NCBI RefSeq assembly: GCF_014192515.1 | Contig: NZ_JACHYB010000002.1 | Span: 434,001-498,000 of the forward strand | Origin: Microbacter margulisiae | GTDB taxonomy: Bacteria; Bacteroidota; Bacteroidia; Bacteroidales; Paludibacteraceae | Direction of reading: 5' to 3' | Length of the DNA stretch: 64,000 bases | Part shown: positions 1 through 64,000 of the stretch, piece by piece | How the letters are laid out: every line of letters begins with the position of its first letter | How positions within the stretch are numbered: position 1 is the first letter of the stretch | The notes under the pieces: generated by a model | The model's database searches: none | What the model saw: the letters and a program-made list of their open reading frames with translations, nothing else | What the model was told of the DNA's origin: nothing | Translations under genes and position numbers: made by a program

Positions 1-1974
1 AGCTAACATTTTAGCCTCTGCAGACGAAATGGAGTCAACCACATGATGATACTGCGCTTTAGACAAGACCATCCAATACATCATATACCTGGCATCATGA
101 ATCTTATAAAAAGGCTCAAGTTCCATATTCTTTACCGGATTCATAATCTTAAGACCACGGAAAGTAAAGAAACAGGGTTTATTTTTTACGGGGATCAATT
201 TATCGGCAATCTCAGAACGATGGTCGGTAACAATTATAGGAGCTTTATTCAAAGGCAACATTTTTCCACTCGGAATATGTCCCCAGCGACCATCACCGGC
301 AATTAATCCCGCTAAATCTTCCGTTCCTGTTTTTGCCCCAAGTAAAATAGGGCCATGCATAAAGGCAAAATAATCAGGCACATTTGGCAATTGTTCAATT
401 GTATTACGCATAGGAAGCGTAACAATCACGCGATCACCTGCCGACCAATTACGAGCAATTGCAATATACGAAGATGGCTTGTTAACATAGGGAATATCTC
501 GGCCATTAACTGTAATCCTCAATAAATTGGGAGCCACCCACGACGGATACCGCACCATCAGAGTAAAATGAGCTGTCCCTTTAATAACTACTAACATCGT
601 CTTACCTTCATCGGGGAAAGAAGTTTCCTGTTTGATTTCAATTCCTTTTTTCTCCCAGTTGAGCTCTGATGCAATAAAAAGGTTTAGATATAAAGAATCA
701 TTCTGATGTGTATAAATAAACTCATTGTATTTACTATGGTCTTCCATTCCGGTACCAACACAACACCACATGGCTTCGTTGGGGGCAGAATAAACCCGAT
801 AACTGCGGGGACGTGTAGGAGTGAAATACACATACCCTCCATTATCAGGATTTTGCGCAGACAGGATATTGTTATACAGCGCTCGCTCATAATAATCGGC
901 ATACTTTGCCAAAGGATGATCCCTAAATAGATCCTCCGTTATTTTCAGCATATTATATGTATTACAAGTCTCGGGACCTTCAACACTGTGGATATAGCCA
1001 ATGCATTTTTGAGCAGAAGGAAAAAATTCCTGCAACCCACTTCCTCCCAGAGCTAACGTACGGTGATTAATAACTGTCGACCAATAGAAAGCGGCTGCTT
1101 TTACGTAAGTTGAATCACCGCTTACCTCAGCTACTCTCTCAAAACCAACACTTTTAGCGCTCTGGGTATTCGCATGCAGGTTGTCAAGGATATCATGACC
1201 TGCGGCCAATGGGTTCAACAGGAATTTTTGAGAGAACCTCTTAGCTGTATATAAATATTTTTTATTGCCTGTCATTTGATAAGCATCGGCCAAAACCTCA
1301 TTCATTCCTCCGTATTCGTCCCGCAACATATCTTCCATCTGGGCATCAGATAATCCGGCAGTAAGATTGACAGCCCAATCGCAGAATTTCAAAAACATAG
1401 TTTTTGCTTCTTTATTACCAGCATATAGCCATGCATCCCGTAAGCCCGCAAACATCTTATGCACATTATACCAGGGAACCCATCCCTTCCATATCATTTC
1501 TACATGACCCGCTTTAATTTGCGGCCAAATTTTGTTGCCATCCGGAACACCTCCTACATACCCAACTCCCCAATCGGGATATTTTACGGCATTTGAATCC
1601 TGGCAGATTTTGAGCTCCGAAATCATATACTCCAGTCGTTTTTTACATTCAATATTGCCGGTGGCAGCATAATTCATTGATATCGCTGATAAATAATGCC
1701 CACCAATATGCCCGTCAAGCCCAATCCAGTTCGGATAGCTTGGAGCTTTGGGTTTTAATCCGGCCGCCTTTCGGTAAGGAGCCAACAATCGATCGACATT
1801 ATATTGCAATAGCGTCTGAATATTGAGGTCACGGGCATGTTTAAACGGTCCGTCCAATAGTTTCACATCTTTCAAAGGGAATTCATTAGGATACAGTTTA
1901 TTTTGCGAAAACAAGTCTGATATCCCAACAAAGAACGTAAGAACAATAGTCAGCAGTAATAGTTTTATTTTCAT
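1..1974 (-). CDS. GH127 beta-L-arabinofuranosidase (DUF1680), C-terminus cut by window edge
   Basis: I translated this frame by hand from the ATG at 1974. It stays open for 658 codons to the left edge, so the C-terminus lies outside the window. It begins with a signal peptide (MKIKLLLLTIVLTFFVGIS, about 25 residues). The body matches the GH127/DUF1680 (alpha/alpha)6-barrel family. Three family signatures are readable: GGSGLQEFF, whose Glu corresponds to the acid/base; EGPETCNTYNMLK, with the zinc-binding Glu and Cys; and MWCCVGTGMEDH, where the Cys pair holds the thiolate nucleophile of this unusual zinc-Cys glycosidase family. Family members release L-arabinofuranose, originally described as beta-linked. 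Here it probably trims arabinose side chains of arabinoxylan in the periplasm. It is the last visible gene of the leftward xylan cluster, 192 nt after the GH5-GH43 gene. Family call is firm; exact linkage is inference. Confidence 0.93.
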   Translation of the reverse strand, partial: MKIKLLLLTIVLTFFVGISDLFSQNKLYPNEFPLKDVKLLDGPFKHARDLNIQTLLQYNVDRLLAPYRKAAGLKPKAPSYPNWIGLDGHIGGHYLSAISMNYAATGNIECKKRLEYMISELKICQDSNAVKYPDWGVGYVGGVPDGNKIWPQIKAGHVEMIWKGWVPWYNVHKMFAGLRDAWLYAGNKEAKTMFLKFCDWAVNLTAGLSDAQMEDMLRDEYGGMNEVLADAYQMTGNKKYLYTAKRFSQKFLLNPLAAGHDILDNLHANTQSAKSVGFERVAEVSGDSTYVKAAAFYWSTVINHRTLALGGSGLQEFFPSAQKCIGYIHSVEGPETCNTYNMLKITEDLFRDHPLAKYADYYERALYNNILSAQNPDNGGYVYFTPTRPRSYRVYSAPNEAMWCCVGTGMEDHSKYNEFIYTHQNDSLYLNLFIASELNWEKKGIEIKQETSFPDEGKTMLVVIKGTAHFTLMVRYPSWVAPNLLRITVNGRDIPYVNKPSSYIAIARNWSAGDRVIVTLPMRNTIEQLPNVPDYFAFMHGPILLGAKTGTEDLAGLIAGDGRWGHIPSGKMLPLNKAPIIVTDHRSEIADKLIPVKNKPCFFTFRGLKIMNPVKNMELEPFYKIHDARYMMYWMVLSKAQYHHVVDSISSAEAKMLA

Positions 1975-2166
1975 ATGTTTACTTTCGTTTTTCACACTAA
2001 AAATATATAAAATTCACCCAAAGCACGCATTTACTTTATCATGAGTTTTTATGGCTCATTTCATGTTATGTTAAATTGAAAAGCTTAATTCTAAAATCAT
2101 AATTCACATTATATCAATATTATTTGATCAAAATACCCAAATCATGAAAACTACCTCCATACATAT

Positions 2167-5100
2167 CTAATTTCTATTGATAACAAAAACCTTTTTTCTT
2201 CCAACGATATATAAGCCATCAGGAAGACCTGTTGTTGCTTGTGATCTTTTGACCTGCGACCGAATCCTGATTCCCATGATGGTATATACATCCACAATAT
2301 CATTGCCGTTAGGTTTATTATCCGGAACGACACTGATCGGCGCCGCTGAATCTGAGTTAGACAGAAATACGGTATCAATTACAATGGGACTATTCCCATA
2401 CGACCAGAATCCGGCAATATAGATATGACTGGGATCCAGTGCTGCACCAGAATTGCTTTTATGTGCATTGGCTATATCGACGACTACCTGTCGATTATTT
2501 CCGAAATTATATTCCGCTGCATCTGACCAGTAATTATCTTCATCAAACAAGCGGAATGACACACCGCTATTATTGTCAGCTCCCAGTTTTGCAATCAAAT
2601 ATTTATATCCTGACAAATTCACTCCGGCACTATAGCTCCATCCTCCAAAACCGTATTGTCCGGTAACTAACGTATGTGTACCTGCATTAAAGGTTCCCTG
2701 CGCATAAATAGAAGGATTAAACAATCCATTTTTTAAGGGAAAAGTTGATGAAGTGACGTATAAATCAGCATATTTTTGATCTCCCAATGCATCTTGATAA
2801 CCTATTGTTATCGTATCAACGCCATCGGCTTCGGAAATGACTTGTCCATTAATAATTTTGGCAATCTCAGGATGAGGATTAGAATAGGTTGCTCCATCAC
2901 TTATATCTTCTTTATGACCATCCGCATAAAGAGCATTAACAGTTAAGCTTGACGTACTCCCGGTTAGCAATTCCAAAGCATTACTTCCTTCGATCTCCAG
3001 CGAATCCATGGTAAGTGCGTCTTTACTGTATCCTGTAAATGAATTATCATAAAATTCATCCTCAGAAAAATTTTTCTCAGTAGAAAACCAGTCTACATCC
3101 ACATATCCCCCAGTTTGAACAGTAGCAAAATTGAAAATACAAAACTTATTACCGGTAAATATGGATAGGTTGTATTGCATATTCAAATCGGTTCCAAATG
3201 GGGTATAGGTTGTATTATCAAGGCTATAGTAGAAGCTGGCCTGACTGGTATTATAGTTCGCTATTGCCCGTAGATATATCACCGAATCGGCAATGACAGG
3301 ACCAAGTGTTTGAACATGGTTATTTTCCTCAATCAACGTTTTTTCCCCGTTAATCACTTTGACTCCGATATAAGCATAGGGAGACTGAAATACACCTAAA
3401 CCTGCCACATCCCCTTCCATCATTTTAGCAATACTCATTTTAATTGTTCCGTAGGAATGCGATAAATCGGAAGGATATCCGAAAATCCGTTGTGTAAGGG
3501 TATTTCTTGCCTGCATAAAACTGTCAACAACACTAACGGTTCTCAATCGAAGATATCCTGATCGCTCGGTCAGAGACCATTTCGAGTTGTCAGGATTATG
3601 ATTCCATCCCCATTGCATACCCAACTGGTAATTTCTGAAATTATCATTTGTCGGGAGATTGGTAACCAGATATTCTTTATTGCCCACATTGGGTTTCGTA
3701 TAAGTAGTAACAGCGCTTCCGTTGACCCCAACGATCGGCCAGTTATCTATCCAGGTTACAGGTTGTAAAGTTGGGAATCGCCCATATGCTCCTTTATCGG
3801 CAAACAGGATCGTCCACCACTCTCCGGTCTGCGTCTGAATTAAAGCGCCCTGATGGATGCGATCACTGTTAAAGACCACTTTTTCGTCGTAAGGTCCGAA
3901 AATAGAAGCTGACCGGTAAGCCACTTGAGTAGCATAATAGCCTCCTGTTGTAGAATAAATATAGTAATAACCGTTAATTTTATACAGATGGCTCCCTTCT
4001 GTTCCTGAGTTATCTATTCCAGATTCGATGGTACCATAAGTTATGGCCTGATCTTTCACTACATTGAACGCAGTGTCAAGTTGAGCTATATGTAATTTAT
4101 CGATACCATACACCACATACGCTTTGTTATCGTCGTCAAAAAAGAGTCCAGGATCATAAAAAGAACCCGTCAGTTTCTTCTTTACCCATGGCCCTGCCGG
4201 ATTGGTAGCCGTTAACAGGTAACTTCCTTCGTCCAGGGTTGTAAACAATACATAGAAAGTTCCATTGTGATATTTCAGACTACTAGCCCATTGCCCATGC
4301 CCGTAGCGGTTGCACCCATCCAGATTATAACAGGGTGTATTTTCTATTTTTTCCAACGGATTACAACAATATTCCCAATTGACCAAATCATGGGATTTCA
4401 GGATAGTCGCTCCCGGAAATATGAACATAGTAGTCGTCACCATATAATACGTATCGCCGACCCGGATGACATCAGGATCAGGAAAATCACCGAATATCAA
4501 CGGATTGGTATAGGTACCATCCCCATTATCACTGTGCGATTGATATTGAAAATCAGGTCTCGGATAATTTACCTTTGCATAATCCTCAAACCAATGGAAA
4601 CATGGCCATGGACAGGCTTCCGGATCGTTGAGGAAGGTCGTGTCTCCGGGTTTAGCCACATTGGTAGAATCAAATTTAGCAAGCAGATCAGGAGTTGTAA
4701 AAAGAAGCCAACTCACATTACCGGAAGCATCAGTGATTTTCTTAAAATTGGCTCCAAAGCCAGCTCCACCAGCAATGCCGGTAATATCTTTTCCCCATGA
4801 TGAATTGTACTTTGCGGGAGCCCAATCCATTTCGGTAACGACTATGGGTGCAAAATTAGCTACCGGTTTGACCTGGGCATCCCATCCGGCTTGAAAAGCA
4901 GCATAACCACTACCGCTGTTGAACCAACCCGGATACATATGTACGGCATAACCGATATTGTCACCCTCGATAGGATTTACTGCGTATCCCTGATATTGTG
5001 ATTGATATCCCAGTCCTGGAACCCAAAGGATATTATCTGCACTGGCCCGTATAGTATCGACAATAGCCTGAAAATATTTCTTCAAATTATCGAAGCTTGC

Positions 5101-5751
5101 TTGCGAAGTTGAACTGTAATTACCATCTGTTCCAAGTATGGTTATGGGCTCGTTTGCCAGCTCAAACATAACATCCGGATTGTTCTTCAGTGCCGATTGT
5201 TGCGCTACATATCCCCAAACCTTGATAAGGTATTTGTAATAAGCATCACCTACAGCTATTGTATCCGGACAAACACCCGGTGGGCGCATGATGACATACA
5301 ATCCTTTTGATATGGCATATTCTGCCATAGGGATAAATACTTCATCCAGATAAGTTTTAAATCTATTGAAATCAAACGCAGATATATCACTTTCGCCGCT
5401 CACAGATACGCCTGGTGTATTCGACCAATACGGATCCATGTGCAATCGTATGAAATTCATCTTCCAACCGGCAGCTAAAATCTTATCAATTAAACCTTTG
5501 TTATAGTTCAGGCATCCGGTAACATCATAATTGGTCCAATATTTTCCCTCTTCATTGAACCACGGTGAGTATGTCTGGGCAAAACCGTGTAAGTTCACAA
5601 TATTGCCATGAGGGTCTTTCAGGTATCTCCCATCAACATGCAACCTTGGAAGAGGTTCTCCTACCCATGCACTTGCTTTTAAAGCAAGAGGCAGAACACA
5701 CAAAGTGATAATGATTCTTAGTATATTCTTATTTATTCTCAAACTATTCAT
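2167..5751 (-). CDS. GH5-GH43 bifunctional secreted glycanase with C-terminal sorting-like tail
   Basis: This 1194-residue protein joins two catalytic modules. A signal peptide (about 1-28) is followed by a GH5-type barrel (about 30-395) with acid/base Glu201 in FELANEP and nucleophile Glu307 in VVTEMDW. A GH43 five-blade propeller follows (about 412-715), with Asp425 in DFPDPDVIR as base, Asp533 in YDPGLFFDDD as pKa modulator and Glu585 in GTEGSHLY as acid. Next come a concanavalin-like beta-sandwich of the type often found after GH43 domains (about 730-905), an Ig-like segment (about 925-1010), a CBM-like beta domain (about 1015-1140) and a tail around 1150-1194 (VYTIMGIRIRSQ...GLPDGLYIV) like the short C-terminal domains of many Bacteroidales secreted enzymes. 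GH5 would cut the backbone and GH43 would act on arabinose or xylose ends. It starts 22 nt after the esterase gene, so they share a transcript. Substrate specificity of each half is inference. Confidence 0.93.
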   Translation of the reverse strand: MNSLRINKNILRIIITLCVLPLALKASAWVGEPLPRLHVDGRYLKDPHGNIVNLHGFAQTYSPWFNEEGKYWTNYDVTGCLNYNKGLIDKILAAGWKMNFIRLHMDPYWSNTPGVSVSGESDISAFDFNRFKTYLDEVFIPMAEYAISKGLYVIMRPPGVCPDTIAVGDAYYKYLIKVWGYVAQQSALKNNPDVMFELANEPITILGTDGNYSSTSQASFDNLKKYFQAIVDTIRASADNILWVPGLGYQSQYQGYAVNPIEGDNIGYAVHMYPGWFNSGSGYAAFQAGWDAQVKPVANFAPIVVTEMDWAPAKYNSSWGKDITGIAGGAGFGANFKKITDASGNVSWLLFTTPDLLAKFDSTNVAKPGDTTFLNDPEACPWPCFHWFEDYAKVNYPRPDFQYQSHSDNGDGTYTNPLIFGDFPDPDVIRVGDTYYMVTTTMFIFPGATILKSHDLVNWEYCCNPLEKIENTPCYNLDGCNRYGHGQWASSLKYHNGTFYVLFTTLDEGSYLLTATNPAGPWVKKKLTGSFYDPGLFFDDDNKAYVVYGIDKLHIAQLDTAFNVVKDQAITYGTIESGIDNSGTEGSHLYKINGYYYIYSTTGGYYATQVAYRSASIFGPYDEKVVFNSDRIHQGALIQTQTGEWWTILFADKGAYGRFPTLQPVTWIDNWPIVGVNGSAVTTYTKPNVGNKEYLVTNLPTNDNFRNYQLGMQWGWNHNPDNSKWSLTERSGYLRLRTVSVVDSFMQARNTLTQRIFGYPSDLSHSYGTIKMSIAKMMEGDVAGLGVFQSPYAYIGVKVINGEKTLIEENNHVQTLGPVIADSVIYLRAIANYNTSQASFYYSLDNTTYTPFGTDLNMQYNLSIFTGNKFCIFNFATVQTGGYVDVDWFSTEKNFSEDEFYDNSFTGYSKDALTMDSLEIEGSNALELLTGSTSSLTVNALYADGHKEDISDGATYSNPHPEIAKIINGQVISEADGVDTITIGYQDALGDQKYADLYVTSSTFPLKNGLFNPSIYAQGTFNAGTHTLVTGQYGFGGWSYSAGVNLSGYKYLIAKLGADNNSGVSFRLFDEDNYWSDAAEYNFGNNRQVVVDIANAHKSNSGAALDPSHIYIAGFWSYGNSPIVIDTVFLSNSDSAAPISVVPDNKPNGNDIVDVYTIMGIRIRSQVKRSQATTGLPDGLYIVGRKKVFVINRN

Positions 5752-5773
5752 AAATAGCTTTTACTGTGTGCTT

Positions 5774-7705
<1,932 letters not shown>

Positions 7706-7798
7706 TTATTAATAATTTCAATACATACTACATCGCAATAAATTACTATTTTATATTTTATGATTTATCGTATTGTGGTACAATTCATTGTAATGAAT

Positions 7799-9367
7799 TT
7801 AATTCACTTTCTTCAGGGTTACCAGATAGACATCATTTTGCCGCATGTTCAGCTCCCGGAAGAATGTTCCGCCTGCTGAAACCTGGACAATCTCCTTGCG
7901 AACCGGCGAACCGTTATCAATCTGTTTTATCGCCGCCACTTCCTGCCTTGTCAACTGGTTCGGTTTCCCCATTTCCAGATAGGTGGTGTAGGCATCGTTC
8001 ACATGATAACCGATCTGGTAGAGTTCAAGGCAATAAGTGCCTTCGGGAACATCTGTCAGTTCCACTTTGACCTTTCCGGCCGGCTTGGAGGGCAGGTTGC
8101 GGATATAATACTGCTGGTCATTGGTGGAATCGGGTAAGGTGTAGGTGTAATTCCAGAAGAGCACCTGAATACCACCCTTGTCATCCCTGCATGCCCAGGA
8201 GGAGCTGTCCTTATCTGCCAGTTCTGTCTTTCCAAGCTTGTTCAGATAGTCATAGGCGTAAAATGCCGGTTTCTTGATGCCTTCATAATTCATCAGCCCA
8301 AATCCCCCATGGAAAGGCCTGAATCTTGGCCCTGCTTCTTCAAAGATATCGGTGAAGGTCCAATAAGACATGCTATTAGCTGCATCTCCTGTCTGTTTAA
8401 TCTTTTCCAGAATATAAGCAGCCTCATGGTAGCTGTCATGGATGGGATCGGAGGGTGTATAGGAGGAACTCCATTCCGTATAGTGGAGTTGTAAATGGGG
8501 CATGGGTGACTCGCTTATTTGTTGCCGGGTCTTGATGATGTCTCCGCTCACGCTCTTGGGGTCTTTGCTCAATACGGTGCCTGTATTGCCGTATTGGTCT
8601 AAATAGCCCTGGTTTACGCCATAGCTGTGGGTACTGATAAAATCCAACGGTACCTGGTCCCTGTAGCAATAGTCTATCATGTCAGGTACCCATGCTGCTC
8701 CGGCGGTGGCGGGGCCTCCGACCCGGTAATCCTTATTGACGCTTTTGATGGCTTCTGCCGTGTATTTATACAATTTGAAATAGTCGGCCTGGCTGCCTGT
8801 CCAGAACCCATTGTACAGGTTGGGCTCATTCCATACTTCAAAGTACCATGTTTTGACTTCATCGGCTCCGTAGCGCTGGGTGAAATGGAGTACCAGGTGG
8901 CGGATCAGCTCTGCCCATCTTGCATAATCTTTTGGGGGAGTCACATTACCCCTGTACCAGAATATGGTTTTATCGCCACTGGCCAGGGCTGAAGGCATAA
9001 ACCCAAGTTCCACAAAGGGTTTCATCCCAATGCTCAACAGGTAGTCATACAACACATCGATGTATTGATAGTTGTATTCAGGCTCCCCGTTCCTACCTGT
9101 TTTGTAAACGCCCATGTCGTCATCCAACAGCCCGTGCATGCGGATGTATTTGAACCCGCATGCTTTTCTTGCCGTTGCCAGTTGTTCCTGCCAGTCAGCC
9201 CGTAATCCTTCGTTGGCACGGCCTGCGCCCACGCATTCCTTGTACATGGTATTGAAAGCCCCTGTTACCTGGTTGTAATCTATCCGGATAAGCCTTTCCT
9301 GCTGGGCGGATACTGTTGCAAAAAATCCTACCAGTATCCAGATAATATACGGCAATTTATGATTCAT
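7799..9367 (-). CDS. GH39 glycosidase (probable beta-xylosidase)
   Basis: This is a 522-residue protein with a signal peptide (about 1-21, ending SAQ) and a GH39 TIM barrel. Acid/base Glu181 is in WYFEVWNEPNLYNGFW and nucleophile Glu298 in LHYTEWS. A C-terminal beta-sandwich follows from about residue 400. GH39 beta-xylosidases remove xylose from xylo-oligosaccharide ends, and the neighbours (GH3 upstream, CE1 downstream) fit that role; alpha-L-iduronidase, the other classic GH39 activity, is unlikely here. The DNA looks richer in G+C than its neighbours: the line 8041-8100 has 35 of 60 G+C, against 20 of 60 in 17101-17160 of the regulator gene. That may mean separate acquisition into the cluster. 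Gaps of 139 nt upstream and 108 nt downstream leave room for its own promoter, but I saw no clear box. Confidence 0.93.
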   Translation of the reverse strand: MNHKLPYIIWILVGFFATVSAQQERLIRIDYNQVTGAFNTMYKECVGAGRANEGLRADWQEQLATARKACGFKYIRMHGLLDDDMGVYKTGRNGEPEYNYQYIDVLYDYLLSIGMKPFVELGFMPSALASGDKTIFWYRGNVTPPKDYARWAELIRHLVLHFTQRYGADEVKTWYFEVWNEPNLYNGFWTGSQADYFKLYKYTAEAIKSVNKDYRVGGPATAGAAWVPDMIDYCYRDQVPLDFISTHSYGVNQGYLDQYGNTGTVLSKDPKSVSGDIIKTRQQISESPMPHLQLHYTEWSSSYTPSDPIHDSYHEAAYILEKIKQTGDAANSMSYWTFTDIFEEAGPRFRPFHGGFGLMNYEGIKKPAFYAYDYLNKLGKTELADKDSSSWACRDDKGGIQVLFWNYTYTLPDSTNDQQYYIRNLPSKPAGKVKVELTDVPEGTYCLELYQIGYHVNDAYTTYLEMGKPNQLTRQEVAAIKQIDNGSPVRKEIVQVSAGGTFFRELNMRQNDVYLVTLKKVN

Positions 9368-9506
9368 CTTTATTATTCTTTACGTAAAAATAGAAATCCA
9401 AGAATGCGATGATAGTATGATAGATACGATAATAATTTTGTTGCAATAAGGCATAGGGAGCTTGCACGTCCCATTACCATACCACTGAATATAAATAATT
9501 TACATC

Positions 9507-12146
9507 TTATTGAATCACTACTTTTTGAGATATGGCCTGATGGTTTTGAATAGCTAACGAATCTGGCTGTCTCCCTCCGATACTAACAATCATCCCACCC
9601 GGCAAAACTGCTTTCTGGCATGACGGAGTAAGTTGATACAACTGACTGTTGGGAATCATCACCGTAACGCGCTTGGTTTCTCCGGCTTTCAGCGATACTC
9701 TTGTGAATCCTACCAATGCCCTAATTGGCATTAGCGGATTGCCAAGATGGGTGATATATACTTCCACTACTTCATGCCCATCCATTTTTCCAGTGTTAGT
9801 TATATCGACCGATACCGGCAGTGAATCGCTAACAGATATAGTCTGAGGCGCCTGCATATTGGAATAGGTAAAACTGGAATAACTCAATCCATAACCAAAT
9901 TCATACAGTGGATTCCCTTTGAAATATTTATACGTACGCCCTTCCATGCTATAATCGGTAAAAGGAGGAATATCTTTAACGCTTCTGTAGAATGTGACAG
10001 GTAAACGTCCCGATGGATTATAGTCTCCAAAAAGGATATCCGCAATGGCTGTTCCACCGGCTTGACCAGGATACCAGGCCTCCAGAATGGCGGGTAAATG
10101 CTCTTGCTCCCAATTACAGGCTACCGCACCGCCATTCATCATTACCATCACAGACGGTTTATGTAATTGCTCTATCTTTTGCATCAAGGCTGTCTGTTCC
10201 TCAGGCAAGGACAGTTTAGTCCGGTCGCCACCTAAAAAGCCGGGAATGGAGACATCCATCTCCTCACCCTCAATCAATGGACTCAGCCCCATGGCATAAA
10301 TTACAATATCAGCTTTCTTGGCTATATCATACGCTTTCTGTTCCATATCCGGGGCAGGTTGTTCCCAAAGTAACTGCATATTGGCATACTCCGTGTTGTC
10401 CTGTACGTACTCCAATTTAATACGATATGGCTTACCTCCCTGCAATGTTAAATAATGATATATTCTCAACGATTCATGAATATCACGACGTGAAAGGATT
10501 AACGAATCATTCAAATACAATTTCATGCCAGAAAATGCTTCTCCGCCCAACGCATACTTTCCTGTAACCGGGGGTACAAACACGCCTGTCCATCTTGCTG
10601 AAAAATGACTGGCATTCAAATCAGGATACGGAGCTTTTGCCCACCACACAAAATCGACATGTGCATCAATATGTTTATCTAAAGGTCTACCTTTAAAATC
10701 GCTATTATCAAAGTATTCAACCTTTAACCCATGTACCTTCATCGACTTGTCGGTGTATAATACAGAAGTCGGCATAAGTTGTAGTAAAGGTAACCCATCG
10801 GCTACGTGACAGCCGGGAGTGTAAAGCACTTTAGCATTCGGAAGCATGGCTTTAATGCCTGCGAGCAAAGTCACAGGTGCGCTTGGGTAGCCATGATAAT
10901 TTCCCAATAAGACCTCTGCATCATTAGCATTGGGACCGATAACCGCTACGACTTTCACATCTTTACTGAAAGGCAGTGTATGATTCTCATTCTTCAATAA
11001 AACCATAGACTCACGTGCAGCCTTTAATGCCAAAGCCTGATGTTCTTTTGAATTAACCACACTGTAAGGAATCTCCTTATATTTATCCGCACCTTGAGGG
11101 GCAAACATTCCCAAACGCAAACGAGCCTCCATCAAACGGGTAACCGATGTATCAATTTGTTGTTCCGACACAAGACCCAATTTAACGGCTGTCACCAATG
11201 AAGGATAAGAATTTCCGCAATTCAAATCGGTGCCAGCCTTTAATGACATTGCAGCAGCTTGTTCTACGTTCGGCACTATAGCATGGGCATCTTTTTTATA
11301 AAAATCTGCCACTGCCCAGCAATCAGACACAATATACCCCTTGAATCCCCATTCGTTTCTTACTAAATCACTCAACTTGCGATTGCCGCAACAAGGGAAA
11401 TGTTCAAAGCTATTATAGGCACACATCACCGAATAAACATGCGCATCTTTCACTGCCATTTCAAATTGAGGCGTATAGGTTTCCACAAAATCTCGGTCGG
11501 TTGGAATGGCATCAAACCGGTGCCGGGCCGATTCCGGGCCGCTGTACATGGAAAAATGTTTTGCCGTAGCTACCAGTTTCAAGTATTTCGGATCGTTTCC
11601 CTGCAAGCCTTTAATAAAGTTTACAGCCAACGTCCCGGTCAGGAAAGGATCTTCTCCATAGGTTTCCTGCCCTCTCCCCCACCTCGGATCACGAAAAATA
11701 TTAATATTCGGAGTCCAGAAGGTCAATCCTTCGTAAATACCCCGTTTCCCTTCCGAAACATAGCGCTGGTGCTTAGCCCTGGCTTCGTCGGAAATCGCTG
11801 TAGCAATCTGATACATCAAAGAAGCATTCCACATGGAAGCCATACCAATTGCTTGAGGAAAAACAGTTGCAACACCACTACGGGCGACTCCATGCAAACA
11901 TTCATTCCACCAGTTATATGCCGGAATACTTAAACGGGGAATAGCTTCCGCGTTATATGTCATTTGCGATACTTTCTCCTGTAATGTCATACGTGATACC
12001 AAATCCTTTGCCCGTTCAGCAAAAGGTAAATTCGGATTCTTATAATTCGGTGTCGTTTGGGCAATATTCATTAACGACAATAGCATAAACCCTATGAACA
12101 AGATTCTCTTCTTGTTTATATATTTGCTTAATACAGTCATAATCAT
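9507..12146 (-). CDS. GH3 beta-xylosidase/glucosidase with inserted PA14 domain
   Basis: This is an 879-residue secreted GH3 enzyme. The signal segment is about 1-30 (first Met may be M1 or M3). The N-terminal barrel carries RDPRWGRGQETYGEDPFL near 150 and nucleophile Asp275 in YIVSDCWAV. The alpha/beta sandwich domain is interrupted by a PA14 module (about 455-600: KVEYFDNSDFKG, ARWTGVFVPPVTGKYAL, MKLYLND), then resumes, and the protein ends in a fibronectin III-like domain (about 770-860). This architecture is standard for Bacteroidales GH3 xylosidases in xylan loci, where the PA14 insertion shapes the active-site rim. It would release xylose from xylo-oligosaccharides in the periplasm. It lies 39 nt after the SGNH esterase gene, so they are co-transcribed. 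Beta-glucosidase activity cannot be excluded. Confidence 0.94.
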   Translation of the reverse strand: MIMTVLSKYINKKRILFIGFMLLSLMNIAQTTPNYKNPNLPFAERAKDLVSRMTLQEKVSQMTYNAEAIPRLSIPAYNWWNECLHGVARSGVATVFPQAIGMASMWNASLMYQIATAISDEARAKHQRYVSEGKRGIYEGLTFWTPNINIFRDPRWGRGQETYGEDPFLTGTLAVNFIKGLQGNDPKYLKLVATAKHFSMYSGPESARHRFDAIPTDRDFVETYTPQFEMAVKDAHVYSVMCAYNSFEHFPCCGNRKLSDLVRNEWGFKGYIVSDCWAVADFYKKDAHAIVPNVEQAAAMSLKAGTDLNCGNSYPSLVTAVKLGLVSEQQIDTSVTRLMEARLRLGMFAPQGADKYKEIPYSVVNSKEHQALALKAARESMVLLKNENHTLPFSKDVKVVAVIGPNANDAEVLLGNYHGYPSAPVTLLAGIKAMLPNAKVLYTPGCHVADGLPLLQLMPTSVLYTDKSMKVHGLKVEYFDNSDFKGRPLDKHIDAHVDFVWWAKAPYPDLNASHFSARWTGVFVPPVTGKYALGGEAFSGMKLYLNDSLILSRRDIHESLRIYHYLTLQGGKPYRIKLEYVQDNTEYANMQLLWEQPAPDMEQKAYDIAKKADIVIYAMGLSPLIEGEEMDVSIPGFLGGDRTKLSLPEEQTALMQKIEQLHKPSVMVMMNGGAVACNWEQEHLPAILEAWYPGQAGGTAIADILFGDYNPSGRLPVTFYRSVKDIPPFTDYSMEGRTYKYFKGNPLYEFGYGLSYSSFTYSNMQAPQTISVSDSLPVSVDITNTGKMDGHEVVEVYITHLGNPLMPIRALVGFTRVSLKAGETKRVTVMIPNSQLYQLTPSCQKAVLPGGMIVSIGGRQPDSLAIQNHQAISQKVVIQ

Positions 12147-12185
12147 TCTATTAAATCTTGTACATCATATTGAATATCAAGAATT

Positions 12186-14126
12186 TCACCAATGATCAGT
12201 TCGAAAAGGAGAAGCCGGTAACCCTTCTTTGTTATATAGTTTTGCCCCAACCGGATCATCCGCCCATGCATAACGCACTGCAACAGGATGCTGAATCGTA
12301 TCATTCCATACAATTACATGATCATTTTCAATTTTTGCTTTTGCCCACACAAAATGTTGATCCTGTCCGGCAACTGCAAAACATCCGGGTTCATTGCTTC
12401 CTTTTACCATCAAACCTTCCCCTGTATGGCTAAATGATATAACCACCTTGTTCCCTTCAATTTTCATTGATTTATAAAGTGGGCCCGAATATATGACAGG
12501 ATCGCCATAGGCAATTTTTTCTGCTGCAAGAGCCAGCCTTTTGCCTACATCTTTTTTATCTACCGGATGAATATCATTCCATTCGCCAATATCGATGGTT
12601 ACAGCCATCGCCGTATTTGGAAGAGACAATGCATCAAGTTGTGATTCTCGCAGTAAAGCCCAATCACTATTTGACGGTTCTTTTTTGGGTGGCATAAAAT
12701 TTGGAAGCTGTACGAGTAGAAAAGGAAAGTTCCCCTCATCCCATTTTGCTCTCCAATCGGAAATAAGCGTAGATAATAGTTTTTTATATTCAACCGGCCT
12801 GTCGGTATTGGATTCTCCCTGATACCAGACTGCACCTTTGATTCGATAGGACAATAGCGGAGCAATCATCGCATTAAACAAACCTACCGGCTTCCAGCGG
12901 ATGAATGTCTGTCCCATCAGTGGAGGCATTGCAGCACCAAGATGATATTGCCACTCTCCCACCAGATTAACAGTAGTATTACCTGCAACAATTGCATATT
13001 GTTTATCTGGTACAAAACCACCTTCGCCGGCATTGCTAATGATCCGAATCACAATCACATTTGCGCCTGCTTTCAAAAGATGAGCCGGGATATCATATCG
13101 TCTCCGGGGATATTGGTAACCGGTAGTGCCCACAAATTCCCCGTTGATAAATACGGAATCGGCATCCACCATCCGGCCTAAAATAATTTTTGCCGGCTTT
13201 CCTGTCATAGAAGCCGGAATATCAACTGTTCTTCTAAACCAAACTGATCCATTAACCATACCAAGAGAGGTGTGTGCCCAATAACCAGGAATAGCCATTG
13301 TGTCCCAGTTGGCCGTATTTAATGAAGGCGAATACCATGAAATTCCTTTATATCCTTCATCCTTTTGTTGCAATAATGTGTACCAAGCTTTTGTTCGCTG
13401 AAAATCTTTTTGTTCAATTTCACGGATGAGAGCCGTATTCTTAAATTCCTGCGCTTCTGCATAATATCTGGGAAATGGGGTCTTAAGTGCATCTGCACTG
13501 ACCCACGCTTCGGCAGGAGACCCTCCGAGACTCGAATTAATCAAGCCGACAGGTACTTTGTATTTTGCATAAAGATATTTGCCGAAGAAATAAGCTACTG
13601 CAGACCAATTATACACATTCTTTGGATTTGCCTCTTCCCAGTTTCCCGATGGAAAATCCTTTTGCGGCCCTATAAAATTATAGGTTTCGGGCACATTAAA
13701 CTCCCGGATATTAGGATTGGCAGCATTGGCAATAACAGTCGGATAAACCCAATAAAATGATCCCAATGTATGTTCCATATTCGACTGTCCCGCACAAAGC
13801 CAAACATCACCCACAAGAATATTTGACAACTCAATCGTATTCTGCCCTTTTATCAACATTGTAAACGGTCCACCTGCTTTCATAGATGGCAGAGTAACCT
13901 GCCAATCGCCGTTAGCATCGCTGACAGTTGAACGATTGAATCCATGGAATCGAATCGTTACTTTTTCTTGCGGATCAGCCCAACCCCATATTTTCAGAGG
14001 GGTATTACGCTGCAATACCATACCGTTACTAACCAGTCGTGGCAATTTTACCAATGCATACATCGGATTGGCCAGACAACATAAAATAACTCCAATAAGT
14101 AAACCACAAAGATTCTTAGTGTACAT
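12186..14126 (-). CDS. SGNH acetylesterase (sialate O-acetylesterase/CE20-like) with jelly-roll insertion
   Basis: This is a 646-residue protein with a signal peptide (about 1-24). The SGNH hydrolase fold is split: the first half carries the nucleophile Ser115 in CAGQSNMEHT, and the second half has the block VWYQGESNTDRP and the catalytic pair in WNDIHPVDK (His about 520). Between them (about 265-400) sits a beta-jelly-roll of GH2-N type (WFRRTVDIPASM). The family is annotated sialate O-acetylesterase, but in xylan loci related proteins remove acetyl groups from plant polysaccharides, so acetylxylan esterase is the likely job. It follows the regulator gene by 49 nt and precedes GH3 by 39 nt. 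Sialic-acid activity is unlikely because no sialidase is present. Confidence 0.9.
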   Translation of the reverse strand: MYTKNLCGLLIGVILCCLANPMYALVKLPRLVSNGMVLQRNTPLKIWGWADPQEKVTIRFHGFNRSTVSDANGDWQVTLPSMKAGGPFTMLIKGQNTIELSNILVGDVWLCAGQSNMEHTLGSFYWVYPTVIANAANPNIREFNVPETYNFIGPQKDFPSGNWEEANPKNVYNWSAVAYFFGKYLYAKYKVPVGLINSSLGGSPAEAWVSADALKTPFPRYYAEAQEFKNTALIREIEQKDFQRTKAWYTLLQQKDEGYKGISWYSPSLNTANWDTMAIPGYWAHTSLGMVNGSVWFRRTVDIPASMTGKPAKIILGRMVDADSVFINGEFVGTTGYQYPRRRYDIPAHLLKAGANVIVIRIISNAGEGGFVPDKQYAIVAGNTTVNLVGEWQYHLGAAMPPLMGQTFIRWKPVGLFNAMIAPLLSYRIKGAVWYQGESNTDRPVEYKKLLSTLISDWRAKWDEGNFPFLLVQLPNFMPPKKEPSNSDWALLRESQLDALSLPNTAMAVTIDIGEWNDIHPVDKKDVGKRLALAAEKIAYGDPVIYSGPLYKSMKIEGNKVVISFSHTGEGLMVKGSNEPGCFAVAGQDQHFVWAKAKIENDHVIVWNDTIQHPVAVRYAWADDPVGAKLYNKEGLPASPFRTDHW

Positions 14127-14175
14127 AATAAATTATATCAAGAAGCATTTTCGAAACCGGAACAATCAGCAGATT

Positions 14176-17100
14176 CTATCCTAGAATTTCTTTCAATACC
14201 GGATTATCAGGATTATCTTTATATTTTTCAACAAATTCAGAAGGTTTCATTCCAAAAAAATCATGAAAACTGTTTGTAAAATAGGAATGACTGGAAAAGC
14301 CGACTTTATAAGCTACTTCTGAAATATTTATTTCATTATTAATCAACAAATAGGCTGCCTGTTTCAATCGAATGGACCGAATCATATCACTCGGAGATAC
14401 ATTAATCAGTTCTTTCATTTTACGATTGAGATGAACACGGCTTAATCCTACTCCAGTACTCAATTTCTCGACACCAAATTCAGCATCTTCCATATTATCT
14501 TTAATCACCTGTATAGTTTTTTCCAACAAACGCTTATCTGCAGAATTGACTTTCAGGGCATTGTAATCAATTTCCACAGGCAGCGTAAATTTCTTCTTCA
14601 AGGTATCCCGATTCAGAATCACCTGGTTGATGTGCCGTTTCAAAATATCTATATTGAATGGTTTCGTCAGATACACATCAGCCCCACAATCTAATCCGGT
14701 AATCACGTCGTCATCTTTCGTCATGGAAGAAAGTAAGATGACCGGAATGTGATTGGTGTTCGAATTCGTTTTGATTTTGGCACACAGTTCATTCCCATTC
14801 ATCTCTGTCATCATTACATCACTGATAACCACATCGGGTAACCCACCTGCTATAACATTCCACGCTTTTTTACTACTATCAAACGCCTCAACGTGATAGC
14901 TTCCGCCTAATTCCAAACGTAAATAAGCGAGCAAATCTTTATCGTCATCCACCACCACAACCGTAGGAATATTGCGGACTGAATTGCGGACAGTGACAGA
15001 AGCATCATCTCCGGATTGAACAGCGACTTCGGTTTTCGATTCGGGAGTAGTGATTTCATGACGCTTTGTGCCCGGTTGCAATTCATCTGAGGTGAGATGA
15101 GCAGAGGAAAGTGGAATACGGATATAAAAGGTACATCCGACTTCATTATTGACAGCAAAAATAGTCCCGTGATGCAATTCGACCAGTTGCTTTGTAAGAT
15201 GAAGGCCAACGCCTGATCCTAATTGCTCTTGTTGGCTTGATCCCTGAACAAAACGATCGTAGATTTTATCAATAGTTGCCGGATCGATACCTATCCCGCT
15301 ATCTGACACAGCTATCTCCACATAGTTAGCTAAAGGAGAAACAGCATTATCATCGTGTCCTACAGTAAGAGCTACCTTGATATGTCCATTCTCGGGGGTA
15401 AACTTAAACGCATTGGACAATACATTAAACAAAATCTTATCGAAATTACTCGGGTCAACCCATGCATTCAACGATTGCATCTTACTTTCAAACTGGAAAT
15501 CAATCTTTTTGTTGTTAGCCAGAAAGTCAAACGACATCATAATGTCTTTGATTAAAAAGACAAGATCCGTTTCCTGGAAATGAAGTTTCATCTGATTGTT
15601 ATCAATTTTCCGCATATCCATCAACTGATTGATCAGGCGCAAGATACGCAAGGCATTCCGATACATCAAATTATACAACTCTTTGCGCTGAGAATCGGGC
15701 TCCGAAGCAAGCATTCGTTCCAATGGACTTATTATTAATGTTATAGGAGTCCGTATCTCATGCGATATATTCGTAAAGAACCGTAATTTTGATTCTTTAA
15801 TCTCTTCTTCATGCAATTGTTGCAGATGTTCTTGCTTGTCTTTTATTTTCTTTTGCAGATGAAGATAAAATGCATAGCCGGACGCAAGTACAATCAGGAC
15901 ATATAACAATTTGGCCCACCAGGTCAACCACCAGGGGGGCAAAATAATAATCTTCAAAGTTTTTATACTTTCAGAGCCTTCCATATCTGTATTGGTGGCC
16001 TTGACTTTAAAAGTATAAGTTCCCGGAGATAAATTTGTATAAGTAACAATACGATTATTGGCATCTGTCGTTTTCCATCCTTTGTCGAAGCCTTCCATTT
16101 TGTATTGGTAAGTAATACTCTGAGGATGTGTAAATTCCAGGGCATCAAATTGAATGGAAAAAACATTATCACTATGCTTCAATATGATTTTATCAGCATA
16201 AGGAATTGCGCACGATAAAAACACATTATGGTTTTTACCATCTCCATAATTAACCGATTTGTTAAAAACCATAAAATCAGTTACATAAACATTGGGGACC
16301 TTACGTGAATGATTAATATCTTGGGGATAAAATGAATTAATACCATTTATGCCTCCAAAATAAAGCTGCCCGTCAGGTGTTTTCCAAACAGCGCCTCTGC
16401 GAAATTCATCACTTTGTAATCCATCATAAGCATGAAAAGAGGCAACAGAACCATTCACCAAAGAAAATTTGGCCAACCCATGGTTTGTACTAATCCACAA
16501 GTTCTTTTGATTGTCTTCTTCTATCGCATTGATTACATTATTGGGTAATCCATCATGTGTTGTATAAAGCCTGGCTTTCTGAATCTTCCGGTCAAAAGCA
16601 ATTAACCCACTGTTTGTTCCAACCCACAATATACCCCGGTAGTCTTCACAAAGGGAATAAACTTTGGTATTGTACGGTAATTCAGGAATATAGTTGTAAT
16701 AAGTTGCTTTTCTTGTTTTTATATTAATAGCATTTAATCCTTGAAATGTCCCCATTATCATATTTCCTTCTCTATCAGGCAATAAAGTATTTATCCAGTT
16801 ATTGCTAATAAACTTTGTCGTCCCTTGCTGATTCTGGTAAATATCGATCTTTCCAGTCTGGTAATTAATACAATCTAAACCTTCTCCATAGGTACCAATC
16901 CATATATTGCCCATCGAATCTCCTTTAATTACTGTAATCTTACGACCAGAAAGTTCATTTTGTTTTGGAAAAGGCATTAACTGCTGAGATTGATTCATTG
17001 TAAAGAGTCCATCAAGTGCGGTACCTATCCATATAGTTCCATTTTTGTCTTGCCAAAGCGCAGTAATGGCATTGGAGAGTAATCTGGAATTTTCTTTTGT

Positions 17101-18297
17101 AAAATTCTTAATTTTAGATGATCCTGCTGCTTTATAAAATAATCCACTGCCATCGGTACCTATCCATAAACCATTATTTCGATCAACCAAAATCGCTAAG
17201 ACACAACTGACATTCTGACTTAGTTTTATTGGACTAAAAGCTTCATAATGAAACTTATTTATAAAATTTGGAATTACATAAATGCCTTTTTCATACAAAG
17301 CTGCCCAAATATTTCCCTGCGAATCTTCCATGATAGAACTAACATGCCAATAACCGTTGGATGGATTCTCTCGTACAGTATCCGAAATCATCAATTGCTC
17401 ATTATCAGGATTAAGCAGCATCAATCCTCTGTCATTCGTACCAATCCATACTCGGCCCTGTGAATCACGAAACATGGATTTAACGGAACAATGCTGCGCA
17501 TCAGCAGACAGGGCGGCTCTTAGTGTTTTACTAGCTTGATCGTACACAAAAATTCCTTGATTTAAACTGCCAATAAACACTTTATGATGAGGTGTATCTT
17601 CTACAAATGAATTAATCTGCTGACCTTGACAATAATGCCCCAATAAAGAGAAAGCATTCTTGTTTTCGATGGGAACATTAAGATTTCTATGGAATAAAAA
17701 AGCACCATCATTTTCTGTACCCACCCACACGTCACCATTTGATTCCCGCAATAAAGAATGAATAAAGGTACTTGCTGGAACAAGATGATTCGTATTACTA
17801 ATTGTATAGTGAAACGTTTTTAAATTGATGATATAAAACCCATGGCCAGATGTACCAACTAAAACATGATTCGAATCATAAGGAATAATTGTACTGATAT
17901 ATGGATCCAGTATATAACCCATATCATCCCTCAAAATAAAATTAGAAAAACAATTTTTTATTCGATCGTAACGTTGAAGTCCACTTGCAGTTCCTATCCA
18001 AAAATTATGCGAAGTATCCTCATACATGGATTGCACATAATTTGTCAATAATGAAGTAGAATCATCGGCATGATGAGTATACGTTGTAAATTTCATCCCG
18101 TCAAAACTACTTAGTCCGTCTTCGGTTGCAACCCAAATAAAGCCCACACGATCTTGATAAATCTGATTAATTTGACTATTTTCTAAACCCGAATTAGATG
18201 ATGTGTAAAAACGTGAAACCTGTCCATGCAGCTTAAATCCGAACATAATCAGAAAAACTGCAACGAGAAATAAATTGTGAGGCAAAAAAGTTTTCAT
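14176..18297 (-). CDS. Hybrid two-component system sensor kinase/AraC-type regulator (HTCS)
   Basis: This is a 1373-residue one-protein signalling system. A signal peptide (about 1-26) leads into a periplasmic sensor of repeated beta-propeller strips (many copies of the type G.IW.GT..GL) to about residue 690. A Y_Y_Y domain follows (about 715-785; SITYQYKMEGFDKGW), then one membrane helix (about 793-814). The cytoplasmic part has HisKA with phospho-acceptor His846 in SHEIRTP, an HATPase domain with SDSGIGID and GSGVGL motifs, a receiver with Asp1160 in VVISDVMM, and an AraC-type helix-turn-helix near 1265-1365 (INISEVAYKVGFSSHSYFTNSF). In Bacteroides such proteins bind an oligosaccharide in the periplasm and switch on the adjacent locus. 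Here it should sense xylo-oligosaccharides and bind DNA upstream of the operons, possibly the repeated module at 31538-31644 and 42264-42371. Confidence 0.97.
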   Translation of the reverse strand: MKTFLPHNLFLVAVFLIMFGFKLHGQVSRFYTSSNSGLENSQINQIYQDRVGFIWVATEDGLSSFDGMKFTTYTHHADDSTSLLTNYVQSMYEDTSHNFWIGTASGLQRYDRIKNCFSNFILRDDMGYILDPYISTIIPYDSNHVLVGTSGHGFYIINLKTFHYTISNTNHLVPASTFIHSLLRESNGDVWVGTENDGAFLFHRNLNVPIENKNAFSLLGHYCQGQQINSFVEDTPHHKVFIGSLNQGIFVYDQASKTLRAALSADAQHCSVKSMFRDSQGRVWIGTNDRGLMLLNPDNEQLMISDTVRENPSNGYWHVSSIMEDSQGNIWAALYEKGIYVIPNFINKFHYEAFSPIKLSQNVSCVLAILVDRNNGLWIGTDGSGLFYKAAGSSKIKNFTKENSRLLSNAITALWQDKNGTIWIGTALDGLFTMNQSQQLMPFPKQNELSGRKITVIKGDSMGNIWIGTYGEGLDCINYQTGKIDIYQNQQGTTKFISNNWINTLLPDREGNMIMGTFQGLNAINIKTRKATYYNYIPELPYNTKVYSLCEDYRGILWVGTNSGLIAFDRKIQKARLYTTHDGLPNNVINAIEEDNQKNLWISTNHGLAKFSLVNGSVASFHAYDGLQSDEFRRGAVWKTPDGQLYFGGINGINSFYPQDINHSRKVPNVYVTDFMVFNKSVNYGDGKNHNVFLSCAIPYADKIILKHSDNVFSIQFDALEFTHPQSITYQYKMEGFDKGWKTTDANNRIVTYTNLSPGTYTFKVKATNTDMEGSESIKTLKIIILPPWWLTWWAKLLYVLIVLASGYAFYLHLQKKIKDKQEHLQQLHEEEIKESKLRFFTNISHEIRTPITLIISPLERMLASEPDSQRKELYNLMYRNALRILRLINQLMDMRKIDNNQMKLHFQETDLVFLIKDIMMSFDFLANNKKIDFQFESKMQSLNAWVDPSNFDKILFNVLSNAFKFTPENGHIKVALTVGHDDNAVSPLANYVEIAVSDSGIGIDPATIDKIYDRFVQGSSQQEQLGSGVGLHLTKQLVELHHGTIFAVNNEVGCTFYIRIPLSSAHLTSDELQPGTKRHEITTPESKTEVAVQSGDDASVTVRNSVRNIPTVVVVDDDKDLLAYLRLELGGSYHVEAFDSSKKAWNVIAGGLPDVVISDVMMTEMNGNELCAKIKTNSNTNHIPVILLSSMTKDDDVITGLDCGADVYLTKPFNIDILKRHINQVILNRDTLKKKFTLPVEIDYNALKVNSADKRLLEKTIQVIKDNMEDAEFGVEKLSTGVGLSRVHLNRKMKELINVSPSDMIRSIRLKQAAYLLINNEINISEVAYKVGFSSHSYFTNSFHDFFGMKPSEFVEKYKDNPDNPVLKEILG

Positions 18298-18435
18298 GGT
18301 GTAATTTAGTATTAAATGATAAGGTAAAATTACACAATTATTGCTTTATCAAACCCTAAAAAGAAAGCAATTTTCATTCCACACAGAGCACACATTTCAA
18401 CACTTTGTCTTTCTTGAATTATTCAATTCAGATTT

Positions 18436-19503
18436 CTATTGTCGTTGACTGTTAATTACAGCATGAAAAGCCGGTTTTTCACGATACTGGGCATCAAATA
18501 AAAGTGGATAGTTTTTACGTCCTCTTACCGGAAAATTATTCAACCAGGAAGTGTTGTCTGTAACACCCCAAAACGTAACTCCTGTAATCACTTTTGAAAA
18601 TTCATTAAAAACATGAAAAAACATAGCATATCGTGCTGCCTGCACATTCGCTATCGAGTCATTCCATTCAATCTGTTCTCCAGACTTCATGTTACGTTCA
18701 TTATTTTCCCAGTGATATGCAGATACATCCATTTCCGTAATTTGAATTTGCAAACCCAGCGAAGCAAACAACTGGAGTGTTTCTTTCAATTCTTTTTCAG
18801 TAGGTTGATAAAAAGACCAATGCCCTTGAATACCAATGCCCTGAACAGGGACACCTTCCTTTAATAGTTCTTTCAACATGGCATATATTTTTGTCCGCTT
18901 TGCCGGCATAAATACATTGTAATCATTATAAAACAGAATGGCATGAGGATCAGCCTCATGTGCATAACGAAAAGCCTGGGCAATATAATCCTTACCAGCA
19001 ATCTTGTACCATGGAGATTCCCGATAGATATTAGCACCCTCATCGGCAACAGCTTCATTTACAACATCCCATGCATATACTTTGCCTTTATATCTTCCTA
19101 CTTCAGCAAAAATATGCTCTTTCATGTGTTCATAAAGCACTTTTTTAGAAGCTGTTTTCCCATGATCTTCAAAAAACCAGGCAGGAGTCTGTTGATGCCA
19201 TACCAAACAATGTCCACGGACTTTCATATGATTTTGTTGTGCAAATGCAACAATTTCATCTGCGCCTTTCCAATGAAATACTCCTTCCTGTGGTTCGGTT
19301 ACCTCAGGTTTCATTTCATTATCTGGAGTTAAACTTGAAAAATGTAATCGCAACAACGAATCAATAGCAGGATTTTTAAGCATCCAGGAACTTACAGCAG
19401 CTCCGATCGCATATTTCTTTGCAAAAACACCGCAAAGACTCTGAGCGTTCAAAGCAAAAACTGTAAAAAAAACAAAAACCCATATACTAATATATCTTTT
19501 CAT
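18436..19503 (-). CDS. GH10 endo-1,4-beta-xylanase
   Basis: This is a 355-residue protein that is essentially a single GH10 barrel after a signal peptide (1-20, ending LNA/QS). Acid/base Glu150 is in WDVVNEAVAD and nucleophile Glu257 in IQITEMDVS. The substrate-binding landmarks DNEMKPE and GHCLVWHQQTP are present. No carbohydrate-binding module and no lipobox are visible, so it is probably periplasmic or secreted by an unrecognised route. It lies after the surface lipoprotein gene, in the same position as the GH10 gene of the Prevotella xus cluster. A 12-bp hairpin (19532-19563) ends 28 nt before its start codon, too close for a promoter between them, so the hairpin must lie in its leader. 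A second GH10 gene is at 36679. Confidence 0.96.
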   Translation of the reverse strand: MKRYISIWVFVFFTVFALNAQSLCGVFAKKYAIGAAVSSWMLKNPAIDSLLRLHFSSLTPDNEMKPEVTEPQEGVFHWKGADEIVAFAQQNHMKVRGHCLVWHQQTPAWFFEDHGKTASKKVLYEHMKEHIFAEVGRYKGKVYAWDVVNEAVADEGANIYRESPWYKIAGKDYIAQAFRYAHEADPHAILFYNDYNVFMPAKRTKIYAMLKELLKEGVPVQGIGIQGHWSFYQPTEKELKETLQLFASLGLQIQITEMDVSAYHWENNERNMKSGEQIEWNDSIANVQAARYAMFFHVFNEFSKVITGVTFWGVTDNTSWLNNFPVRGRKNYPLLFDAQYREKPAFHAVINSQRQ

Positions 19504-19531
19504 TTCATTTATATTTTACAAGTTATCAAAA

Positions 19532-19563
19532 GAGGCTCTTTCTTTTTGAGGAGAAAGAGCCTC
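19532..19563 (-). terminator. 12-bp perfect hairpin with short U-run, terminator or attenuator before GH10
   Basis: On the minus strand GAGGCTCTTTCT pairs perfectly with AGAAAGAGCCTC around an 8-nt loop and is followed by TTTTGAT. The U-run is short, so it may be leaky. It lies 28 nt upstream of the GH10 ATG. It could end the SusCD-lipoprotein transcript, lowering GH10 expression, or protect an RNA end after processing. Confidence 0.65.
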
Positions 19564-19920
19564 CGTCTAACAATACCTATTTGGCAACTTACATAAATCT
19601 AATCAAGGAATACCGTTCATTCCTTTTCTTTGCTCTAAACTATAAACTACAAAACTCTAACTATTAATTATGGATCATTATGACAATTCGCTTTATCGAT
19701 TCTGACCCTATAACAATCATATGATACGGAAATCGTTTGATGTCATTACCAACTGTGATATGCAACATTTACCCTTCATTCATTATCTTAATTATTCTCT
19801 TTGATCTTGATGGCTCCGAATAAATGCCCGTTTTGAATTAGCATAGACTCGACACTATGTCTTCACACATATGATCGCAATAATATGAACACTTTTCTCT
19901 CACTTAGTGTGATGTATAGC

Positions 19921-19960
19921 TATTGCTGGAGCAGTGAAACAATTCACCAGTCCAGCAATA
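19921..19960 (-). other. Stem-loop just downstream of the surface lipoprotein stop codon
   Basis: TATTGCTGGA (19921-19930) pairs perfectly with TCCAGCAATA (19951-19960), and an inner TGAA/TTCA pair extends the stem. It begins 12 nt after the stop codon in the direction of transcription. No U-tract follows on the minus strand, so an mRNA 3'-end stabiliser is more likely than an intrinsic terminator. Confidence 0.5.
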
Positions 19961-19971
19961 TTTTCTATAAT

Positions 19972-21012
19972 CTATTGATTGTAATATGGAACAAAGGTCT
20001 CAGCCGATTCGTTCCTGTCCCTCATCACAAGTGTATCTGTCATTGTATGAGTCAATGCCCCAAATGTAACGCTATATTTAAGGTGCAGTACATCACGCTT
20101 CTCATTTCCCCATTCGTCTCCATTCTTTACATACTGACCCGTACCTGTAACGGTATAGGAAGCATTTGCCGGATTCGTTATGGTACAATTGTTATTATTA
20201 TCAAATGTCAGTAGCAGTTGGAAAGGAACATCCACATTTCCTTTTTTTATGGCATTAAGGGAGATTAAAAGCTTATGCATAGATACAGTAGCAACGTTAG
20301 TACCCTCTGACACAACCTGATCATATTCAACATACGGTTCATGATATACAACCGTAGTATCTGATCCCTGCTCAATTCCTCTACGCAAATAAGAAGCATC
20401 CCATGGATTTCTGTACTTAATGCAATAGAGAACATAATTTTTAGGCAAGGTTTGCCAATCTCCGGCTACAAACGGATTAGGATTAGTAACACCTTCAAGC
20501 GCTTCCCCGCTCAAAATTGAGTCTGCATTGGCCACTTTGGTAATCCGTAAAGGAATGACATACGTATTCTGTATGGAAAGGGAATCAGCAAAAAACGCAT
20601 CAGTCAACTGCACCTTGATTCCTCCCATGATAGATCCTTTAGGAATAACAATCTGCATATTGTTGGACAGAAATTTGTAATAACTGGACGGCATAGGAAG
20701 CACCGGATTACCATTGGCATCATCAAATGTTAGGTGATTGCAAAGGGTATTATCGACCACTACATCCAATATACGATCGGTCGAATTACTATAAACCCCT
20801 CCCATAGTAGCGTATATCTCACATTGATGGGCCGTATCAAGAGAATTATCATACTGGTTATCCGTCCCAAGTATCAATGTCCTTACCGGAGATTGATATG
20901 CAAAATATACGGTACTATATTTATAGTTAGGAAAACTTATCGGTTGGTTCTGACATGACACCAACACGAAGATTCCTATCACAAACACAAAAAATATATT
21001 TTTCATTTTCAT
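19972..21012 (-). CDS. Surface glycan-binding lipoprotein, DUF1735/DUF4361 type (XusE-like position)
   Basis: This is a 346-residue lipoprotein with signal peptide ending in the lipobox VLVSC (Cys20). The first half (about 25-165) resembles the DUF1735 Ig-like domain found at the N-terminus of many Bacteroidales surface glycan-binding proteins (VYFAYQSPVRTLILG..., IPKGS...G.I.V.L). The second half (about 185-335) resembles the DUF4361-type beta domain. It has no catalytic motif. It starts 24 nt after the second SusD gene and is the last gene of the SusCDCD unit. By position it corresponds to XusE of Prevotella xylan clusters and probably holds xylan at the cell surface. Domain names are by pattern recognition only; ligand is inference. 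Confidence 0.85.
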   Translation of the reverse strand: MKMKNIFFVFVIGIFVLVSCQNQPISFPNYKYSTVYFAYQSPVRTLILGTDNQYDNSLDTAHQCEIYATMGGVYSNSTDRILDVVVDNTLCNHLTFDDANGNPVLPMPSSYYKFLSNNMQIVIPKGSIMGGIKVQLTDAFFADSLSIQNTYVIPLRITKVANADSILSGEALEGVTNPNPFVAGDWQTLPKNYVLYCIKYRNPWDASYLRRGIEQGSDTTVVYHEPYVEYDQVVSEGTNVATVSMHKLLISLNAIKKGNVDVPFQLLLTFDNNNNCTITNPANASYTVTGTGQYVKNGDEWGNEKRDVLHLKYSVTFGALTHTMTDTLVMRDRNESAETFVPYYNQ

Positions 21013-21036
21013 ACTATTTTAATTGCATTTAAAATA

Positions 21037-22794
21037 TTACCACCCTTGATTTTGCACCAATCCAAATTTCAACACTTCACTATAAGGTATCGGTCCGTAA
21101 TCCATATAATCTTGATATGCTCTCTTTTCAACCGGAACAAACGTATAAGTTCCGTTTGAAATGGATACACCATTCGCTTCTTCTGTCAAATTCGCTTTCC
21201 AGCGCCGTAAATCCCAAAAACGAAATCCTTCAAAACACAATTCCAATCGTCTTTCGTTATGAATCAATGTCCGCATAGCATCTTTTGTAGTAATAGAAGC
21301 CAGATAGGCATCAGGCTGGGTAATGCCTGCCCTCTTACGTATGGCGGCTATCACATCCCGGGCAGAATAGCCCGATGGGCCTGTACCATCAGGACCCCAG
21401 GCTTCATTGGCTGCTTCAGCATAATCCAGATATATTTCGGTATAACGCATACGGGCATAGTAATGGATCTGTGAATTGGTGTTGGTCGGATTCAGATTGA
21501 CATCTTCCCGCAATAGTTTACGCATATAATAACCTGTACGTGTTGAAGTAGAAATTTGATTCAATCCATCATTGGTACTTCCGGTTCCTACCTGTGTATA
21601 AATAGGAGTATTACTCGGTCCTTCGGTACTCCCGTTGGTCACAATATAGAGGGCTAAACGAGGATCACGGTTTGCATACGGATGAGTTGGATCATAACCG
21701 CTGTTCGGATCTGTAATTGGGTAACCGTTAGCCATCGGAAAAGCATCTACCAAATTCTGGGTTGGATCAACACGGCCCTTACCATAAAGACTTGGTGGAT
21801 AATTATCTGATTCCAGACTATTGGAACTACCCACGTTGGTTCTCCAAAGAATCTCCTTAGGATTAAGTCCATTCTGTATATTATTAATTTCATTTGCATT
21901 CCGTTCCGCATACCAATAATCGCCATTAGATGCTAATCCCGATAAGCCCCCATTCAGATCAAGCACGGCAGCGGCAGAGTCGGCAGCGGCAGCCCATGAC
22001 ACATTGGTTCCCTGATTAAAAGCAGGACTGGCTGCCAATAGAGTAACTTGTGCGCTAATGACTTTAGCGATACGGGCAGACATCCGCTGGGTATTATACG
22101 CACCAAATACGCGATTATAGTCTGACACAGTAGTCTTTCCCGTATATTTGGCCGGTATTTGGCTTGTCGAACTAATATCGGAATAGTCAAGCGGTAAGTA
22201 ATACTCCGCCGAATCCAAATCGGTATAAATCTGGGTTAAACATTCGTCGAATGTATTACGTGGTACTTTGAAATTAGAAGTAACATCCTGCGGAGTTAAC
22301 AGGATAGGCACCCCCAAAAGTTTCCCATCAGCCGACCAGCCACCATGCGCCTGTAACAGATAATACATAAAAAGGGCGCGCATCCCATAGGCTTCCCCTT
22401 TAAACCTGTCATTAAACATCTGGGATACATATTCTCCGGTAGTAGCCCACGTTACCTTATCTGTATTAGCCAAAAACAGATTCAAATATTGGATGGCTGA
22501 ATAAGCGCTTGTCCATTGATCCATCGGATTATTTAAAGACGACCAGCTTCCCGTAGCCATCAGACGATAACTGTTCGTCGGGTCATTGGATACCGCATTA
22601 TCAGTAGCAACATCGTTATACGAATAGCCTGACGGCAATTTAACATAAGCGTTCAGTAAAAGCCCTTCCGCAAACGCAGGATCACTGTACACGCCATCCA
22701 GCGTACGATTATTTTGATCGGCAGGCGAGAACAGGTCTGAACAGCCGGACAAAATCATTGCCAACGCTACAAATATCAATAATTTATTTTTCAT
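21037..22794 (-). CDS. SusD/RagB-family xylan-binding lipoprotein (second pair)
   Basis: This is a 585-residue SusD-type outer-membrane lipoprotein. Its signal peptide ends ILSGC (Cys18). The N-terminal SusD-like domain has TPR-type helices (RFKGEAYGMRALFMYYLLQAHGGW), and the C-terminal RagB/SusD signature is present (IRKRAGITQPD, LIHNERRLELCFEGFRFWDLRRWKA). It forms the lid of the SusC encoded 28 nt upstream. A central stretch (MANGYPITDPNSGYDP, ANRDPRL) also occurs almost unchanged in the other SusD of this locus (25646-27520), pointing to an old duplication or a conserved xylan-binding loop. It should capture xylo-oligosaccharides and deliver them to its SusC partner. Confidence 0.96.
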   Translation of the reverse strand: MKNKLLIFVALAMILSGCSDLFSPADQNNRTLDGVYSDPAFAEGLLLNAYVKLPSGYSYNDVATDNAVSNDPTNSYRLMATGSWSSLNNPMDQWTSAYSAIQYLNLFLANTDKVTWATTGEYVSQMFNDRFKGEAYGMRALFMYYLLQAHGGWSADGKLLGVPILLTPQDVTSNFKVPRNTFDECLTQIYTDLDSAEYYLPLDYSDISSTSQIPAKYTGKTTVSDYNRVFGAYNTQRMSARIAKVISAQVTLLAASPAFNQGTNVSWAAAADSAAAVLDLNGGLSGLASNGDYWYAERNANEINNIQNGLNPKEILWRTNVGSSNSLESDNYPPSLYGKGRVDPTQNLVDAFPMANGYPITDPNSGYDPTHPYANRDPRLALYIVTNGSTEGPSNTPIYTQVGTGSTNDGLNQISTSTRTGYYMRKLLREDVNLNPTNTNSQIHYYARMRYTEIYLDYAEAANEAWGPDGTGPSGYSARDVIAAIRKRAGITQPDAYLASITTKDAMRTLIHNERRLELCFEGFRFWDLRRWKANLTEEANGVSISNGTYTFVPVEKRAYQDYMDYGPIPYSEVLKFGLVQNQGW

Positions 22795-22822
22795 AGTTCT
22801 TATTCTGTTTTAATTACACATC

Positions 22823-25612
22823 TTAAAACTCAGCTTTGATACCGACATTATATAAACGTGTCTGTGGCGTAGTACCTACATTCAATTCCATAATCTTTCT
22901 GTTTTTAGCAAATGTGAGCAAGTTATTACCGTTAACATATATGTTGATGTTCTTCAGAGGAGAGTTAATCAACAACTTTTTAGGTAAGGTATATGTGAAC
23001 TGAACTTTTGAGAGATCAAAACGATCGGTACTATAGGCCCAAAAAGTGGAGTATTGGAAATTATTATTGCTACTCAGCGTGGTCAGCCGGGGATAGGTTG
23101 CCGTATTCTTCGTGGCATCCGTCCAACTGTTCAGGACAACGTTGGAATATTTTTCACTCCCATACACCCAGTAGTAACTGCCGCTCTTTATCCCTGTACC
23201 CCCATATTGGCCGGTTCCTAACGCAAAGAAGGTAAAATTCTTCCATTGTAGCGTAAGATTTACACCACATGTAAACGGACTTCCCCAACGTCCTATCATG
23301 ACCTGATCCCTTTGATCGATCACGCCATCCCCGTTTTCATCTTTATACTTGATATCACCGGGAGCTACGGTTCCGAATTCCTGTACTGCATGATTGGTAA
23401 TATCGTTCTGGTCAGCAAAAAAGCCTTGACTTACCAAACCAAAGATGGCATCAATCGGTTTCCCGGCACGATTCTGATATGAATTGGCATAAATCTCATC
23501 TACTTTTAATACTTTCGACGTAGCATACGTTCCGGCTGCGCCAACCATAAGGTTAACATCCCCGATTTTTTGACGGAAGTTTACCTGCACATCAAATCCT
23601 TTATATTGATCTTCCCCATAATTTGTATATGGCACAAAAGATGATGTAGGATAATAGGTATTAAAATAGCTGGGGTATTGTGTGAAACGCTGTTCAGGGA
23701 TACCCGTCTTATCAATCAAAAAAGCGGTTGCCTGAACACCTAATTGGTTATTGAAGAAGGACCCGTCTATATCCAGATTAACCTCTTTTCGTTTAGCATA
23801 GGATAAATGCTGATTATCACCATGCAATGCGGTAGTTGCTGAATTGGAATAAGAACCATCATGCCATGAATACCCATAAGAAGAATAATAAACGGGGTCA
23901 TACAAATAAAAGTTATTACTCAAATCCAGATCCGTATTGACAATACCGGCAGATGCCGACAGCTTCAAACGATCTACCACTTTAGAATGCTTCAAGAAAT
24001 TCTCCCCGGTTAGCAGCCAACCAAGGCTAAAGGTAGGAGAAAAGGCCACACGGGCGTTGGAGGGCAACAAGGTAGAATTCACAACCGCTCCACTAAAGTC
24101 AGCATAATACCGATGATCATAATTATATGCCAATTGCAACCCTAAGTTACTGTTCGTTTGGTATTGAAAATCTCCGGTTTGACGCTGAAGCGTACCTGAC
24201 CCAACCAACATTGCCGATACATTATTTAGGTTGAAGCTGTTTACATAATCCATATGCACGTTAAAATCAATGGTTTGATCTTCAAATACATTTCCTATAC
24301 TCTGAACGCGACTATTATTATCTGTATTATATTTTGTTAATCCGGTAATTGAATCGCCAGTCCATGTTGGTGAATAAACAGCATACTTAGTAGAAAGAGA
24401 ATCTGTATACGTATCCAAATAATCAATGCTAATCTGTCCATGAAACGATAGCCCTTTCAACGCTTGGCTGAGATCAGCATTAACGCCCGTTACATACTGA
24501 AACAGACGGGAAGTATTGGTTTTATATCCGCCGGCATACACATCGGAAATCGGATTGGTCATATATTGCTGAGTCCCGCCCAGCAAATAAAGTCCATCGA
24601 TGATGTTATGAGCGTTCTTAATATAGGTTTGACCATTGGTAGCGCTATTCGAAATCAAACTGATGGGGACAAACGGGGAAAAGTAGTTCGGTCGTAACGT
24701 TGCCGCATTTGACCAATAATTACCCATCGATGACCGACTATCATTAAATACAGTCGAGGTATGAACGAAAGCGTTTATAAAATCATTTAACTTCAATTCG
24801 ATGTTTCCGCGTATACTTAAACGAGAAGTGTTCTCATTGTTGCCTTCTCCAAATTTCAACAATGAATTTTGCCCCTGATAGTCAACCAAAGCATAAAACC
24901 GCGCACGCTCCGTACCGCCCGAAAATTCGGCATTAGCAGAATAAGAAGTGTACATCTTACGCAAATAATCCGATGAATAATAATTCACATCAGGATACTG
25001 ATATATATTGGAATGCGAAGCATACTTACTGATGGTAGCAGCATCATAAAGCGGAGATAATCCGTCATTCGTACAGGCCTGATTATAATAGGTCATATAG
25101 TCAGCCGACCCTAAATAAGTTGGATACTCTATCGGCACATTAACGCCTCCGTTAACCCGGATGTTTTTCTTGATTTTACCTACTTTCCCCTGTTTGGTTG
25201 TAATCAAGATCACACCGTTCGCGGCACGGCTACCATAGAGGACAACGGCATTCGCTCCTTTCAAAAAGGTGATCTGAGAAATTGCCGTAGTGGTAACATC
25301 TGTAATATTACCGGGCACACCGTCAATCAACACCAACGGCGTACCCAACCCCCAGAGATTGCTCCCGCCGATAAAGGCATTAACACCTTCCAGCGGATAG
25401 GTGCCATAATCTTTTTCCAGATAATCCGACGGATTCACTACCGAAATAGCGCCGGTCAGATCTTTCTTCTCAACCGTCCCGTAGGCCACATGCACCAAGG
25501 AATCGTTGCCGGAAATCATTGTTTGATTCGTATCAGCAGTCTGTCCTGCAACTTTAAAAAGCAAGCCAAAGAACATACCGCATAAAATCGTTCCTATTCT
25601 TATAAGTTTCAT
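22823..25612 (-). CDS. SusC/RagA TonB-dependent transporter, short form lacking the N-terminal carboxypeptidase-like domain
   Basis: This is a 929-residue outer-membrane receptor. After the signal peptide (about 1-24) the protein goes almost directly into the plug (YGTVEKKDLTGAISVV about 45-60; PLVLIDGVPGNI; YGSRAANGVILITTKQGKVG), then a 22-strand barrel ending in Phe (VGIKAEF). The CarboxypepD_reg-like domain that opens both other SusC proteins in this window is missing, as is the usual DVVVVGYG run at its end. The transporter is otherwise complete and has the calcium-loop-like DENGDGVIDQRDQ. It is preceded by SusD (33 nt) and followed by its own SusD (28 nt). Short SusC proteins as the second member of tandem pairs are known in xylan loci. 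It probably imports a different size or decoration class of xylo-oligosaccharide. Confidence 0.95.
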   Translation of the reverse strand: MKLIRIGTILCGMFFGLLFKVAGQTADTNQTMISGNDSLVHVAYGTVEKKDLTGAISVVNPSDYLEKDYGTYPLEGVNAFIGGSNLWGLGTPLVLIDGVPGNITDVTTTAISQITFLKGANAVVLYGSRAANGVILITTKQGKVGKIKKNIRVNGGVNVPIEYPTYLGSADYMTYYNQACTNDGLSPLYDAATISKYASHSNIYQYPDVNYYSSDYLRKMYTSYSANAEFSGGTERARFYALVDYQGQNSLLKFGEGNNENTSRLSIRGNIELKLNDFINAFVHTSTVFNDSRSSMGNYWSNAATLRPNYFSPFVPISLISNSATNGQTYIKNAHNIIDGLYLLGGTQQYMTNPISDVYAGGYKTNTSRLFQYVTGVNADLSQALKGLSFHGQISIDYLDTYTDSLSTKYAVYSPTWTGDSITGLTKYNTDNNSRVQSIGNVFEDQTIDFNVHMDYVNSFNLNNVSAMLVGSGTLQRQTGDFQYQTNSNLGLQLAYNYDHRYYADFSGAVVNSTLLPSNARVAFSPTFSLGWLLTGENFLKHSKVVDRLKLSASAGIVNTDLDLSNNFYLYDPVYYSSYGYSWHDGSYSNSATTALHGDNQHLSYAKRKEVNLDIDGSFFNNQLGVQATAFLIDKTGIPEQRFTQYPSYFNTYYPTSSFVPYTNYGEDQYKGFDVQVNFRQKIGDVNLMVGAAGTYATSKVLKVDEIYANSYQNRAGKPIDAIFGLVSQGFFADQNDITNHAVQEFGTVAPGDIKYKDENGDGVIDQRDQVMIGRWGSPFTCGVNLTLQWKNFTFFALGTGQYGGTGIKSGSYYWVYGSEKYSNVVLNSWTDATKNTATYPRLTTLSSNNNFQYSTFWAYSTDRFDLSKVQFTYTLPKKLLINSPLKNINIYVNGNNLLTFAKNRKIMELNVGTTPQTRLYNVGIKAEF

Positions 25613-25645
25613 TTTACGTCTTTTTAAGGTTAGAAAATATTTCCT

Positions 25646-27520
25646 TTAATACCCGGGGTTTTGTGGGAATGTTACATACAAGTACACATCTTTTGTTGGT
25701 ATTGGTAACCAATAATTGAAGTCATGGAAAACACGGGTCAGAATTACCCTTTTCGTCATATTTACCGGCTCATAATGAATTCCGGGACTCGGTATTTCAG
25801 AGGCAGGTACAGATACAGTTCCACGATCAAAATCAATCGCTGTCTTTTCCAAGTATTGCTTATTATCCCACAACATCCAACGACGCAGGTCGTTAAAGCG
25901 AATATCCGCTTCAAACGAAAGTTCCACGGCTCGTTCACGAATAATCTCGCTCATAAATTTCTGAGGGTCACTAACGTAAGCCGAACCCACCGGACCAACT
26001 CCTGCACGGGTACGTATTTTATCCACTGCCTGTTCAGCCGTTAAATTATATCCCGGCGCAGTGCTGGTGGCCGAACCATACCCTTGCAATACCGCTTCGG
26101 CATACATCAGATAGACATCCGACAAGCGCATATAAGCCAAATGCATATAGCCTCCACCGGAATAATTGTCAATATTATTACAGGTCATTGGGGTAAACTT
26201 TCTTATTAAATAACCTGTACGGCCACTACTAGCGCCTCCATTATACGTTCGATCTTCACCGCTGGTATAAAGCGCTATATCGCGATAATGTTCTTTGTCA
26301 GCCGGGGCAGCACCATAAATTTGCTGATCGCCGTCAATTACAATGTCGTGATAGAAACGCGGGTCTCGGTTTGCCCATGGATTATTGGGATCATAACCTG
26401 AATTCGGATCTGTAATAGGCAATCCATTGGCCATGCCGTAGTTATCTACATAATTGGCATTGGGTGATACATAACCTCCACCTATTGATGAAGCGCTAAA
26501 GATAGATGCAGGTCCCCAGGGGCAACCATCCAACCAAGTACCAAATGCAGAATACGTAAACACATCCTCCTGGTAACCTGGCATTTGACTAGAACCCCCA
26601 CTCCAGAAAAGGTTGGAGTATTGGCTGAAGGGAACCAAATGAAGCCAACTCTTCCCATTGTCCACATACTGTAACATCTCTGCAAAGGCAGCCGCCGCTT
26701 TCTGGCAATAGCCTTTATTATAGGTAGCACTACCTGTCGATTCCTTATTCATTAAAGGACTGCCGGCATACAGATAATCTTTCCCTAAATAGCCTAAACA
26801 CATCATTTTGTTAATTCGCAACGTATTATTTCCTTTGGTTGCAGCGCCGGTAGCCGTACTATCCCAATCAACAGGCAATAGATCGGCTGCTGCTCTAAGA
26901 TCTTTCGCTATGGAATCGGCAGTTTGCTGATAGGATAACCGAGGAATAGCCAGATTGTCAGTAGGTGATAGTACATGCGTAATATAAGGTAAGCCACCAA
27001 AATAAGAGGACAATTCAAAATAAAACCAACCCCGGAAAAACAGTAACTGACCTTTAATGAAATCCTTCTGTTCTTGCGTAGCATCCGTCAGTTTATCCAG
27101 ATTTTCCAATCCAAGATTAACATCACGAATACCAGCCCATGCATTTGGCCATAAGCCTTCCGCACCTCCAGCTGACGCAGTATGAACATTCCCATCACCA
27201 TTCAGCCATGAAGGAATCCATCCTTCCTGCCAGCCCCAATAATCTCCTTCATCAAATTTATCATCTACCCATGCTCCACCAACACTATTAATAGCTTCAT
27301 CTCCCATCATCCAGTTGTCCGCCCAAGTGACAGCGGTATAGTCGGGGACTAAAGCATAGATCTGCTCTACATATCCTTGAAAATTGGTGAAATTAACAAA
27401 AGCATCCGTTGAAGAAACCACCGAATCGGGAGTTCTGTCCAAATAGCTTGTACACGAGGTGAATCCAAACATTAACCACATTAGGATAATCCCTCCGATT
27501 ATATTTATATGTTTTTTCAT
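25646..27520 (-). CDS. SusD/RagB-family xylan-binding lipoprotein (first pair)
   Basis: This is a 624-residue lipoprotein with signal peptide ending FGFTSC (Cys23). The SusD fold markers are TPR-type helices (FIKGQLLFFRGWFYFELSSYFGGLPY), the loop MANGLPITDPNSGYDPNNPW, and the C-terminal signature IRTRAGVGPVG, IIRERAVELSFEADIRFNDLRRWML. The gene sits 10 nt after the upstream SusC gene and 33 nt before the short SusC, so the pair is tightly coupled. Its partner is the 1045-residue SusC. By synteny it corresponds to XusB, a xylan-binding surface protein; aromatic residues that would form the binding platform cannot be assigned without a structure. Confidence 0.96.
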   Translation of the reverse strand: MKKHINIIGGIILMWLMFGFTSCTSYLDRTPDSVVSSTDAFVNFTNFQGYVEQIYALVPDYTAVTWADNWMMGDEAINSVGGAWVDDKFDEGDYWGWQEGWIPSWLNGDGNVHTASAGGAEGLWPNAWAGIRDVNLGLENLDKLTDATQEQKDFIKGQLLFFRGWFYFELSSYFGGLPYITHVLSPTDNLAIPRLSYQQTADSIAKDLRAAADLLPVDWDSTATGAATKGNNTLRINKMMCLGYLGKDYLYAGSPLMNKESTGSATYNKGYCQKAAAAFAEMLQYVDNGKSWLHLVPFSQYSNLFWSGGSSQMPGYQEDVFTYSAFGTWLDGCPWGPASIFSASSIGGGYVSPNANYVDNYGMANGLPITDPNSGYDPNNPWANRDPRFYHDIVIDGDQQIYGAAPADKEHYRDIALYTSGEDRTYNGGASSGRTGYLIRKFTPMTCNNIDNYSGGGYMHLAYMRLSDVYLMYAEAVLQGYGSATSTAPGYNLTAEQAVDKIRTRAGVGPVGSAYVSDPQKFMSEIIRERAVELSFEADIRFNDLRRWMLWDNKQYLEKTAIDFDRGTVSVPASEIPSPGIHYEPVNMTKRVILTRVFHDFNYWLPIPTKDVYLYVTFPQNPGY

Positions 27521-27530
27521 GTATCTAATT

Positions 27531-30500
27531 TTAAAAAGTTACATTAAGTCCACAAGTTATCCGTTTCACAAGGGGATAGGCTGTACTTCCAGCGGTATTT
27601 ACCTCGCGGCTGTCCGGCATATGTGTCCACAAGAACAGATCTTCACCATTCAGGTAAGCACGAAGCGAATTAATCCCATATTTTTGCAACCACTCTTTCT
27701 TGAACGTATAAGCCAATTGCACATTCTTTAAGCGGAGATAGGACCCGTCATATAAGTACAGTGTTGATCCGGTATAGTCCATATGAGAGTCCCATCGCGG
27801 CATCGGAACATTTCCATTTTGATCGGTCTTCGTCCAATAAGAACCCTGTTTATAGACATTGTCCAAGCTACCTGAGAAGCTTGTCAACTGCATATAACGG
27901 CTTACATCATTCACTCCATAGAACATGACGCTCAGACTGAAAGCTTTCCAGTCACACCCTACAGTAGTTGTAAATGTATTCTCCGGATAAGAGGGATAAC
28001 TATAAGGAGCTGAATCTTTATTATCAATCTTACCATCTCCGTTAAAATCGATAATGTTCAGATTACCGGGCAACTTCTCTGTATCATATGTATTCAATTG
28101 GGTACTGCCATAAACCTGATCCCAGTTATTGTAGTAGCCTCCCGTTACATAGGAATAGTTTTGCCCGACCGGCTTACCTGCTGATTTCCGATAAGCATCA
28201 TACAATTGAGGATCGTCGGCATAAATTACCTGGTTTCTGGCATGGGTCATATCAAAATTCCCCCAAAGTCTGAGATTCTTGTTGATCTGTTTATTAAGAC
28301 GGATCACCAACTCATACCCAATGTTACGCACAATCCCGAGGTTAGCCGCTGCAGGAGTCGTACCGAAGTAGGAAGGTACAGTTGGGGTCATAAGAATATC
28401 CGTCCGTATATCACGAAAAACATCAAAATTTCCGGCAACTAAACCTCCCAGGAAAGCATAATCAACACCAGCATTTGTTTTTGTTACTTTTTCCCAATGA
28501 ATATCCGAATTACCTTGTTGTGTCACATACCACCATTGATATGGATTACTAGCGTATGGATTTGTTCCTAAAGGAAGAGTTCCGCCATATCCCCAGCTTG
28601 TCATATAAAGCCAACGGTTATAATACCCATTCATATTATCCGAACCTACTTGTCCCCAGGAAGCACGCAATTTTAGCATATCCAGGAATTTCATCGGTTT
28701 CATGAATTTTTCATTTGTAATCATCCATCCGAGAGCAGCAGAGGGAAAGAAAGCAAAGCGATGGCTCGGCCCAAATTGTTCCGATCCGTTGTAGGCTCCA
28801 TTCACTTCAGCAAAATATTTCTCCGCATAATTATAGGTAAAGCGACCCACCCAGTCTTCGCGGTAATGAGGCACTTCGCTTCCGGTAGCATACTGGTCGC
28901 GGCTAAACAATCCCATACCGGTAACATCATGCTTGCCGAATTTTTTGGCATAGTTCAATTGCAATTGATAAAACGTATGGCGATAAGTAGCGTCCGGACT
29001 AACATCTGCATCTGCATTAGGCGACCAACGAGAAGGTATCCAATTGAATTGATTGGTTCCTAAATAACTGCTCTGTGTTACTTCGCCTGTTACCGGATCA
29101 ATATAGGTTTGTTGGACATTACCGTTGTCATAAATTCCTCCCACGGAAACAAAGGTATTGTCATACGAAAGCATTCCCTGCGCCGACAATCCATCTAAGA
29201 TCATACTCAGATCCTGCTTCAAGGTAAAGTCCGTATTGATCTGTTTTGTAGTAGTATACCTGATCCCATTGTTAGACAACGTTAATGCTGAATTGATGGT
29301 TCCTACTGTGTTTGGAGGATAATAGCCCCACGATCCGTCTGAATAGCGAGGATAATACACATCAGGAGGATTACTATAGATGCTTTGCCAAATCCGGTAT
29401 TCCCATGAATCCTGGTTGTATGCATCCTGCACTACTCCATATGAACCGGCCAAATCGGCCTTCAGGGTAGTGGTTCTTGTCAAATTAAAATCCAAATTAC
29501 TTCGAACATCCAGGCGCTTAAAACCATACCCTCCCGTATATCCTTTACCATTGGGGTAATGTTTCAAAATATCACCTTCATCCTCATAGTCAACCGAAGT
29601 AAAATATTTCACCTCCGGCGTCCCACCTGAGATATTCATATTAACATTGTGATCCATGGCAGCTTTCCTTACCAATGCATCCTGCCAATTGATATTGGGG
29701 TACTGTTCAGCCTGCGCCAGAGTAGTCTGATTACGATATTCATTAAGTGTAGCATTCGGCATATATTTCCCCCATGCGGCAGGATACAAGCCTAATTCAC
29801 GTTCAATGGACTCATTCCGAATACTGAGTGCATCATACGAATCATATTTAGAGGCTAACATCTGGGGCATCTTCACTGTAGTATTGACCGTAACCGAAAT
29901 ATTAGCCTTCCCCTCTTCCCCTCGTTTCGTGGTAATCAGGATAACTCCATTGGCTCCCCTTACGCCAAACACAGCTGTTGCCGAAGCGTCTTTTAACACG
30001 GATATACTCTCTACATCATTAATATTAACACTGTTTATATCGCGTTCAATACCATCCACCAAAATCAATGGGGATGTATTATTCCAGGTACTTTCGCCCC
30101 GGATTAAGATTTGAGGTGTTTCATCTCCCGGTTTTCCAGTTGTAGTCATCGTAATAACACCCGGCAAGTTACCTGTTAAAGCAGACCCCAGATCAGGTAA
30201 ACCGACTGACTTTGCAAGCTGTTTCCCGGATGTCTGGACGATAGCCCCAACCACACTTTGTTTTTTCTCTTGTCCATATCCCACAACAACCACATCATTT
30301 AAATTAACGTTGTTGGGTATCATATCAACAGTAAAAAAATTCTTACCTTTTGTGTCAATCTCTTGCGGTTTATATCCCACATAAGAAATAACGATTACAG
30401 GTTGTTTCATGGGTACGTTTAATGTGAACCTACCGTCAACATCTGTTACCGTACCGATTTTCAGATCTCCCTTCACCACTACTGTAGCGCCAATCATAGG

Positions 30501-30668
30501 CATATTCTTTTCATCGAACACCTTTCCTTTGACTGTATACATGTTTTGCGCAACAAGAGCAGAACTTAATAAGGAAAGCATTGACAGAATGAAAAATCTT
30601 ACCAGTGTCAATCTCCCTCTCTGCACTCTTAGAAAGCAAATTGGTATGTTTTTATCATTATGCTTCAT
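27531..30668 (-). CDS. SusC/RagA TonB-dependent transporter (first pair)
   Basis: This is a 1045-residue outer-membrane transporter and the first gene of the core xylan operon. An extended N-terminus (about 1-40) carries the signal peptide (FFILSMLSLLSSALVA), with M29 as a possible shorter start. A CarboxypepD_reg-like domain follows (about 43-125; VKGKVFDEKNMPMIGATVVVKG), then the SusC hallmark LNDVVVVGYG, the plug (PLILVDGIERDIN, VFGVRGANGVILITTKRGEEG) and a beta-barrel ending GLNVTF. It imports xylo-oligosaccharides across the outer membrane with TonB-ExbBD energy. It corresponds in order to XusA. Upstream lies an unusually long (about 870 nt) AT-rich leader between this gene and the conserved promoter module. 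Confidence 0.96.
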   Translation of the reverse strand: MKHNDKNIPICFLRVQRGRLTLVRFFILSMLSLLSSALVAQNMYTVKGKVFDEKNMPMIGATVVVKGDLKIGTVTDVDGRFTLNVPMKQPVIVISYVGYKPQEIDTKGKNFFTVDMIPNNVNLNDVVVVGYGQEKKQSVVGAIVQTSGKQLAKSVGLPDLGSALTGNLPGVITMTTTGKPGDETPQILIRGESTWNNTSPLILVDGIERDINSVNINDVESISVLKDASATAVFGVRGANGVILITTKRGEEGKANISVTVNTTVKMPQMLASKYDSYDALSIRNESIERELGLYPAAWGKYMPNATLNEYRNQTTLAQAEQYPNINWQDALVRKAAMDHNVNMNISGGTPEVKYFTSVDYEDEGDILKHYPNGKGYTGGYGFKRLDVRSNLDFNLTRTTTLKADLAGSYGVVQDAYNQDSWEYRIWQSIYSNPPDVYYPRYSDGSWGYYPPNTVGTINSALTLSNNGIRYTTTKQINTDFTLKQDLSMILDGLSAQGMLSYDNTFVSVGGIYDNGNVQQTYIDPVTGEVTQSSYLGTNQFNWIPSRWSPNADADVSPDATYRHTFYQLQLNYAKKFGKHDVTGMGLFSRDQYATGSEVPHYREDWVGRFTYNYAEKYFAEVNGAYNGSEQFGPSHRFAFFPSAALGWMITNEKFMKPMKFLDMLKLRASWGQVGSDNMNGYYNRWLYMTSWGYGGTLPLGTNPYASNPYQWWYVTQQGNSDIHWEKVTKTNAGVDYAFLGGLVAGNFDVFRDIRTDILMTPTVPSYFGTTPAAANLGIVRNIGYELVIRLNKQINKNLRLWGNFDMTHARNQVIYADDPQLYDAYRKSAGKPVGQNYSYVTGGYYNNWDQVYGSTQLNTYDTEKLPGNLNIIDFNGDGKIDNKDSAPYSYPSYPENTFTTTVGCDWKAFSLSVMFYGVNDVSRYMQLTSFSGSLDNVYKQGSYWTKTDQNGNVPMPRWDSHMDYTGSTLYLYDGSYLRLKNVQLAYTFKKEWLQKYGINSLRAYLNGEDLFLWTHMPDSREVNTAGSTAYPLVKRITCGLNVTF

Positions 30669-31537
30669 TGTATTAAATATTTTTTTTAATATATAGATAA
30701 CGTAATTTTTTATGGCTAATTAATTTATTTTAAAATATCTACCATCTAAAACACTGAATTGCTAGCTATCGTCATAAAATCTCTTCATATGCACATATAA
30801 TTTAAGGTTAACACTCTAACAAACATCTCTCTTTTTAATGCCTTAAAAATAACCATATACCTTGACAAACATTACCGTTTCCCCACCACCTTATACTTCC
30901 TATGTCTAAAATCCATAGGGTAATGTAGGAAAAACATAAACTTGTTCATTTCAAAACATAAACTTGTTAACAAGATAATTGCTACACTATCTTTACCTGC
31001 TTCATACCAGGACACCTTTAACTGAAACCCCTGAAACACGACAATTGACAGGCAGAGCCGAAAAACCAATCACTACAAAGCAAAATAAGAATATCACCTT
31101 TTCAAATTTTCAAAGCAACAAAAACTTGTCTATTATTAAGTATATCACAATTTCTATTTGAAAAATAATATTTTTCTTCGCTTAGAATCAGATTCATGCT
31201 GTCTGTAGAAATCCCGGTAAAGTCTTTTGAAAGATGATAAGATCACAATTTTATCGAAAGAAACTTCATCCTTTATTCAGAACAGCCAAAACCACATAAA
31301 CAAAACGGAAACACTGGCAAGTCACGGTTTTTTGAATCTAAATCCACTATGGATTATATCAATTGAATGACGTCTGAGGAAATAGCATAGGGAAATCAAT
31401 CCCAAACTGCTCTTATAAATGTATGTTTCATAGTTGGACGATTAAATGATTAATAATTGAAATACATTTCGAAACTAAACAAGAGGGTCTTCAAAGAAAT
31501 ATAGAAGACATCTTGTTTTTCTTACAATAAATCGCTA
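30669..31537 (-). other. Long non-coding leader/regulatory region of the core xylan operon
   Basis: About 870 nt separate the SusC start from the -7 box of the shared promoter module. No convincing coding sequence is present; a 65-codon frame at 30872-31069 has no recognisable homology or start signal. The stretch contains one pair of 16-nt direct repeats (listed separately). It may be a long 5' leader, or hold a second, closer promoter that I could not identify. Confidence 0.5.
30931..30968 (-). promoter_or_regulatory. Pair of 16-nt direct repeats upstream of the core operon
   Basis: On the minus strand AACAAGTTTATGTTTT occurs twice, perfectly, at 30953-30968 and 30931-30946, 22 nt apart (two helical turns). 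The outer copy is flanked by the palindrome CTTGTTAACAAG. It lies about 260-300 nt before the SusC start. It could be a protein-binding site; no protein can be assigned. Confidence 0.45.
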
Positions 31538-31644
31538 CAAATATAGCAAGTGTTTATTTTACACTCATAAATCAGGAAACAAAAACTAAAAGTATTGTAA
31601 CATAAATATCCTTTTTGATACTATTTCTGTAGATTTTGATTCAA
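31538..31644 (-). promoter_or_regulatory. Conserved promoter module, copy 1 (ahead of the SusCDCD operon)
   Basis: A -7 box TATATTTG (minus strand, 31545-31538) matches the Bacteroides TAnnTTTG consensus. A 33-nt block at 31612-31644, identical to 42339-42371, lies 66 nt upstream of it. The spacer also shares words with copy 2 (TTTATGAGTGT, TTGTTTCCTG, AAACACTT). The 33-nt block holds ATCAAAA twice at 21-nt spacing. I saw no good -33 TTTG, which fits a promoter needing an activator. It probably responds to the locus HTCS. Confidence 0.7.
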
Positions 31645-31729
31645 ACCCTTCCAAAATACGATTTTAACTTTCCAATCACATCAATTTAACATTCTTATTT
31701 CTAAGCATTTCCTTCCATCCAAAGTATCA

Positions 31730-32947
31730 CTAATGAAACGTAGTAATGCTTTTAGCAGGCAATGTATAAATAAAGGCATTATTTACTAATGAAACTGTTC
31801 CCTCTGGTTTCATATTTTCACTACTGGAAGTCCTATTGACGTTCATTGTATCTGAGATCGACAAGTTCAGACATGAAAACGTCTGGCTCACGGGCAATCC
31901 TCCAGCATTAACCGCTACAATAACGATTTTATTGTTGTTACCGCGATAAGCCGTTATATAAACATTAGAAACCGGATTGTACGTACAACTGATCCGGACA
32001 TATCCCGGGCGTACCCATTTTGCAAACTGTCCGATTGTATAACCATTCTTGTAAATCGTTCCGTCATGATATACCAGATTCACATTCGTATCGTTATCGT
32101 AAACCCACCACCAAAAATAGGCGCTCATTTGGTTATACATACATTCACTGATTTCTTTAGCAATGCTCATACATGAATCAATATTGCTTTGCCCGTCTAT
32201 ATAATGTTCGGTCATCCATACATGCTTGCCGTGGTTAATTGCATTTTGATGAACATAGTTACCTCCGCCATAAATGTGCCCGCCAATGTAGGCAATCTTA
32301 CCCACAGTTGATGTATCATTCAAAGCAGGATCTGTATAGGCATCATTGAAACAAAAAGATTCTGCATATACTATTGGTTTCCCAATAATAGAAGAGTAAT
32401 TTTTCAAAAAAGACAACATTTGGTCAGCACTCCATGAAACTACACCTTTCGGGTCGATATAACCCATATCAGGTTCATTCTGAAAGGAAACATAGTCAAG
32501 GTCAATACTATCCGCCGCGTCTTTCAACCATGAAGCATAATTACTGTAGTATTGTGGGAGCAAGTAGCCACCAGTACTTTTCCCATTACTATTCCATGCC
32601 GGAGGAGGAGACCATTCTGAGCCTAATACCTTAACACCAACTGCATGAGCTGCAGCGGCATTGGCAATTTCATCTGCCCAATATTTGTTTTCATCAATAC
32701 GAATCCGCAACAAAGAAAAGCCAAGTGTATCATAAAGTGCATTATTTTTAGCAATAGTAAGCACTCCACACCATGCACTGGAAAAGCCAAAACCGTCAAT
32801 AGTCTGGTAGGAAGTGCCACCATCAATCACTGCTGTGGATTTTATTGTATCTTGTGTATATTGCTCAGGAATGCTTTGTTCCATCTCTTTGGCACATCCA
32901 GTTAATCCCAAGCATACTGCTATAACAATCAACACCTTCGTTTTCAT
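31730..32947 (-). CDS. GH30 xylanase lipoprotein (GH30_8-like glucuronoxylanase)
   Basis: This is a 405-residue lipoprotein (lipobox LGLTGC, Cys18) with a GH30 catalytic barrel from about 40. Acid/base Glu158 is in VSFQNEPDM and nucleophile Glu247 in VWMTEHYIDG. The family's C-terminal beta-sandwich follows (about 320-405). The sequence pattern (GFGFSSAWCG, GSEWSPPPAWNSNG, FWWWVYDNDTNVNLV) is that of GH30 xylanases, the group that includes glucuronoxylan-specific enzymes recognising the uronic acid branch. The lipid anchor suggests outer-membrane placement, so it may make the first cuts outside the cell. It is the last gene before the SusC operon and is separated from the GH43 gene by a repeat-filled gap. 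Confidence 0.9.
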   Translation of the reverse strand: MKTKVLIVIAVCLGLTGCAKEMEQSIPEQYTQDTIKSTAVIDGGTSYQTIDGFGFSSAWCGVLTIAKNNALYDTLGFSLLRIRIDENKYWADEIANAAAAHAVGVKVLGSEWSPPPAWNSNGKSTGGYLLPQYYSNYASWLKDAADSIDLDYVSFQNEPDMGYIDPKGVVSWSADQMLSFLKNYSSIIGKPIVYAESFCFNDAYTDPALNDTSTVGKIAYIGGHIYGGGNYVHQNAINHGKHVWMTEHYIDGQSNIDSCMSIAKEISECMYNQMSAYFWWWVYDNDTNVNLVYHDGTIYKNGYTIGQFAKWVRPGYVRISCTYNPVSNVYITAYRGNNNKIVIVAVNAGGLPVSQTFSCLNLSISDTMNVNRTSSSENMKPEGTVSLVNNAFIYTLPAKSITTFH

Positions 32948-32974
32948 TGGTTTCTAATTTATTTTTATTGTACT

Positions 32975-33398
32975 CATCCAAGGTCGAAAGACAAACAACA
33001 GTCTAAAGTCGAAGGTCTAAAGAGAACTACGGTTGAAAGTTTAAGGTGTAAAGACGAGAACCAAGAATCAAGAGCCAAGAACCAAGAAGGAATCTGTTGG
33101 CAATGCTGCTGGTTCTTCCCGTAACTTCTCTAACTTCACATCTTCCTGCTGTTCTATCAGTTATTCTGTTATTTGATGTCTACCTCTAAATCTAAAGGGG
33201 ACTTAAGTGTGTCAATATAAGGATTATCTGTTAAATATAGAAGAATAGACAGCCCCCATTAGAGATTGAATGACTGAAGGATTGAGGGTTCTAACTTCCT
33301 GTATCTTCCCGTAACTTCTCTAACTTCTGATTTTCAGATTCCTACTATCTACTACACTACTTTGAGGTTGTTATCTTCTCATCTACTTTATCTTCCTG
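32975..33398 (-). repeat. Dispersed modular repeat R1, downstream of GH43
   Basis: This 424-nt non-coding gap is filled with the repeat family described under findings. Read leftward from the GH43 stop it runs GGAAGATAAAG, AACCTCAAAGTAGTGTAGTAG, AATCTGAAAATC, and on through words shared with R2-R6. The start of the downstream GH30 gene lies just beyond it. Confidence 0.75.
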
Positions 33399-35378
33399 CT
33401 ATTCTGTAAAAACAAAGTCCTTTAATACAAATAATTTAGCGGCTTTATCACCTGTGAATTTCAGATAAACATCATGGCGTCCGGTAGTAGGAATGGTTCT
33501 GGCGGTAAAAGTCTTTATGTTTGCCAAACTGCCTGTATTCATAATTTTACAAGTGGCAATTTTCTTCCCTGTGCCTATTGAATCCAGCCATACCTCTACG
33601 TTACCACCTTTCGTAATACAAGAAGCAGAGATTGAGATCATATGGGAAATTTTTTCATAACCCTTGTCTCCAAATTCAACTCCAGCATATAATGCCCAAT
33701 CATTATTATGAATATTATCCAATAGCGCAATTCCGTTAGGTAATACTGTGTTTGTTGTTCCAAATTGATTAGCCGGACACGCTGCAAGAATAGGAGTATA
33801 AGCATCGCGGTATATATACAAATCAAAATCAGCAAAATTTGCTCCCTGTACATATAATCCCTGTCTGTTTCCAGACCATCCGTTATAGTTACGACTAAAC
33901 CGATCAAGTGTTTCTACATTAATCTTATGGCCAACAGGTTTCCATTTTATTCCATCTGAACTGAAAAATCCAGTTAGTTCATGCTCATCTCGTACCAATT
34001 TTAACCACACGGTATTCCCAAACGTATTGGCAACTTCATAACGGGCTTTATTAAAGCTAAAACAAATAATCTTTTGGCCTTGATTATTGACTGTACAATA
34101 TATTTTGGCAAACAAATCTTCCATGCCATTTATAATCCTTATCCCAGCTTCATCTGATATGGACTTTGGATTGAAATCCAGACGTGTTATTAATGAATAG
34201 TTATGCTCAGCATCTGTTTTTATAACTGTATTAGCCTTGGTCGGGCTTTTAGGGAACAGCCTTAACCAACCTGGCCTGGCTGTAAGAGAGTAAAGTGAAT
34301 TTGGAGTATACCCCAGGAAGGACCATTCCGGAGAAAGTGTTTTCTCATTAAAAAAATCAGATTTAGGAACCATCCATGGAATGCCACTAGAGGGAAGTAA
34401 TGGCGCTTTTTTTGCTGTATTCGTCGGATAATCTGCAATAGCATTATTGTCAGAATCATATCTTACCTGATTTAGCAATCCTTGCCGTCCTTGCCCATAC
34501 CATTCATTATTATTTGCTCTCGCCCAAAGAGGATGCAAAAGCCAACTTGTACCATCTTTTAATTCTACTACTGCCGAACAATGATTTGGGTTAAAAAAGA
34601 TCGATTTATCCTTATTCGGATCATTTTCATTAAATAAGTCTACCGGCGTAGTCCAGGCAGACTTATCTGCGGTTAGTATTTTACTTCGCATAACTTTCTG
34701 CCCACCTGACACATCCCGGGCAAAGGAGTAATAATAATAGCCGTTGTGTTTCCACATAACAGGACCTTCAGCCCAACTATACTTAAAAGGAGGTCCGGGA
34801 TTTAGCCAATTGAGATTATATACCACACCGGTTGGCTGCCCACTCATATTCAATTCGACAATCGCGTTATTGGATTGTCCGTTTTTAACAACCAAATACC
34901 ATTTCCCATTATCATCAATAAATACTGAATTATCATAGCCAAGGCCAAATGGAAGCTGAGGCGGATTATTGATTTTAACCGGCATGCTCCATGGCCCCTG
35001 GGGCTTATTTGCAGTAACAAAATACATCGTATTCGCTCTGGAGAAAAAATCCCAATACTTATTATTGTAAAACACCATTTGTCCTCCCCAGCAACCACCG
35101 GTAGGATTATCCCCATACAAAGGCCATGCTGCGGAAACCGGTTGGGCAATGGCTTCCCAATGAACTAAATCTGTCGAATGATAAATGACAGGAGTCGGAT
35201 TAAATGAAGAACCGGTGGTATAAAAATCCTTCCCGATTTTAGTTAGTGTACAATCCGAATGATCTCCGGGAATTACCGGATTCATGTACGTTTTAAACGA
35301 AGGAGATTGAGCTACTCCTGCCAAGGAGAGCATTAAGCCGCTTAAGCCAATAAGAATAGTTGTAATGTTCTTTTTCAT
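33399..35378 (-). CDS. GH43 enzyme with beta-sandwich and C-terminal CBM6-like domain
   Basis: This is a 659-residue secreted protein with signal peptide about 1-23. The GH43 propeller (about 28-335) has the pKa-modulating Asp in GYDNSVFIDD and the acid Glu in SWAEGPVMW. At the base position the usual PDP motif reads SDC (Asp42, with Cys43 replacing Pro). A concanavalin-like sandwich follows (about 350-525), then a CBM6-like jelly-roll (about 540-659; WALYAGVEFGDKGYEKI, GRHDVYLKFTG). The likely activity is xylosidase or arabinofuranosidase on decorated xylan, with the CBM6 binding the chain. The gene is 266 nt after the cytoplasmic-type GH43. The Pro-to-Cys change looks like a subfamily feature because the rest of the active site is intact. 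Confidence 0.9.
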   Translation of the reverse strand: MKKNITTILIGLSGLMLSLAGVAQSPSFKTYMNPVIPGDHSDCTLTKIGKDFYTTGSSFNPTPVIYHSTDLVHWEAIAQPVSAAWPLYGDNPTGGCWGGQMVFYNNKYWDFFSRANTMYFVTANKPQGPWSMPVKINNPPQLPFGLGYDNSVFIDDNGKWYLVVKNGQSNNAIVELNMSGQPTGVVYNLNWLNPGPPFKYSWAEGPVMWKHNGYYYYSFARDVSGGQKVMRSKILTADKSAWTTPVDLFNENDPNKDKSIFFNPNHCSAVVELKDGTSWLLHPLWARANNNEWYGQGRQGLLNQVRYDSDNNAIADYPTNTAKKAPLLPSSGIPWMVPKSDFFNEKTLSPEWSFLGYTPNSLYSLTARPGWLRLFPKSPTKANTVIKTDAEHNYSLITRLDFNPKSISDEAGIRIINGMEDLFAKIYCTVNNQGQKIICFSFNKARYEVANTFGNTVWLKLVRDEHELTGFFSSDGIKWKPVGHKINVETLDRFSRNYNGWSGNRQGLYVQGANFADFDLYIYRDAYTPILAACPANQFGTTNTVLPNGIALLDNIHNNDWALYAGVEFGDKGYEKISHMISISASCITKGGNVEVWLDSIGTGKKIATCKIMNTGSLANIKTFTARTIPTTGRHDVYLKFTGDKAAKLFVLKDFVFTE

Positions 35379-35579
35379 TGAGTAATTTTGTTTTTCAGGG
35401 GCATTTTAGTGTAGTAGTCCGGAATAATTTTTGAATATCACATATTGAATACAAACAATCAAATTGAATGATCCTTGTCTTTTATAACATATAATATTGT
35501 AGCCGCCTTATTTTATATTCCACTTGCCAGAGAGTCAAAAAATCTATTGATAACACCTTTTACTTACCTTTTGACCCTC

Positions 35580-35644
35580 TCATCTTCCCGTAAAAATACT
35601 TAAATACATAATATTGTGACATAGTCGTTCTATCATTCAGTCAT
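35580..35644 (-). repeat. Partial copy of the dispersed repeat, downstream of the cytoplasmic GH43
   Basis: Read leftward after the GH43 stop, the words ATGACTGAATGATAGAA and TACGGGAAGATGAGA recur in the order seen in R1-R6, but the AACCTCAAAGTAGT core is missing. The rest of the gap (35379-35579) has nothing I recognise. Confidence 0.5.
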
Positions 35645-36613
35645 TTAATTCCTCCCGTCAATGGTACGGATAGTTCCATCTTCATTGTATTCCAGTTCAA
35701 TCACTTTTATGCTTCGCAGCCAGGTCTTACCGCCCGATGGCACGCTGTCGTGGTAAAACAAATACCATTTCCCCTTAAACTCCACAATCGAGTGGTGGGT
35801 AGTCCAGCCAACTACCGGAGTTAGGATAACTCCTTTGTAGGTAAAGGGACCGTAAGGAGTGTCTCCCACCGCATAGCACAGTCTATGGGTGTTTCCCGTG
35901 GAGTAGGAATAGTAGTATTTTCCCTGATATTTATGTAGCCAGGAAGCCTCAAAAAAGCGGCGATCATGATCACCGGCCTTGAGCTTTTCCCCGTTTTCAT
36001 CCAGGATAATAACTTCACGCGGATCCTCGCCGAATTCGAGCATATTTTCGCTCAGTTTCGCCACACGCGAAGGCAATGCCGGTTCATCATCCTTGGGTTC
36101 GTGACCGCATTCAATTGCCTTGTTATTCCGGTACCGTTGAAGTTGCCCTCCCCATAACCCGCCAAAGTAAATATAGTGGGAACCATCATCGTCGCAGAAC
36201 ACACAAGGATCTATCGAATAACTCCCCTTGACAGGCGCCTCCTGCGGAATAAAAGGCCCTTCCGGCTTATCGCTGATAGCAACTCCAATATGGAAAATAT
36301 CGGTTTTATCTTTCAGAGGGAAATAGAGATAGTATTTGCCATCTTTGAAAGCTACATCACAATCCCATAATTGGCGTCCCGCCCAGGGAATATTGTTTAT
36401 ATCAAGTATTACGCCATGATCGGTAACTTCCCCATCCATGGTTTCCATGGAAAAAACATGGTAATCCCGCATATCGAAATGATCCCCGTTATCATTCTCA
36501 GGAATACCCGATTCAATATCGTGTGAAGGATAAATATATAGCTTCCCGTTAAAAACATGAACCGCCGGATCAGCCGTATATAAATGATCGACGAGGTATC
36601 TTGGTTTTTTCAT
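35645..36613 (-). CDS. GH43 beta-xylosidase/arabinofuranosidase without signal peptide
   Basis: This is a 322-residue single-domain GH43 enzyme. It starts MKKPRYLVDHLYTADPAVHV with no hydrophobic leader, so it is probably cytoplasmic. Catalytic residues are Asp15 (TADPAV), the Asp in YSIDPCVFCDDDG and the Glu in RFFEASWLHKYQGKYY. The compact form and signature resemble the GH43 subfamily 1 enzymes common in Bacteroidales xylan loci, which cleave short xylo- or arabinoxylo-oligosaccharides. That role fits its place two genes after the inner-membrane symporter (38052-39527): import, then intracellular cleavage. It begins 65 nt after the GH10 gene, so they are likely co-transcribed. Confidence 0.92.
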   Translation of the reverse strand: MKKPRYLVDHLYTADPAVHVFNGKLYIYPSHDIESGIPENDNGDHFDMRDYHVFSMETMDGEVTDHGVILDINNIPWAGRQLWDCDVAFKDGKYYLYFPLKDKTDIFHIGVAISDKPEGPFIPQEAPVKGSYSIDPCVFCDDDGSHYIYFGGLWGGQLQRYRNNKAIECGHEPKDDEPALPSRVAKLSENMLEFGEDPREVIILDENGEKLKAGDHDRRFFEASWLHKYQGKYYYSYSTGNTHRLCYAVGDTPYGPFTYKGVILTPVVGWTTHHSIVEFKGKWYLFYHDSVPSGGKTWLRSIKVIELEYNEDGTIRTIDGRN

Positions 36614-36678
36614 AGTTCCTGTTGTTTTTAATGATGTATGGATTTATCTTTTTCATTCCACAAGTCTATACCTAAACC

Positions 36679-37815
36679 TTAGTGACATTTCATGGCTGCA
36701 TCAATAATCTTTTGAACAACGGGTTTTGGTTGGTTGTTACGATCGAACAACAACGGATAATCTGTCCGTCCTCTTACAGGCCAGTTATTTCTCCACGAAT
36801 CTCCATCATTCACGCCCCAAACAGTAACCCGTGAAATTACATCCCTATGCTTTAAAAAGAGCTTGAAAAAATCCAGATAGCGTTTTTCCAGGAGTACATT
36901 TACTGAATCGGGCAATCCTCCGGCATATGGATTCAGTTTCTTTTCGTATTCAAAATTGTTGGAAACGTCAGCTCCCATGTGTTGCTGGGGAGGCGGCAAT
37001 ACGGTAATGTCCATTTCTGAAATTATTACCTTGACACCCAATGAGCCAAACGCCTCTATGCTTTTTTCAAACTCGTTAATATCCGGATAATCCAATCCTA
37101 TATGGCACTGCATACCTACCCCGTCTATTCTTATACCTTCCGACTTCAATTTTTTTACCATGGCTACAACAGCATTGCGTTTTGCGGGATTGGCCATGGA
37201 ATAGTCATTATAATACAGCTCTGCATTGGGGTCTGCCTCATGTGCAAACTCATAAGCCAGTTTGATGTAATCGGCGCCGATAATTCGATAAAATTTATTT
37301 TTCCGGTATGATCCATCATCCATTATGGCTTCATTTACAACATCCCATCCTTTCACTTTCCCTTTATACCGGCCAACCAGGGTCATGATGTGTTTCTTCA
37401 TCCGCTCAATCAACACTTCCCGTGAAACATCATGTCCCAGGCTGTCTGTGAAAAACCAGGGAGGAGTCTGTGAATGCCATACAAGCGTATGTCCCGTGAT
37501 AAACAGATGATTTCTCATACCAAAATTTACAAACCGGTCAGCCAAGCTAAAGTTAAAAACGCCTTCCTTGGGTTGAATGACACCGCTTTTCATACAATTC
37601 TCCGGAACAATGGCGCTAAATTGTTCTTTTACCACACGAAGTGCCGCCGTATCTCTTCCTGTGATCTGATCAGCATTAAGAGCGGTTCCAATATAAAATT
37701 TTCCGGCAAAAGCCTCTTTCAGGGTGAGTTGCTTTTGATTCATCTTACCCATTGCCAAGGAATTCATTGCCAAGGGTATCAACATAATAATCCCAATAAG
37801 TCCTCTTTTTTTCAT
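36679..37815 (-). CDS. GH10 endo-1,4-beta-xylanase (second copy)
   Basis: This is a GH10 barrel of about 378 residues. Numbered from the upstream Met at 37827, acid/base Glu166 is in WDVVNEAIMD and nucleophile Glu271 in VIISEMDITV; GHTLVWHSQTPPW is the substrate-binding block. I chose the ATG at 37815 (MKKRGLIGIIMLIP) because GGAG lies 6 nt before it and the signal peptide then starts normally; the upstream start adds only MEIN. It differs clearly from the GH10 at 18436, with an insertion after the nucleophile (PPPQQHMGADVSNN), so the two probably prefer different product sizes or decorations. It is flanked by the symporter and the cytoplasmic GH43. Confidence 0.94.
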   Translation of the reverse strand: MKKRGLIGIIMLIPLAMNSLAMGKMNQKQLTLKEAFAGKFYIGTALNADQITGRDTAALRVVKEQFSAIVPENCMKSGVIQPKEGVFNFSLADRFVNFGMRNHLFITGHTLVWHSQTPPWFFTDSLGHDVSREVLIERMKKHIMTLVGRYKGKVKGWDVVNEAIMDDGSYRKNKFYRIIGADYIKLAYEFAHEADPNAELYYNDYSMANPAKRNAVVAMVKKLKSEGIRIDGVGMQCHIGLDYPDINEFEKSIEAFGSLGVKVIISEMDITVLPPPQQHMGADVSNNFEYEKKLNPYAGGLPDSVNVLLEKRYLDFFKLFLKHRDVISRVTVWGVNDGDSWRNNWPVRGRTDYPLLFDRNNQPKPVVQKIIDAAMKCH

Positions 37816-37849
37816 ATTTATCTCCATATATTTAGTTTCTTCTTAAATC

Positions 37850-38051
37850 AAAGCTTGATAGCCTAAGGTCTAAAGTCAACAACAGTTTAAGGTGTAAAGT
37901 TTATCAAAGAAACAACGGCCTAAAGTCTACAGACAGGAGTTCTTTAACCATTGACCGCTAACCGCTCTGATTCTCACATTCCTATTATCTACCAACTACT
38001 AAACTACTTTGAGGTTGTTATCTTCTCATCTTCCCGTAACTTATGATCTTC
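37850..38051 (-). repeat. Dispersed modular repeat R2, downstream of the symporter
   Basis: This is the gap between the symporter stop and the GH10 start. Read leftward it shows ACGGGAAGATGAGAAGATAA, then AACCTCAAAGTAGTTTAGTAG, a GTTAGCGGTCAATGGTTAA word also found in R5, and a run of ACTTTAGACCTTA-like words also seen in R1. There is no coding potential. Confidence 0.75.
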
Positions 38052-39527
38052 TCAACCTTCAGATTTTTCCCTTCGGGCAAGCAAATCTTTTTGTATTTGT
38101 ACTTCCTTTTGCTTATTAATTTCATAAAAAAACAAACAGGCGACACTTACACAAAAAGTCAGGGTAGGATAGACGCTGAGTGATAGTTTGATGCCATGAA
38201 TCGTTGCCGGGGATTGAACCGCTAATTGTGCATTATACCCATAAATTGCCAGAAGGCCCGCAACCAAAGCGCCTCCGATACTTAACCCGGCCTTCAGACC
38301 GAAAATCATGGCAGAGAAAATAATGGCGGTAGCTCGGCGATGGTTTTTCCATTCCGAATAGTCCGCAACATCTGCAATCATGGCCCAAAGCAAAGGTGTG
38401 GAAATGCCATAAAAAAATCCATGGGCAAGTTGTGTCAGAAAAACCAATGGAATAGACTTTGGCCCATAAAAATAGAACATGAATAGGCAGAGAGCTGAAA
38501 TGAAAAGACTGACACCGAAAACATCCCGTTTCCCAAAACGGTCCGCTAGTGGTTTGGAAACCATGATGCCAACAATCATCATAATGATGCCTCCCGCATT
38601 AAACAGGCTAAACCCTGAGGTCGCGGCATCCTTCGGCCAGATAAAACCGCTTAGTCCCATGCTTGTTAAAAGGTGATTCAGGTTGCTGATAAAACCGTTA
38701 AACCCGATATGTTCCAAAAACTTTGCCAGATAGTCTTTATCGAGGTAATCATTAAAATAGTAAACATACATGCCTCCCTTCAGGGAGAGTGTGATGAAAA
38801 TAAAGATTGTCAGAATTAACATGGCAATCCACGGCTTGTTCTTCGACAGGTCTCCAAGATCTTCTTTCACACTTGATTTTTGTTCGGGCTTGGGGACAAT
38901 ACGTTCTTTGGTGGTCAAAAAAGTAATGATAAAGAAGATCACTCCCACAATAGCAAATAGGGTAATCGTATGTTCAAAGCCTATCGTTTTGTTGCCATTG
39001 CCCAAAATCAACACCAGGGGCAACAATAATCCCTGAACAATAAACTGGGCAATCATAACAGCCACGAAACGGTAGGAAGAAATACTGTTGCGCTCGGCCA
39101 TATCGCCTGTTAACACACCGCTTAGGGATGCATAGGGGAGGTTATTTGCCGAGTATATGATCACCAAAAACATATACGTAATCAATGCATAGGCCACTTT
39201 GCCCCCAGGACTGAATTGTGGAGTACTGAAAGCAAGCATGGCAATAATACCAAAAGGCACCGCAGTCCATAAAATCCATGGACGGAATTTCCCCCAGCGG
39301 GTCATCGTCCGGTCCGCTATAAGCCCCATGATAGGGTTGAATGATGCTCCTAACATCCCACCGGTAAATATAATGGCGGATGCAGTGGCCGGAGGTAGTT
39401 TGTACACATCGGTATAAAAAAAGGCCAGGAAGGTCATCAGCGTCTGAAATATAAGATTCGCTGCAAGGTCCCCAAGGCTATATCCAATCTTTTCGATCAC
39501 CGAAATCTTTTGCGCGTTGACACCCAT
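38052..39527 (-). CDS. GPH-family xyloside:cation symporter (MFS fold)
   Basis: This is a 491-residue inner-membrane protein with about 12 hydrophobic segments. The N-terminal signature (YSLGDLAANLIFQTLMTFLAFFYTDVY) and the loop GLIADRTMTRWGKFRPWILW are typical of glycoside-pentoside-hexuronide:cation symporters (MelB/XynB group). It would carry xylose, xylo-oligosaccharides or a hexuronide into the cytoplasm with Na+ or H+. Its neighbours are a GH2 lipoprotein upstream and a GH10 and a leaderless GH43 downstream, so the substrate is probably a short xylo-oligosaccharide cleaved inside. A 15-20-residue N-terminus precedes the first helix; no signal peptide is expected. Substrate is inferred from context only. 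Confidence 0.93.
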   Translation of the reverse strand: MGVNAQKISVIEKIGYSLGDLAANLIFQTLMTFLAFFYTDVYKLPPATASAIIFTGGMLGASFNPIMGLIADRTMTRWGKFRPWILWTAVPFGIIAMLAFSTPQFSPGGKVAYALITYMFLVIIYSANNLPYASLSGVLTGDMAERNSISSYRFVAVMIAQFIVQGLLLPLVLILGNGNKTIGFEHTITLFAIVGVIFFIITFLTTKERIVPKPEQKSSVKEDLGDLSKNKPWIAMLILTIFIFITLSLKGGMYVYYFNDYLDKDYLAKFLEHIGFNGFISNLNHLLTSMGLSGFIWPKDAATSGFSLFNAGGIIMMIVGIMVSKPLADRFGKRDVFGVSLFISALCLFMFYFYGPKSIPLVFLTQLAHGFFYGISTPLLWAMIADVADYSEWKNHRRATAIIFSAMIFGLKAGLSIGGALVAGLLAIYGYNAQLAVQSPATIHGIKLSLSVYPTLTFCVSVACLFFYEINKQKEVQIQKDLLARREKSEG

Positions 39528-39544
39528 ATGTTTATATTTTTATT

Positions 39545-39750
39545 TTTTTTTCTACTCATGCAAGGTATAAAGACAAAGCTCTAAAGTTGAAAGTAAACAA
39601 TCAATTTTTCATTACTCCGATTTCCACCACACTACTGTATATCAACTACCAACTACTTTATAGTTGGTATCTTCTCAGCTTCTTTAATTTCAAGTTTTCA
39701 TTGTCAATGATTCATTAAATCGGTTATTTTGTGACTCTGTGATTTGATTG
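39545..39750 (-). repeat. Dispersed modular repeat R3, downstream of GH2
   Basis: This is the gap between the GH2 stop and the symporter start. Leftward it reads CACAGAGTCACAAAATAAC, AATTGAAATTAAAGAAG-like, GAGAAGATACCAACTATAAAGTAGTTGGTAG, then CTTTAGAGCTTTGTCTTTA. The core is diverged from AACCTCAAAGTAGT, but the order of words is kept. Confidence 0.65.
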
Positions 39751-39753
39751 CTG

Positions 39754-42186
39754 CTATCTGCTAAAGACAGGCAGATTCCGGGCTGGCAATCCTTCCGAAG
39801 TGGCAGTCAAATGAATGACTCCCGGTTTATGGGTCGATTGGATCACTACCAGGCATTTCCCAAAGAATGCATGGCAATAATTTGCCTTAAACGGATCGTG
39901 GTCAATCTCACTGCCATTGTCTACGCCTACGATCTTTCCAGGCCCGGTAACGGTGAAATGTACCAGATTATCTGCCGTCGGCACCATGGTTCCGTTTTTG
40001 TCTGTTATCTTTACCGTAACAAAGGACAGGTCGCTGTTATCGGCATGGATCAAATTCCGGTCTGCCGCCAGGGTAATATGGTCTGCCGGCCCTGCCGTCC
40101 TTTCCTCTACCATTTTCACCGCCTTGCCGTTCTTGTAGGAGACAGCCTTGAGAACCCCCGGTTCAAAGGGCACGCTCCACATTACATGGAGTTCATCTCC
40201 TGTTTTATGCCGTTTCCCCAGTGACTTCCCGTTAAGGAACAGCTCTACTTCGTCGGCATTGTTGTAATAGCACCAGATATCCACCATTTGTCCGGGCTTC
40301 CAGTTCCAGTGCGGGAAGATATGCAATACGGTCTTGTGTGTCCATTCACTTTGGTACATGTAATAAACATCTTTCGGGAAGCCGGCCAGATCAATGATCC
40401 CGAAATAGGAACTGCGTGATGGCCATGTGTAGGGAGTGGGTTCCCCGATGTAATCGAATCCTGTCCAGATAAACATTCCCGATATGTAGGGATGGGCTTT
40501 CACAACTTTCCATGTTTCTTCGTGTGTCGATCCCCATGGAGCAGATGTGTTATCGTAAGCTGAGCATAAATGGTTTGGCGTGCTATAGGGTATATTCCAT
40601 TCTTTGGGTACCCGGATAATTGAATCAGAAGGCATCCTGTACCATCCACGGGTCTCCAGTGCTGAAGTGGATTCGGTAATAATGAGTTTCTTCCCCGGAT
40701 ATACCTTGGGGAAGGTAAGCCAGTCTTCAATATGATAATTCATTCCTATCAGGTCAGTTGCCCCGCAGCTAATCAATGGATTTGTGGGTTCGGGATTGCT
40801 GTTGGCGGTAACAATAGGGCGGGTGTCATCCAGACCGCGGACGATCGAACACAGCTCTTTCATTATAGCAGCTCCCCTGTCTTCCGGACTTCCTTTCTTG
40901 GCAGCCTGTTCAGGTATCTCATTTCCCACGCTCCAGATGATAACACTGGGATGATTCCGGTCACGGCGTATCTGGTCACTCAGGTCTTCTTTGTGCCATT
41001 GGGCAAAGTAGCGTGAGTAATCATATTTCGTCTTGTGAATCATCCACATGTCGAAGGCTTCATCCATGATCAGGAACCCCATGTGATCGGCCAGATCCAG
41101 CAGTTCCGGTGCAGGGGGGTTATGGGAGGTACGGATGGCATTGCAGCCCATGTTTTTTAATATCTCCAACTGACGCTCAATTGCTCGTTTGTTGACGGCG
41201 CTTCCCAGACAACCCAGGTCGTGATGGTCGCATACGCCCAGGATCTTCATCGGTTTCCCGTTCAGGGAAAAGCCTTTATTCACATCGAAATTAAAATAAC
41301 GGATCCCTACACTGGTGCTTACCTGATCCTCTATTTTGTTTCCAACATAAAGTGAAGAGACCAGCGTATAGAGGTAGGGGGCTGTTGTTGACCACAGGTG
41401 GGGGGTGTTAATTTCTATCGTAGTGGCATTCAGGGTGTCCTTAACGGGAATTGCTTTTGCTGAGGCTACCAGTTTCCCGTGTGCATCATAGAGTTGTGCC
41501 TGGATAGTAACCGGCTCTTTTGTGGGTTCTACCTTGGTTTGGAATTGTACTTTTACTGTCGCTTTGGCCTGGCTCACTTCCGGGGTGGTGACATAAATAC
41601 CCCAGTGGGCAAAGCGGTCCTGATGGGTAAATACCAAATGGACATTCCGGTAGATGCCTGACCCCGAGTACCACCGGGAATTAGGTTGTTGCGAGTTGTC
41701 CACCTTCACGGCGATCACGTTGGGTTTGTCCCAGTGGAGATAGGGTGTGAGATCATACCGGAAAGAGATGTAACCATAGGGGCGGAAGCCGAGCTCATGC
41801 CCGTTAATCCATACGGTGCTGTTGCGGTATACGCCGTCAAAATCGATAAATACTTTTTTCCCTTTTTGGGATGGGCTCAGTGTAAAGGTTTTCCGGTACC
41901 ATCCCAGACCTCCGTTGAGATAGCCGCCTCCGGCACCTGCAGGACTGTTCCTGTCAAAACGGCCTTCGATGCTCCAGTCATGGGGTAGGTCAAGTTTGCG
42001 CCACATGGCATCATTAAAGGTTGGGGATTGCGCATTGAGCGTGTCTCCTAAATGAAACCGCCACCCTTCATCAAAATTATTCACCTGCCGTACATATCCT
42101 GTCGACCGGCACGAAACCGACATAAACAAACACGGTATCAGAAATAGTAAACCTAAAGCATTTTGAAAACCTAATCTATGCCTCAT
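39754..42186 (-). CDS. GH2 glycosidase lipoprotein (beta-galactosidase-like)
   Basis: This is an 810-residue lipoprotein (lipobox FMSVSC, Cys26). The GH2 layout is complete: jelly-roll sugar-binding domain (about 35-190; WYRKTFTL, WINGHELGFRPYGY), Ig-like domain (about 200-300), TIM barrel (about 305-600) with acid/base Glu423 in WSVGNEIPEQ and nucleophile Glu505 in LIITESTSAL, then DUF4982-like and further Ig-like domains. Close relatives are usually called beta-galactosidases, but GH2 members of xylan loci may remove galactose or other side sugars from complex xylans. The gene is the first after promoter module copy 2 and likely leads the operon running to GH30. Its DNA looks richer in G+C than the GH30 or regulator genes. 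Substrate is uncertain. Confidence 0.9.
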   Translation of the reverse strand: MRHRLGFQNALGLLFLIPCLFMSVSCRSTGYVRQVNNFDEGWRFHLGDTLNAQSPTFNDAMWRKLDLPHDWSIEGRFDRNSPAGAGGGYLNGGLGWYRKTFTLSPSQKGKKVFIDFDGVYRNSTVWINGHELGFRPYGYISFRYDLTPYLHWDKPNVIAVKVDNSQQPNSRWYSGSGIYRNVHLVFTHQDRFAHWGIYVTTPEVSQAKATVKVQFQTKVEPTKEPVTIQAQLYDAHGKLVASAKAIPVKDTLNATTIEINTPHLWSTTAPYLYTLVSSLYVGNKIEDQVSTSVGIRYFNFDVNKGFSLNGKPMKILGVCDHHDLGCLGSAVNKRAIERQLEILKNMGCNAIRTSHNPPAPELLDLADHMGFLIMDEAFDMWMIHKTKYDYSRYFAQWHKEDLSDQIRRDRNHPSVIIWSVGNEIPEQAAKKGSPEDRGAAIMKELCSIVRGLDDTRPIVTANSNPEPTNPLISCGATDLIGMNYHIEDWLTFPKVYPGKKLIITESTSALETRGWYRMPSDSIIRVPKEWNIPYSTPNHLCSAYDNTSAPWGSTHEETWKVVKAHPYISGMFIWTGFDYIGEPTPYTWPSRSSYFGIIDLAGFPKDVYYMYQSEWTHKTVLHIFPHWNWKPGQMVDIWCYYNNADEVELFLNGKSLGKRHKTGDELHVMWSVPFEPGVLKAVSYKNGKAVKMVEERTAGPADHITLAADRNLIHADNSDLSFVTVKITDKNGTMVPTADNLVHFTVTGPGKIVGVDNGSEIDHDPFKANYCHAFFGKCLVVIQSTHKPGVIHLTATSEGLPARNLPVFSR

Positions 42187-42263
42187 TGTTTTCGGTCTAA
42201 ACGGTTAATGATATTAATGGATGTGAGTATTATTTCTCTACTTTACTTTCAAATAATCTGGAG

Positions 42264-42371
42264 CAAAAGTAATAAAGTGTTTATAACACACTCATAAAAC
42301 AGGAAACAAGAACTAAAACTCTTGTAACATCATTCACTTTTTTGATACTATTTCTGTAGATTTTGATTCAA
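42264..42371 (-). promoter_or_regulatory. Conserved promoter module, copy 2 (ahead of the GH2 operon)
   Basis: A -7 box TACTTTTG (42271-42264) matches TAnnTTTG. The 33-nt block 42339-42371 is identical to 31612-31644 and lies 67 nt upstream of it. The intervening words TTTATGAGTGT, TTGTTTCCTG and AAACACTT are shared with copy 1. The GH2 start is about 78 nt downstream of the box. Presence at two xylan operons implies a common activator. Confidence 0.72.
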
Positions 42372-42804
42372 GCCGCAACAAAACATGATTGCTTCCCTCA
42401 AAGAATCAAATTTCACTGCTTTGATTTTTAACTTTTAATTATTACAACAGAGAAAGCTCAATAACAATAGAAAGGTTGGGAATATAATCTCCACATATTC
42501 GATAAACATTCTATATAAACTCAAAAAGGATAGAGCTTCCTTCGATAAAAAGACAGGAGAGCCTTGAGTGATTATTAATGCTCGTTTGATATTTGTTCAA
42601 TATTCTTCGGTATTTATGCGATTAAGCACCGATAAATAACCGACGCGTTATTAACGGCCTATCTTCAGAACTCGTTCGGTGCAACCTTAAGGCAACTTCA
42701 TTTATAGCGATTATGCTCTCTGACTAGAACTCTTCCACAAAATCATAATGTGCAGTGGAAATAAATAATATAGGCTCGTTTCATAATCTACTTTTTATAA
42801 AGCC
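42372..42804. other. 433-nt gap between the GH115 gene and promoter module copy 2
   Basis: No coding sequence or clear repeat was found. The stretch is AT-rich with no strong hairpin followed by a T-run that I could see, so the end of the GH115 transcript is not located. Confidence 0.4.
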
Positions 42805-45699
42805 TCATTGTCCCGCTTTGTAACTTTCGGGAGGAAAAAGAAAGCTTGGCTTTAGCCCGCCTGTATTGATAACAATCTTTTGTAATACAACAATCGGATC
42901 TATCATGTAAATACGTAATGTATGATATCCCGGTTGTTCATTAATGAACTTTGTGCTACAAACCCGGATATTGTTTATTACCGAACGGCTCCACGCGGCA
43001 TTGTCATCTTCTCCGGTGATATCAATCTTGGGAATCGAAACAATTTGCGCCGGTTGATGATCAAAAGCAACAGCAAACCGTAGTCCTCCTTCCGGCAGAC
43101 AATTCACGGTTGGGGCAATCAATGTCATAACATCGATAGGGCCTTTGGTATACAAGTAAAAGCTATATTCCAAATAGGGAGCTTTGGATAAATCTGTAAT
43201 GCTGGCAGTTGTATCCGGCACAGGCATCATCGATGAAAATTCACGTCCATACCAGGGAACGCTTCGCCACCCCACCCCACTCACATCATGGCGATCCATA
43301 TAATGAGTGGCATCCATCGATACATACCCGTCTGTTTCAATAAAACCATGAAGATGGTTCCGTACAGGAGATTCCGGATGAAACACCGAAACTTCTACAG
43401 GAACGGTTTGTCCGTTGGCCTTAATAAAAACAGTTCCCTGTACATTGCTTCCAAAAGGTACTTTATTCCAATCAATAGCAATAACAACTCGCTGTTGATA
43501 TTTCACAATGCCTTTTATCACAGAAGGAATGATCCATGGAGAGTTTGCCGAGACGGTAAATAAGAAAGGAATCGTCCCTTTATTGAATACATCAACATAA
43601 TGAGTATGACGCGTAAAACTATCAAAATCAGGGAGATGATTATGATCTCCTTCCGATACTACTGAAGAATCTCCTTCCACAGCTACTCCCATTGAAGCAA
43701 TATTTTTTGCTGAAACGGAATCGGTCTCAGGCATAATATTATAAGGAGGATCCATCCATGATCTATAACCGATATGAGGCTGCCCAATCACGCCGTTCCA
43801 TTTGCCGTTTGCAATCTGATGGTGATATTTGTAAGTCAACCCTGCATCGTATGCAAAGCAAGCTTTTGCCGAATCAGCATACAAGTTGGCGCTAGTCCTT
43901 CCCTGAAAAGCATACAGTCTGTTTTTAGCGACATCAACATACAACTGATTCAGGTTTGCACAGGCATCAACCGGATATTGTACCAGTTCATAATAAGCAT
44001 CATGTTGGAATGCCGGCAGGATATGCGCCAACGAATCAGCCTGGCGTTCAAGAATTTTCCAATCATGAACTACACGGTCGGCTTCATCATAATGAAGTAA
44101 ACTAAAGGTATTCGGCGAAATCAACTCTGGTTTAATCCGGCCATTATAGGTGGAATATTTCATGAGCAAATCAGCAATGGCATCTGCATGTTGCTGTCCA
44201 AAAGACTCAACTACCCACAAACGGGTAAAATCATATAAGTTATCCCGGTTCCATCGATGGGGATTCCATGCCAGATTCATAAAAAAGTCAATCGGATATT
44301 CCAACAGCTTGATATCGCCTACATTCAAAATCCATACCTTTCGAGCATCATAATCATAGGCCTTGCTCATCTGTTCCCAGATTTTAGTAATAGGTACAGT
44401 ATTCAGCCATTTGTATGAACGTGGTCCGCCAACATAATCAACATGATAATAAATACCGGCGCCACCGGTACGATTCCGCTCTGCCAGCGATGGCAGACGC
44501 CGCAAGTTGCCCCAATTATCGTCACACCACAGCAGCGTAACATAATCAGGCACTTTCATTCCATGATCGTAATACGATTGCACCTCTTTATATAATGCCC
44601 ATATTTGCGGTACTTTCGAAACATCAGGATTCAGGAAACGGGCGATAATACTCTCTTGGGTGGCTATTATCTGTTGCATCAGATGAATGTTGTAACTCAC
44701 GCTTTTGTTATTCATCGGTTCATCCCCATCGCCCCGCATACCAATGGTAATCAAATCTTCATAATGCTTATTCCGTTCAATACCTTTTTCCCAGAAATGC
44801 ACCAGCTCATCCCGGTTCGTTTCAAAATTCCATGCTCCGTGACCAAACATAGCCCATTCTTTTTGGTTCCTCATCATCGGTTCATGATGGGAGGTACCCA
44901 TCACAATTCCATATTTATTGGCAAGCACAGGATTTTCAGGATCATCAACAGCAAAAGCTTTTCCCCACATCGCCGGCCATAAATAATTTCCTTTCAATCT
45001 AAGGATCAGTTCAAAGACATGCGCATAAAACTGATGATCAAATACTCCGCCGTAAAAGTTTTTTACCCATGTAGACAAGCATGGAGCTTCATCGTTAATA
45101 AAGATACCGCGGTATTTCACCGCCGGCCAGTCTGATTTGCTAAATCCCTGTTTAATAGCGAGAACAGACTGATGCATCGGTTTGACGTCATCCCACCAAT
45201 ACCAGGGCGAAACGCCTATCTGCTCCGATAAGTCATATATGCCGTAAATCGTTCCCCGCATATCGCTTCCGGCTATAATCAAAGCGCTTTGAATACCTGG
45301 AAACGGATGTTGAATCACTTGGAGGGTGAAAGCTTCCCACTTTCCTTTTATAGAATCAACCAATAATTTATGTCGGGCAATCAACTGATCAATCATCGGG
45401 CTTTTCCCGATTGTTCCAATCAGAACCATTTGTGACTCGGGATGCTGAAGAGTGCGTTTGATAGAAGGAAGCACTCCTGCTACACGTTGAATATCGTGTT
45501 GTAAATCGCCCACAGCTCTTATAACAGGCTCATAATCAGAAGAATTTACCACAAGTGGAACACCCTGTTCTTCGTTGACTAATTGAAAGTCACCTTTTTG
45601 AACAACATGTTGGATATAAGGAGCGTCACCTATTGCAAGACTTTTAACCGGAGAAAAAGCTACAACGACCAGTAGGATTAAAAAATACAGTTTCGGCAT
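42805..45699 (-). CDS. GH115 xylan alpha-1,2-glucuronidase
   Basis: This is a 964-residue protein with a signal peptide (about 1-22). The sequence follows GH115 from end to end: an N-terminal alpha/beta domain (GTIGKSPMIDQL, IIAGSDMRGTIYGIYDLSEQIGVSPWYWW), the barrel with KYRGIFINDEAPCLSTW, HHEPMMRNQ, IGMRGDGDEPM and LLWCDDNWGN, a helical bundle, and C-terminal beta domains. GH115 enzymes remove (4-O-methyl-)glucuronic acid from internal xylose of polymeric xylan, unlike GH67, which acts on chain ends. The product feeds the uronate genes directly upstream: uxuA is 39 nt away and probably co-transcribed. No GH67 is present in the window, so GH115 appears to be the only debranching route for glucuronate here. 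Confidence 0.96.
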   Translation of the reverse strand: MPKLYFLILLVVVAFSPVKSLAIGDAPYIQHVVQKGDFQLVNEEQGVPLVVNSSDYEPVIRAVGDLQHDIQRVAGVLPSIKRTLQHPESQMVLIGTIGKSPMIDQLIARHKLLVDSIKGKWEAFTLQVIQHPFPGIQSALIIAGSDMRGTIYGIYDLSEQIGVSPWYWWDDVKPMHQSVLAIKQGFSKSDWPAVKYRGIFINDEAPCLSTWVKNFYGGVFDHQFYAHVFELILRLKGNYLWPAMWGKAFAVDDPENPVLANKYGIVMGTSHHEPMMRNQKEWAMFGHGAWNFETNRDELVHFWEKGIERNKHYEDLITIGMRGDGDEPMNNKSVSYNIHLMQQIIATQESIIARFLNPDVSKVPQIWALYKEVQSYYDHGMKVPDYVTLLWCDDNWGNLRRLPSLAERNRTGGAGIYYHVDYVGGPRSYKWLNTVPITKIWEQMSKAYDYDARKVWILNVGDIKLLEYPIDFFMNLAWNPHRWNRDNLYDFTRLWVVESFGQQHADAIADLLMKYSTYNGRIKPELISPNTFSLLHYDEADRVVHDWKILERQADSLAHILPAFQHDAYYELVQYPVDACANLNQLYVDVAKNRLYAFQGRTSANLYADSAKACFAYDAGLTYKYHHQIANGKWNGVIGQPHIGYRSWMDPPYNIMPETDSVSAKNIASMGVAVEGDSSVVSEGDHNHLPDFDSFTRHTHYVDVFNKGTIPFLFTVSANSPWIIPSVIKGIVKYQQRVVIAIDWNKVPFGSNVQGTVFIKANGQTVPVEVSVFHPESPVRNHLHGFIETDGYVSMDATHYMDRHDVSGVGWRSVPWYGREFSSMMPVPDTTASITDLSKAPYLEYSFYLYTKGPIDVMTLIAPTVNCLPEGGLRFAVAFDHQPAQIVSIPKIDITGEDDNAAWSRSVINNIRVCSTKFINEQPGYHTLRIYMIDPIVVLQKIVINTGGLKPSFLFPPESYKAGQ

Positions 45700-45738
45700 A
45701 TCATCATTTTTTTGTTTTTATACTCAATGGATCCAAGC

Positions 45739-46935
45739 TTATTGCTCGCCTGATTCATCCTTATAGAGGGATCTTTCAATTCCGGTTTCAAGGCCACGTA
45801 ACTCGGCTAACCCCTTCATCCTCCCCAGAAGGGAATAGCCATACAAGAACTGTTTGTTATCTAAATCCCCAAACAGATGATGCCCGTGATCTGGTCGCAT
45901 GGGAAGACAGATTTCTCTTCTGTGCATAATCTCCACAAACGAGCGAACCAGTTGATACATATCTACACTGCTATCCAAATGACTGGCTTCGTAAAACTGA
46001 TAGGGTGACAGGCGTTGGGTGCCACGCAGATGAACGAAATGAATGCGATCGGCAAAATGCCGACTCATCTCCAGCAAATCATTGCCGGGGTTGGAACTCA
46101 GCGATCCTGCACAGAAACATATCCCATTGGCCAGGGATGGTACTGCCTCTGCCAACAACCGATAGTCGTTTTCGCAGGTGACAATGCGGGGGAGCCCGAG
46201 TACCGAAAAGGATGGATCATCGGGATGCAACGCCATTCTTATGCCTGCTTCTTCTGCAACAGGAATAATTTCCTCCAGAAACAGAATCAAATGTTGCCGC
46301 AAGGTAGCTGCGTCAATGTGGCGGTATTTGTCTAGCTGATCCTTGACATAGTCTATCGTAAAGCTTTTCCCCTCTCCGGGAATCCCGGATAAAATAACAT
46401 CCAGCATACGTTGTTTATCTGCTTCCTGCATAGATCGGAACCGTTCTTCAGCCATCCGGTATGCTTCTTCTGTTAAAGAAGTCTTTGCTCCTTCCCGCTG
46501 TAAGACAAATAGCTCGAAAGCCCAAAAATCAATTTGGTCAAAATACATGGCAGTGGAGCCATCTTCCAGGGTATAGCCAAGGTCGGTTCGTACCCAGTCC
46601 AGGACCGGCATGAAATTATAGGTCACTACATCTATGCCGCAGGCTGCCAGATTCCGCAGGGTCGTCTTATAGTTCTCAATGTATTGCCGGTAATTGCCGG
46701 TTCTGCGTTTGATATCCTCGTGTACATTGACACTTTCCACCACATGCCAAGCTAAACCTGAGGAGGTAATGTTTTGCTTGTAGCGTTGAATTTCGTCAAC
46801 ACTCCATACTTCTCCCACCGGAATATGATGTAATGCTGTTATTACAGCCGAGGCGCCTGTTTGCCGGATATCCTGCAGTGTGGCCGGATCATGCGGCCCG
46901 AACCATCGCAAGGATTGCTCAAAATGAAATCTCAT
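45739..46935 (-). CDS. uxuA: Mannonate dehydratase UxuA
   Basis: This is a 398-residue cytoplasmic protein, the normal UxuA length. It begins with MRFHFEQSLRWFGPHDPATLQDIRQTG-type sequence and carries the UxuA barrel blocks HHIPVGEVWSVDEI, YNFMPVLDWVRTDL, MALHPDDPSFSVLGLPRIV, CFCAGSLSSNPGNDL and MRPDHGHHLFGDL, which supply metal-binding His, Cys and Asp residues. It converts D-mannonate to 2-keto-3-deoxygluconate in hexuronate breakdown. It lies between the SDR oxidoreductase and GH115 on the same strand, so uronic acid released from xylan is routed into this step. Uronate isomerase, KDG kinase and aldolase are not in the window. Confidence 0.97.
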   Translation of the reverse strand: MRFHFEQSLRWFGPHDPATLQDIRQTGASAVITALHHIPVGEVWSVDEIQRYKQNITSSGLAWHVVESVNVHEDIKRRTGNYRQYIENYKTTLRNLAACGIDVVTYNFMPVLDWVRTDLGYTLEDGSTAMYFDQIDFWAFELFVLQREGAKTSLTEEAYRMAEERFRSMQEADKQRMLDVILSGIPGEGKSFTIDYVKDQLDKYRHIDAATLRQHLILFLEEIIPVAEEAGIRMALHPDDPSFSVLGLPRIVTCENDYRLLAEAVPSLANGICFCAGSLSSNPGNDLLEMSRHFADRIHFVHLRGTQRLSPYQFYEASHLDSSVDMYQLVRSFVEIMHRREICLPMRPDHGHHLFGDLDNKQFLYGYSLLGRMKGLAELRGLETGIERSLYKDESGEQ

Positions 46936-47039
46936 AAATAAATCTATTGGTTGTTGGTGTTTCTATCTTTTGTGATATTTGGTGTCTTTGTCTTTATTTG
47001 CATAGCCCTTTCATTTCCCTCTTTCCATTACCTTGTGTC

Positions 47040-47406
47040 AACAGTCAATAACAAGTCTAAGGTCAATCTGTCCTGGAAATATTGAATCAACAGGATCAAT
47101 TGAATCCCCAACCCCTCCGCTTCGCTCGTCCTCTTTCACCAAAGGGGACAACACTTGAGAATAATGTTTCGGCAACCATGGTAGCATTTGCTTGTTTGAC
47201 AGATTCCTCTTCCCATGTGTTGAAGGGAAGTAGCCGGGAAGATTGAAGGATCGAAAAATTGAGGGTTATAACTTCATTAATTTCAGATTTTCAGACACCT
47301 ACTATCTACTGTCTACTACCTACTAAATTACTTTGAGGTTGTCATCTTCTTTAACTTCGTGCTGTTTTGTCAGTTATTCTGTTACTCTGTCATTCCGTTA
47401 TTCATT
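47040..47406 (-). repeat. Dispersed modular repeat R4, downstream of the SDR gene
   Basis: This is a non-coding gap with the full module set. Leftward from the SDR stop: AACGGAATGACAGAGTAAC, GACAAAACAGCACGAAG, AACCTCAAAGTAATTTAGTAG, then the double-hairpin element. Short frames here (47333-47671, 47359-47619) are repeat translations and not genes. Confidence 0.75.
47108..47245 (-). repeat. Double-hairpin element, copy in R4
   Basis: It is the reverse-complement match of 58981-59108 and 63745-63888. Both hairpins (CTTCCCTT/AtGGGAAG and GTCCCCTTT/AAAGaGGAC) are present with one changed base each. It ends in GGAGGGGTTGG as the other copies do, and shares GCTACCATGGTT in the middle. Confidence 0.65.
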
Positions 47407-48222
47407 TCAGACTCCCGAATACGCATCAAATCCTCCATCGACAACAAGGGTTTGCCCGGTTACAAACCGGGATGCGTCACTACAGAGCCATTGTATTGCG
47501 CCATGCAATTCACGGGGTTCGCCCAATCGACCAAAAGGCGTAGCTGCAATAATCTTCCGTCCACGTTCTGTCCACGATCCGTCTTCGGTTGTCAACAAAC
47601 TGCGATTTTGTTCGGTTAAAAAGAAGCCCGGAGAGATGGCATTAACCCGCAATTGGGGTCCATATTTCTGAGCCAGTTCCACGGCAAGCCATTGTGTAAA
47701 GTTCTGGATGGCGCTTTTAGCCGCAGAATAGCCGACAACGCGGGTCATTGGCCGGTTTACAGTAGCGGAGGTAAAATTGATAATCACTCCGCGTTTTTGT
47801 TCCGCCATGGCTTTGGCGAATACCGAAACAGGATAAATGGTCCCATACAGATTCAGATCGATCACCTGACGTAATTCATTCATATCCAATTCAAAAAACG
47901 ATTGATTTGGAGAAACAGTAGCTCCTGCACGATTCCCGCCGGCAGCATTAATCAATACATCAATATGATGATATCGCGCCACTATCCCGTCATAGTTTCG
48001 GTGTAAAACATTTAAATCAAGCACATCAGTCTGAAAGAAACATGCCTCATAGCCACATGCCTGAATATGTTTCTGCAACGCTTCACCGCGATCTGTATCT
48101 CTCCCGAGAATCACTATCTTAGCGCCCTGAGCCGCCAGGTAGTGGCAAAGAGAGCTCCCCAGAATTCCGGTTCCTCCGGTCACTACAATTACTTTGTCCT
48201 GTATATCAAACTCGTTTTTCAT
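47407..48222 (-). CDS. SDR-family D-mannonate oxidoreductase (fructuronate reductase)
   Basis: This is a 271-residue classical short-chain dehydrogenase. The Rossmann motif TGGTGILG is at 16-23, and the SDR motif NAAG is near 92. The catalytic Ser is in INFTSATVN, Tyr and Lys are in GYSAAKSA, and the family end VTGQTLVVDGGFDAYSGV is intact. In Bacteroidota an SDR of this kind next to uxuA does the job of UxuB, interconverting D-fructuronate and D-mannonate with NAD(P)H. Location two genes from GH115 supports this. A TACTTTTG box at 48369-48362 may start its transcript, with about 130 nt of leader. Other sugar-acid SDR activities (e.g. gluconate 5-dehydrogenase) are possible from sequence alone. 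Confidence 0.88.
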   Translation of the reverse strand: MKNEFDIQDKVIVVTGGTGILGSSLCHYLAAQGAKIVILGRDTDRGEALQKHIQACGYEACFFQTDVLDLNVLHRNYDGIVARYHHIDVLINAAGGNRAGATVSPNQSFFELDMNELRQVIDLNLYGTIYPVSVFAKAMAEQKRGVIINFTSATVNRPMTRVVGYSAAKSAIQNFTQWLAVELAQKYGPQLRVNAISPGFFLTEQNRSLLTTEDGSWTERGRKIIAATPFGRLGEPRELHGAIQWLCSDASRFVTGQTLVVDGGFDAYSGV

Positions 48223-48361
48223 AAGATGTATTTATGATTTTAATCTTGTATTTCTTTTCTTGTCATGATAACTACATAGCCAATCAACATAGAGTTTCTG
48301 ATTCAAGGATATTGTTTGTTCTGTAGTATTATTATCCATAACAACCAATTCAATTTTTTAA

Positions 48362-48369
48362 CAAAAGTA
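48362..48369 (-). promoter_or_regulatory. Candidate -7 box for the SDR-uxuA-GH115 operon
   Basis: The minus strand reads TACTTTTG, matching TAnnTTTG, about 140 nt before the SDR start. No clear -33 TTTG was found at 19-21 nt. The divergent gap 48223-48624 (402 nt) has no gene. Confidence 0.45.
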
Positions 48370-48598
48370 GCCAGAGCAATCCAATAACAGGAACAATTTG
48401 GATACATATGATTTTGAATAGAACACAATCCTATCAATATGGATACAATAAGTTGAACTTATGACACACGGTTTGTTCCAATACAGAATGGGCGTACAAA
48501 AAGAGGTAAATATATCATTTATATAACGGAGTATGGGCATCCTTCTGCGAAGAATAAAAAGCACAATAACCTTTTTTTATTTTTCCATCATAATATTC

Positions 48599-48606
48599 TA
48601 TATTTG
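48599..48606 (+). promoter_or_regulatory. Candidate -7 box for the DUF6377 regulator
   Basis: TATATTTG matches TAnnTTTG, 18 nt before the ATG at 48625, implying a very short leader. A T-rich run lies at the -33 position. Two earlier ATGs (48615, 48618) are not in frame with a long coding sequence. Confidence 0.5.
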
Positions 48607-48624
48607 TCGTAAAAATGATGGATT

Positions 48625-50274
48625 ATGAAAAGAGCTATCCTCTTAATGGTTTCTGTTTTTATCATGCATCTTGTTGATGCCCGAAGCGGTATAGACTCTT
48701 TACTGCATGTATTGGATCAGACCATTGACAATCATGCCATATATGACCAACAAAAAGAGGCAAAGCTCCATCATCTGAAAGAGTTACTGAAAATGGCTCC
48801 TTCTGACGAATTAAGATACAACCTATGCGGACAGCTTTTTGATGAATATAAAACATATATATCTGACTCTGCATTAAATTATGCACGATTAAAACTACAG
48901 ATTGCAGAAAAGCTGCAAGATCAAAACAAACTAAACGATGCGCGCCTGAATCTTGCATCCATTATGGGCACTGTAGGAATGTATAATGAGGCTTTGGATA
49001 TTGTGAAAAGCGTAAATATAAGGTATTCACCTGATCTGAAGGCTTACTACTTTTACATCTACCGCACCATATACGGCTATCTGGCCGATTATGCCGTATC
49101 AAGTCAGGAAAAAGCCAGATATGATTATCTTACAGCTAATTATCGCGATTCCTTGCTAATAACGAATCCGCCACAATCAAGTCCTTATATTATGGTCAGA
49201 TCTGACCAATTGATTGTGAACCATCAATACGACCAGGCATTGAAGTTACTGCTTCCCTATTTTCCAACAATCGCCAACGATAATCACAACCGCGCTATTA
49301 TTGCTTACAGCATATCCCAGGCATATCGTGGCAAAAGGGAACGTGAATTGGAAGAACAATGGCTTGCAATATCAGCCATCTACGACTTAAGATCAGATAA
49401 TAAAGAATACATTTCCTTGCGCAGTCTGGCTTACCTGCTTTATGAAGACAAAGAAATAGACAGGGCATATAAATACATTAAGCGCTCTCTCCAGGATGCC
49501 CTTTTCTGTAATGCACGATTACGGACAATCGAAATATCGCAAATGATCCCCATCATTGATAAGGCATATCAATCTGAAATTACGGCGCGACAACGCCAGC
49601 TTGTTCTCTTTTTGATTAGTATCAGCTTTTTATCTCTAATCTTATTAGTCGTACTGTTTCTGCTCTACCGGCAAATGAAAAAACTGAACAAAGCCCGGAA
49701 AGATCTGAGCAAAGCTAATGACAGGTTAAATGATCTCAATCACGAGCTTTTCAGCACCAATGAGCAATTGAAGGAAGCAAACACCACCCTTAGCGAAGCC
49801 AATCTAATTAAAGAAGAATACATTGGACGCTACATGGATCAATGTTCTGCATATATCGACAAACTCGACAACTATCGCCGCCTCCTAAACAAAACAGCCA
49901 CAGCAGGAAAAATGGATGACCTGTTGCATGCCATTAAATCAAAGCAATTTATCGAAGATGAGCTTACGGAATTTTATGCTAACTTCGACACTACCTTTCT
50001 TCAGTTATTCCCCTCTTTTGTCGAAGAATTCAATAACTTATTAGTCGACAATGAACGAATTACACTGAAACAGGGAGAACATCTCAACACCGAATTACGG
50101 ATTTTTGCATTGATTAGGCTTGGCATCACAGACAGCGTCAAGATTTCACATTTCTTACGCTATTCATTATCCACCATTTATAATTACAGAACTAAATTCA
50201 GAAACAAAGCTTCCGGCCCAAGAGATGAATTTGAAATCAAAGTGATGCAGATCGGCACTAAAAACACCTTGTAA
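48625..50274 (+). CDS. TPR-containing membrane regulator with DUF6377-type C-terminus
   Basis: This is a 549-residue protein. A signal peptide (about 1-19) is followed by a helical TPR-like region (about 25-310; [29 protein letters not shown] is one repeat). A single membrane helix lies at about 325-347 ([21 protein letters not shown]), then a coiled coil (about 350-400; [26 protein letters not shown]). The C-terminal domain (about 400-549) ends in a helix-turn-helix-like segment ([31 protein letters not shown]). This is the DUF6377 family, often found beside Bacteroidota glycan loci and comparable in layout to SusR-type regulators: periplasmic sensing, cytoplasmic DNA binding. It is directly ahead of the GH66 locus on the same strand but cut off from it by a strong terminator. 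It likely controls the alpha-glucan genes. Ligand and DNA target are unknown. Confidence 0.85.
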
Positions 50275-50294
50275 AAATAATATCAGTATCTTAA

Positions 50295-50335
50295 AATAAG
50301 CCTTTCAGAAGTAAATTCTGAAAGGCTTATTTTTT
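50295..50335 (+). terminator. Strong intrinsic terminator after the DUF6377 regulator
   Basis: A perfect 16-bp stem AATAAGCCTTTCAGAA / TTCTGAAAGGCTTATT closes on the loop GTAAA (50311-50315) and is followed by TTTT. It begins 21 nt after the stop codon. It is the clearest terminator in the window. Confidence 0.92.
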
Positions 50336-50666
50336 AGCACCACTACATTTTTCACCAGCAAAAAGACAACAATTACATTGATAATCAAAATAATAAAAAG
50401 CAGCCACTCCTGTATCGACTACATTTTTATTACTAAGAATTTTATTGAATTTGAAGGATTCTAATTTTGCAATACCAAACACGAACAATTCGACCGGTTC
50501 GCACGTCGGACGTTCTTCAAATTTCTCGATTATCGATTATCAATCCTTAAATTCACAAACTATGAAACATGCTTCCCATTAGACTCTCCTTTTTATGTTG
50601 TCCGGTTCTGTAAAGCCGACACAGTCAACAATTTTCAAAAAGCAACAATTTTGGCGTAATTAGTTT
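50336..50666 (+). promoter_or_regulatory. Upstream region of the alpha-glucan SusC gene
   Basis: These 331 nt between the terminator and SusC must contain the operon promoter. TAATTTTG at 50462-50469 matches the -7 consensus, but without a -33 box at proper distance. No coding sequence was seen, and no copy of the xylan promoter block is present. Confidence 0.4.
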
Positions 50667-53600
50667 ATGCCGATCTTCTTAAAAACAAATTATTTGCACA
50701 TGAATCTATCAACCTTAAATTTTGAATCAATGGTTTATCTAAAACAAGCTCTATACAGCATAGTGGTGCTATGTTGTATGTTTTTTATTCCCAACAGTGT
50801 TTCATCCCAAACCATCGACCACATAGCAGGTACGGTCGTGGATAAACAAGGAGAACCACTAATTGGCGTAAGCATCTTAATCAAAGGAACTTCTATTGGC
50901 ACCATTACAAATGCTGACGGAAATTTTACGTTAACAAACAAAACAATGCAGAATCCTGTATTGCAAGTTTCATATTTGGGGTTTATTCCCCAGGAAATTA
51001 CAGTCACAGGCTTGTCCCCGCTTCATATAGTGATGGCAGAAAGTACAAAATCACTCGACGAAGTAGTAGTGGTGGGCTATGGCAGTCAGCGAAAAAAAGA
51101 CCTCACAGGAGCAGTTGCAGTAGTTGAACCCAAAGACCTGAATAACATTCCTGTAGCAACCATTGGCGATGCATTGGAAGGAAGGGCTGCTGGTGTACAG
51201 ATCATTTCTTCCGGAGTTCCGGGTAATGATCCGACTGTGCTGATTCGGGGTATCGGAACCATCAACGATGCATCACCCCTTTTTGTAATCGATGGTGTAC
51301 CTGTTTCGAGCGGATTGGGAGAGCTAAATATGAACGATGTTCAATCAATCCAGGTTTTGAAAGATGCATCTGCAACAGCTATTTACGGATCACGGGGAGC
51401 AAATGGAGTGGTTATTGTAACCACAAAACACGGAACAACCGACTCAAAACCCCGCATGAATCTGAACTATTATTTTGGTATCCAGCAAGCAGCCAAAATT
51501 GTCCATATGCTGGATGCATCTCAGTTTTCTGCATTACATAACGACATGATGACAAATGCAGGCCTGGCAAAAGATCCGGCTTACGCCAATCCCGCATCAC
51601 TGGGGCAGGGAACAGACTGGCTGGGAGCGCTCTTCACCACGGCTCCCATGCACAATATTTCATTCTCTTATTCTGTTGGCGGAAGCAAAAGCAGCTACTA
51701 TGTTTCCGGTAACTATATCGATCAGAATGGTATTGTGATTAACACGGGATACAAAAAACTCACCCTGCAATTCAACAGCGATACTAAAATATCAGACAAA
51801 TTACGATTCGGGAATAGCATTACGTTGAATCATGACATTCGCACCAATGGTAATTATAACATTCAAAACACCATGCTGGCACTGCCAACCCAACCGATTT
51901 ACAGAACAAATGGCAACTATTCCGGGCCGGTTGCACAACCAATATGGGATGGTGATCTTGTAAACCCGATAGGTCTGGCAAAAACGGTTGATAATGCAAC
52001 AAACGGCTATAACATCATCGGGTCAATCTACGGAGAACTGGAAATCATTAGCGGATTAAAGCTTAAATCAACAGTTGGCCTGCAGGGAAATCTATGGGAC
52101 AGCAGAACCTGGGCTCCCGAATATACATGGGATACCAGCATCAACTCCCAGGCATACCTCAGCGAACAATACAACAAAAACTTCACCTGGAACTGGGATA
52201 ATACGCTGACATACGATAAATCGTTCGGGAAACACCATCTGACCGTCATGGCAGGAACAAGCGCCCAGGAGAACCAGTATAATTACCTGAACGGATCGGT
52301 GCAGAATTTTGCCAGTGAACTTACCCAGCAAATGTCAAACGGCACAAGTAACCCGACGGTAGGAGGCGATGCAAGCAGTTGGTCATTATTATCATACATG
52401 GGGCGTGTAAATTACAATTATGCCGACAAATATCTATTAACAGGAACTTTACGCCGAGATGGGTCATCCAGGTTCGGAAGTGGAAATAAATGGGGACTTT
52501 TCCCTTCAGGGTCAGCGGCATGGCGTATTTCAAAAGAGAAATTCTTCAGAAATATTCATTTTGTGGATGATCTGAAACTGCGCGCCGGTTTTGGAATCAC
52601 AGGGAATCAACAAATTGGCAATTACTCATTTGCTTCGGCTTTACAGACCATAACTTATAATTTCAACAATTCTATTGTCTCTGCTGTAGTGCCAAGCGTG
52701 ATGCCAAATCCCAACGTACAATGGGAAGAACAAAAGCAAACCAACGTAGGGATTGATGCTGTAGTGCTAAACGACAGAATCGATTTCACAATTGACGGAT
52801 ACCTGAAATATACGGACAAAATGCTTGTCCCGATGTCAGTCCCCATTACTACAGGTTATTCTGATGTTTACGTACCATCTATCAATGCCGGCAAAATGGA
52901 GAATAAAGGGATTGAACTGACCGTTAATTCCCGAAACCTGACCGGAAAATTCAAATGGTCCTCTTCGTTCAATGTTGCTTACAATCAGAACAAAGTGGTC
53001 AGTATCAATGACACCGTGCCTATGACAACAGGCAGCATTGGTCTGAACTATAATTTAGCATTGATTCAGGCGGGACATCCCATTAATTCTTTCTACGGAT
53101 ATGTAACTGATGGAATTTTTCAAACACAGGCAGAAGTCAATAATCATGCACTGCAAGTACCCGGTAATGATCCATATAACAGAACCTCCCCGGGTGATAT
53201 CCGGTTCAAAGACCTGAACAACGACGGCGTGATCAACGACAAAGACCGTACATTCTTAGGCAATCCTAACCCGACGTTTATCTTCTCATTGAACAATACG
53301 TTTTCCTATATGGGCTTTGATCTAAGTATCTACCTGCAAGGCGTAGCAGGGAATAAGATATTTAATGCCAACAGAATTTGGGACGAAGGCATGTCAGTAG
53401 CCCAAAACCAGACGACAGCCGTTTTGGCTCGTTGGACAGGCCCCGGGACAAGCAACTCCATGCCTCGAGCCATATACAATGACCCGAATGAAAACACGAG
53501 ACCTTCCGATAGATACATAGAAGACGGTTCATACTTGAGAATCAAGAATATAACACTTAATTATACAATTCCTCAAAAATGGCTGAAGTCCGTGTCTCTT

Positions 53601-53750
53601 ACATCTGCCCGCGTCTATGTGTCGGCTGAGAACTTGTACACATTTACAAAATACTCAGGATTTGATCCCGAAGTCGGGGCTAGTGGTATAGACAACAATG
53701 TATATCCTGTCACGCGCACTATCAGTATGGGAGTTAATCTTGGTTTCTAA
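50667..53750 (+). CDS. SusC/RagA TonB-dependent transporter of the alpha-glucan locus
   Basis: This is a TonB-dependent transporter of up to 1027 residues. The signal peptide (MVYLKQALYSIVVLCCMFFIPNSVSS) begins at the Met encoded at 50730, so that or the ATG at 50700 is the more likely start. A CarboxypepD_reg-like domain (about 50-130; IAGTVVDKQGEPLIGVSILIKG) leads to SLDEVVVVGYG, the plug (PLFVIDGVPVSSG, IYGSRGANGVVIVTTK) and a barrel ending GVNLGF. The DLNNDGVINDKDRT loop looks like a calcium-binding turn. It has its own SusD 21 nt downstream. With GH66 in the same operon it probably imports isomalto-oligosaccharides. It is more similar in layout to the first xylan SusC than to the short one. 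Confidence 0.96.
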   Translation: MPIFLKTNYLHMNLSTLNFESMVYLKQALYSIVVLCCMFFIPNSVSSQTIDHIAGTVVDKQGEPLIGVSILIKGTSIGTITNADGNFTLTNKTMQNPVLQVSYLGFIPQEITVTGLSPLHIVMAESTKSLDEVVVVGYGSQRKKDLTGAVAVVEPKDLNNIPVATIGDALEGRAAGVQIISSGVPGNDPTVLIRGIGTINDASPLFVIDGVPVSSGLGELNMNDVQSIQVLKDASATAIYGSRGANGVVIVTTKHGTTDSKPRMNLNYYFGIQQAAKIVHMLDASQFSALHNDMMTNAGLAKDPAYANPASLGQGTDWLGALFTTAPMHNISFSYSVGGSKSSYYVSGNYIDQNGIVINTGYKKLTLQFNSDTKISDKLRFGNSITLNHDIRTNGNYNIQNTMLALPTQPIYRTNGNYSGPVAQPIWDGDLVNPIGLAKTVDNATNGYNIIGSIYGELEIISGLKLKSTVGLQGNLWDSRTWAPEYTWDTSINSQAYLSEQYNKNFTWNWDNTLTYDKSFGKHHLTVMAGTSAQENQYNYLNGSVQNFASELTQQMSNGTSNPTVGGDASSWSLLSYMGRVNYNYADKYLLTGTLRRDGSSRFGSGNKWGLFPSGSAAWRISKEKFFRNIHFVDDLKLRAGFGITGNQQIGNYSFASALQTITYNFNNSIVSAVVPSVMPNPNVQWEEQKQTNVGIDAVVLNDRIDFTIDGYLKYTDKMLVPMSVPITTGYSDVYVPSINAGKMENKGIELTVNSRNLTGKFKWSSSFNVAYNQNKVVSINDTVPMTTGSIGLNYNLALIQAGHPINSFYGYVTDGIFQTQAEVNNHALQVPGNDPYNRTSPGDIRFKDLNNDGVINDKDRTFLGNPNPTFIFSLNNTFSYMGFDLSIYLQGVAGNKIFNANRIWDEGMSVAQNQTTAVLARWTGPGTSNSMPRAIYNDPNENTRPSDRYIEDGSYLRIKNITLNYTIPQKWLKSVSLTSARVYVSAENLYTFTKYSGFDPEVGASGIDNNVYPVTRTISMGVNLGF

Positions 53751-53771
53751 TCTATTAAAATTCATCTTATT

Positions 53772-55247
53772 ATGAAACATATATTATATTGTTCCTTCTT
53801 TATTCTGGCTATGGTATTAGTAGGATGCAGCAACGGCTTTTTGAACAAAGCGCCTGAAGACTCTATCAATACCGCCAACTTCTTTCAAACGGAAGATGAC
53901 GCCATATCGGCAATCAATGGAGCCTACCAGCCCTTGCAATGGCCAAAACTTTACAATATGCGAATGTGGACAACCGATATCATGGCAGGAAATAGTGTAG
54001 TAGGTGCCGGAGGCGGTACCGATGGTATTGAAACCCAGCAGGAAGCCAATTTTGTCACAGCTCCGGATAATGCCGGCGTACTTGATTTGTGGCGTGGTCC
54101 ATGGCCTGGCATTCTTCGTTGTAATATTGTCTTACAGAAAGTTCCGGATATGAATTTTGATCAAGCGGTTAAAGAGCGAATATTAGGAGAAGCTCATTTT
54201 CTTCGTGGTCTCTATTATTTCATACTGGTTCGCTTCTTCGGGGATGTACCATTGGTATTGCAACCGGTTAATCCGGGAGACAATCTACGTCCGTCACGCA
54301 CTCCTAAAGCAAAGGTATATGATCAGATTGTTTCCGATTTCTCCGAAGCCATTGCTCTGCTTCCCCGTCGGGAAAGCTACACCGGATCGGACATTGGCCG
54401 TGCCTCCAAAGGTTCGGCAGAAGGTATGCTTGCCAAGGTATTTCTAACACTGGGCAACTGGAACCGCGTAGTTTCCTTGTGCGATTCAGTAAAAGCGTTA
54501 GGATATGAATTGGATGCCAACTATGCGGACAATTTTAATCCGCTTACAAAGAACTCAAAAGAGTCGTTGTTTGAAATCCAGTATTCCGGAAGTGTGGCAT
54601 ACAATTTCTGGGCAAATGAAAATCAGGCATCCTGGTTAAGTACGTATATGGGCCCCCGAGGATCAAACATGGTAGCCGGAGGCTGGGGATGGAACCAACC
54701 CACACAGGAATTCGTAGACTCATACGAACCGGGCGATTTGCGCAAAGATGCTACAATTTTATACCAGGGGTGCCCTCAGTTTGACGGGATGGATTATTCA
54801 AGCAGCTATTCCTCGACCGGATACAATGTTCGTAAGTTCCTTGTTCCAATGGCAATAGCATCAGCATACAACAATAGTCCCGAAGATTTTCCTGTCCTGC
54901 GCTATGCTGATGTGCTGCTTATGAAAGCCGAAGCATTGAATAATCTCGGACAGACAGCACAGGCCGAAGAACCTCTTAACGAAGTGCGAGCACGTGCAGG
55001 ACTGCCTGCTGTCAGTGGTTTATCACAAAGCGACATGAAGTCTAAGATTCTCCACGAGCGCCGAATGGAACTGGCTTTCGAGGGTCAGCGCTGGTTCGAT
55101 CTTATTCGTGTGGATAATGGTCAGTATGGTATTGATTTCCTGCACTCCATTGGGAAACTCAACATGAGCTCCAAATATCTTCTGTTACCGATTCCACAAA
55201 TAGATATTGACGCCAATCCTAATCTGAAACAGAATCCGGGATACTAA
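53772..55247 (+). CDS. SusD/RagB-family lipoprotein of the alpha-glucan locus
   Basis: This is a 491-residue lipoprotein (lipobox LVGC, Cys19). It has SusD TPR helices (ILGEAHFLRGLYYFILVRFFGDVPLV) and the C-terminal signature VRARAGLPAVSG, ILHERRMELAFEGQRWFDLIRV, PIPQIDIDANPNLKQNPGY. It is shorter than the two xylan SusDs and lacks their MANG.PITDPNSGYDP loop, in keeping with a different ligand. It lies 21 nt after SusC and 26 nt before the SusE-like gene. It should act as substrate lid of the SusC at 50667. Confidence 0.96.
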   Translation: MKHILYCSFFILAMVLVGCSNGFLNKAPEDSINTANFFQTEDDAISAINGAYQPLQWPKLYNMRMWTTDIMAGNSVVGAGGGTDGIETQQEANFVTAPDNAGVLDLWRGPWPGILRCNIVLQKVPDMNFDQAVKERILGEAHFLRGLYYFILVRFFGDVPLVLQPVNPGDNLRPSRTPKAKVYDQIVSDFSEAIALLPRRESYTGSDIGRASKGSAEGMLAKVFLTLGNWNRVVSLCDSVKALGYELDANYADNFNPLTKNSKESLFEIQYSGSVAYNFWANENQASWLSTYMGPRGSNMVAGGWGWNQPTQEFVDSYEPGDLRKDATILYQGCPQFDGMDYSSSYSSTGYNVRKFLVPMAIASAYNNSPEDFPVLRYADVLLMKAEALNNLGQTAQAEEPLNEVRARAGLPAVSGLSQSDMKSKILHERRMELAFEGQRWFDLIRVDNGQYGIDFLHSIGKLNMSSKYLLLPIPQIDIDANPNLKQNPGY

Positions 55248-55273
55248 TTATTTATTTCACACACAAGATTGAC

Positions 55274-56818
55274 ATGAAAAAACTATCTCTTTATCCCAAT
55301 TGGAATAAGCCTATAAGTATATCTGTTTCGTGCTGTCTTGATAAAAAACTATTTCGTATGAACAAAAACAACATAATGCGCATCACCATGCAATATGCGC
55401 TTTTCAATCGGTTATTTTCCAGTTGCCTTGGAGTTCTTGCTATAGCCTTGATTTTCACATTATCTTCCTGTCAGGATAGTTTGTTCGGTAATATTGCCGT
55501 GGCAGGGCCTCTGGCACTCTCGACTTCATCGGACACACTTGTTCTGGCACAAAAGAACGATCAAACAACAGCATTGACTCTAAGCTGGACAACAGGTACC
55601 AATCACGGCACAGGAGCTTCGATCGCGTATGTACTTCAGATTGACAAGAAAGGAAACAATTTTGCTTCCGCCATTCAGTTTAACATGGGTAAAGGCGTTT
55701 ATACCAAAAGCTTTACAGTTGCCGAATTAAATGATTCCCTGTTGAATCACTGGAAATTTCAGCCGGGGATTGCTGCACAGCTCGAAGCCCGGATCATTGA
55801 TACCGTTTATTCACAACCTATCGTTAACGATGTATCTCCGTTGCTTACAATGAATGTAACGCCTTATCAACCGGTGAGCAAAACATTGTATCTCGTTGGA
55901 AGTGCGTCTCCAAACGGAGCGGATGTCAACAATGCTATTGTAATGACTCCTAGCGCTACTGACCCTACCATCTTTACTTATCAGGGGTTATTAAATGCCG
56001 GAAGTTTGAAATTCATCACCACACTGGGACAAGTGCTGCCATCATACAATGAAGGAGCGGATTCCACCCATCTGATTTACCGGACTGACAGCAGTCAGCC
56101 TGACAATCAGTTTACGGTCAGTCAGTCTGCCGTATATAAAGTCACCGTCAGTCTGCTCGATCTTACGGTAAGTATAAAGCAGGTGGATTTGCCTCCTTAC
56201 TCTACCTTATATATTGTCGGCGACGCTGCGCCTAATGGATGGGACATAGCCAACGCAACACCTTTGGTAGAAGATCCCAACAATCCGTTTGTCTTCACCT
56301 ATCAGGGGGTCTTGAATGCAGGTGCATTTAAATTTCCGGTAAATCGAAATACTGATTGGAATCAGGACATGTACATGCGTACGGACGATACGCACATGTA
56401 TCTCCATAAAGGCGGCAACAGCGACGACAATAAATGGACAATAGCCAAGAAAGGATATTATACCCTGACCCTCGATCTGTCGAATAACACGATTAAAATT
56501 TTGCGGACAGAACTATATATCGTGGGAGACGCAACGCCGATCGGATGGAACATTGATCAGGCCATTGCCCTGACAGAAGATGCCGTTAACGGTTGTATCT
56601 TTACCTATAGCGGACCGATGGTCGCAGGGCAGTTCAAATTCCCTGTCAACCGGAATACCGATTGGGGGCAGGATATGTACATGATGGCAAGCGACTCAAC
56701 CATGTATCGCCATGTAGGTGGAGCTTCTGACGATAATAAATGGACGATCTCTACAGCCGGTAACTACGTGATTACGGCCAACATCGAAACATTAAAAATA
56801 AGCATTCAAAAACAATAA
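55274..56818 (+). CDS. SusE/SusF-like surface glycan-binding lipoprotein with repeated binding modules
   Basis: This is a lipoprotein with lipobox FTLSSC; the true start is probably internal (ATG at 55358 or 55376), since the signal peptide begins near MRITMQYALF. A SusE-type N-terminal Ig-like domain (ALSTSSDTLVLAQKNDQTTALTLSW) is followed by three C-terminal modules of the SusE/SusF carbohydrate-binding kind, starting near TLYLVGSASPNG, TLYIVGDAAPNGWDI and ELYIVGDATPIGWNI. The last two are close copies at a 102-residue period and share FKFPVNRNTDW.QDMYM and SDDNKWTI. Such modules bind alpha-glucans in the starch system. It sits between SusD and the GH66 gene and probably tethers dextran or related alpha-glucan at the surface. 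A hairpin follows its stop codon. Confidence 0.92.
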   Translation: MKKLSLYPNWNKPISISVSCCLDKKLFRMNKNNIMRITMQYALFNRLFSSCLGVLAIALIFTLSSCQDSLFGNIAVAGPLALSTSSDTLVLAQKNDQTTALTLSWTTGTNHGTGASIAYVLQIDKKGNNFASAIQFNMGKGVYTKSFTVAELNDSLLNHWKFQPGIAAQLEARIIDTVYSQPIVNDVSPLLTMNVTPYQPVSKTLYLVGSASPNGADVNNAIVMTPSATDPTIFTYQGLLNAGSLKFITTLGQVLPSYNEGADSTHLIYRTDSSQPDNQFTVSQSAVYKVTVSLLDLTVSIKQVDLPPYSTLYIVGDAAPNGWDIANATPLVEDPNNPFVFTYQGVLNAGAFKFPVNRNTDWNQDMYMRTDDTHMYLHKGGNSDDNKWTIAKKGYYTLTLDLSNNTIKILRTELYIVGDATPIGWNIDQAIALTEDAVNGCIFTYSGPMVAGQFKFPVNRNTDWGQDMYMMASDSTMYRHVGGASDDNKWTISTAGNYVITANIETLKISIQKQ

Positions 56819-56836
56819 CATCGAAAAGAACATCAC

Positions 56837-56869
56837 AGGGTTGCCTTCGGGTACAAGGCAACCCTCTTT
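56837..56869 (+). terminator. Hairpin with T-run between the SusE-like gene and GH66
   Basis: AGGGTTGCCTT (56837-56847) pairs perfectly with AAGGCAACCCT (56855-56865), loop CGGGTAC, followed by CTTTT. It begins 18 nt after the SusE-like stop and ends 25 nt before the GH66 ATG. It looks like an intrinsic terminator or attenuator, parallel to the one before GH10 in the xylan locus. Confidence 0.78.
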
Positions 56870-56894
56870 TGATATCCAAATAAAACAATCCTTT

Positions 56895-58652
56895 ATGAGA
56901 CATTCTCCGTTTATCTATCTATTCCTTTTATTTTCATTACTGGCCACTTCCTGCAGCAAAGGAAACGGAATATCCTCGCCCCCCGTACAAGTCTCGGCAA
57001 CGCCGGTAAATATATCAAGCGACAAAGCATGCTACTCCCCGGGAAGCGTCGTGACGTTTACGATTGACCATGCCCTGCCTTCAACAGTCAAAATAAGATA
57101 CCGTCATCTATCGACAATATTGGACGAGAAACCTTTATCAGGCGCGACATGGCAATGGACAACTCCATCCACCGATTTCTCAGGCTATATGGTTGATCTA
57201 TATGACGTAGTAAATGGACAGGAAGTGGTTTACGGCAGCATTGGAGTGGATGTCTCATCCGATTGGTCACATTTTCCGCGGTACGGGTTCTTGTCCGCCT
57301 ATCCTCAAATGACACCAGCCGCTATAGACTATGTAATTAATAACCTGAACAGGTATCATATTAACGGACTCCAGTTCTACGACTGGGAATATGAACATCA
57401 TCAACCGCTTGACGGCACAGTGGCAAATCCTGCCACGGAATGGACTGATATCGCTAACCGGCCTACTTATCTTTCCACTGTAAAGGGATATATAAATGCC
57501 GCTCATGCCTGCAACATGAAAACCATGTCATACAACCTGGCCTATGGAGCTTTAAGTGATGCTGCAGCCGATGGCGTTTCGGATGAATGGTACATTTTTA
57601 AGGATGCTTCGCACTCCAACCCGGATGTATGCAACCTGCCCGCTCCAATGTTCAAAAGTAATATTTGGATTCTCGATCCTTCCAACAGTTCATGGCAGCA
57701 ATACATTGCCTCCAAAACTGACGATGTCTACGCCGCATTGGGGTTCGACGGATACCATATCGACCAGTTGGGAGATCAGGGAACAGTATATAACTACTCG
57801 GGACAAATCGTAAACCTGCCCGCGGCATTCGGAAGCTTTATTAATGCCATGAAGAGCAACGCTCCTGACAAGCATTTGGTTATGAATGCCGTCAATCAAT
57901 TCGGGCAACCAAACATTGCAAATTCTCCGGTTGACTTCCTTTACACGGAAGTATGGAGCCCCAATGACGGATACAAAGACCTGGCTACGATCATTGCCAA
58001 TAACAACAGCTATAGCAACAACACGAAAAAGAGCATTCTGGCTGCTTATATGGATTATGACCTGGCCAACTCCACCGGTTTTTTTAATACTCCGGGTGTC
58101 TTGATGACCGATGCCGTGATATTTGCTTTCGGCGGTGCACATCTCGAATTGGGAGAACACATGCTGGACAAAGAATATTTTCCAAATGATAACCTGCAAA
58201 TGAAAGGCGATTTGCGTGATGCCCTGACACATTATTATGATTTTCTGGTAGCTTACGAAAACCTGCTTCGTGACGGTGGCACACAAAACACACCAGTCGT
58301 TGCATGTTTGGATGGTAAAATGACATTAAACGAATGGCCGCCTCAAACCGGAAGCGTAGCCATAACAGGTCGAGATATGGGTAACACACAGGTCATTCAT
58401 TTCCTGAACTTCACCAATGCCAATAGCCTCAACTGGCGCGATGCCAACGGTACACAACCGGCTCCCTCTACCATTGCCAACACTCAGGTAGCCTTTTCAA
58501 CAACCAAAGCCGTAAAGAATGTTTGGATGGCCTCCCCTGATTATAATGACGGAACGCCTCAGACGCTATCTTTTACCCAATCCAATGGCACCGTAACCTT
58601 TACACTACCCAGCCTCCTTTATTGGGATATGGTGGTGGTGGAATACAAGTAA
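56895..58652 (+). CDS. GH66 dextranase-like lipoprotein
   Basis: I start this at the ATG at 56895, because a longer frame begins with TTG inside the hairpin stem while this Met opens a clean lipoprotein signal (MRHSPFIYLFLLFSLLATSC, Cys20). The 585-residue protein has an N-terminal Ig-like domain (about 30-130) and a GH66 barrel. Candidate nucleophile Asp290 is in GFDGYHIDQLGD and acid/base Glu352 in FLYTEVWS. Their 62-residue spacing is close to that of Streptococcus mutans dextranase (Asp385/Glu453) and leaves no room for the CBM35 insertion of cycloisomaltooligosaccharide glucanotransferases. A C-terminal beta-sandwich follows. It would cut alpha-1,6-glucan at the cell surface, supplying the SusC/D pair. 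Family call is firm; endo-dextranase activity is inference. Confidence 0.9.
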   Translation: MRHSPFIYLFLLFSLLATSCSKGNGISSPPVQVSATPVNISSDKACYSPGSVVTFTIDHALPSTVKIRYRHLSTILDEKPLSGATWQWTTPSTDFSGYMVDLYDVVNGQEVVYGSIGVDVSSDWSHFPRYGFLSAYPQMTPAAIDYVINNLNRYHINGLQFYDWEYEHHQPLDGTVANPATEWTDIANRPTYLSTVKGYINAAHACNMKTMSYNLAYGALSDAAADGVSDEWYIFKDASHSNPDVCNLPAPMFKSNIWILDPSNSSWQQYIASKTDDVYAALGFDGYHIDQLGDQGTVYNYSGQIVNLPAAFGSFINAMKSNAPDKHLVMNAVNQFGQPNIANSPVDFLYTEVWSPNDGYKDLATIIANNNSYSNNTKKSILAAYMDYDLANSTGFFNTPGVLMTDAVIFAFGGAHLELGEHMLDKEYFPNDNLQMKGDLRDALTHYYDFLVAYENLLRDGGTQNTPVVACLDGKMTLNEWPPQTGSVAITGRDMGNTQVIHFLNFTNANSLNWRDANGTQPAPSTIANTQVAFSTTKAVKNVWMASPDYNDGTPQTLSFTQSNGTVTFTLPSLLYWDMVVVEYK

Positions 58653-59340
58653 TAACTATTAAGTAGATAGTAGTTATCAAATAACTGAATGACAGAGTAA
58701 CTGAATGACCGACTCAATTGACAATGGAAATCTGAGATTAAAGAAGATGAAAACCTCAAAGTAGTGTAGTAGCCGGTAGGTAGTAGGTAGTAGAAATCTG
58801 AAAATCTGGAAGCTTACCCTAAAGGACTTTTAAACAACAAATGGTTGAAGAAGAAGTTACGAAAGCTGGAACCCCCTGTCCTTCAATCCTTCGCTCCTTC
58901 AATCTCTTAAAGAGGCATAGCCCTGACATCTTAACACCTGAATAGTAAACATCAGAAAGTTAAGGTAGATATAGAATGTCTAACCCTTCCCCCTGCGGGT
59001 CCTTCCCTTCAACACAAGGGAAGAGGAATCTGTCAAAAATGCTAAGGCTACCATGGTTACGGAAGATGATGCTCAAGTGCTGTCAGACGAGCGGAACGGA
59101 GGGGTTGGAAAGTAAATAACTGAATGATAGAATAACAGAATACCTGACAAAACAGCATGAATTTAAAGAAGTTTCGGGAAGATAAGAAGATAAAAACTGC
59201 AAAGTAGACAGTAGTTGGTAGCTAGTAGATAGTAAGAATCTGAAAATCAACATATAGTTAGCGGTAAATGGTTAATGATTCAAAAACGCCTGTCTTTCAA
59301 CCTTTGACTCTTTAGATTCTTGGTTCTTTTATTCAAGCTT
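58653..59340 (+). repeat. Dispersed modular repeat R5, downstream of GH66
   Basis: This 688-nt non-coding gap is the longest copy. Rightward from the GH66 stop: TAACTGAATGACAGAGTAAC, AACCTCAAAGTAGTGTAGTAG (58753-58773), AATCTGAAAATC, the double-hairpin element (58981-59108), then a second, diverged core CTGCAAAGTAGACAGTAG and GTTAGCGGTAAATGGTTAA. The six-hairpin gene begins 24 nt later. Confidence 0.78.
58981..59108 (+). repeat. Double-hairpin element, copy in R5 (second hairpin deleted)
   Basis: It starts TAACCCTTCCCCCTGCGGG and ends GGAGGGGTTGG. Hairpin 1 is perfect: CTTCCCTT (59002-59009) / AAGGGAAG (59016-59023). The GTCCCCTTT/AAAGGGGAC hairpin seen at 63847-63868 is missing here by a clean deletion. 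Confidence 0.68.
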
Positions 59341-59363
59341 TTCAAATTATCATTTTTTTTCTC

Positions 59364-62066
59364 ATGACAATCACCCACAACATCACAACGCTGCGTTCTT
59401 TCCTTGCTGCCGTGCTCGCATGCGCGTTATGGCAAATCACATCAGCACAACCGGAAAAGACTATTTTCCGGTCAAAAGCATACAACATTCTGGAAAATAA
59501 AGTAGAACAGGGAAAATTCACCGCCGAAGCCGCTTCGGATACGTCCCTTTTTTCCAACTACCATAGTCCAGATATTGATCAATACAGTCCTACCATTTGT
59601 TTCAAATTCAGCATTAACCTTCGTGACAATGAAATGAACTTCGGCAAAAATCATTGGGTCACGTTACAACCGCAAAGCGGGAAATGCGTCACTACCGTCT
59701 TGTTTGGAAAACCATCCGTTGATACGGTTGCTGTTGCCCGGGAAACCAATCTGGCTCCCGGTACACAATGGACGGTTCGTCTTGATATGCGTAACGTACT
59801 GAAAGCATTCAAAGAAAAAGGATACTACACACTTTTCAATGGAGAGAAATTATACAAAGCGGATTTCAAAGGGGTATATATTGCCGGAGGGACACGTCCA
59901 TTATCATGGGATTTTAACAATCTGGGCAATCAACCTTCTTATCAGTTACATGACCCGGAAGGCAATGGCATCTACACAACAACACTCATCATGAACACAC
60001 CGGCTGATGAAAAAAGAACCTGTGCCCAATGGCTTCTTTCCAGAAATCTCTCGGCTTGTCCCCGTTATAAATCGGAATATCCGCTCACGGATGCCCTCTA
60101 TAACCTGGCTTTGGAAGAAATGATCAAGGCGGTCGAACCGGACAGTACGTTCCGTACCGGCAAAGAATGGGGAGGTGTCTGGACTCGCGACATCAGTTAT
60201 TCGATCATTCTTTCCATGGCCTCGCTACAACCTCAGGTTGCCCGGTATAGCCTTCTGCGAAAAGTAAAAAACGGAAGAATCATTCAGGACACGGGAACAG
60301 GAGGCGCTTATCCGGTATCGACAGACCGGATGATCTGGTCGGTTGCCGCATGGGAACTCTATAAAACCACCGGCGACAGAGCCTGGCTACAACAAGCCTA
60401 TGCCATTATCCGTAACTCAGAAAATGACGACCGGCATAATGCCTACGATCCTGCTACCGGTCTGGTGCATGGCGAATCAACATTCCTTGACTGGCGCGAA
60501 CAAACCTATCCTACATGGATGCAGCCGGCGGATATCTATGCAGGAGAAGATTTGGGAACTAATGCCGTGCATTATGAAGCCAACATCGTATTATCCGGCA
60601 TGGCTGAGGAACTTCATGACTACAAAGCGGCAGCGTTATACCGCCAGCAGGCTCAACGAATTAAAGCGGGCATTAACACCTGGTTATGGATGAAGGACAA
60701 AGGGTATTACGGACAATACCGGTATGGAAGAAATTATCCGGTGCTTTCGCCGAGATCGGAAGCCCTTGGCGAAGCGCTCTGCGTATTGTTTGGCATTGCT
60801 GACCCTCAACAGCAAAAGTCGGTAATCGAAAACACACCGGTCACCACTTTTGGCATTTCGTGTATCTATCCTCAAATCCCCGGTATTCCTTCCTATCACA
60901 ACAATGCTGTATGGCCTTTCGTGGAGTCTTACTGGGCTTTAGCTTCTGCCAAAGCTGGCAATGAGAAGTCGGTGCTTGAAGCTATGGCCTCGGTCTATCG
61001 TCCTGCAGCACTTTTTCTAACCAATAAAGAAAACTTTGTGGCTTCCAATGGCGATTTTGCCGGAACACAAATCAACTCCGACAATATGCTGTGGAGTCTG
61101 TCGGGTAGCCTGAGCCTTATCTATAAAGTCATTTTCGGTATGGAATTTCAAAAAGACAAACTTATCTTCCATCCTTTTGTTCCAGAAACGTTACAGGGAA
61201 ACCGCTCACTTACTCATTTCAAATACCGGAAAGCACTGCTTACCATCGATATGCAGGGATATGGCAATAGTATCCGTTCGTTTGAACTGGACGGCAAAAC
61301 GACAAAACCCTTTGTGCCATGCACGCTCACCGGACTGCACACCATCAAAATCGTACTGGCAAATAATACCTTCCCCGATTATAAGATACATAAAGTTGTT
61401 GATTACACCAGTCCCGAGACACCGGCGGTAACGCTTGCCGGGAAAAAACTTTTGTGGAAGTCCGTGCAGGGGGCAGTTAGTTACCTCGTACTCAAAAACG
61501 GCCATGCAGTGATGCATACCATCAATCTGTCGTATCCTGTGCAAGGCAATCATTATGCAGAATTCCAGGTTATTGCGGTTGATAAAAACGGAGTCGAATC
61601 ATTTGCCAGTGAACCCCTGGCTGTCAATACTTCATGGGATGCGCAAACCCTTGAAATGGAAAAGTATGCACCCAAAGCAGGATATCCTTACAAGAACTAT
61701 TCCGGATCGGGTTTTGTGGAGATAAGCAAAACCCAAAATAGAAGCATCACCATTCCTGTGAATATCCGGATGCCGGGTATATATGCCATCCGGTTTCGCT
61801 ATGCAAACGGCAATGGTCCCATCAATACTGACAATAAATGTGCATTACGCACATTACGAATCGATCACCAGCAAGCTGGTACCATTGTGTTTCCTCAGCG
61901 GGGCACTAATGAATGGTCAAACTGGGGATACAGTAACACAGTACAGGTATCACTCACCAAAGGTCAACATCAGATTGTTCTCTCCTTTGAACCTTCGGAT
62001 GAAAACATGAATGGCGCTATCAATCAGGCCATGTTGGATTGCATGGTCATTAACCGGATCAAATAA
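59364..62066 (+). CDS. Secreted six-hairpin glycosidase-like protein with C-terminal CBM-like domain
   Basis: This is a 900-residue protein with signal peptide about 1-28 (ending TSAQ). An N-terminal beta region (about 60-215) contains a SusE-like patch (FKGVYIAGGTRPLSWDFNN, PEGNGIYTTTLIMN). The central part (about 235-600) has the pattern of an (alpha/alpha)6 six-hairpin glycosidase (WGGVWTRDISYSIIL, TFLDWREQTYPTW, HNNAVWPFVESYWALASAKAGN, SDNMLWSLSGSLSLIYKVIFGM). An Ig/Fn3-like segment follows, and a CBM35/CBM6-like jelly-roll ends the chain (about 755-900; YPYKNYSGSGFVEI, GIYAIRFRYANGNGP). Acidic residues in WTRD and FLDWRE are candidate catalytic positions. I could not assign a GH family; GH15/GH63-like clans are the nearest in pattern. 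Beside GH66 it may be an exo-acting alpha-glucosidase. The gap upstream is a repeat, so it may be transcribed separately. Confidence 0.8.
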   Translation: MTITHNITTLRSFLAAVLACALWQITSAQPEKTIFRSKAYNILENKVEQGKFTAEAASDTSLFSNYHSPDIDQYSPTICFKFSINLRDNEMNFGKNHWVTLQPQSGKCVTTVLFGKPSVDTVAVARETNLAPGTQWTVRLDMRNVLKAFKEKGYYTLFNGEKLYKADFKGVYIAGGTRPLSWDFNNLGNQPSYQLHDPEGNGIYTTTLIMNTPADEKRTCAQWLLSRNLSACPRYKSEYPLTDALYNLALEEMIKAVEPDSTFRTGKEWGGVWTRDISYSIILSMASLQPQVARYSLLRKVKNGRIIQDTGTGGAYPVSTDRMIWSVAAWELYKTTGDRAWLQQAYAIIRNSENDDRHNAYDPATGLVHGESTFLDWREQTYPTWMQPADIYAGEDLGTNAVHYEANIVLSGMAEELHDYKAAALYRQQAQRIKAGINTWLWMKDKGYYGQYRYGRNYPVLSPRSEALGEALCVLFGIADPQQQKSVIENTPVTTFGISCIYPQIPGIPSYHNNAVWPFVESYWALASAKAGNEKSVLEAMASVYRPAALFLTNKENFVASNGDFAGTQINSDNMLWSLSGSLSLIYKVIFGMEFQKDKLIFHPFVPETLQGNRSLTHFKYRKALLTIDMQGYGNSIRSFELDGKTTKPFVPCTLTGLHTIKIVLANNTFPDYKIHKVVDYTSPETPAVTLAGKKLLWKSVQGAVSYLVLKNGHAVMHTINLSYPVQGNHYAEFQVIAVDKNGVESFASEPLAVNTSWDAQTLEMEKYAPKAGYPYKNYSGSGFVEISKTQNRSITIPVNIRMPGIYAIRFRYANGNGPINTDNKCALRTLRIDHQQAGTIVFPQRGTNEWSNWGYSNTVQVSLTKGQHQIVLSFEPSDENMNGAINQAMLDCMVINRIK

Positions 62067-62110
62067 TTACCGTAAAAACAATTTCTAAAAGCTTAGGTGA
62101 AACAAAAAAG

Positions 62111-62178
62111 ACAAAGCCGACAGGTATGGAATGATGAAGACCCATGGCGATGAACTATTAACTACCTATAGGCTTTGT
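62111..62178 (+). other. Two-step stem-loop downstream of the six-hairpin gene
   Basis: ACAAAGCC (62111-62118) pairs with GGCTTTGT (62171-62178), and inside it AGGTA (62122-62126) pairs with TACCT (62163-62167), leaving a 36-nt loop. A second small stem, TTCCATT/AATGGAA, lies at 62196-62218. TTCCCTTT follows the first stem. It is a possible transcript end or structured RNA. The rest of the 62067-62443 gap has no gene. Confidence 0.45.
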
Positions 62179-62405
62179 TCCCTTTGCGATCACCGTTCCA
62201 TTTCAAACGACAATGGAATGATTTCAATTGAACAGACTCTGATATATACCTTCTGTAAGGTAGCATATACCCTTTGCCAATTAGCTTCGACATTCCGCAA
62301 TCTTGCATAAATAGGTTATATTACTGATTATAATACATTTATTGAAATATAAGTTTATGTAAAGAAAAAATTCTGTTCCAGAGAACAAGGAAAAAAACTA
62401 TTTCG

Positions 62406-62413
62406 TAGTTTTG
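62406..62413 (+). promoter_or_regulatory. Candidate -7 box for the DUF2905 gene
   Basis: TAGTTTTG matches TAnnTTTG and lies 31 nt before the ATG at 62444. It overlaps a TTG codon in the same frame, which argues against that TTG as translation start. No -33 match was seen. Confidence 0.4.
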
Positions 62414-62443
62414 AAGCAGGAAAATCAGCCGAATTATACACAA

Positions 62444-62671
62444 ATGATTATGCATTATATCGGTAAAATATTGATTATACTCGGAATCCTATCTGTCGTA
62501 GCCGGAATCATTGTCTATTTTCTGGGCGATAAGCTTGGATGGCTGGGACATTTGCCGGGAGATATCCGGGTAGAAAAAGAAAATTTTGGCTTCTATTTCC
62601 CGATCACCACCATGATCATCGTCAGTGTTGTAGTGACACTCATCATCCGGCTGATCCAACGTTTTTTCTAA
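62444..62671 (+). CDS. DUF2905 small membrane protein
   Basis: This is a protein of about 75 residues with two hydrophobic helices, IGKILIILGILSVVAGIIVYFL and FPITTMIIVSVVVTLIIRLI. They flank the DUF2905 signature LGHLPGDIRVEKENFGFYFPIT. I place the start at the ATG at 62444 (or 62450, two codons on), because these give the usual length of about 70 residues; the frame extends upstream to a TTG that lies in a probable promoter box. The family is widespread, small, integral to the inner membrane and without known function. It is not part of the glycan loci: it stands alone between the six-hairpin gene and the TetR gene. Confidence 0.88.
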   Translation: MIMHYIGKILIILGILSVVAGIIVYFLGDKLGWLGHLPGDIRVEKENFGFYFPITTMIIVSVVVTLIIRLIQRFF

Positions 62672-62940
62672 GAATGACATATCCTCCTTTTTTCGTTATC
62701 CATCTTCCGCAATTTGTCCAAAACGGGGTAAATCCAGGTCAAATGTAATCCACCATATACCATTATTTCCCTTATTCTTGCTTTACTAATTCAATTTCAT
62801 AGGACATTCTCCTTTCCTGACTCATTTGTCATCCTCCTTGCTTATTGCTATCCAAAAAGAATATATGAGATATTCTGAATTGATCAATTCCCAAACAAAC
62901 ATTTTTATATATTATTATTTCGTAATTATATTACATACTA

Positions 62941-62971
62941 TTGACAAGCAATTATTTTCAATATATCTTTG
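62941..62971 (+). promoter_or_regulatory. Promoter of the TetR-family gene
   Basis: TTG (62941-62943) lies 20 nt upstream of TATCTTTG (62964-62971), matching both Bacteroides elements (TTTG/N19-21/TAnnTTTG) at proper spacing. It is the best-matching promoter in the window. Upstream, 62672-62940 holds nothing recognisable. Confidence 0.7.
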
Positions 62972-62978
62972 CATCAGA

Positions 62979-63005
62979 TTAATAGTACTATTAAATAGAT
63001 CTATT
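62979..63005 (+). promoter_or_regulatory. Two overlapping palindromes, probable TetR autoregulatory operator
   Basis: TTAATAGTACTATTAA (62979-62994) is a perfect 16-bp palindrome. AATAGATCTATT (62994-63005) is a perfect 12-bp palindrome right after it, with the same half-site AATAG. The centres are 13 nt apart. They lie between the -7 box and the ATG, where a bound repressor would block the start of transcription. Confidence 0.7.
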
Positions 63006-63021
63006 ATATACAACTATTGAA

Positions 63022-63642
63022 ATGGAAATTAAAAAAGATCACGACACAGAAAAGGTAATTCTTGAAACTGCCGAACGACTCTTTCTGGAAAAGGGATTTG
63101 CAATGACTTCGACGGTAGAGATTGCCAGGGAAGCCGGTTGTAACCAAGCCATGGTGCATTATTATTATCGTTCAAAGGAGAATTTATTTCAATCCATTTT
63201 TGAGCAAAAACTCAAGCTATTGATGTCATCCTTTGAGGAAACTAATCAAAAGGAGATAAATTTTGAAGAACGGTTAACGCAGATCATCGGATCACACTTC
63301 GAAATGATACGAGCTAATCCAAAAGTTCCTTTCCTGATATTCAATGAGTTGATCACAAACCCGTCAAGAATTGACTCTCTGAAAGAAAAAATGGGAAGCC
63401 GCACATTATCGGTCTTTATGCAGTTACAAAACGAGCTTCAGACCGAAATTGATAAAGGAAACATTTGTCAGATCGATATGATCGATCTGGCTTTCTCTAT
63501 CATTTCCCTGAATGTCATGCTCTTTTTAGGCTCCCCAATCCTTCGCATAATTACCAAAATGGAAGATGCAGAATTTGAATCATTAATAGAACATCGCAAA
63601 AAAGAACATGTACGCATCATACTCGCCAGTTTGAAACCATAA
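63022..63642 (+). CDS. TetR/AcrR-family transcriptional regulator
   Basis: This is a 206-residue regulator of normal TetR length. The N-terminal DNA-binding domain (about 8-56) has the family helix-turn-helix (ILETAERLFLEKGFAMTSTVEIAREAGCNQAMVHYYYRSKENLF is the pattern region; recognition helix around NQAMVHYYY). The remaining all-helical part (about 60-206) would bind an effector and dimerise. The promoter is well formed and contains two palindromes directly before the gene, so autorepression is likely. No efflux pump or other target gene is visible before the window ends; the following DNA is repeat. The effector is unknown. Confidence 0.94.
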   Translation: MEIKKDHDTEKVILETAERLFLEKGFAMTSTVEIAREAGCNQAMVHYYYRSKENLFQSIFEQKLKLLMSSFEETNQKEINFEERLTQIIGSHFEMIRANPKVPFLIFNELITNPSRIDSLKEKMGSRTLSVFMQLQNELQTEIDKGNICQIDMIDLAFSIISLNVMLFLGSPILRIITKMEDAEFESLIEHRKKEHVRIILASLKP

Positions 63643-64000
63643 ATAACAAGAGGTCAATCTCAAAGTAGTTTAGTAGCAATCGAATAACTGATAAAACAGC
63701 AAGAAGTTTGGAAGTTAAAGGAAGTCCAGAAGATAAGGAAGATCTAACCCTTCCCCCTGCGGGTACTTCCCTTCAACACAAGGGAAGAGGAATCTGTCAA
63801 ACAAACATAGGCTACCATGGTTACCAAAAGATAATGTTCAAGTATTGTCCCCTTTGGTGAAAGGGGACGAGCGAAGCGGAGGGGTTGGAAAGTAAATAAC
63901 TGAATGACAGAGTAACAGAATAACTGATAAAACAGCAAGAAGTTTGGAAGTTAAAGGAAGTCCAGAAGATAAGAAAGATCTAACCCTTCCCCCTTCAGGT
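63643..64000 (+). repeat. Dispersed modular repeat R6, becoming tandem at the window edge
   Basis: Rightward from the TetR stop: CTCAAAGTAGTTTAGTAG, GAATAACTGATAAAACAGC (63682), the double-hairpin element (63745-63888), then GAATAACTGATAAAACAGC again (63918) and a second element start (63981) cut by the edge. The period is 236 nt. Translated frames here are repeat artefacts. Confidence 0.8.
63745..63888 (+). repeat. Double-hairpin element, most complete copy
   Basis: It starts TAACCCTTCCCCCTGCGGG and ends GGAGGGGTTGG, whose ends are imperfect inverted repeats (AACCCTTCC / GGAGGGGTT). Hairpin 1 is CTTCCCTT/AAGGGAAG; hairpin 2 is GTCCCCTTT GGTG AAAGGGGAC (63847-63868), both perfect. GCTACCATGGTTA lies between them. 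Confidence 0.72.

Follow-up and report, generated by a model that had tools for sequence, protein, structure and literature searches.

XynR of Prevotella (Segatella) bryantii, which Miyazaki et al. reportedly described in 2003, is said to be an HTCS required to induce the xylan utilization genes. HTCSs are dimeric kinases fused to AraC-type activators, and their DNA binding is described as phosphorylation-dependent (PMC11253607). In B. thetaiotaomicron, the predicted motifs of 16 HTCSs were all two-site direct repeats, on average about 21 bp, or two helix turns, apart (PMC3878776). The HTCS BXY_29350 of PUL 43 of B. xylanisolvens XB1A controls, directly or indirectly, two operons and distant GH2, GH67, GH10 and transporter genes (PMC4855328), and a syntenic locus with tandem SusC/SusD, GH10 and HTCS genes has been described in S. 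copri and P. bryantii (PMC11784079). The sigma-ABfr promoters carry TAnnTTTG at -7 and TTTG near -33 (PMC7366714).

The window analysed here, a stretch of 64,000 nucleotides from Microbacter margulisiae, holds a xylan region whose genes were on the minus strand; xylan is the probable substrate judging from the presence of GH10, GH43, GH115, GH30 and uxuA. The following genes surround the promoters described below:

14176-18297, minus strand: HTCS of 1373 aa (Pfam: two-component propeller, Y_Y_Y, HisKA, HATPase, receiver, AraC-type HTH)
19972-21012, minus strand: DUF5627/BT_3987-like protein, end of operon A
21037-22794, minus strand: SusD2 (Pfam)
22823-25612, minus strand: SusC2 (Plug domain only; 25% identical to SusC1 by tblastn, rows with query coverage below 40% filtered out)
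25646-27520, minus strand: SusD1 (Pfam)
27531-30668, minus strand: SusC1, first gene of operon A
31730-32947, minus strand: GH30, end of operon B (GH30 C-terminal domain, E 1.7e-6)
33399-35378 and 35645-36613, minus strand: two GH43 genes, the former with CBM6
36679-37827, minus strand: GH10 (b)
38052-39527, minus strand: MFS_2-type sugar symporter
39754-42186, minus strand: GH2, first gene of operon B
42805-45699, minus strand: GH115 alpha-glucuronidase
45739-46935, minus strand: UxuA mannonate dehydratase
47407-48222, minus strand: uxuB-like short-chain dehydrogenase, first gene of operon C

The last of these we take to be uxuB, from its place beside uxuA. The single polypeptide encoded at 14176-18297 joined a periplasmic propeller/Y_Y_Y sensor to kinase, receiver and AraC-type HTH domains, the architecture of the HTCS family, and its gene, the presumed cognate HTCS gene, was within the locus of the promoters. 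Several other features of the region were observed. The GH2 gene had a second copy on the same contig (window 39755-42132 vs. G000:C2:1290963-1293374, locus L075 6000-8377; 99.0% over 2378 nt). The two copies differed in N-terminal start and upstream region, and the second had no HTCS array, which points to a recent event, either duplication or gene conversion, confined to the coding part. Dispersed intergenic repeats (47099-47407, 58738-59171 and 63675-64000) were 82-93% alike, in both orientations, several of them with AACCCTTCCCCCTGCGGGT; one copy was located between uxuB and uxuA, and another in L075. A dextran-type locus (48625-58652: DUF6377 regulator, SusC, SusD, SusE and GH66 dextranase) adjoined the region, and the half-site scan found no array ahead of it.

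Three putative promoter modules were found in the window. As the earlier note had described, the first (A) faced the SusCDCD operon and the second (B) the GH2-symporter-GH10-GH43-GH30 operon; the third (C) was absent from that note:

Module A, 31538-31642, minus strand, facing SusC1-D1-C2-D2: half-sites GAATCAAAA (31634-31642), GTATCAAAA (31613-31621), GTTACAATA (31593-31601) and GTTTCCTGA (31572-31580); -7 box TATATTTG (31538-31545, minus strand)
Module B, 42264-42369, minus strand, facing GH2-MFS-GH10-GH43-GH43-GH30: half-sites GAATCAAAA (42361-42369), GTATCAAAA (42340-42348), GTTACAAGA (42320-42328) and GTTTCCTGT (42299-42307); -7 box TACTTTTG (42264-42271, minus strand)
Module C, 48362-48467, minus strand, facing uxuB-uxuA-GH115: half-sites GTGTCATAA (48459-48467), GTATCCATA (48438-48446), the degenerate GTGTTCTAT (48418-48426) and GTATCCAAA (48397-48405); -7 box TACTTTTG (48362-48369, minus strand)

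Each module was a row of direct half-sites (consensus TGTATCAAAA) at 0, 21, 41 and 62 bp on the transcribed (minus) strand, followed by a TAnnTTTG box at +97 (A) or +98 (B and C). The core, GAATCAAAA-N12-GTATCAAAA on the minus strand, was a direct repeat in a 21-bp register; this register is the published signature of HTCS activators and favours an HTCS as the reader of the modules. HTCS promoters are recognised by at least one pair of direct repeats with a spacing of about 21 bp, and such repeats were present; spaced by about two helical turns (21/20/21 bp), the half-sites would all lie on one face of the DNA. The box was the only TAnnTTTG on the minus strand in each of the three leader stretches, and the 35-36 nt searched ahead of it held no TTTG near -33 in any of the three modules, a feature expected of promoters that depend on an activator. 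Module A began 87 nt past the GH30 stop codon, with its -7 box 877 nt from the start of SusC1, and the box of B was 85 nt from the start of GH2. Module C, 147 nt ahead of uxuB, was a diverged member which had half-sites in common with A and B but no overall similarity to them. The 877-nt SusC1 leader (30669-31537) had no ORF of 100 aa and no match in the seven other genomes of the genus, and its counterpart in G001 was about 100 nt long. A short palindrome common to A and B, AGTGT-N7-ACACT, separated the fourth half-site from the -7 box (31549-31565 and 42276-42292), was not seen in the other aligned promoters, and is a possible operator of a second factor.

The identity of 31612-31644 to 42339-42371 over 33 nt, on which the earlier note had based a duplicated module of about 107 nt, was borne out, together with the minus-strand TAnnTTTG boxes 66 and 67 nt beyond it. 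The match was longer than the note had described, extending without gaps over 116 bp at 84% identity (31548-31663 vs. 42275-42390), and its flanks were unrelated to each other. The local-alignment score of A against B was 137, whereas 1000 Markov-2 shuffles of both gaps reached 35 at most. A search of the whole 3.56-Mb genome for the 30-nt core pattern with up to three mismatches returned only A and B (reversed-pattern control, 0), and the many unrelated copies that would have spoken against a regulon-specific promoter were thus not found. A 201-bp query over copy A gave, besides copy B, only one weak 42-nt match in the genome, to the upstream flank. This short weak repeat of the flank of A (C1:2132093-2132134 of the genome; L003 1501-1542 and 1818-1859) was present in two copies spanning no more than 360 nt, and the stretch around them held no ORF of 90 codons. 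Eight short DNA matches outside the genus (L006-L013; same family or order) were set aside: they were 26-45 nt long, and seven of the eight overlapped frames of at least 90 codons.

For the scan of the window on both strands, a half-site matrix was built from five promoters, all from other, related genomes with the orthologous HTCS. B ranked first with 26.4, followed by A with 24.7 and C with 22.7 (site 1 of C at 48467), and the -7 box was perfect in all three; 20 single-strand shuffles of the window peaked at 17.3, or at 0.6 when a perfect box was required. The proposal of at least two control points was therefore supported, with C as a third. Later scans used a matrix of seven promoters (28 half-sites), with site p-values from leave-class-out sets and the partial copy of G002 kept out of every training set; 30 single-strand shuffles of the window peaked at 12.8 with this matrix. 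The seven promoters first aligned had G, and C four bases on, in 28 of 28 half-sites at offsets chosen by eye, and because the offsets were first picked on these same promoters, p-values inside the training classes are optimistic. With the leave-class-out matrices, sites 1 to 4 were each significant in A and B (p 0.001-0.012), and sites 1, 2 and 4 in C (p 0.004 or lower), site 3 not being significant. The other SusC promoters of the genus had three to four significant sites (site 4 p 0.016-0.066, the highest in G001), the uxuB class three (site 3 p 0.06-0.41), G196 four (p 0.001-0.013), G031 three (site 4 not significant), and G077 two (sites 2 and 4 not significant).

In 1.25 Mb of fetched, partly overlapping loci, the matches scoring above 14 with a box of at least 5/6 were the three modules, HTCS-bearing loci or uxuB promoters. 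Matches outside the training set were found ahead of uxuB in G007 (28.9) and G005 (25.4), SusC in G077 (24.6) and GH43 in G031 (23.7), in G002 (20.2), and at a GH115-GH43-GH43 operon beside the HTCS of G196, from another family of the order (31.0), which also had a weak match (15.8) at its HTCS gene. The SusC promoter of G006, a close ortholog of training promoters, scored 42.5; scores for this and the later-fetched loci are the two best per locus, and those for G005 and G002 the one best. The SusC promoters of G001, G003, G006 and G007 shared the repeat, spacing and TAnnTTTG distance, and the array was directly ahead of uxuB in G001, G006 and G007. A C-type array was ahead of a 77%-identical uxuB in G005, and uxuB-type arrays were at contig ends in G003 and G002, where the gene itself was not seen. 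The sites were thus conserved ahead of orthologous or regulator-linked operons, and the recurrence of half-sites and spacing at loci with orthologous HTCSs lends support to the earlier suggestion that this is a regulon-specific promoter probably read by one activator. The half-site scan gave no array at the GH2 orthologs of G001, G003, G006 and G007 (68-69%), so the content of the regulon has shifted. A search of genome contigs with SusC1 as query found no relative. With the HTCS alignment, 27 loci were obtained: the two strong array matches were re-finds of G001 and G003, L177 (HTH 45/84) had a weak perfect-box match (16.6), L193, without a matching HTH, scored 17.0 (box 5/6), and the other 23 scored 11.1 or lower (two best per locus). 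A profile match in G004 (E 0.0026) was not counted, since its half-site score was -3.5, and a MAFFT alignment of 12 promoters was slipped by one repeat and left out of the modelling.

Sequence-only profiles were made for the SusC/GH2 and uxuB promoter types and each was searched in 61 genomes, in which the filters of a large search may lose weak sites. The models contain A, B and C, so that their matches in the genome (E 1.1e-20 and 1.2e-23 for A and B, 9.3e-23 for C) are by construction; the next-best matches in the same genome, among those listed, had E 0.086 and 0.10. The view of the 42-kb region as one regulon was upheld for three operons only. No array was among the top window matches at GH10a (18436-19503), the HTCS gene, or the 2167-14126 cluster (GH43/GH5, esterase, GH39, GH3, SASA), where read-through or constitutive expression is therefore likely; the HTCS of the similar S. 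copri locus is reported to be constitutive (PMC11784079). Over the first 68 nt of the module, A and B agreed at 59 positions, A and G002 at 51, and B and G002 at 53, which indicates that A and B separated after the split from G002 or have been homogenised since. The upstream flank of G002 aligned better with that of A (score 87) than with that of B (48), so that G002 probably holds the ortholog of A. To judge from these comparisons, the earlier note was right to call the module duplicated: A and B are products of a fairly recent duplication of one promoter, and C is an older member.

The HTCS orthologs of four genomes of the same genus were 59-60% identical, and their loci held GH43, GH115, GH10 or uxuAB genes (tblastn rows with query coverage below 30% filtered out). 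Over the 84 HTH residues, identity to the M. margulisiae HTCS (84) was 76 in G005, 73 in G003 and G006, 72 in G001 and G007, 62 in L185 and 53 in G196. Among the genomes whose HTCS had at least 53 of 84 identical HTH residues, seven of eight had a scanned array, five of these seven (M. margulisiae, G001, G003, G006 and G007) having also supplied training promoters. The array and the HTCS fragment of G005 were on different short contigs. L185, the nearest HTH outside the genus, was missed by the scan, and only two half-sites, 21 bp apart, 36 nt ahead of a 5/6 box and directly before SusC, were found there by eye. For 27 other HTCSs, two loci (G077 and G031) scored above 20; G093 was found by an earlier consensus scan only, and G148, next in rank (50/84), had no array match in the scan. 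The DNA around each HTCS locus differed in extent, so some misses may be unseen promoters. Four HTCS paralogs of the genome had 32-35 of 84 identical HTH residues; the best scores within 20 kb around two of them were 12.6 and 6.1, and for the remaining two, covered by short loci, no score exceeded 14. Residues 1182-1185 of the HTCS receiver read NHIP. The S/CHIP sequence is part of a motif predicting an inhibitory receiver-HTH contact (PMC11253607), and the receiver-HTH interface may differ in this clade.

From the observed sequence, spacing and conservation of the arrays and their linkage to a regulator gene, we infer that A, B and C are very probably activator-dependent promoters of one xylan regulon, in which the product of the HTCS gene at 14176-18297 binds to the arrays and switches on the three operons. 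This HTCS would sense a xylan oligosaccharide in the periplasm, and its AraC-type domains, tethered as a dimer, would bind pairs of half-sites. The proximal half-site would sit immediately upstream of the position expected for a -33 element, and the half-site pair closest to the promoter, bordering the -33 region on its upstream side, would recruit RNA polymerase. The -7 box, with transcription predicted to start about 7 nt beyond it, may be read by the Bacteroidetes housekeeping sigma factor without a TTTG -33 box. Import would fall to the SusCDCD operon and both depolymerisation and uptake to the GH2-symporter-GH10-GH43-GH30 operon, while glucuronic acid would be released and catabolised by the products of the uxuB-uxuA-GH115 operon. 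We propose, tentatively and with more doubt than confidence, that the fixed array of four half-sites accommodates two adjacent dimers in steps of 21/20/21 bp, its distance from the -7 box being constant, that array strength, set by which half-sites are strong (1 and 2 in A and B; 2 and 4 in the uxuB promoters), grades or orders the three operons, and that new operons join by copying the promoter cassette, as A and B may have done.

The likeness of A and B might reflect only a recent duplication or gene conversion that has not yet eroded, most of the 116 bp being functionless. The closer agreement of A with B (59/68) than with G002 (51/68) is in keeping with this, and spacer 1 (12/12) and the stretch to the -7 box (21/24) were also alike in A and B, but the homology stops at the promoter, between unrelated flanks, the half-sites and spacing recur in other genomes with differing spacers, and C has the half-sites without overall similarity; we consider this explanation unlikely. 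Chance similarity or a dispersed repeat is hardly credible: AT-rich gaps favour spurious matches, and there was the weak 42-nt match to the upstream flank of A at C1:2132093, but the shuffles did not exceed 35 against a score of 137, the core matched twice in the genome, and the next-best profile matches among those listed reached only E 0.086 and 0.10.

The reader of the modules might instead be the DUF6377 regulator, a SusR-like or AraR/XylR-type factor, or another HTCS of the genome. The DUF6377 gene (48625-50274) adjoins module C divergently and other HTCSs are present, but no relative of DUF6377 was found (tblastn E 1e-3 or lower) in 15 loci from genomes in which at least part of an array was present, the gene borders the SusC-SusD-SusE-GH66 dextran-type locus, and four HTCS paralogs combine low HTH identity (32-35/84) with no array match in the 20 kb around two of them and the short loci of the other two. 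Direct repeats at 21 bp also fit an HTCS and not palindrome-binding factors, which counts against another regulator, and such a reader is therefore improbable. It is more improbable still that the block acts in RNA, as a leader element, riboswitch or small RNA common to the two transcripts. The very long gap of 877 nt between copy A and SusC1 speaks for such an element, but in all three modules the block precedes the -7 box and should therefore be outside the transcript, Rfam gave no match up to E 0.1 in 30500-31800, and A and B shared no leader after the box. Activation of the three operons by the HTCS encoded at 14176-18297 is thus the reading that we retain.

These modules provide a concrete and transferable candidate DNA site for a clade of putative xylan-sensing HTCSs, with a spacing rule and a -7 box, and would link import, depolymerisation and uronate catabolism to one sensor. 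They also offer a case of a regulon growing by promoter duplication, and the half-site matrix, together with the HTH residues, offers a means of predicting the xylan regulons of other Bacteroidales. The control design was already known; what is modestly new is the row of four sites, the fixed spacing between this row and the -7 box, and the duplication of the promoter. No array of four half-sites and no xylan HTCS site were found in a partial survey of the literature on HTCS sites, and the HTCS-regulon section of PMC3878776 holds no xylan HTCS motif.

The perfect TAnnTTTG of A, B and C resembles sigma-ABfr promoters, whereas the lack of TTTG between half-site 4 and the box sets them apart (PMC7366714). 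This HTCS would, like XynR, serve the induction of xylan utilization genes. As with BXY_29350, one HTCS would serve SusC/D operons together with GH2, GH10 and transporter genes for xylan use; control by BXY_29350 was established with a mutant and RT-qPCR, with no DNA site described in the portion of PMC4855328 concerned, and the second cluster, a separate locus in B. xylanisolvens, is adjacent here (PMC4855328). The modules share with the HTCS motifs of B. thetaiotaomicron, which are assigned to AraC-type HTCSs, the direct repeats of about 21 bp and the position ahead of susC/D and glycosidase operons that belong to the same locus as the regulator, but differ from their two conserved sites in having up to four half-sites, spaced 21/20/21 bp, at a fixed distance from the -7 box (PMC3878776).
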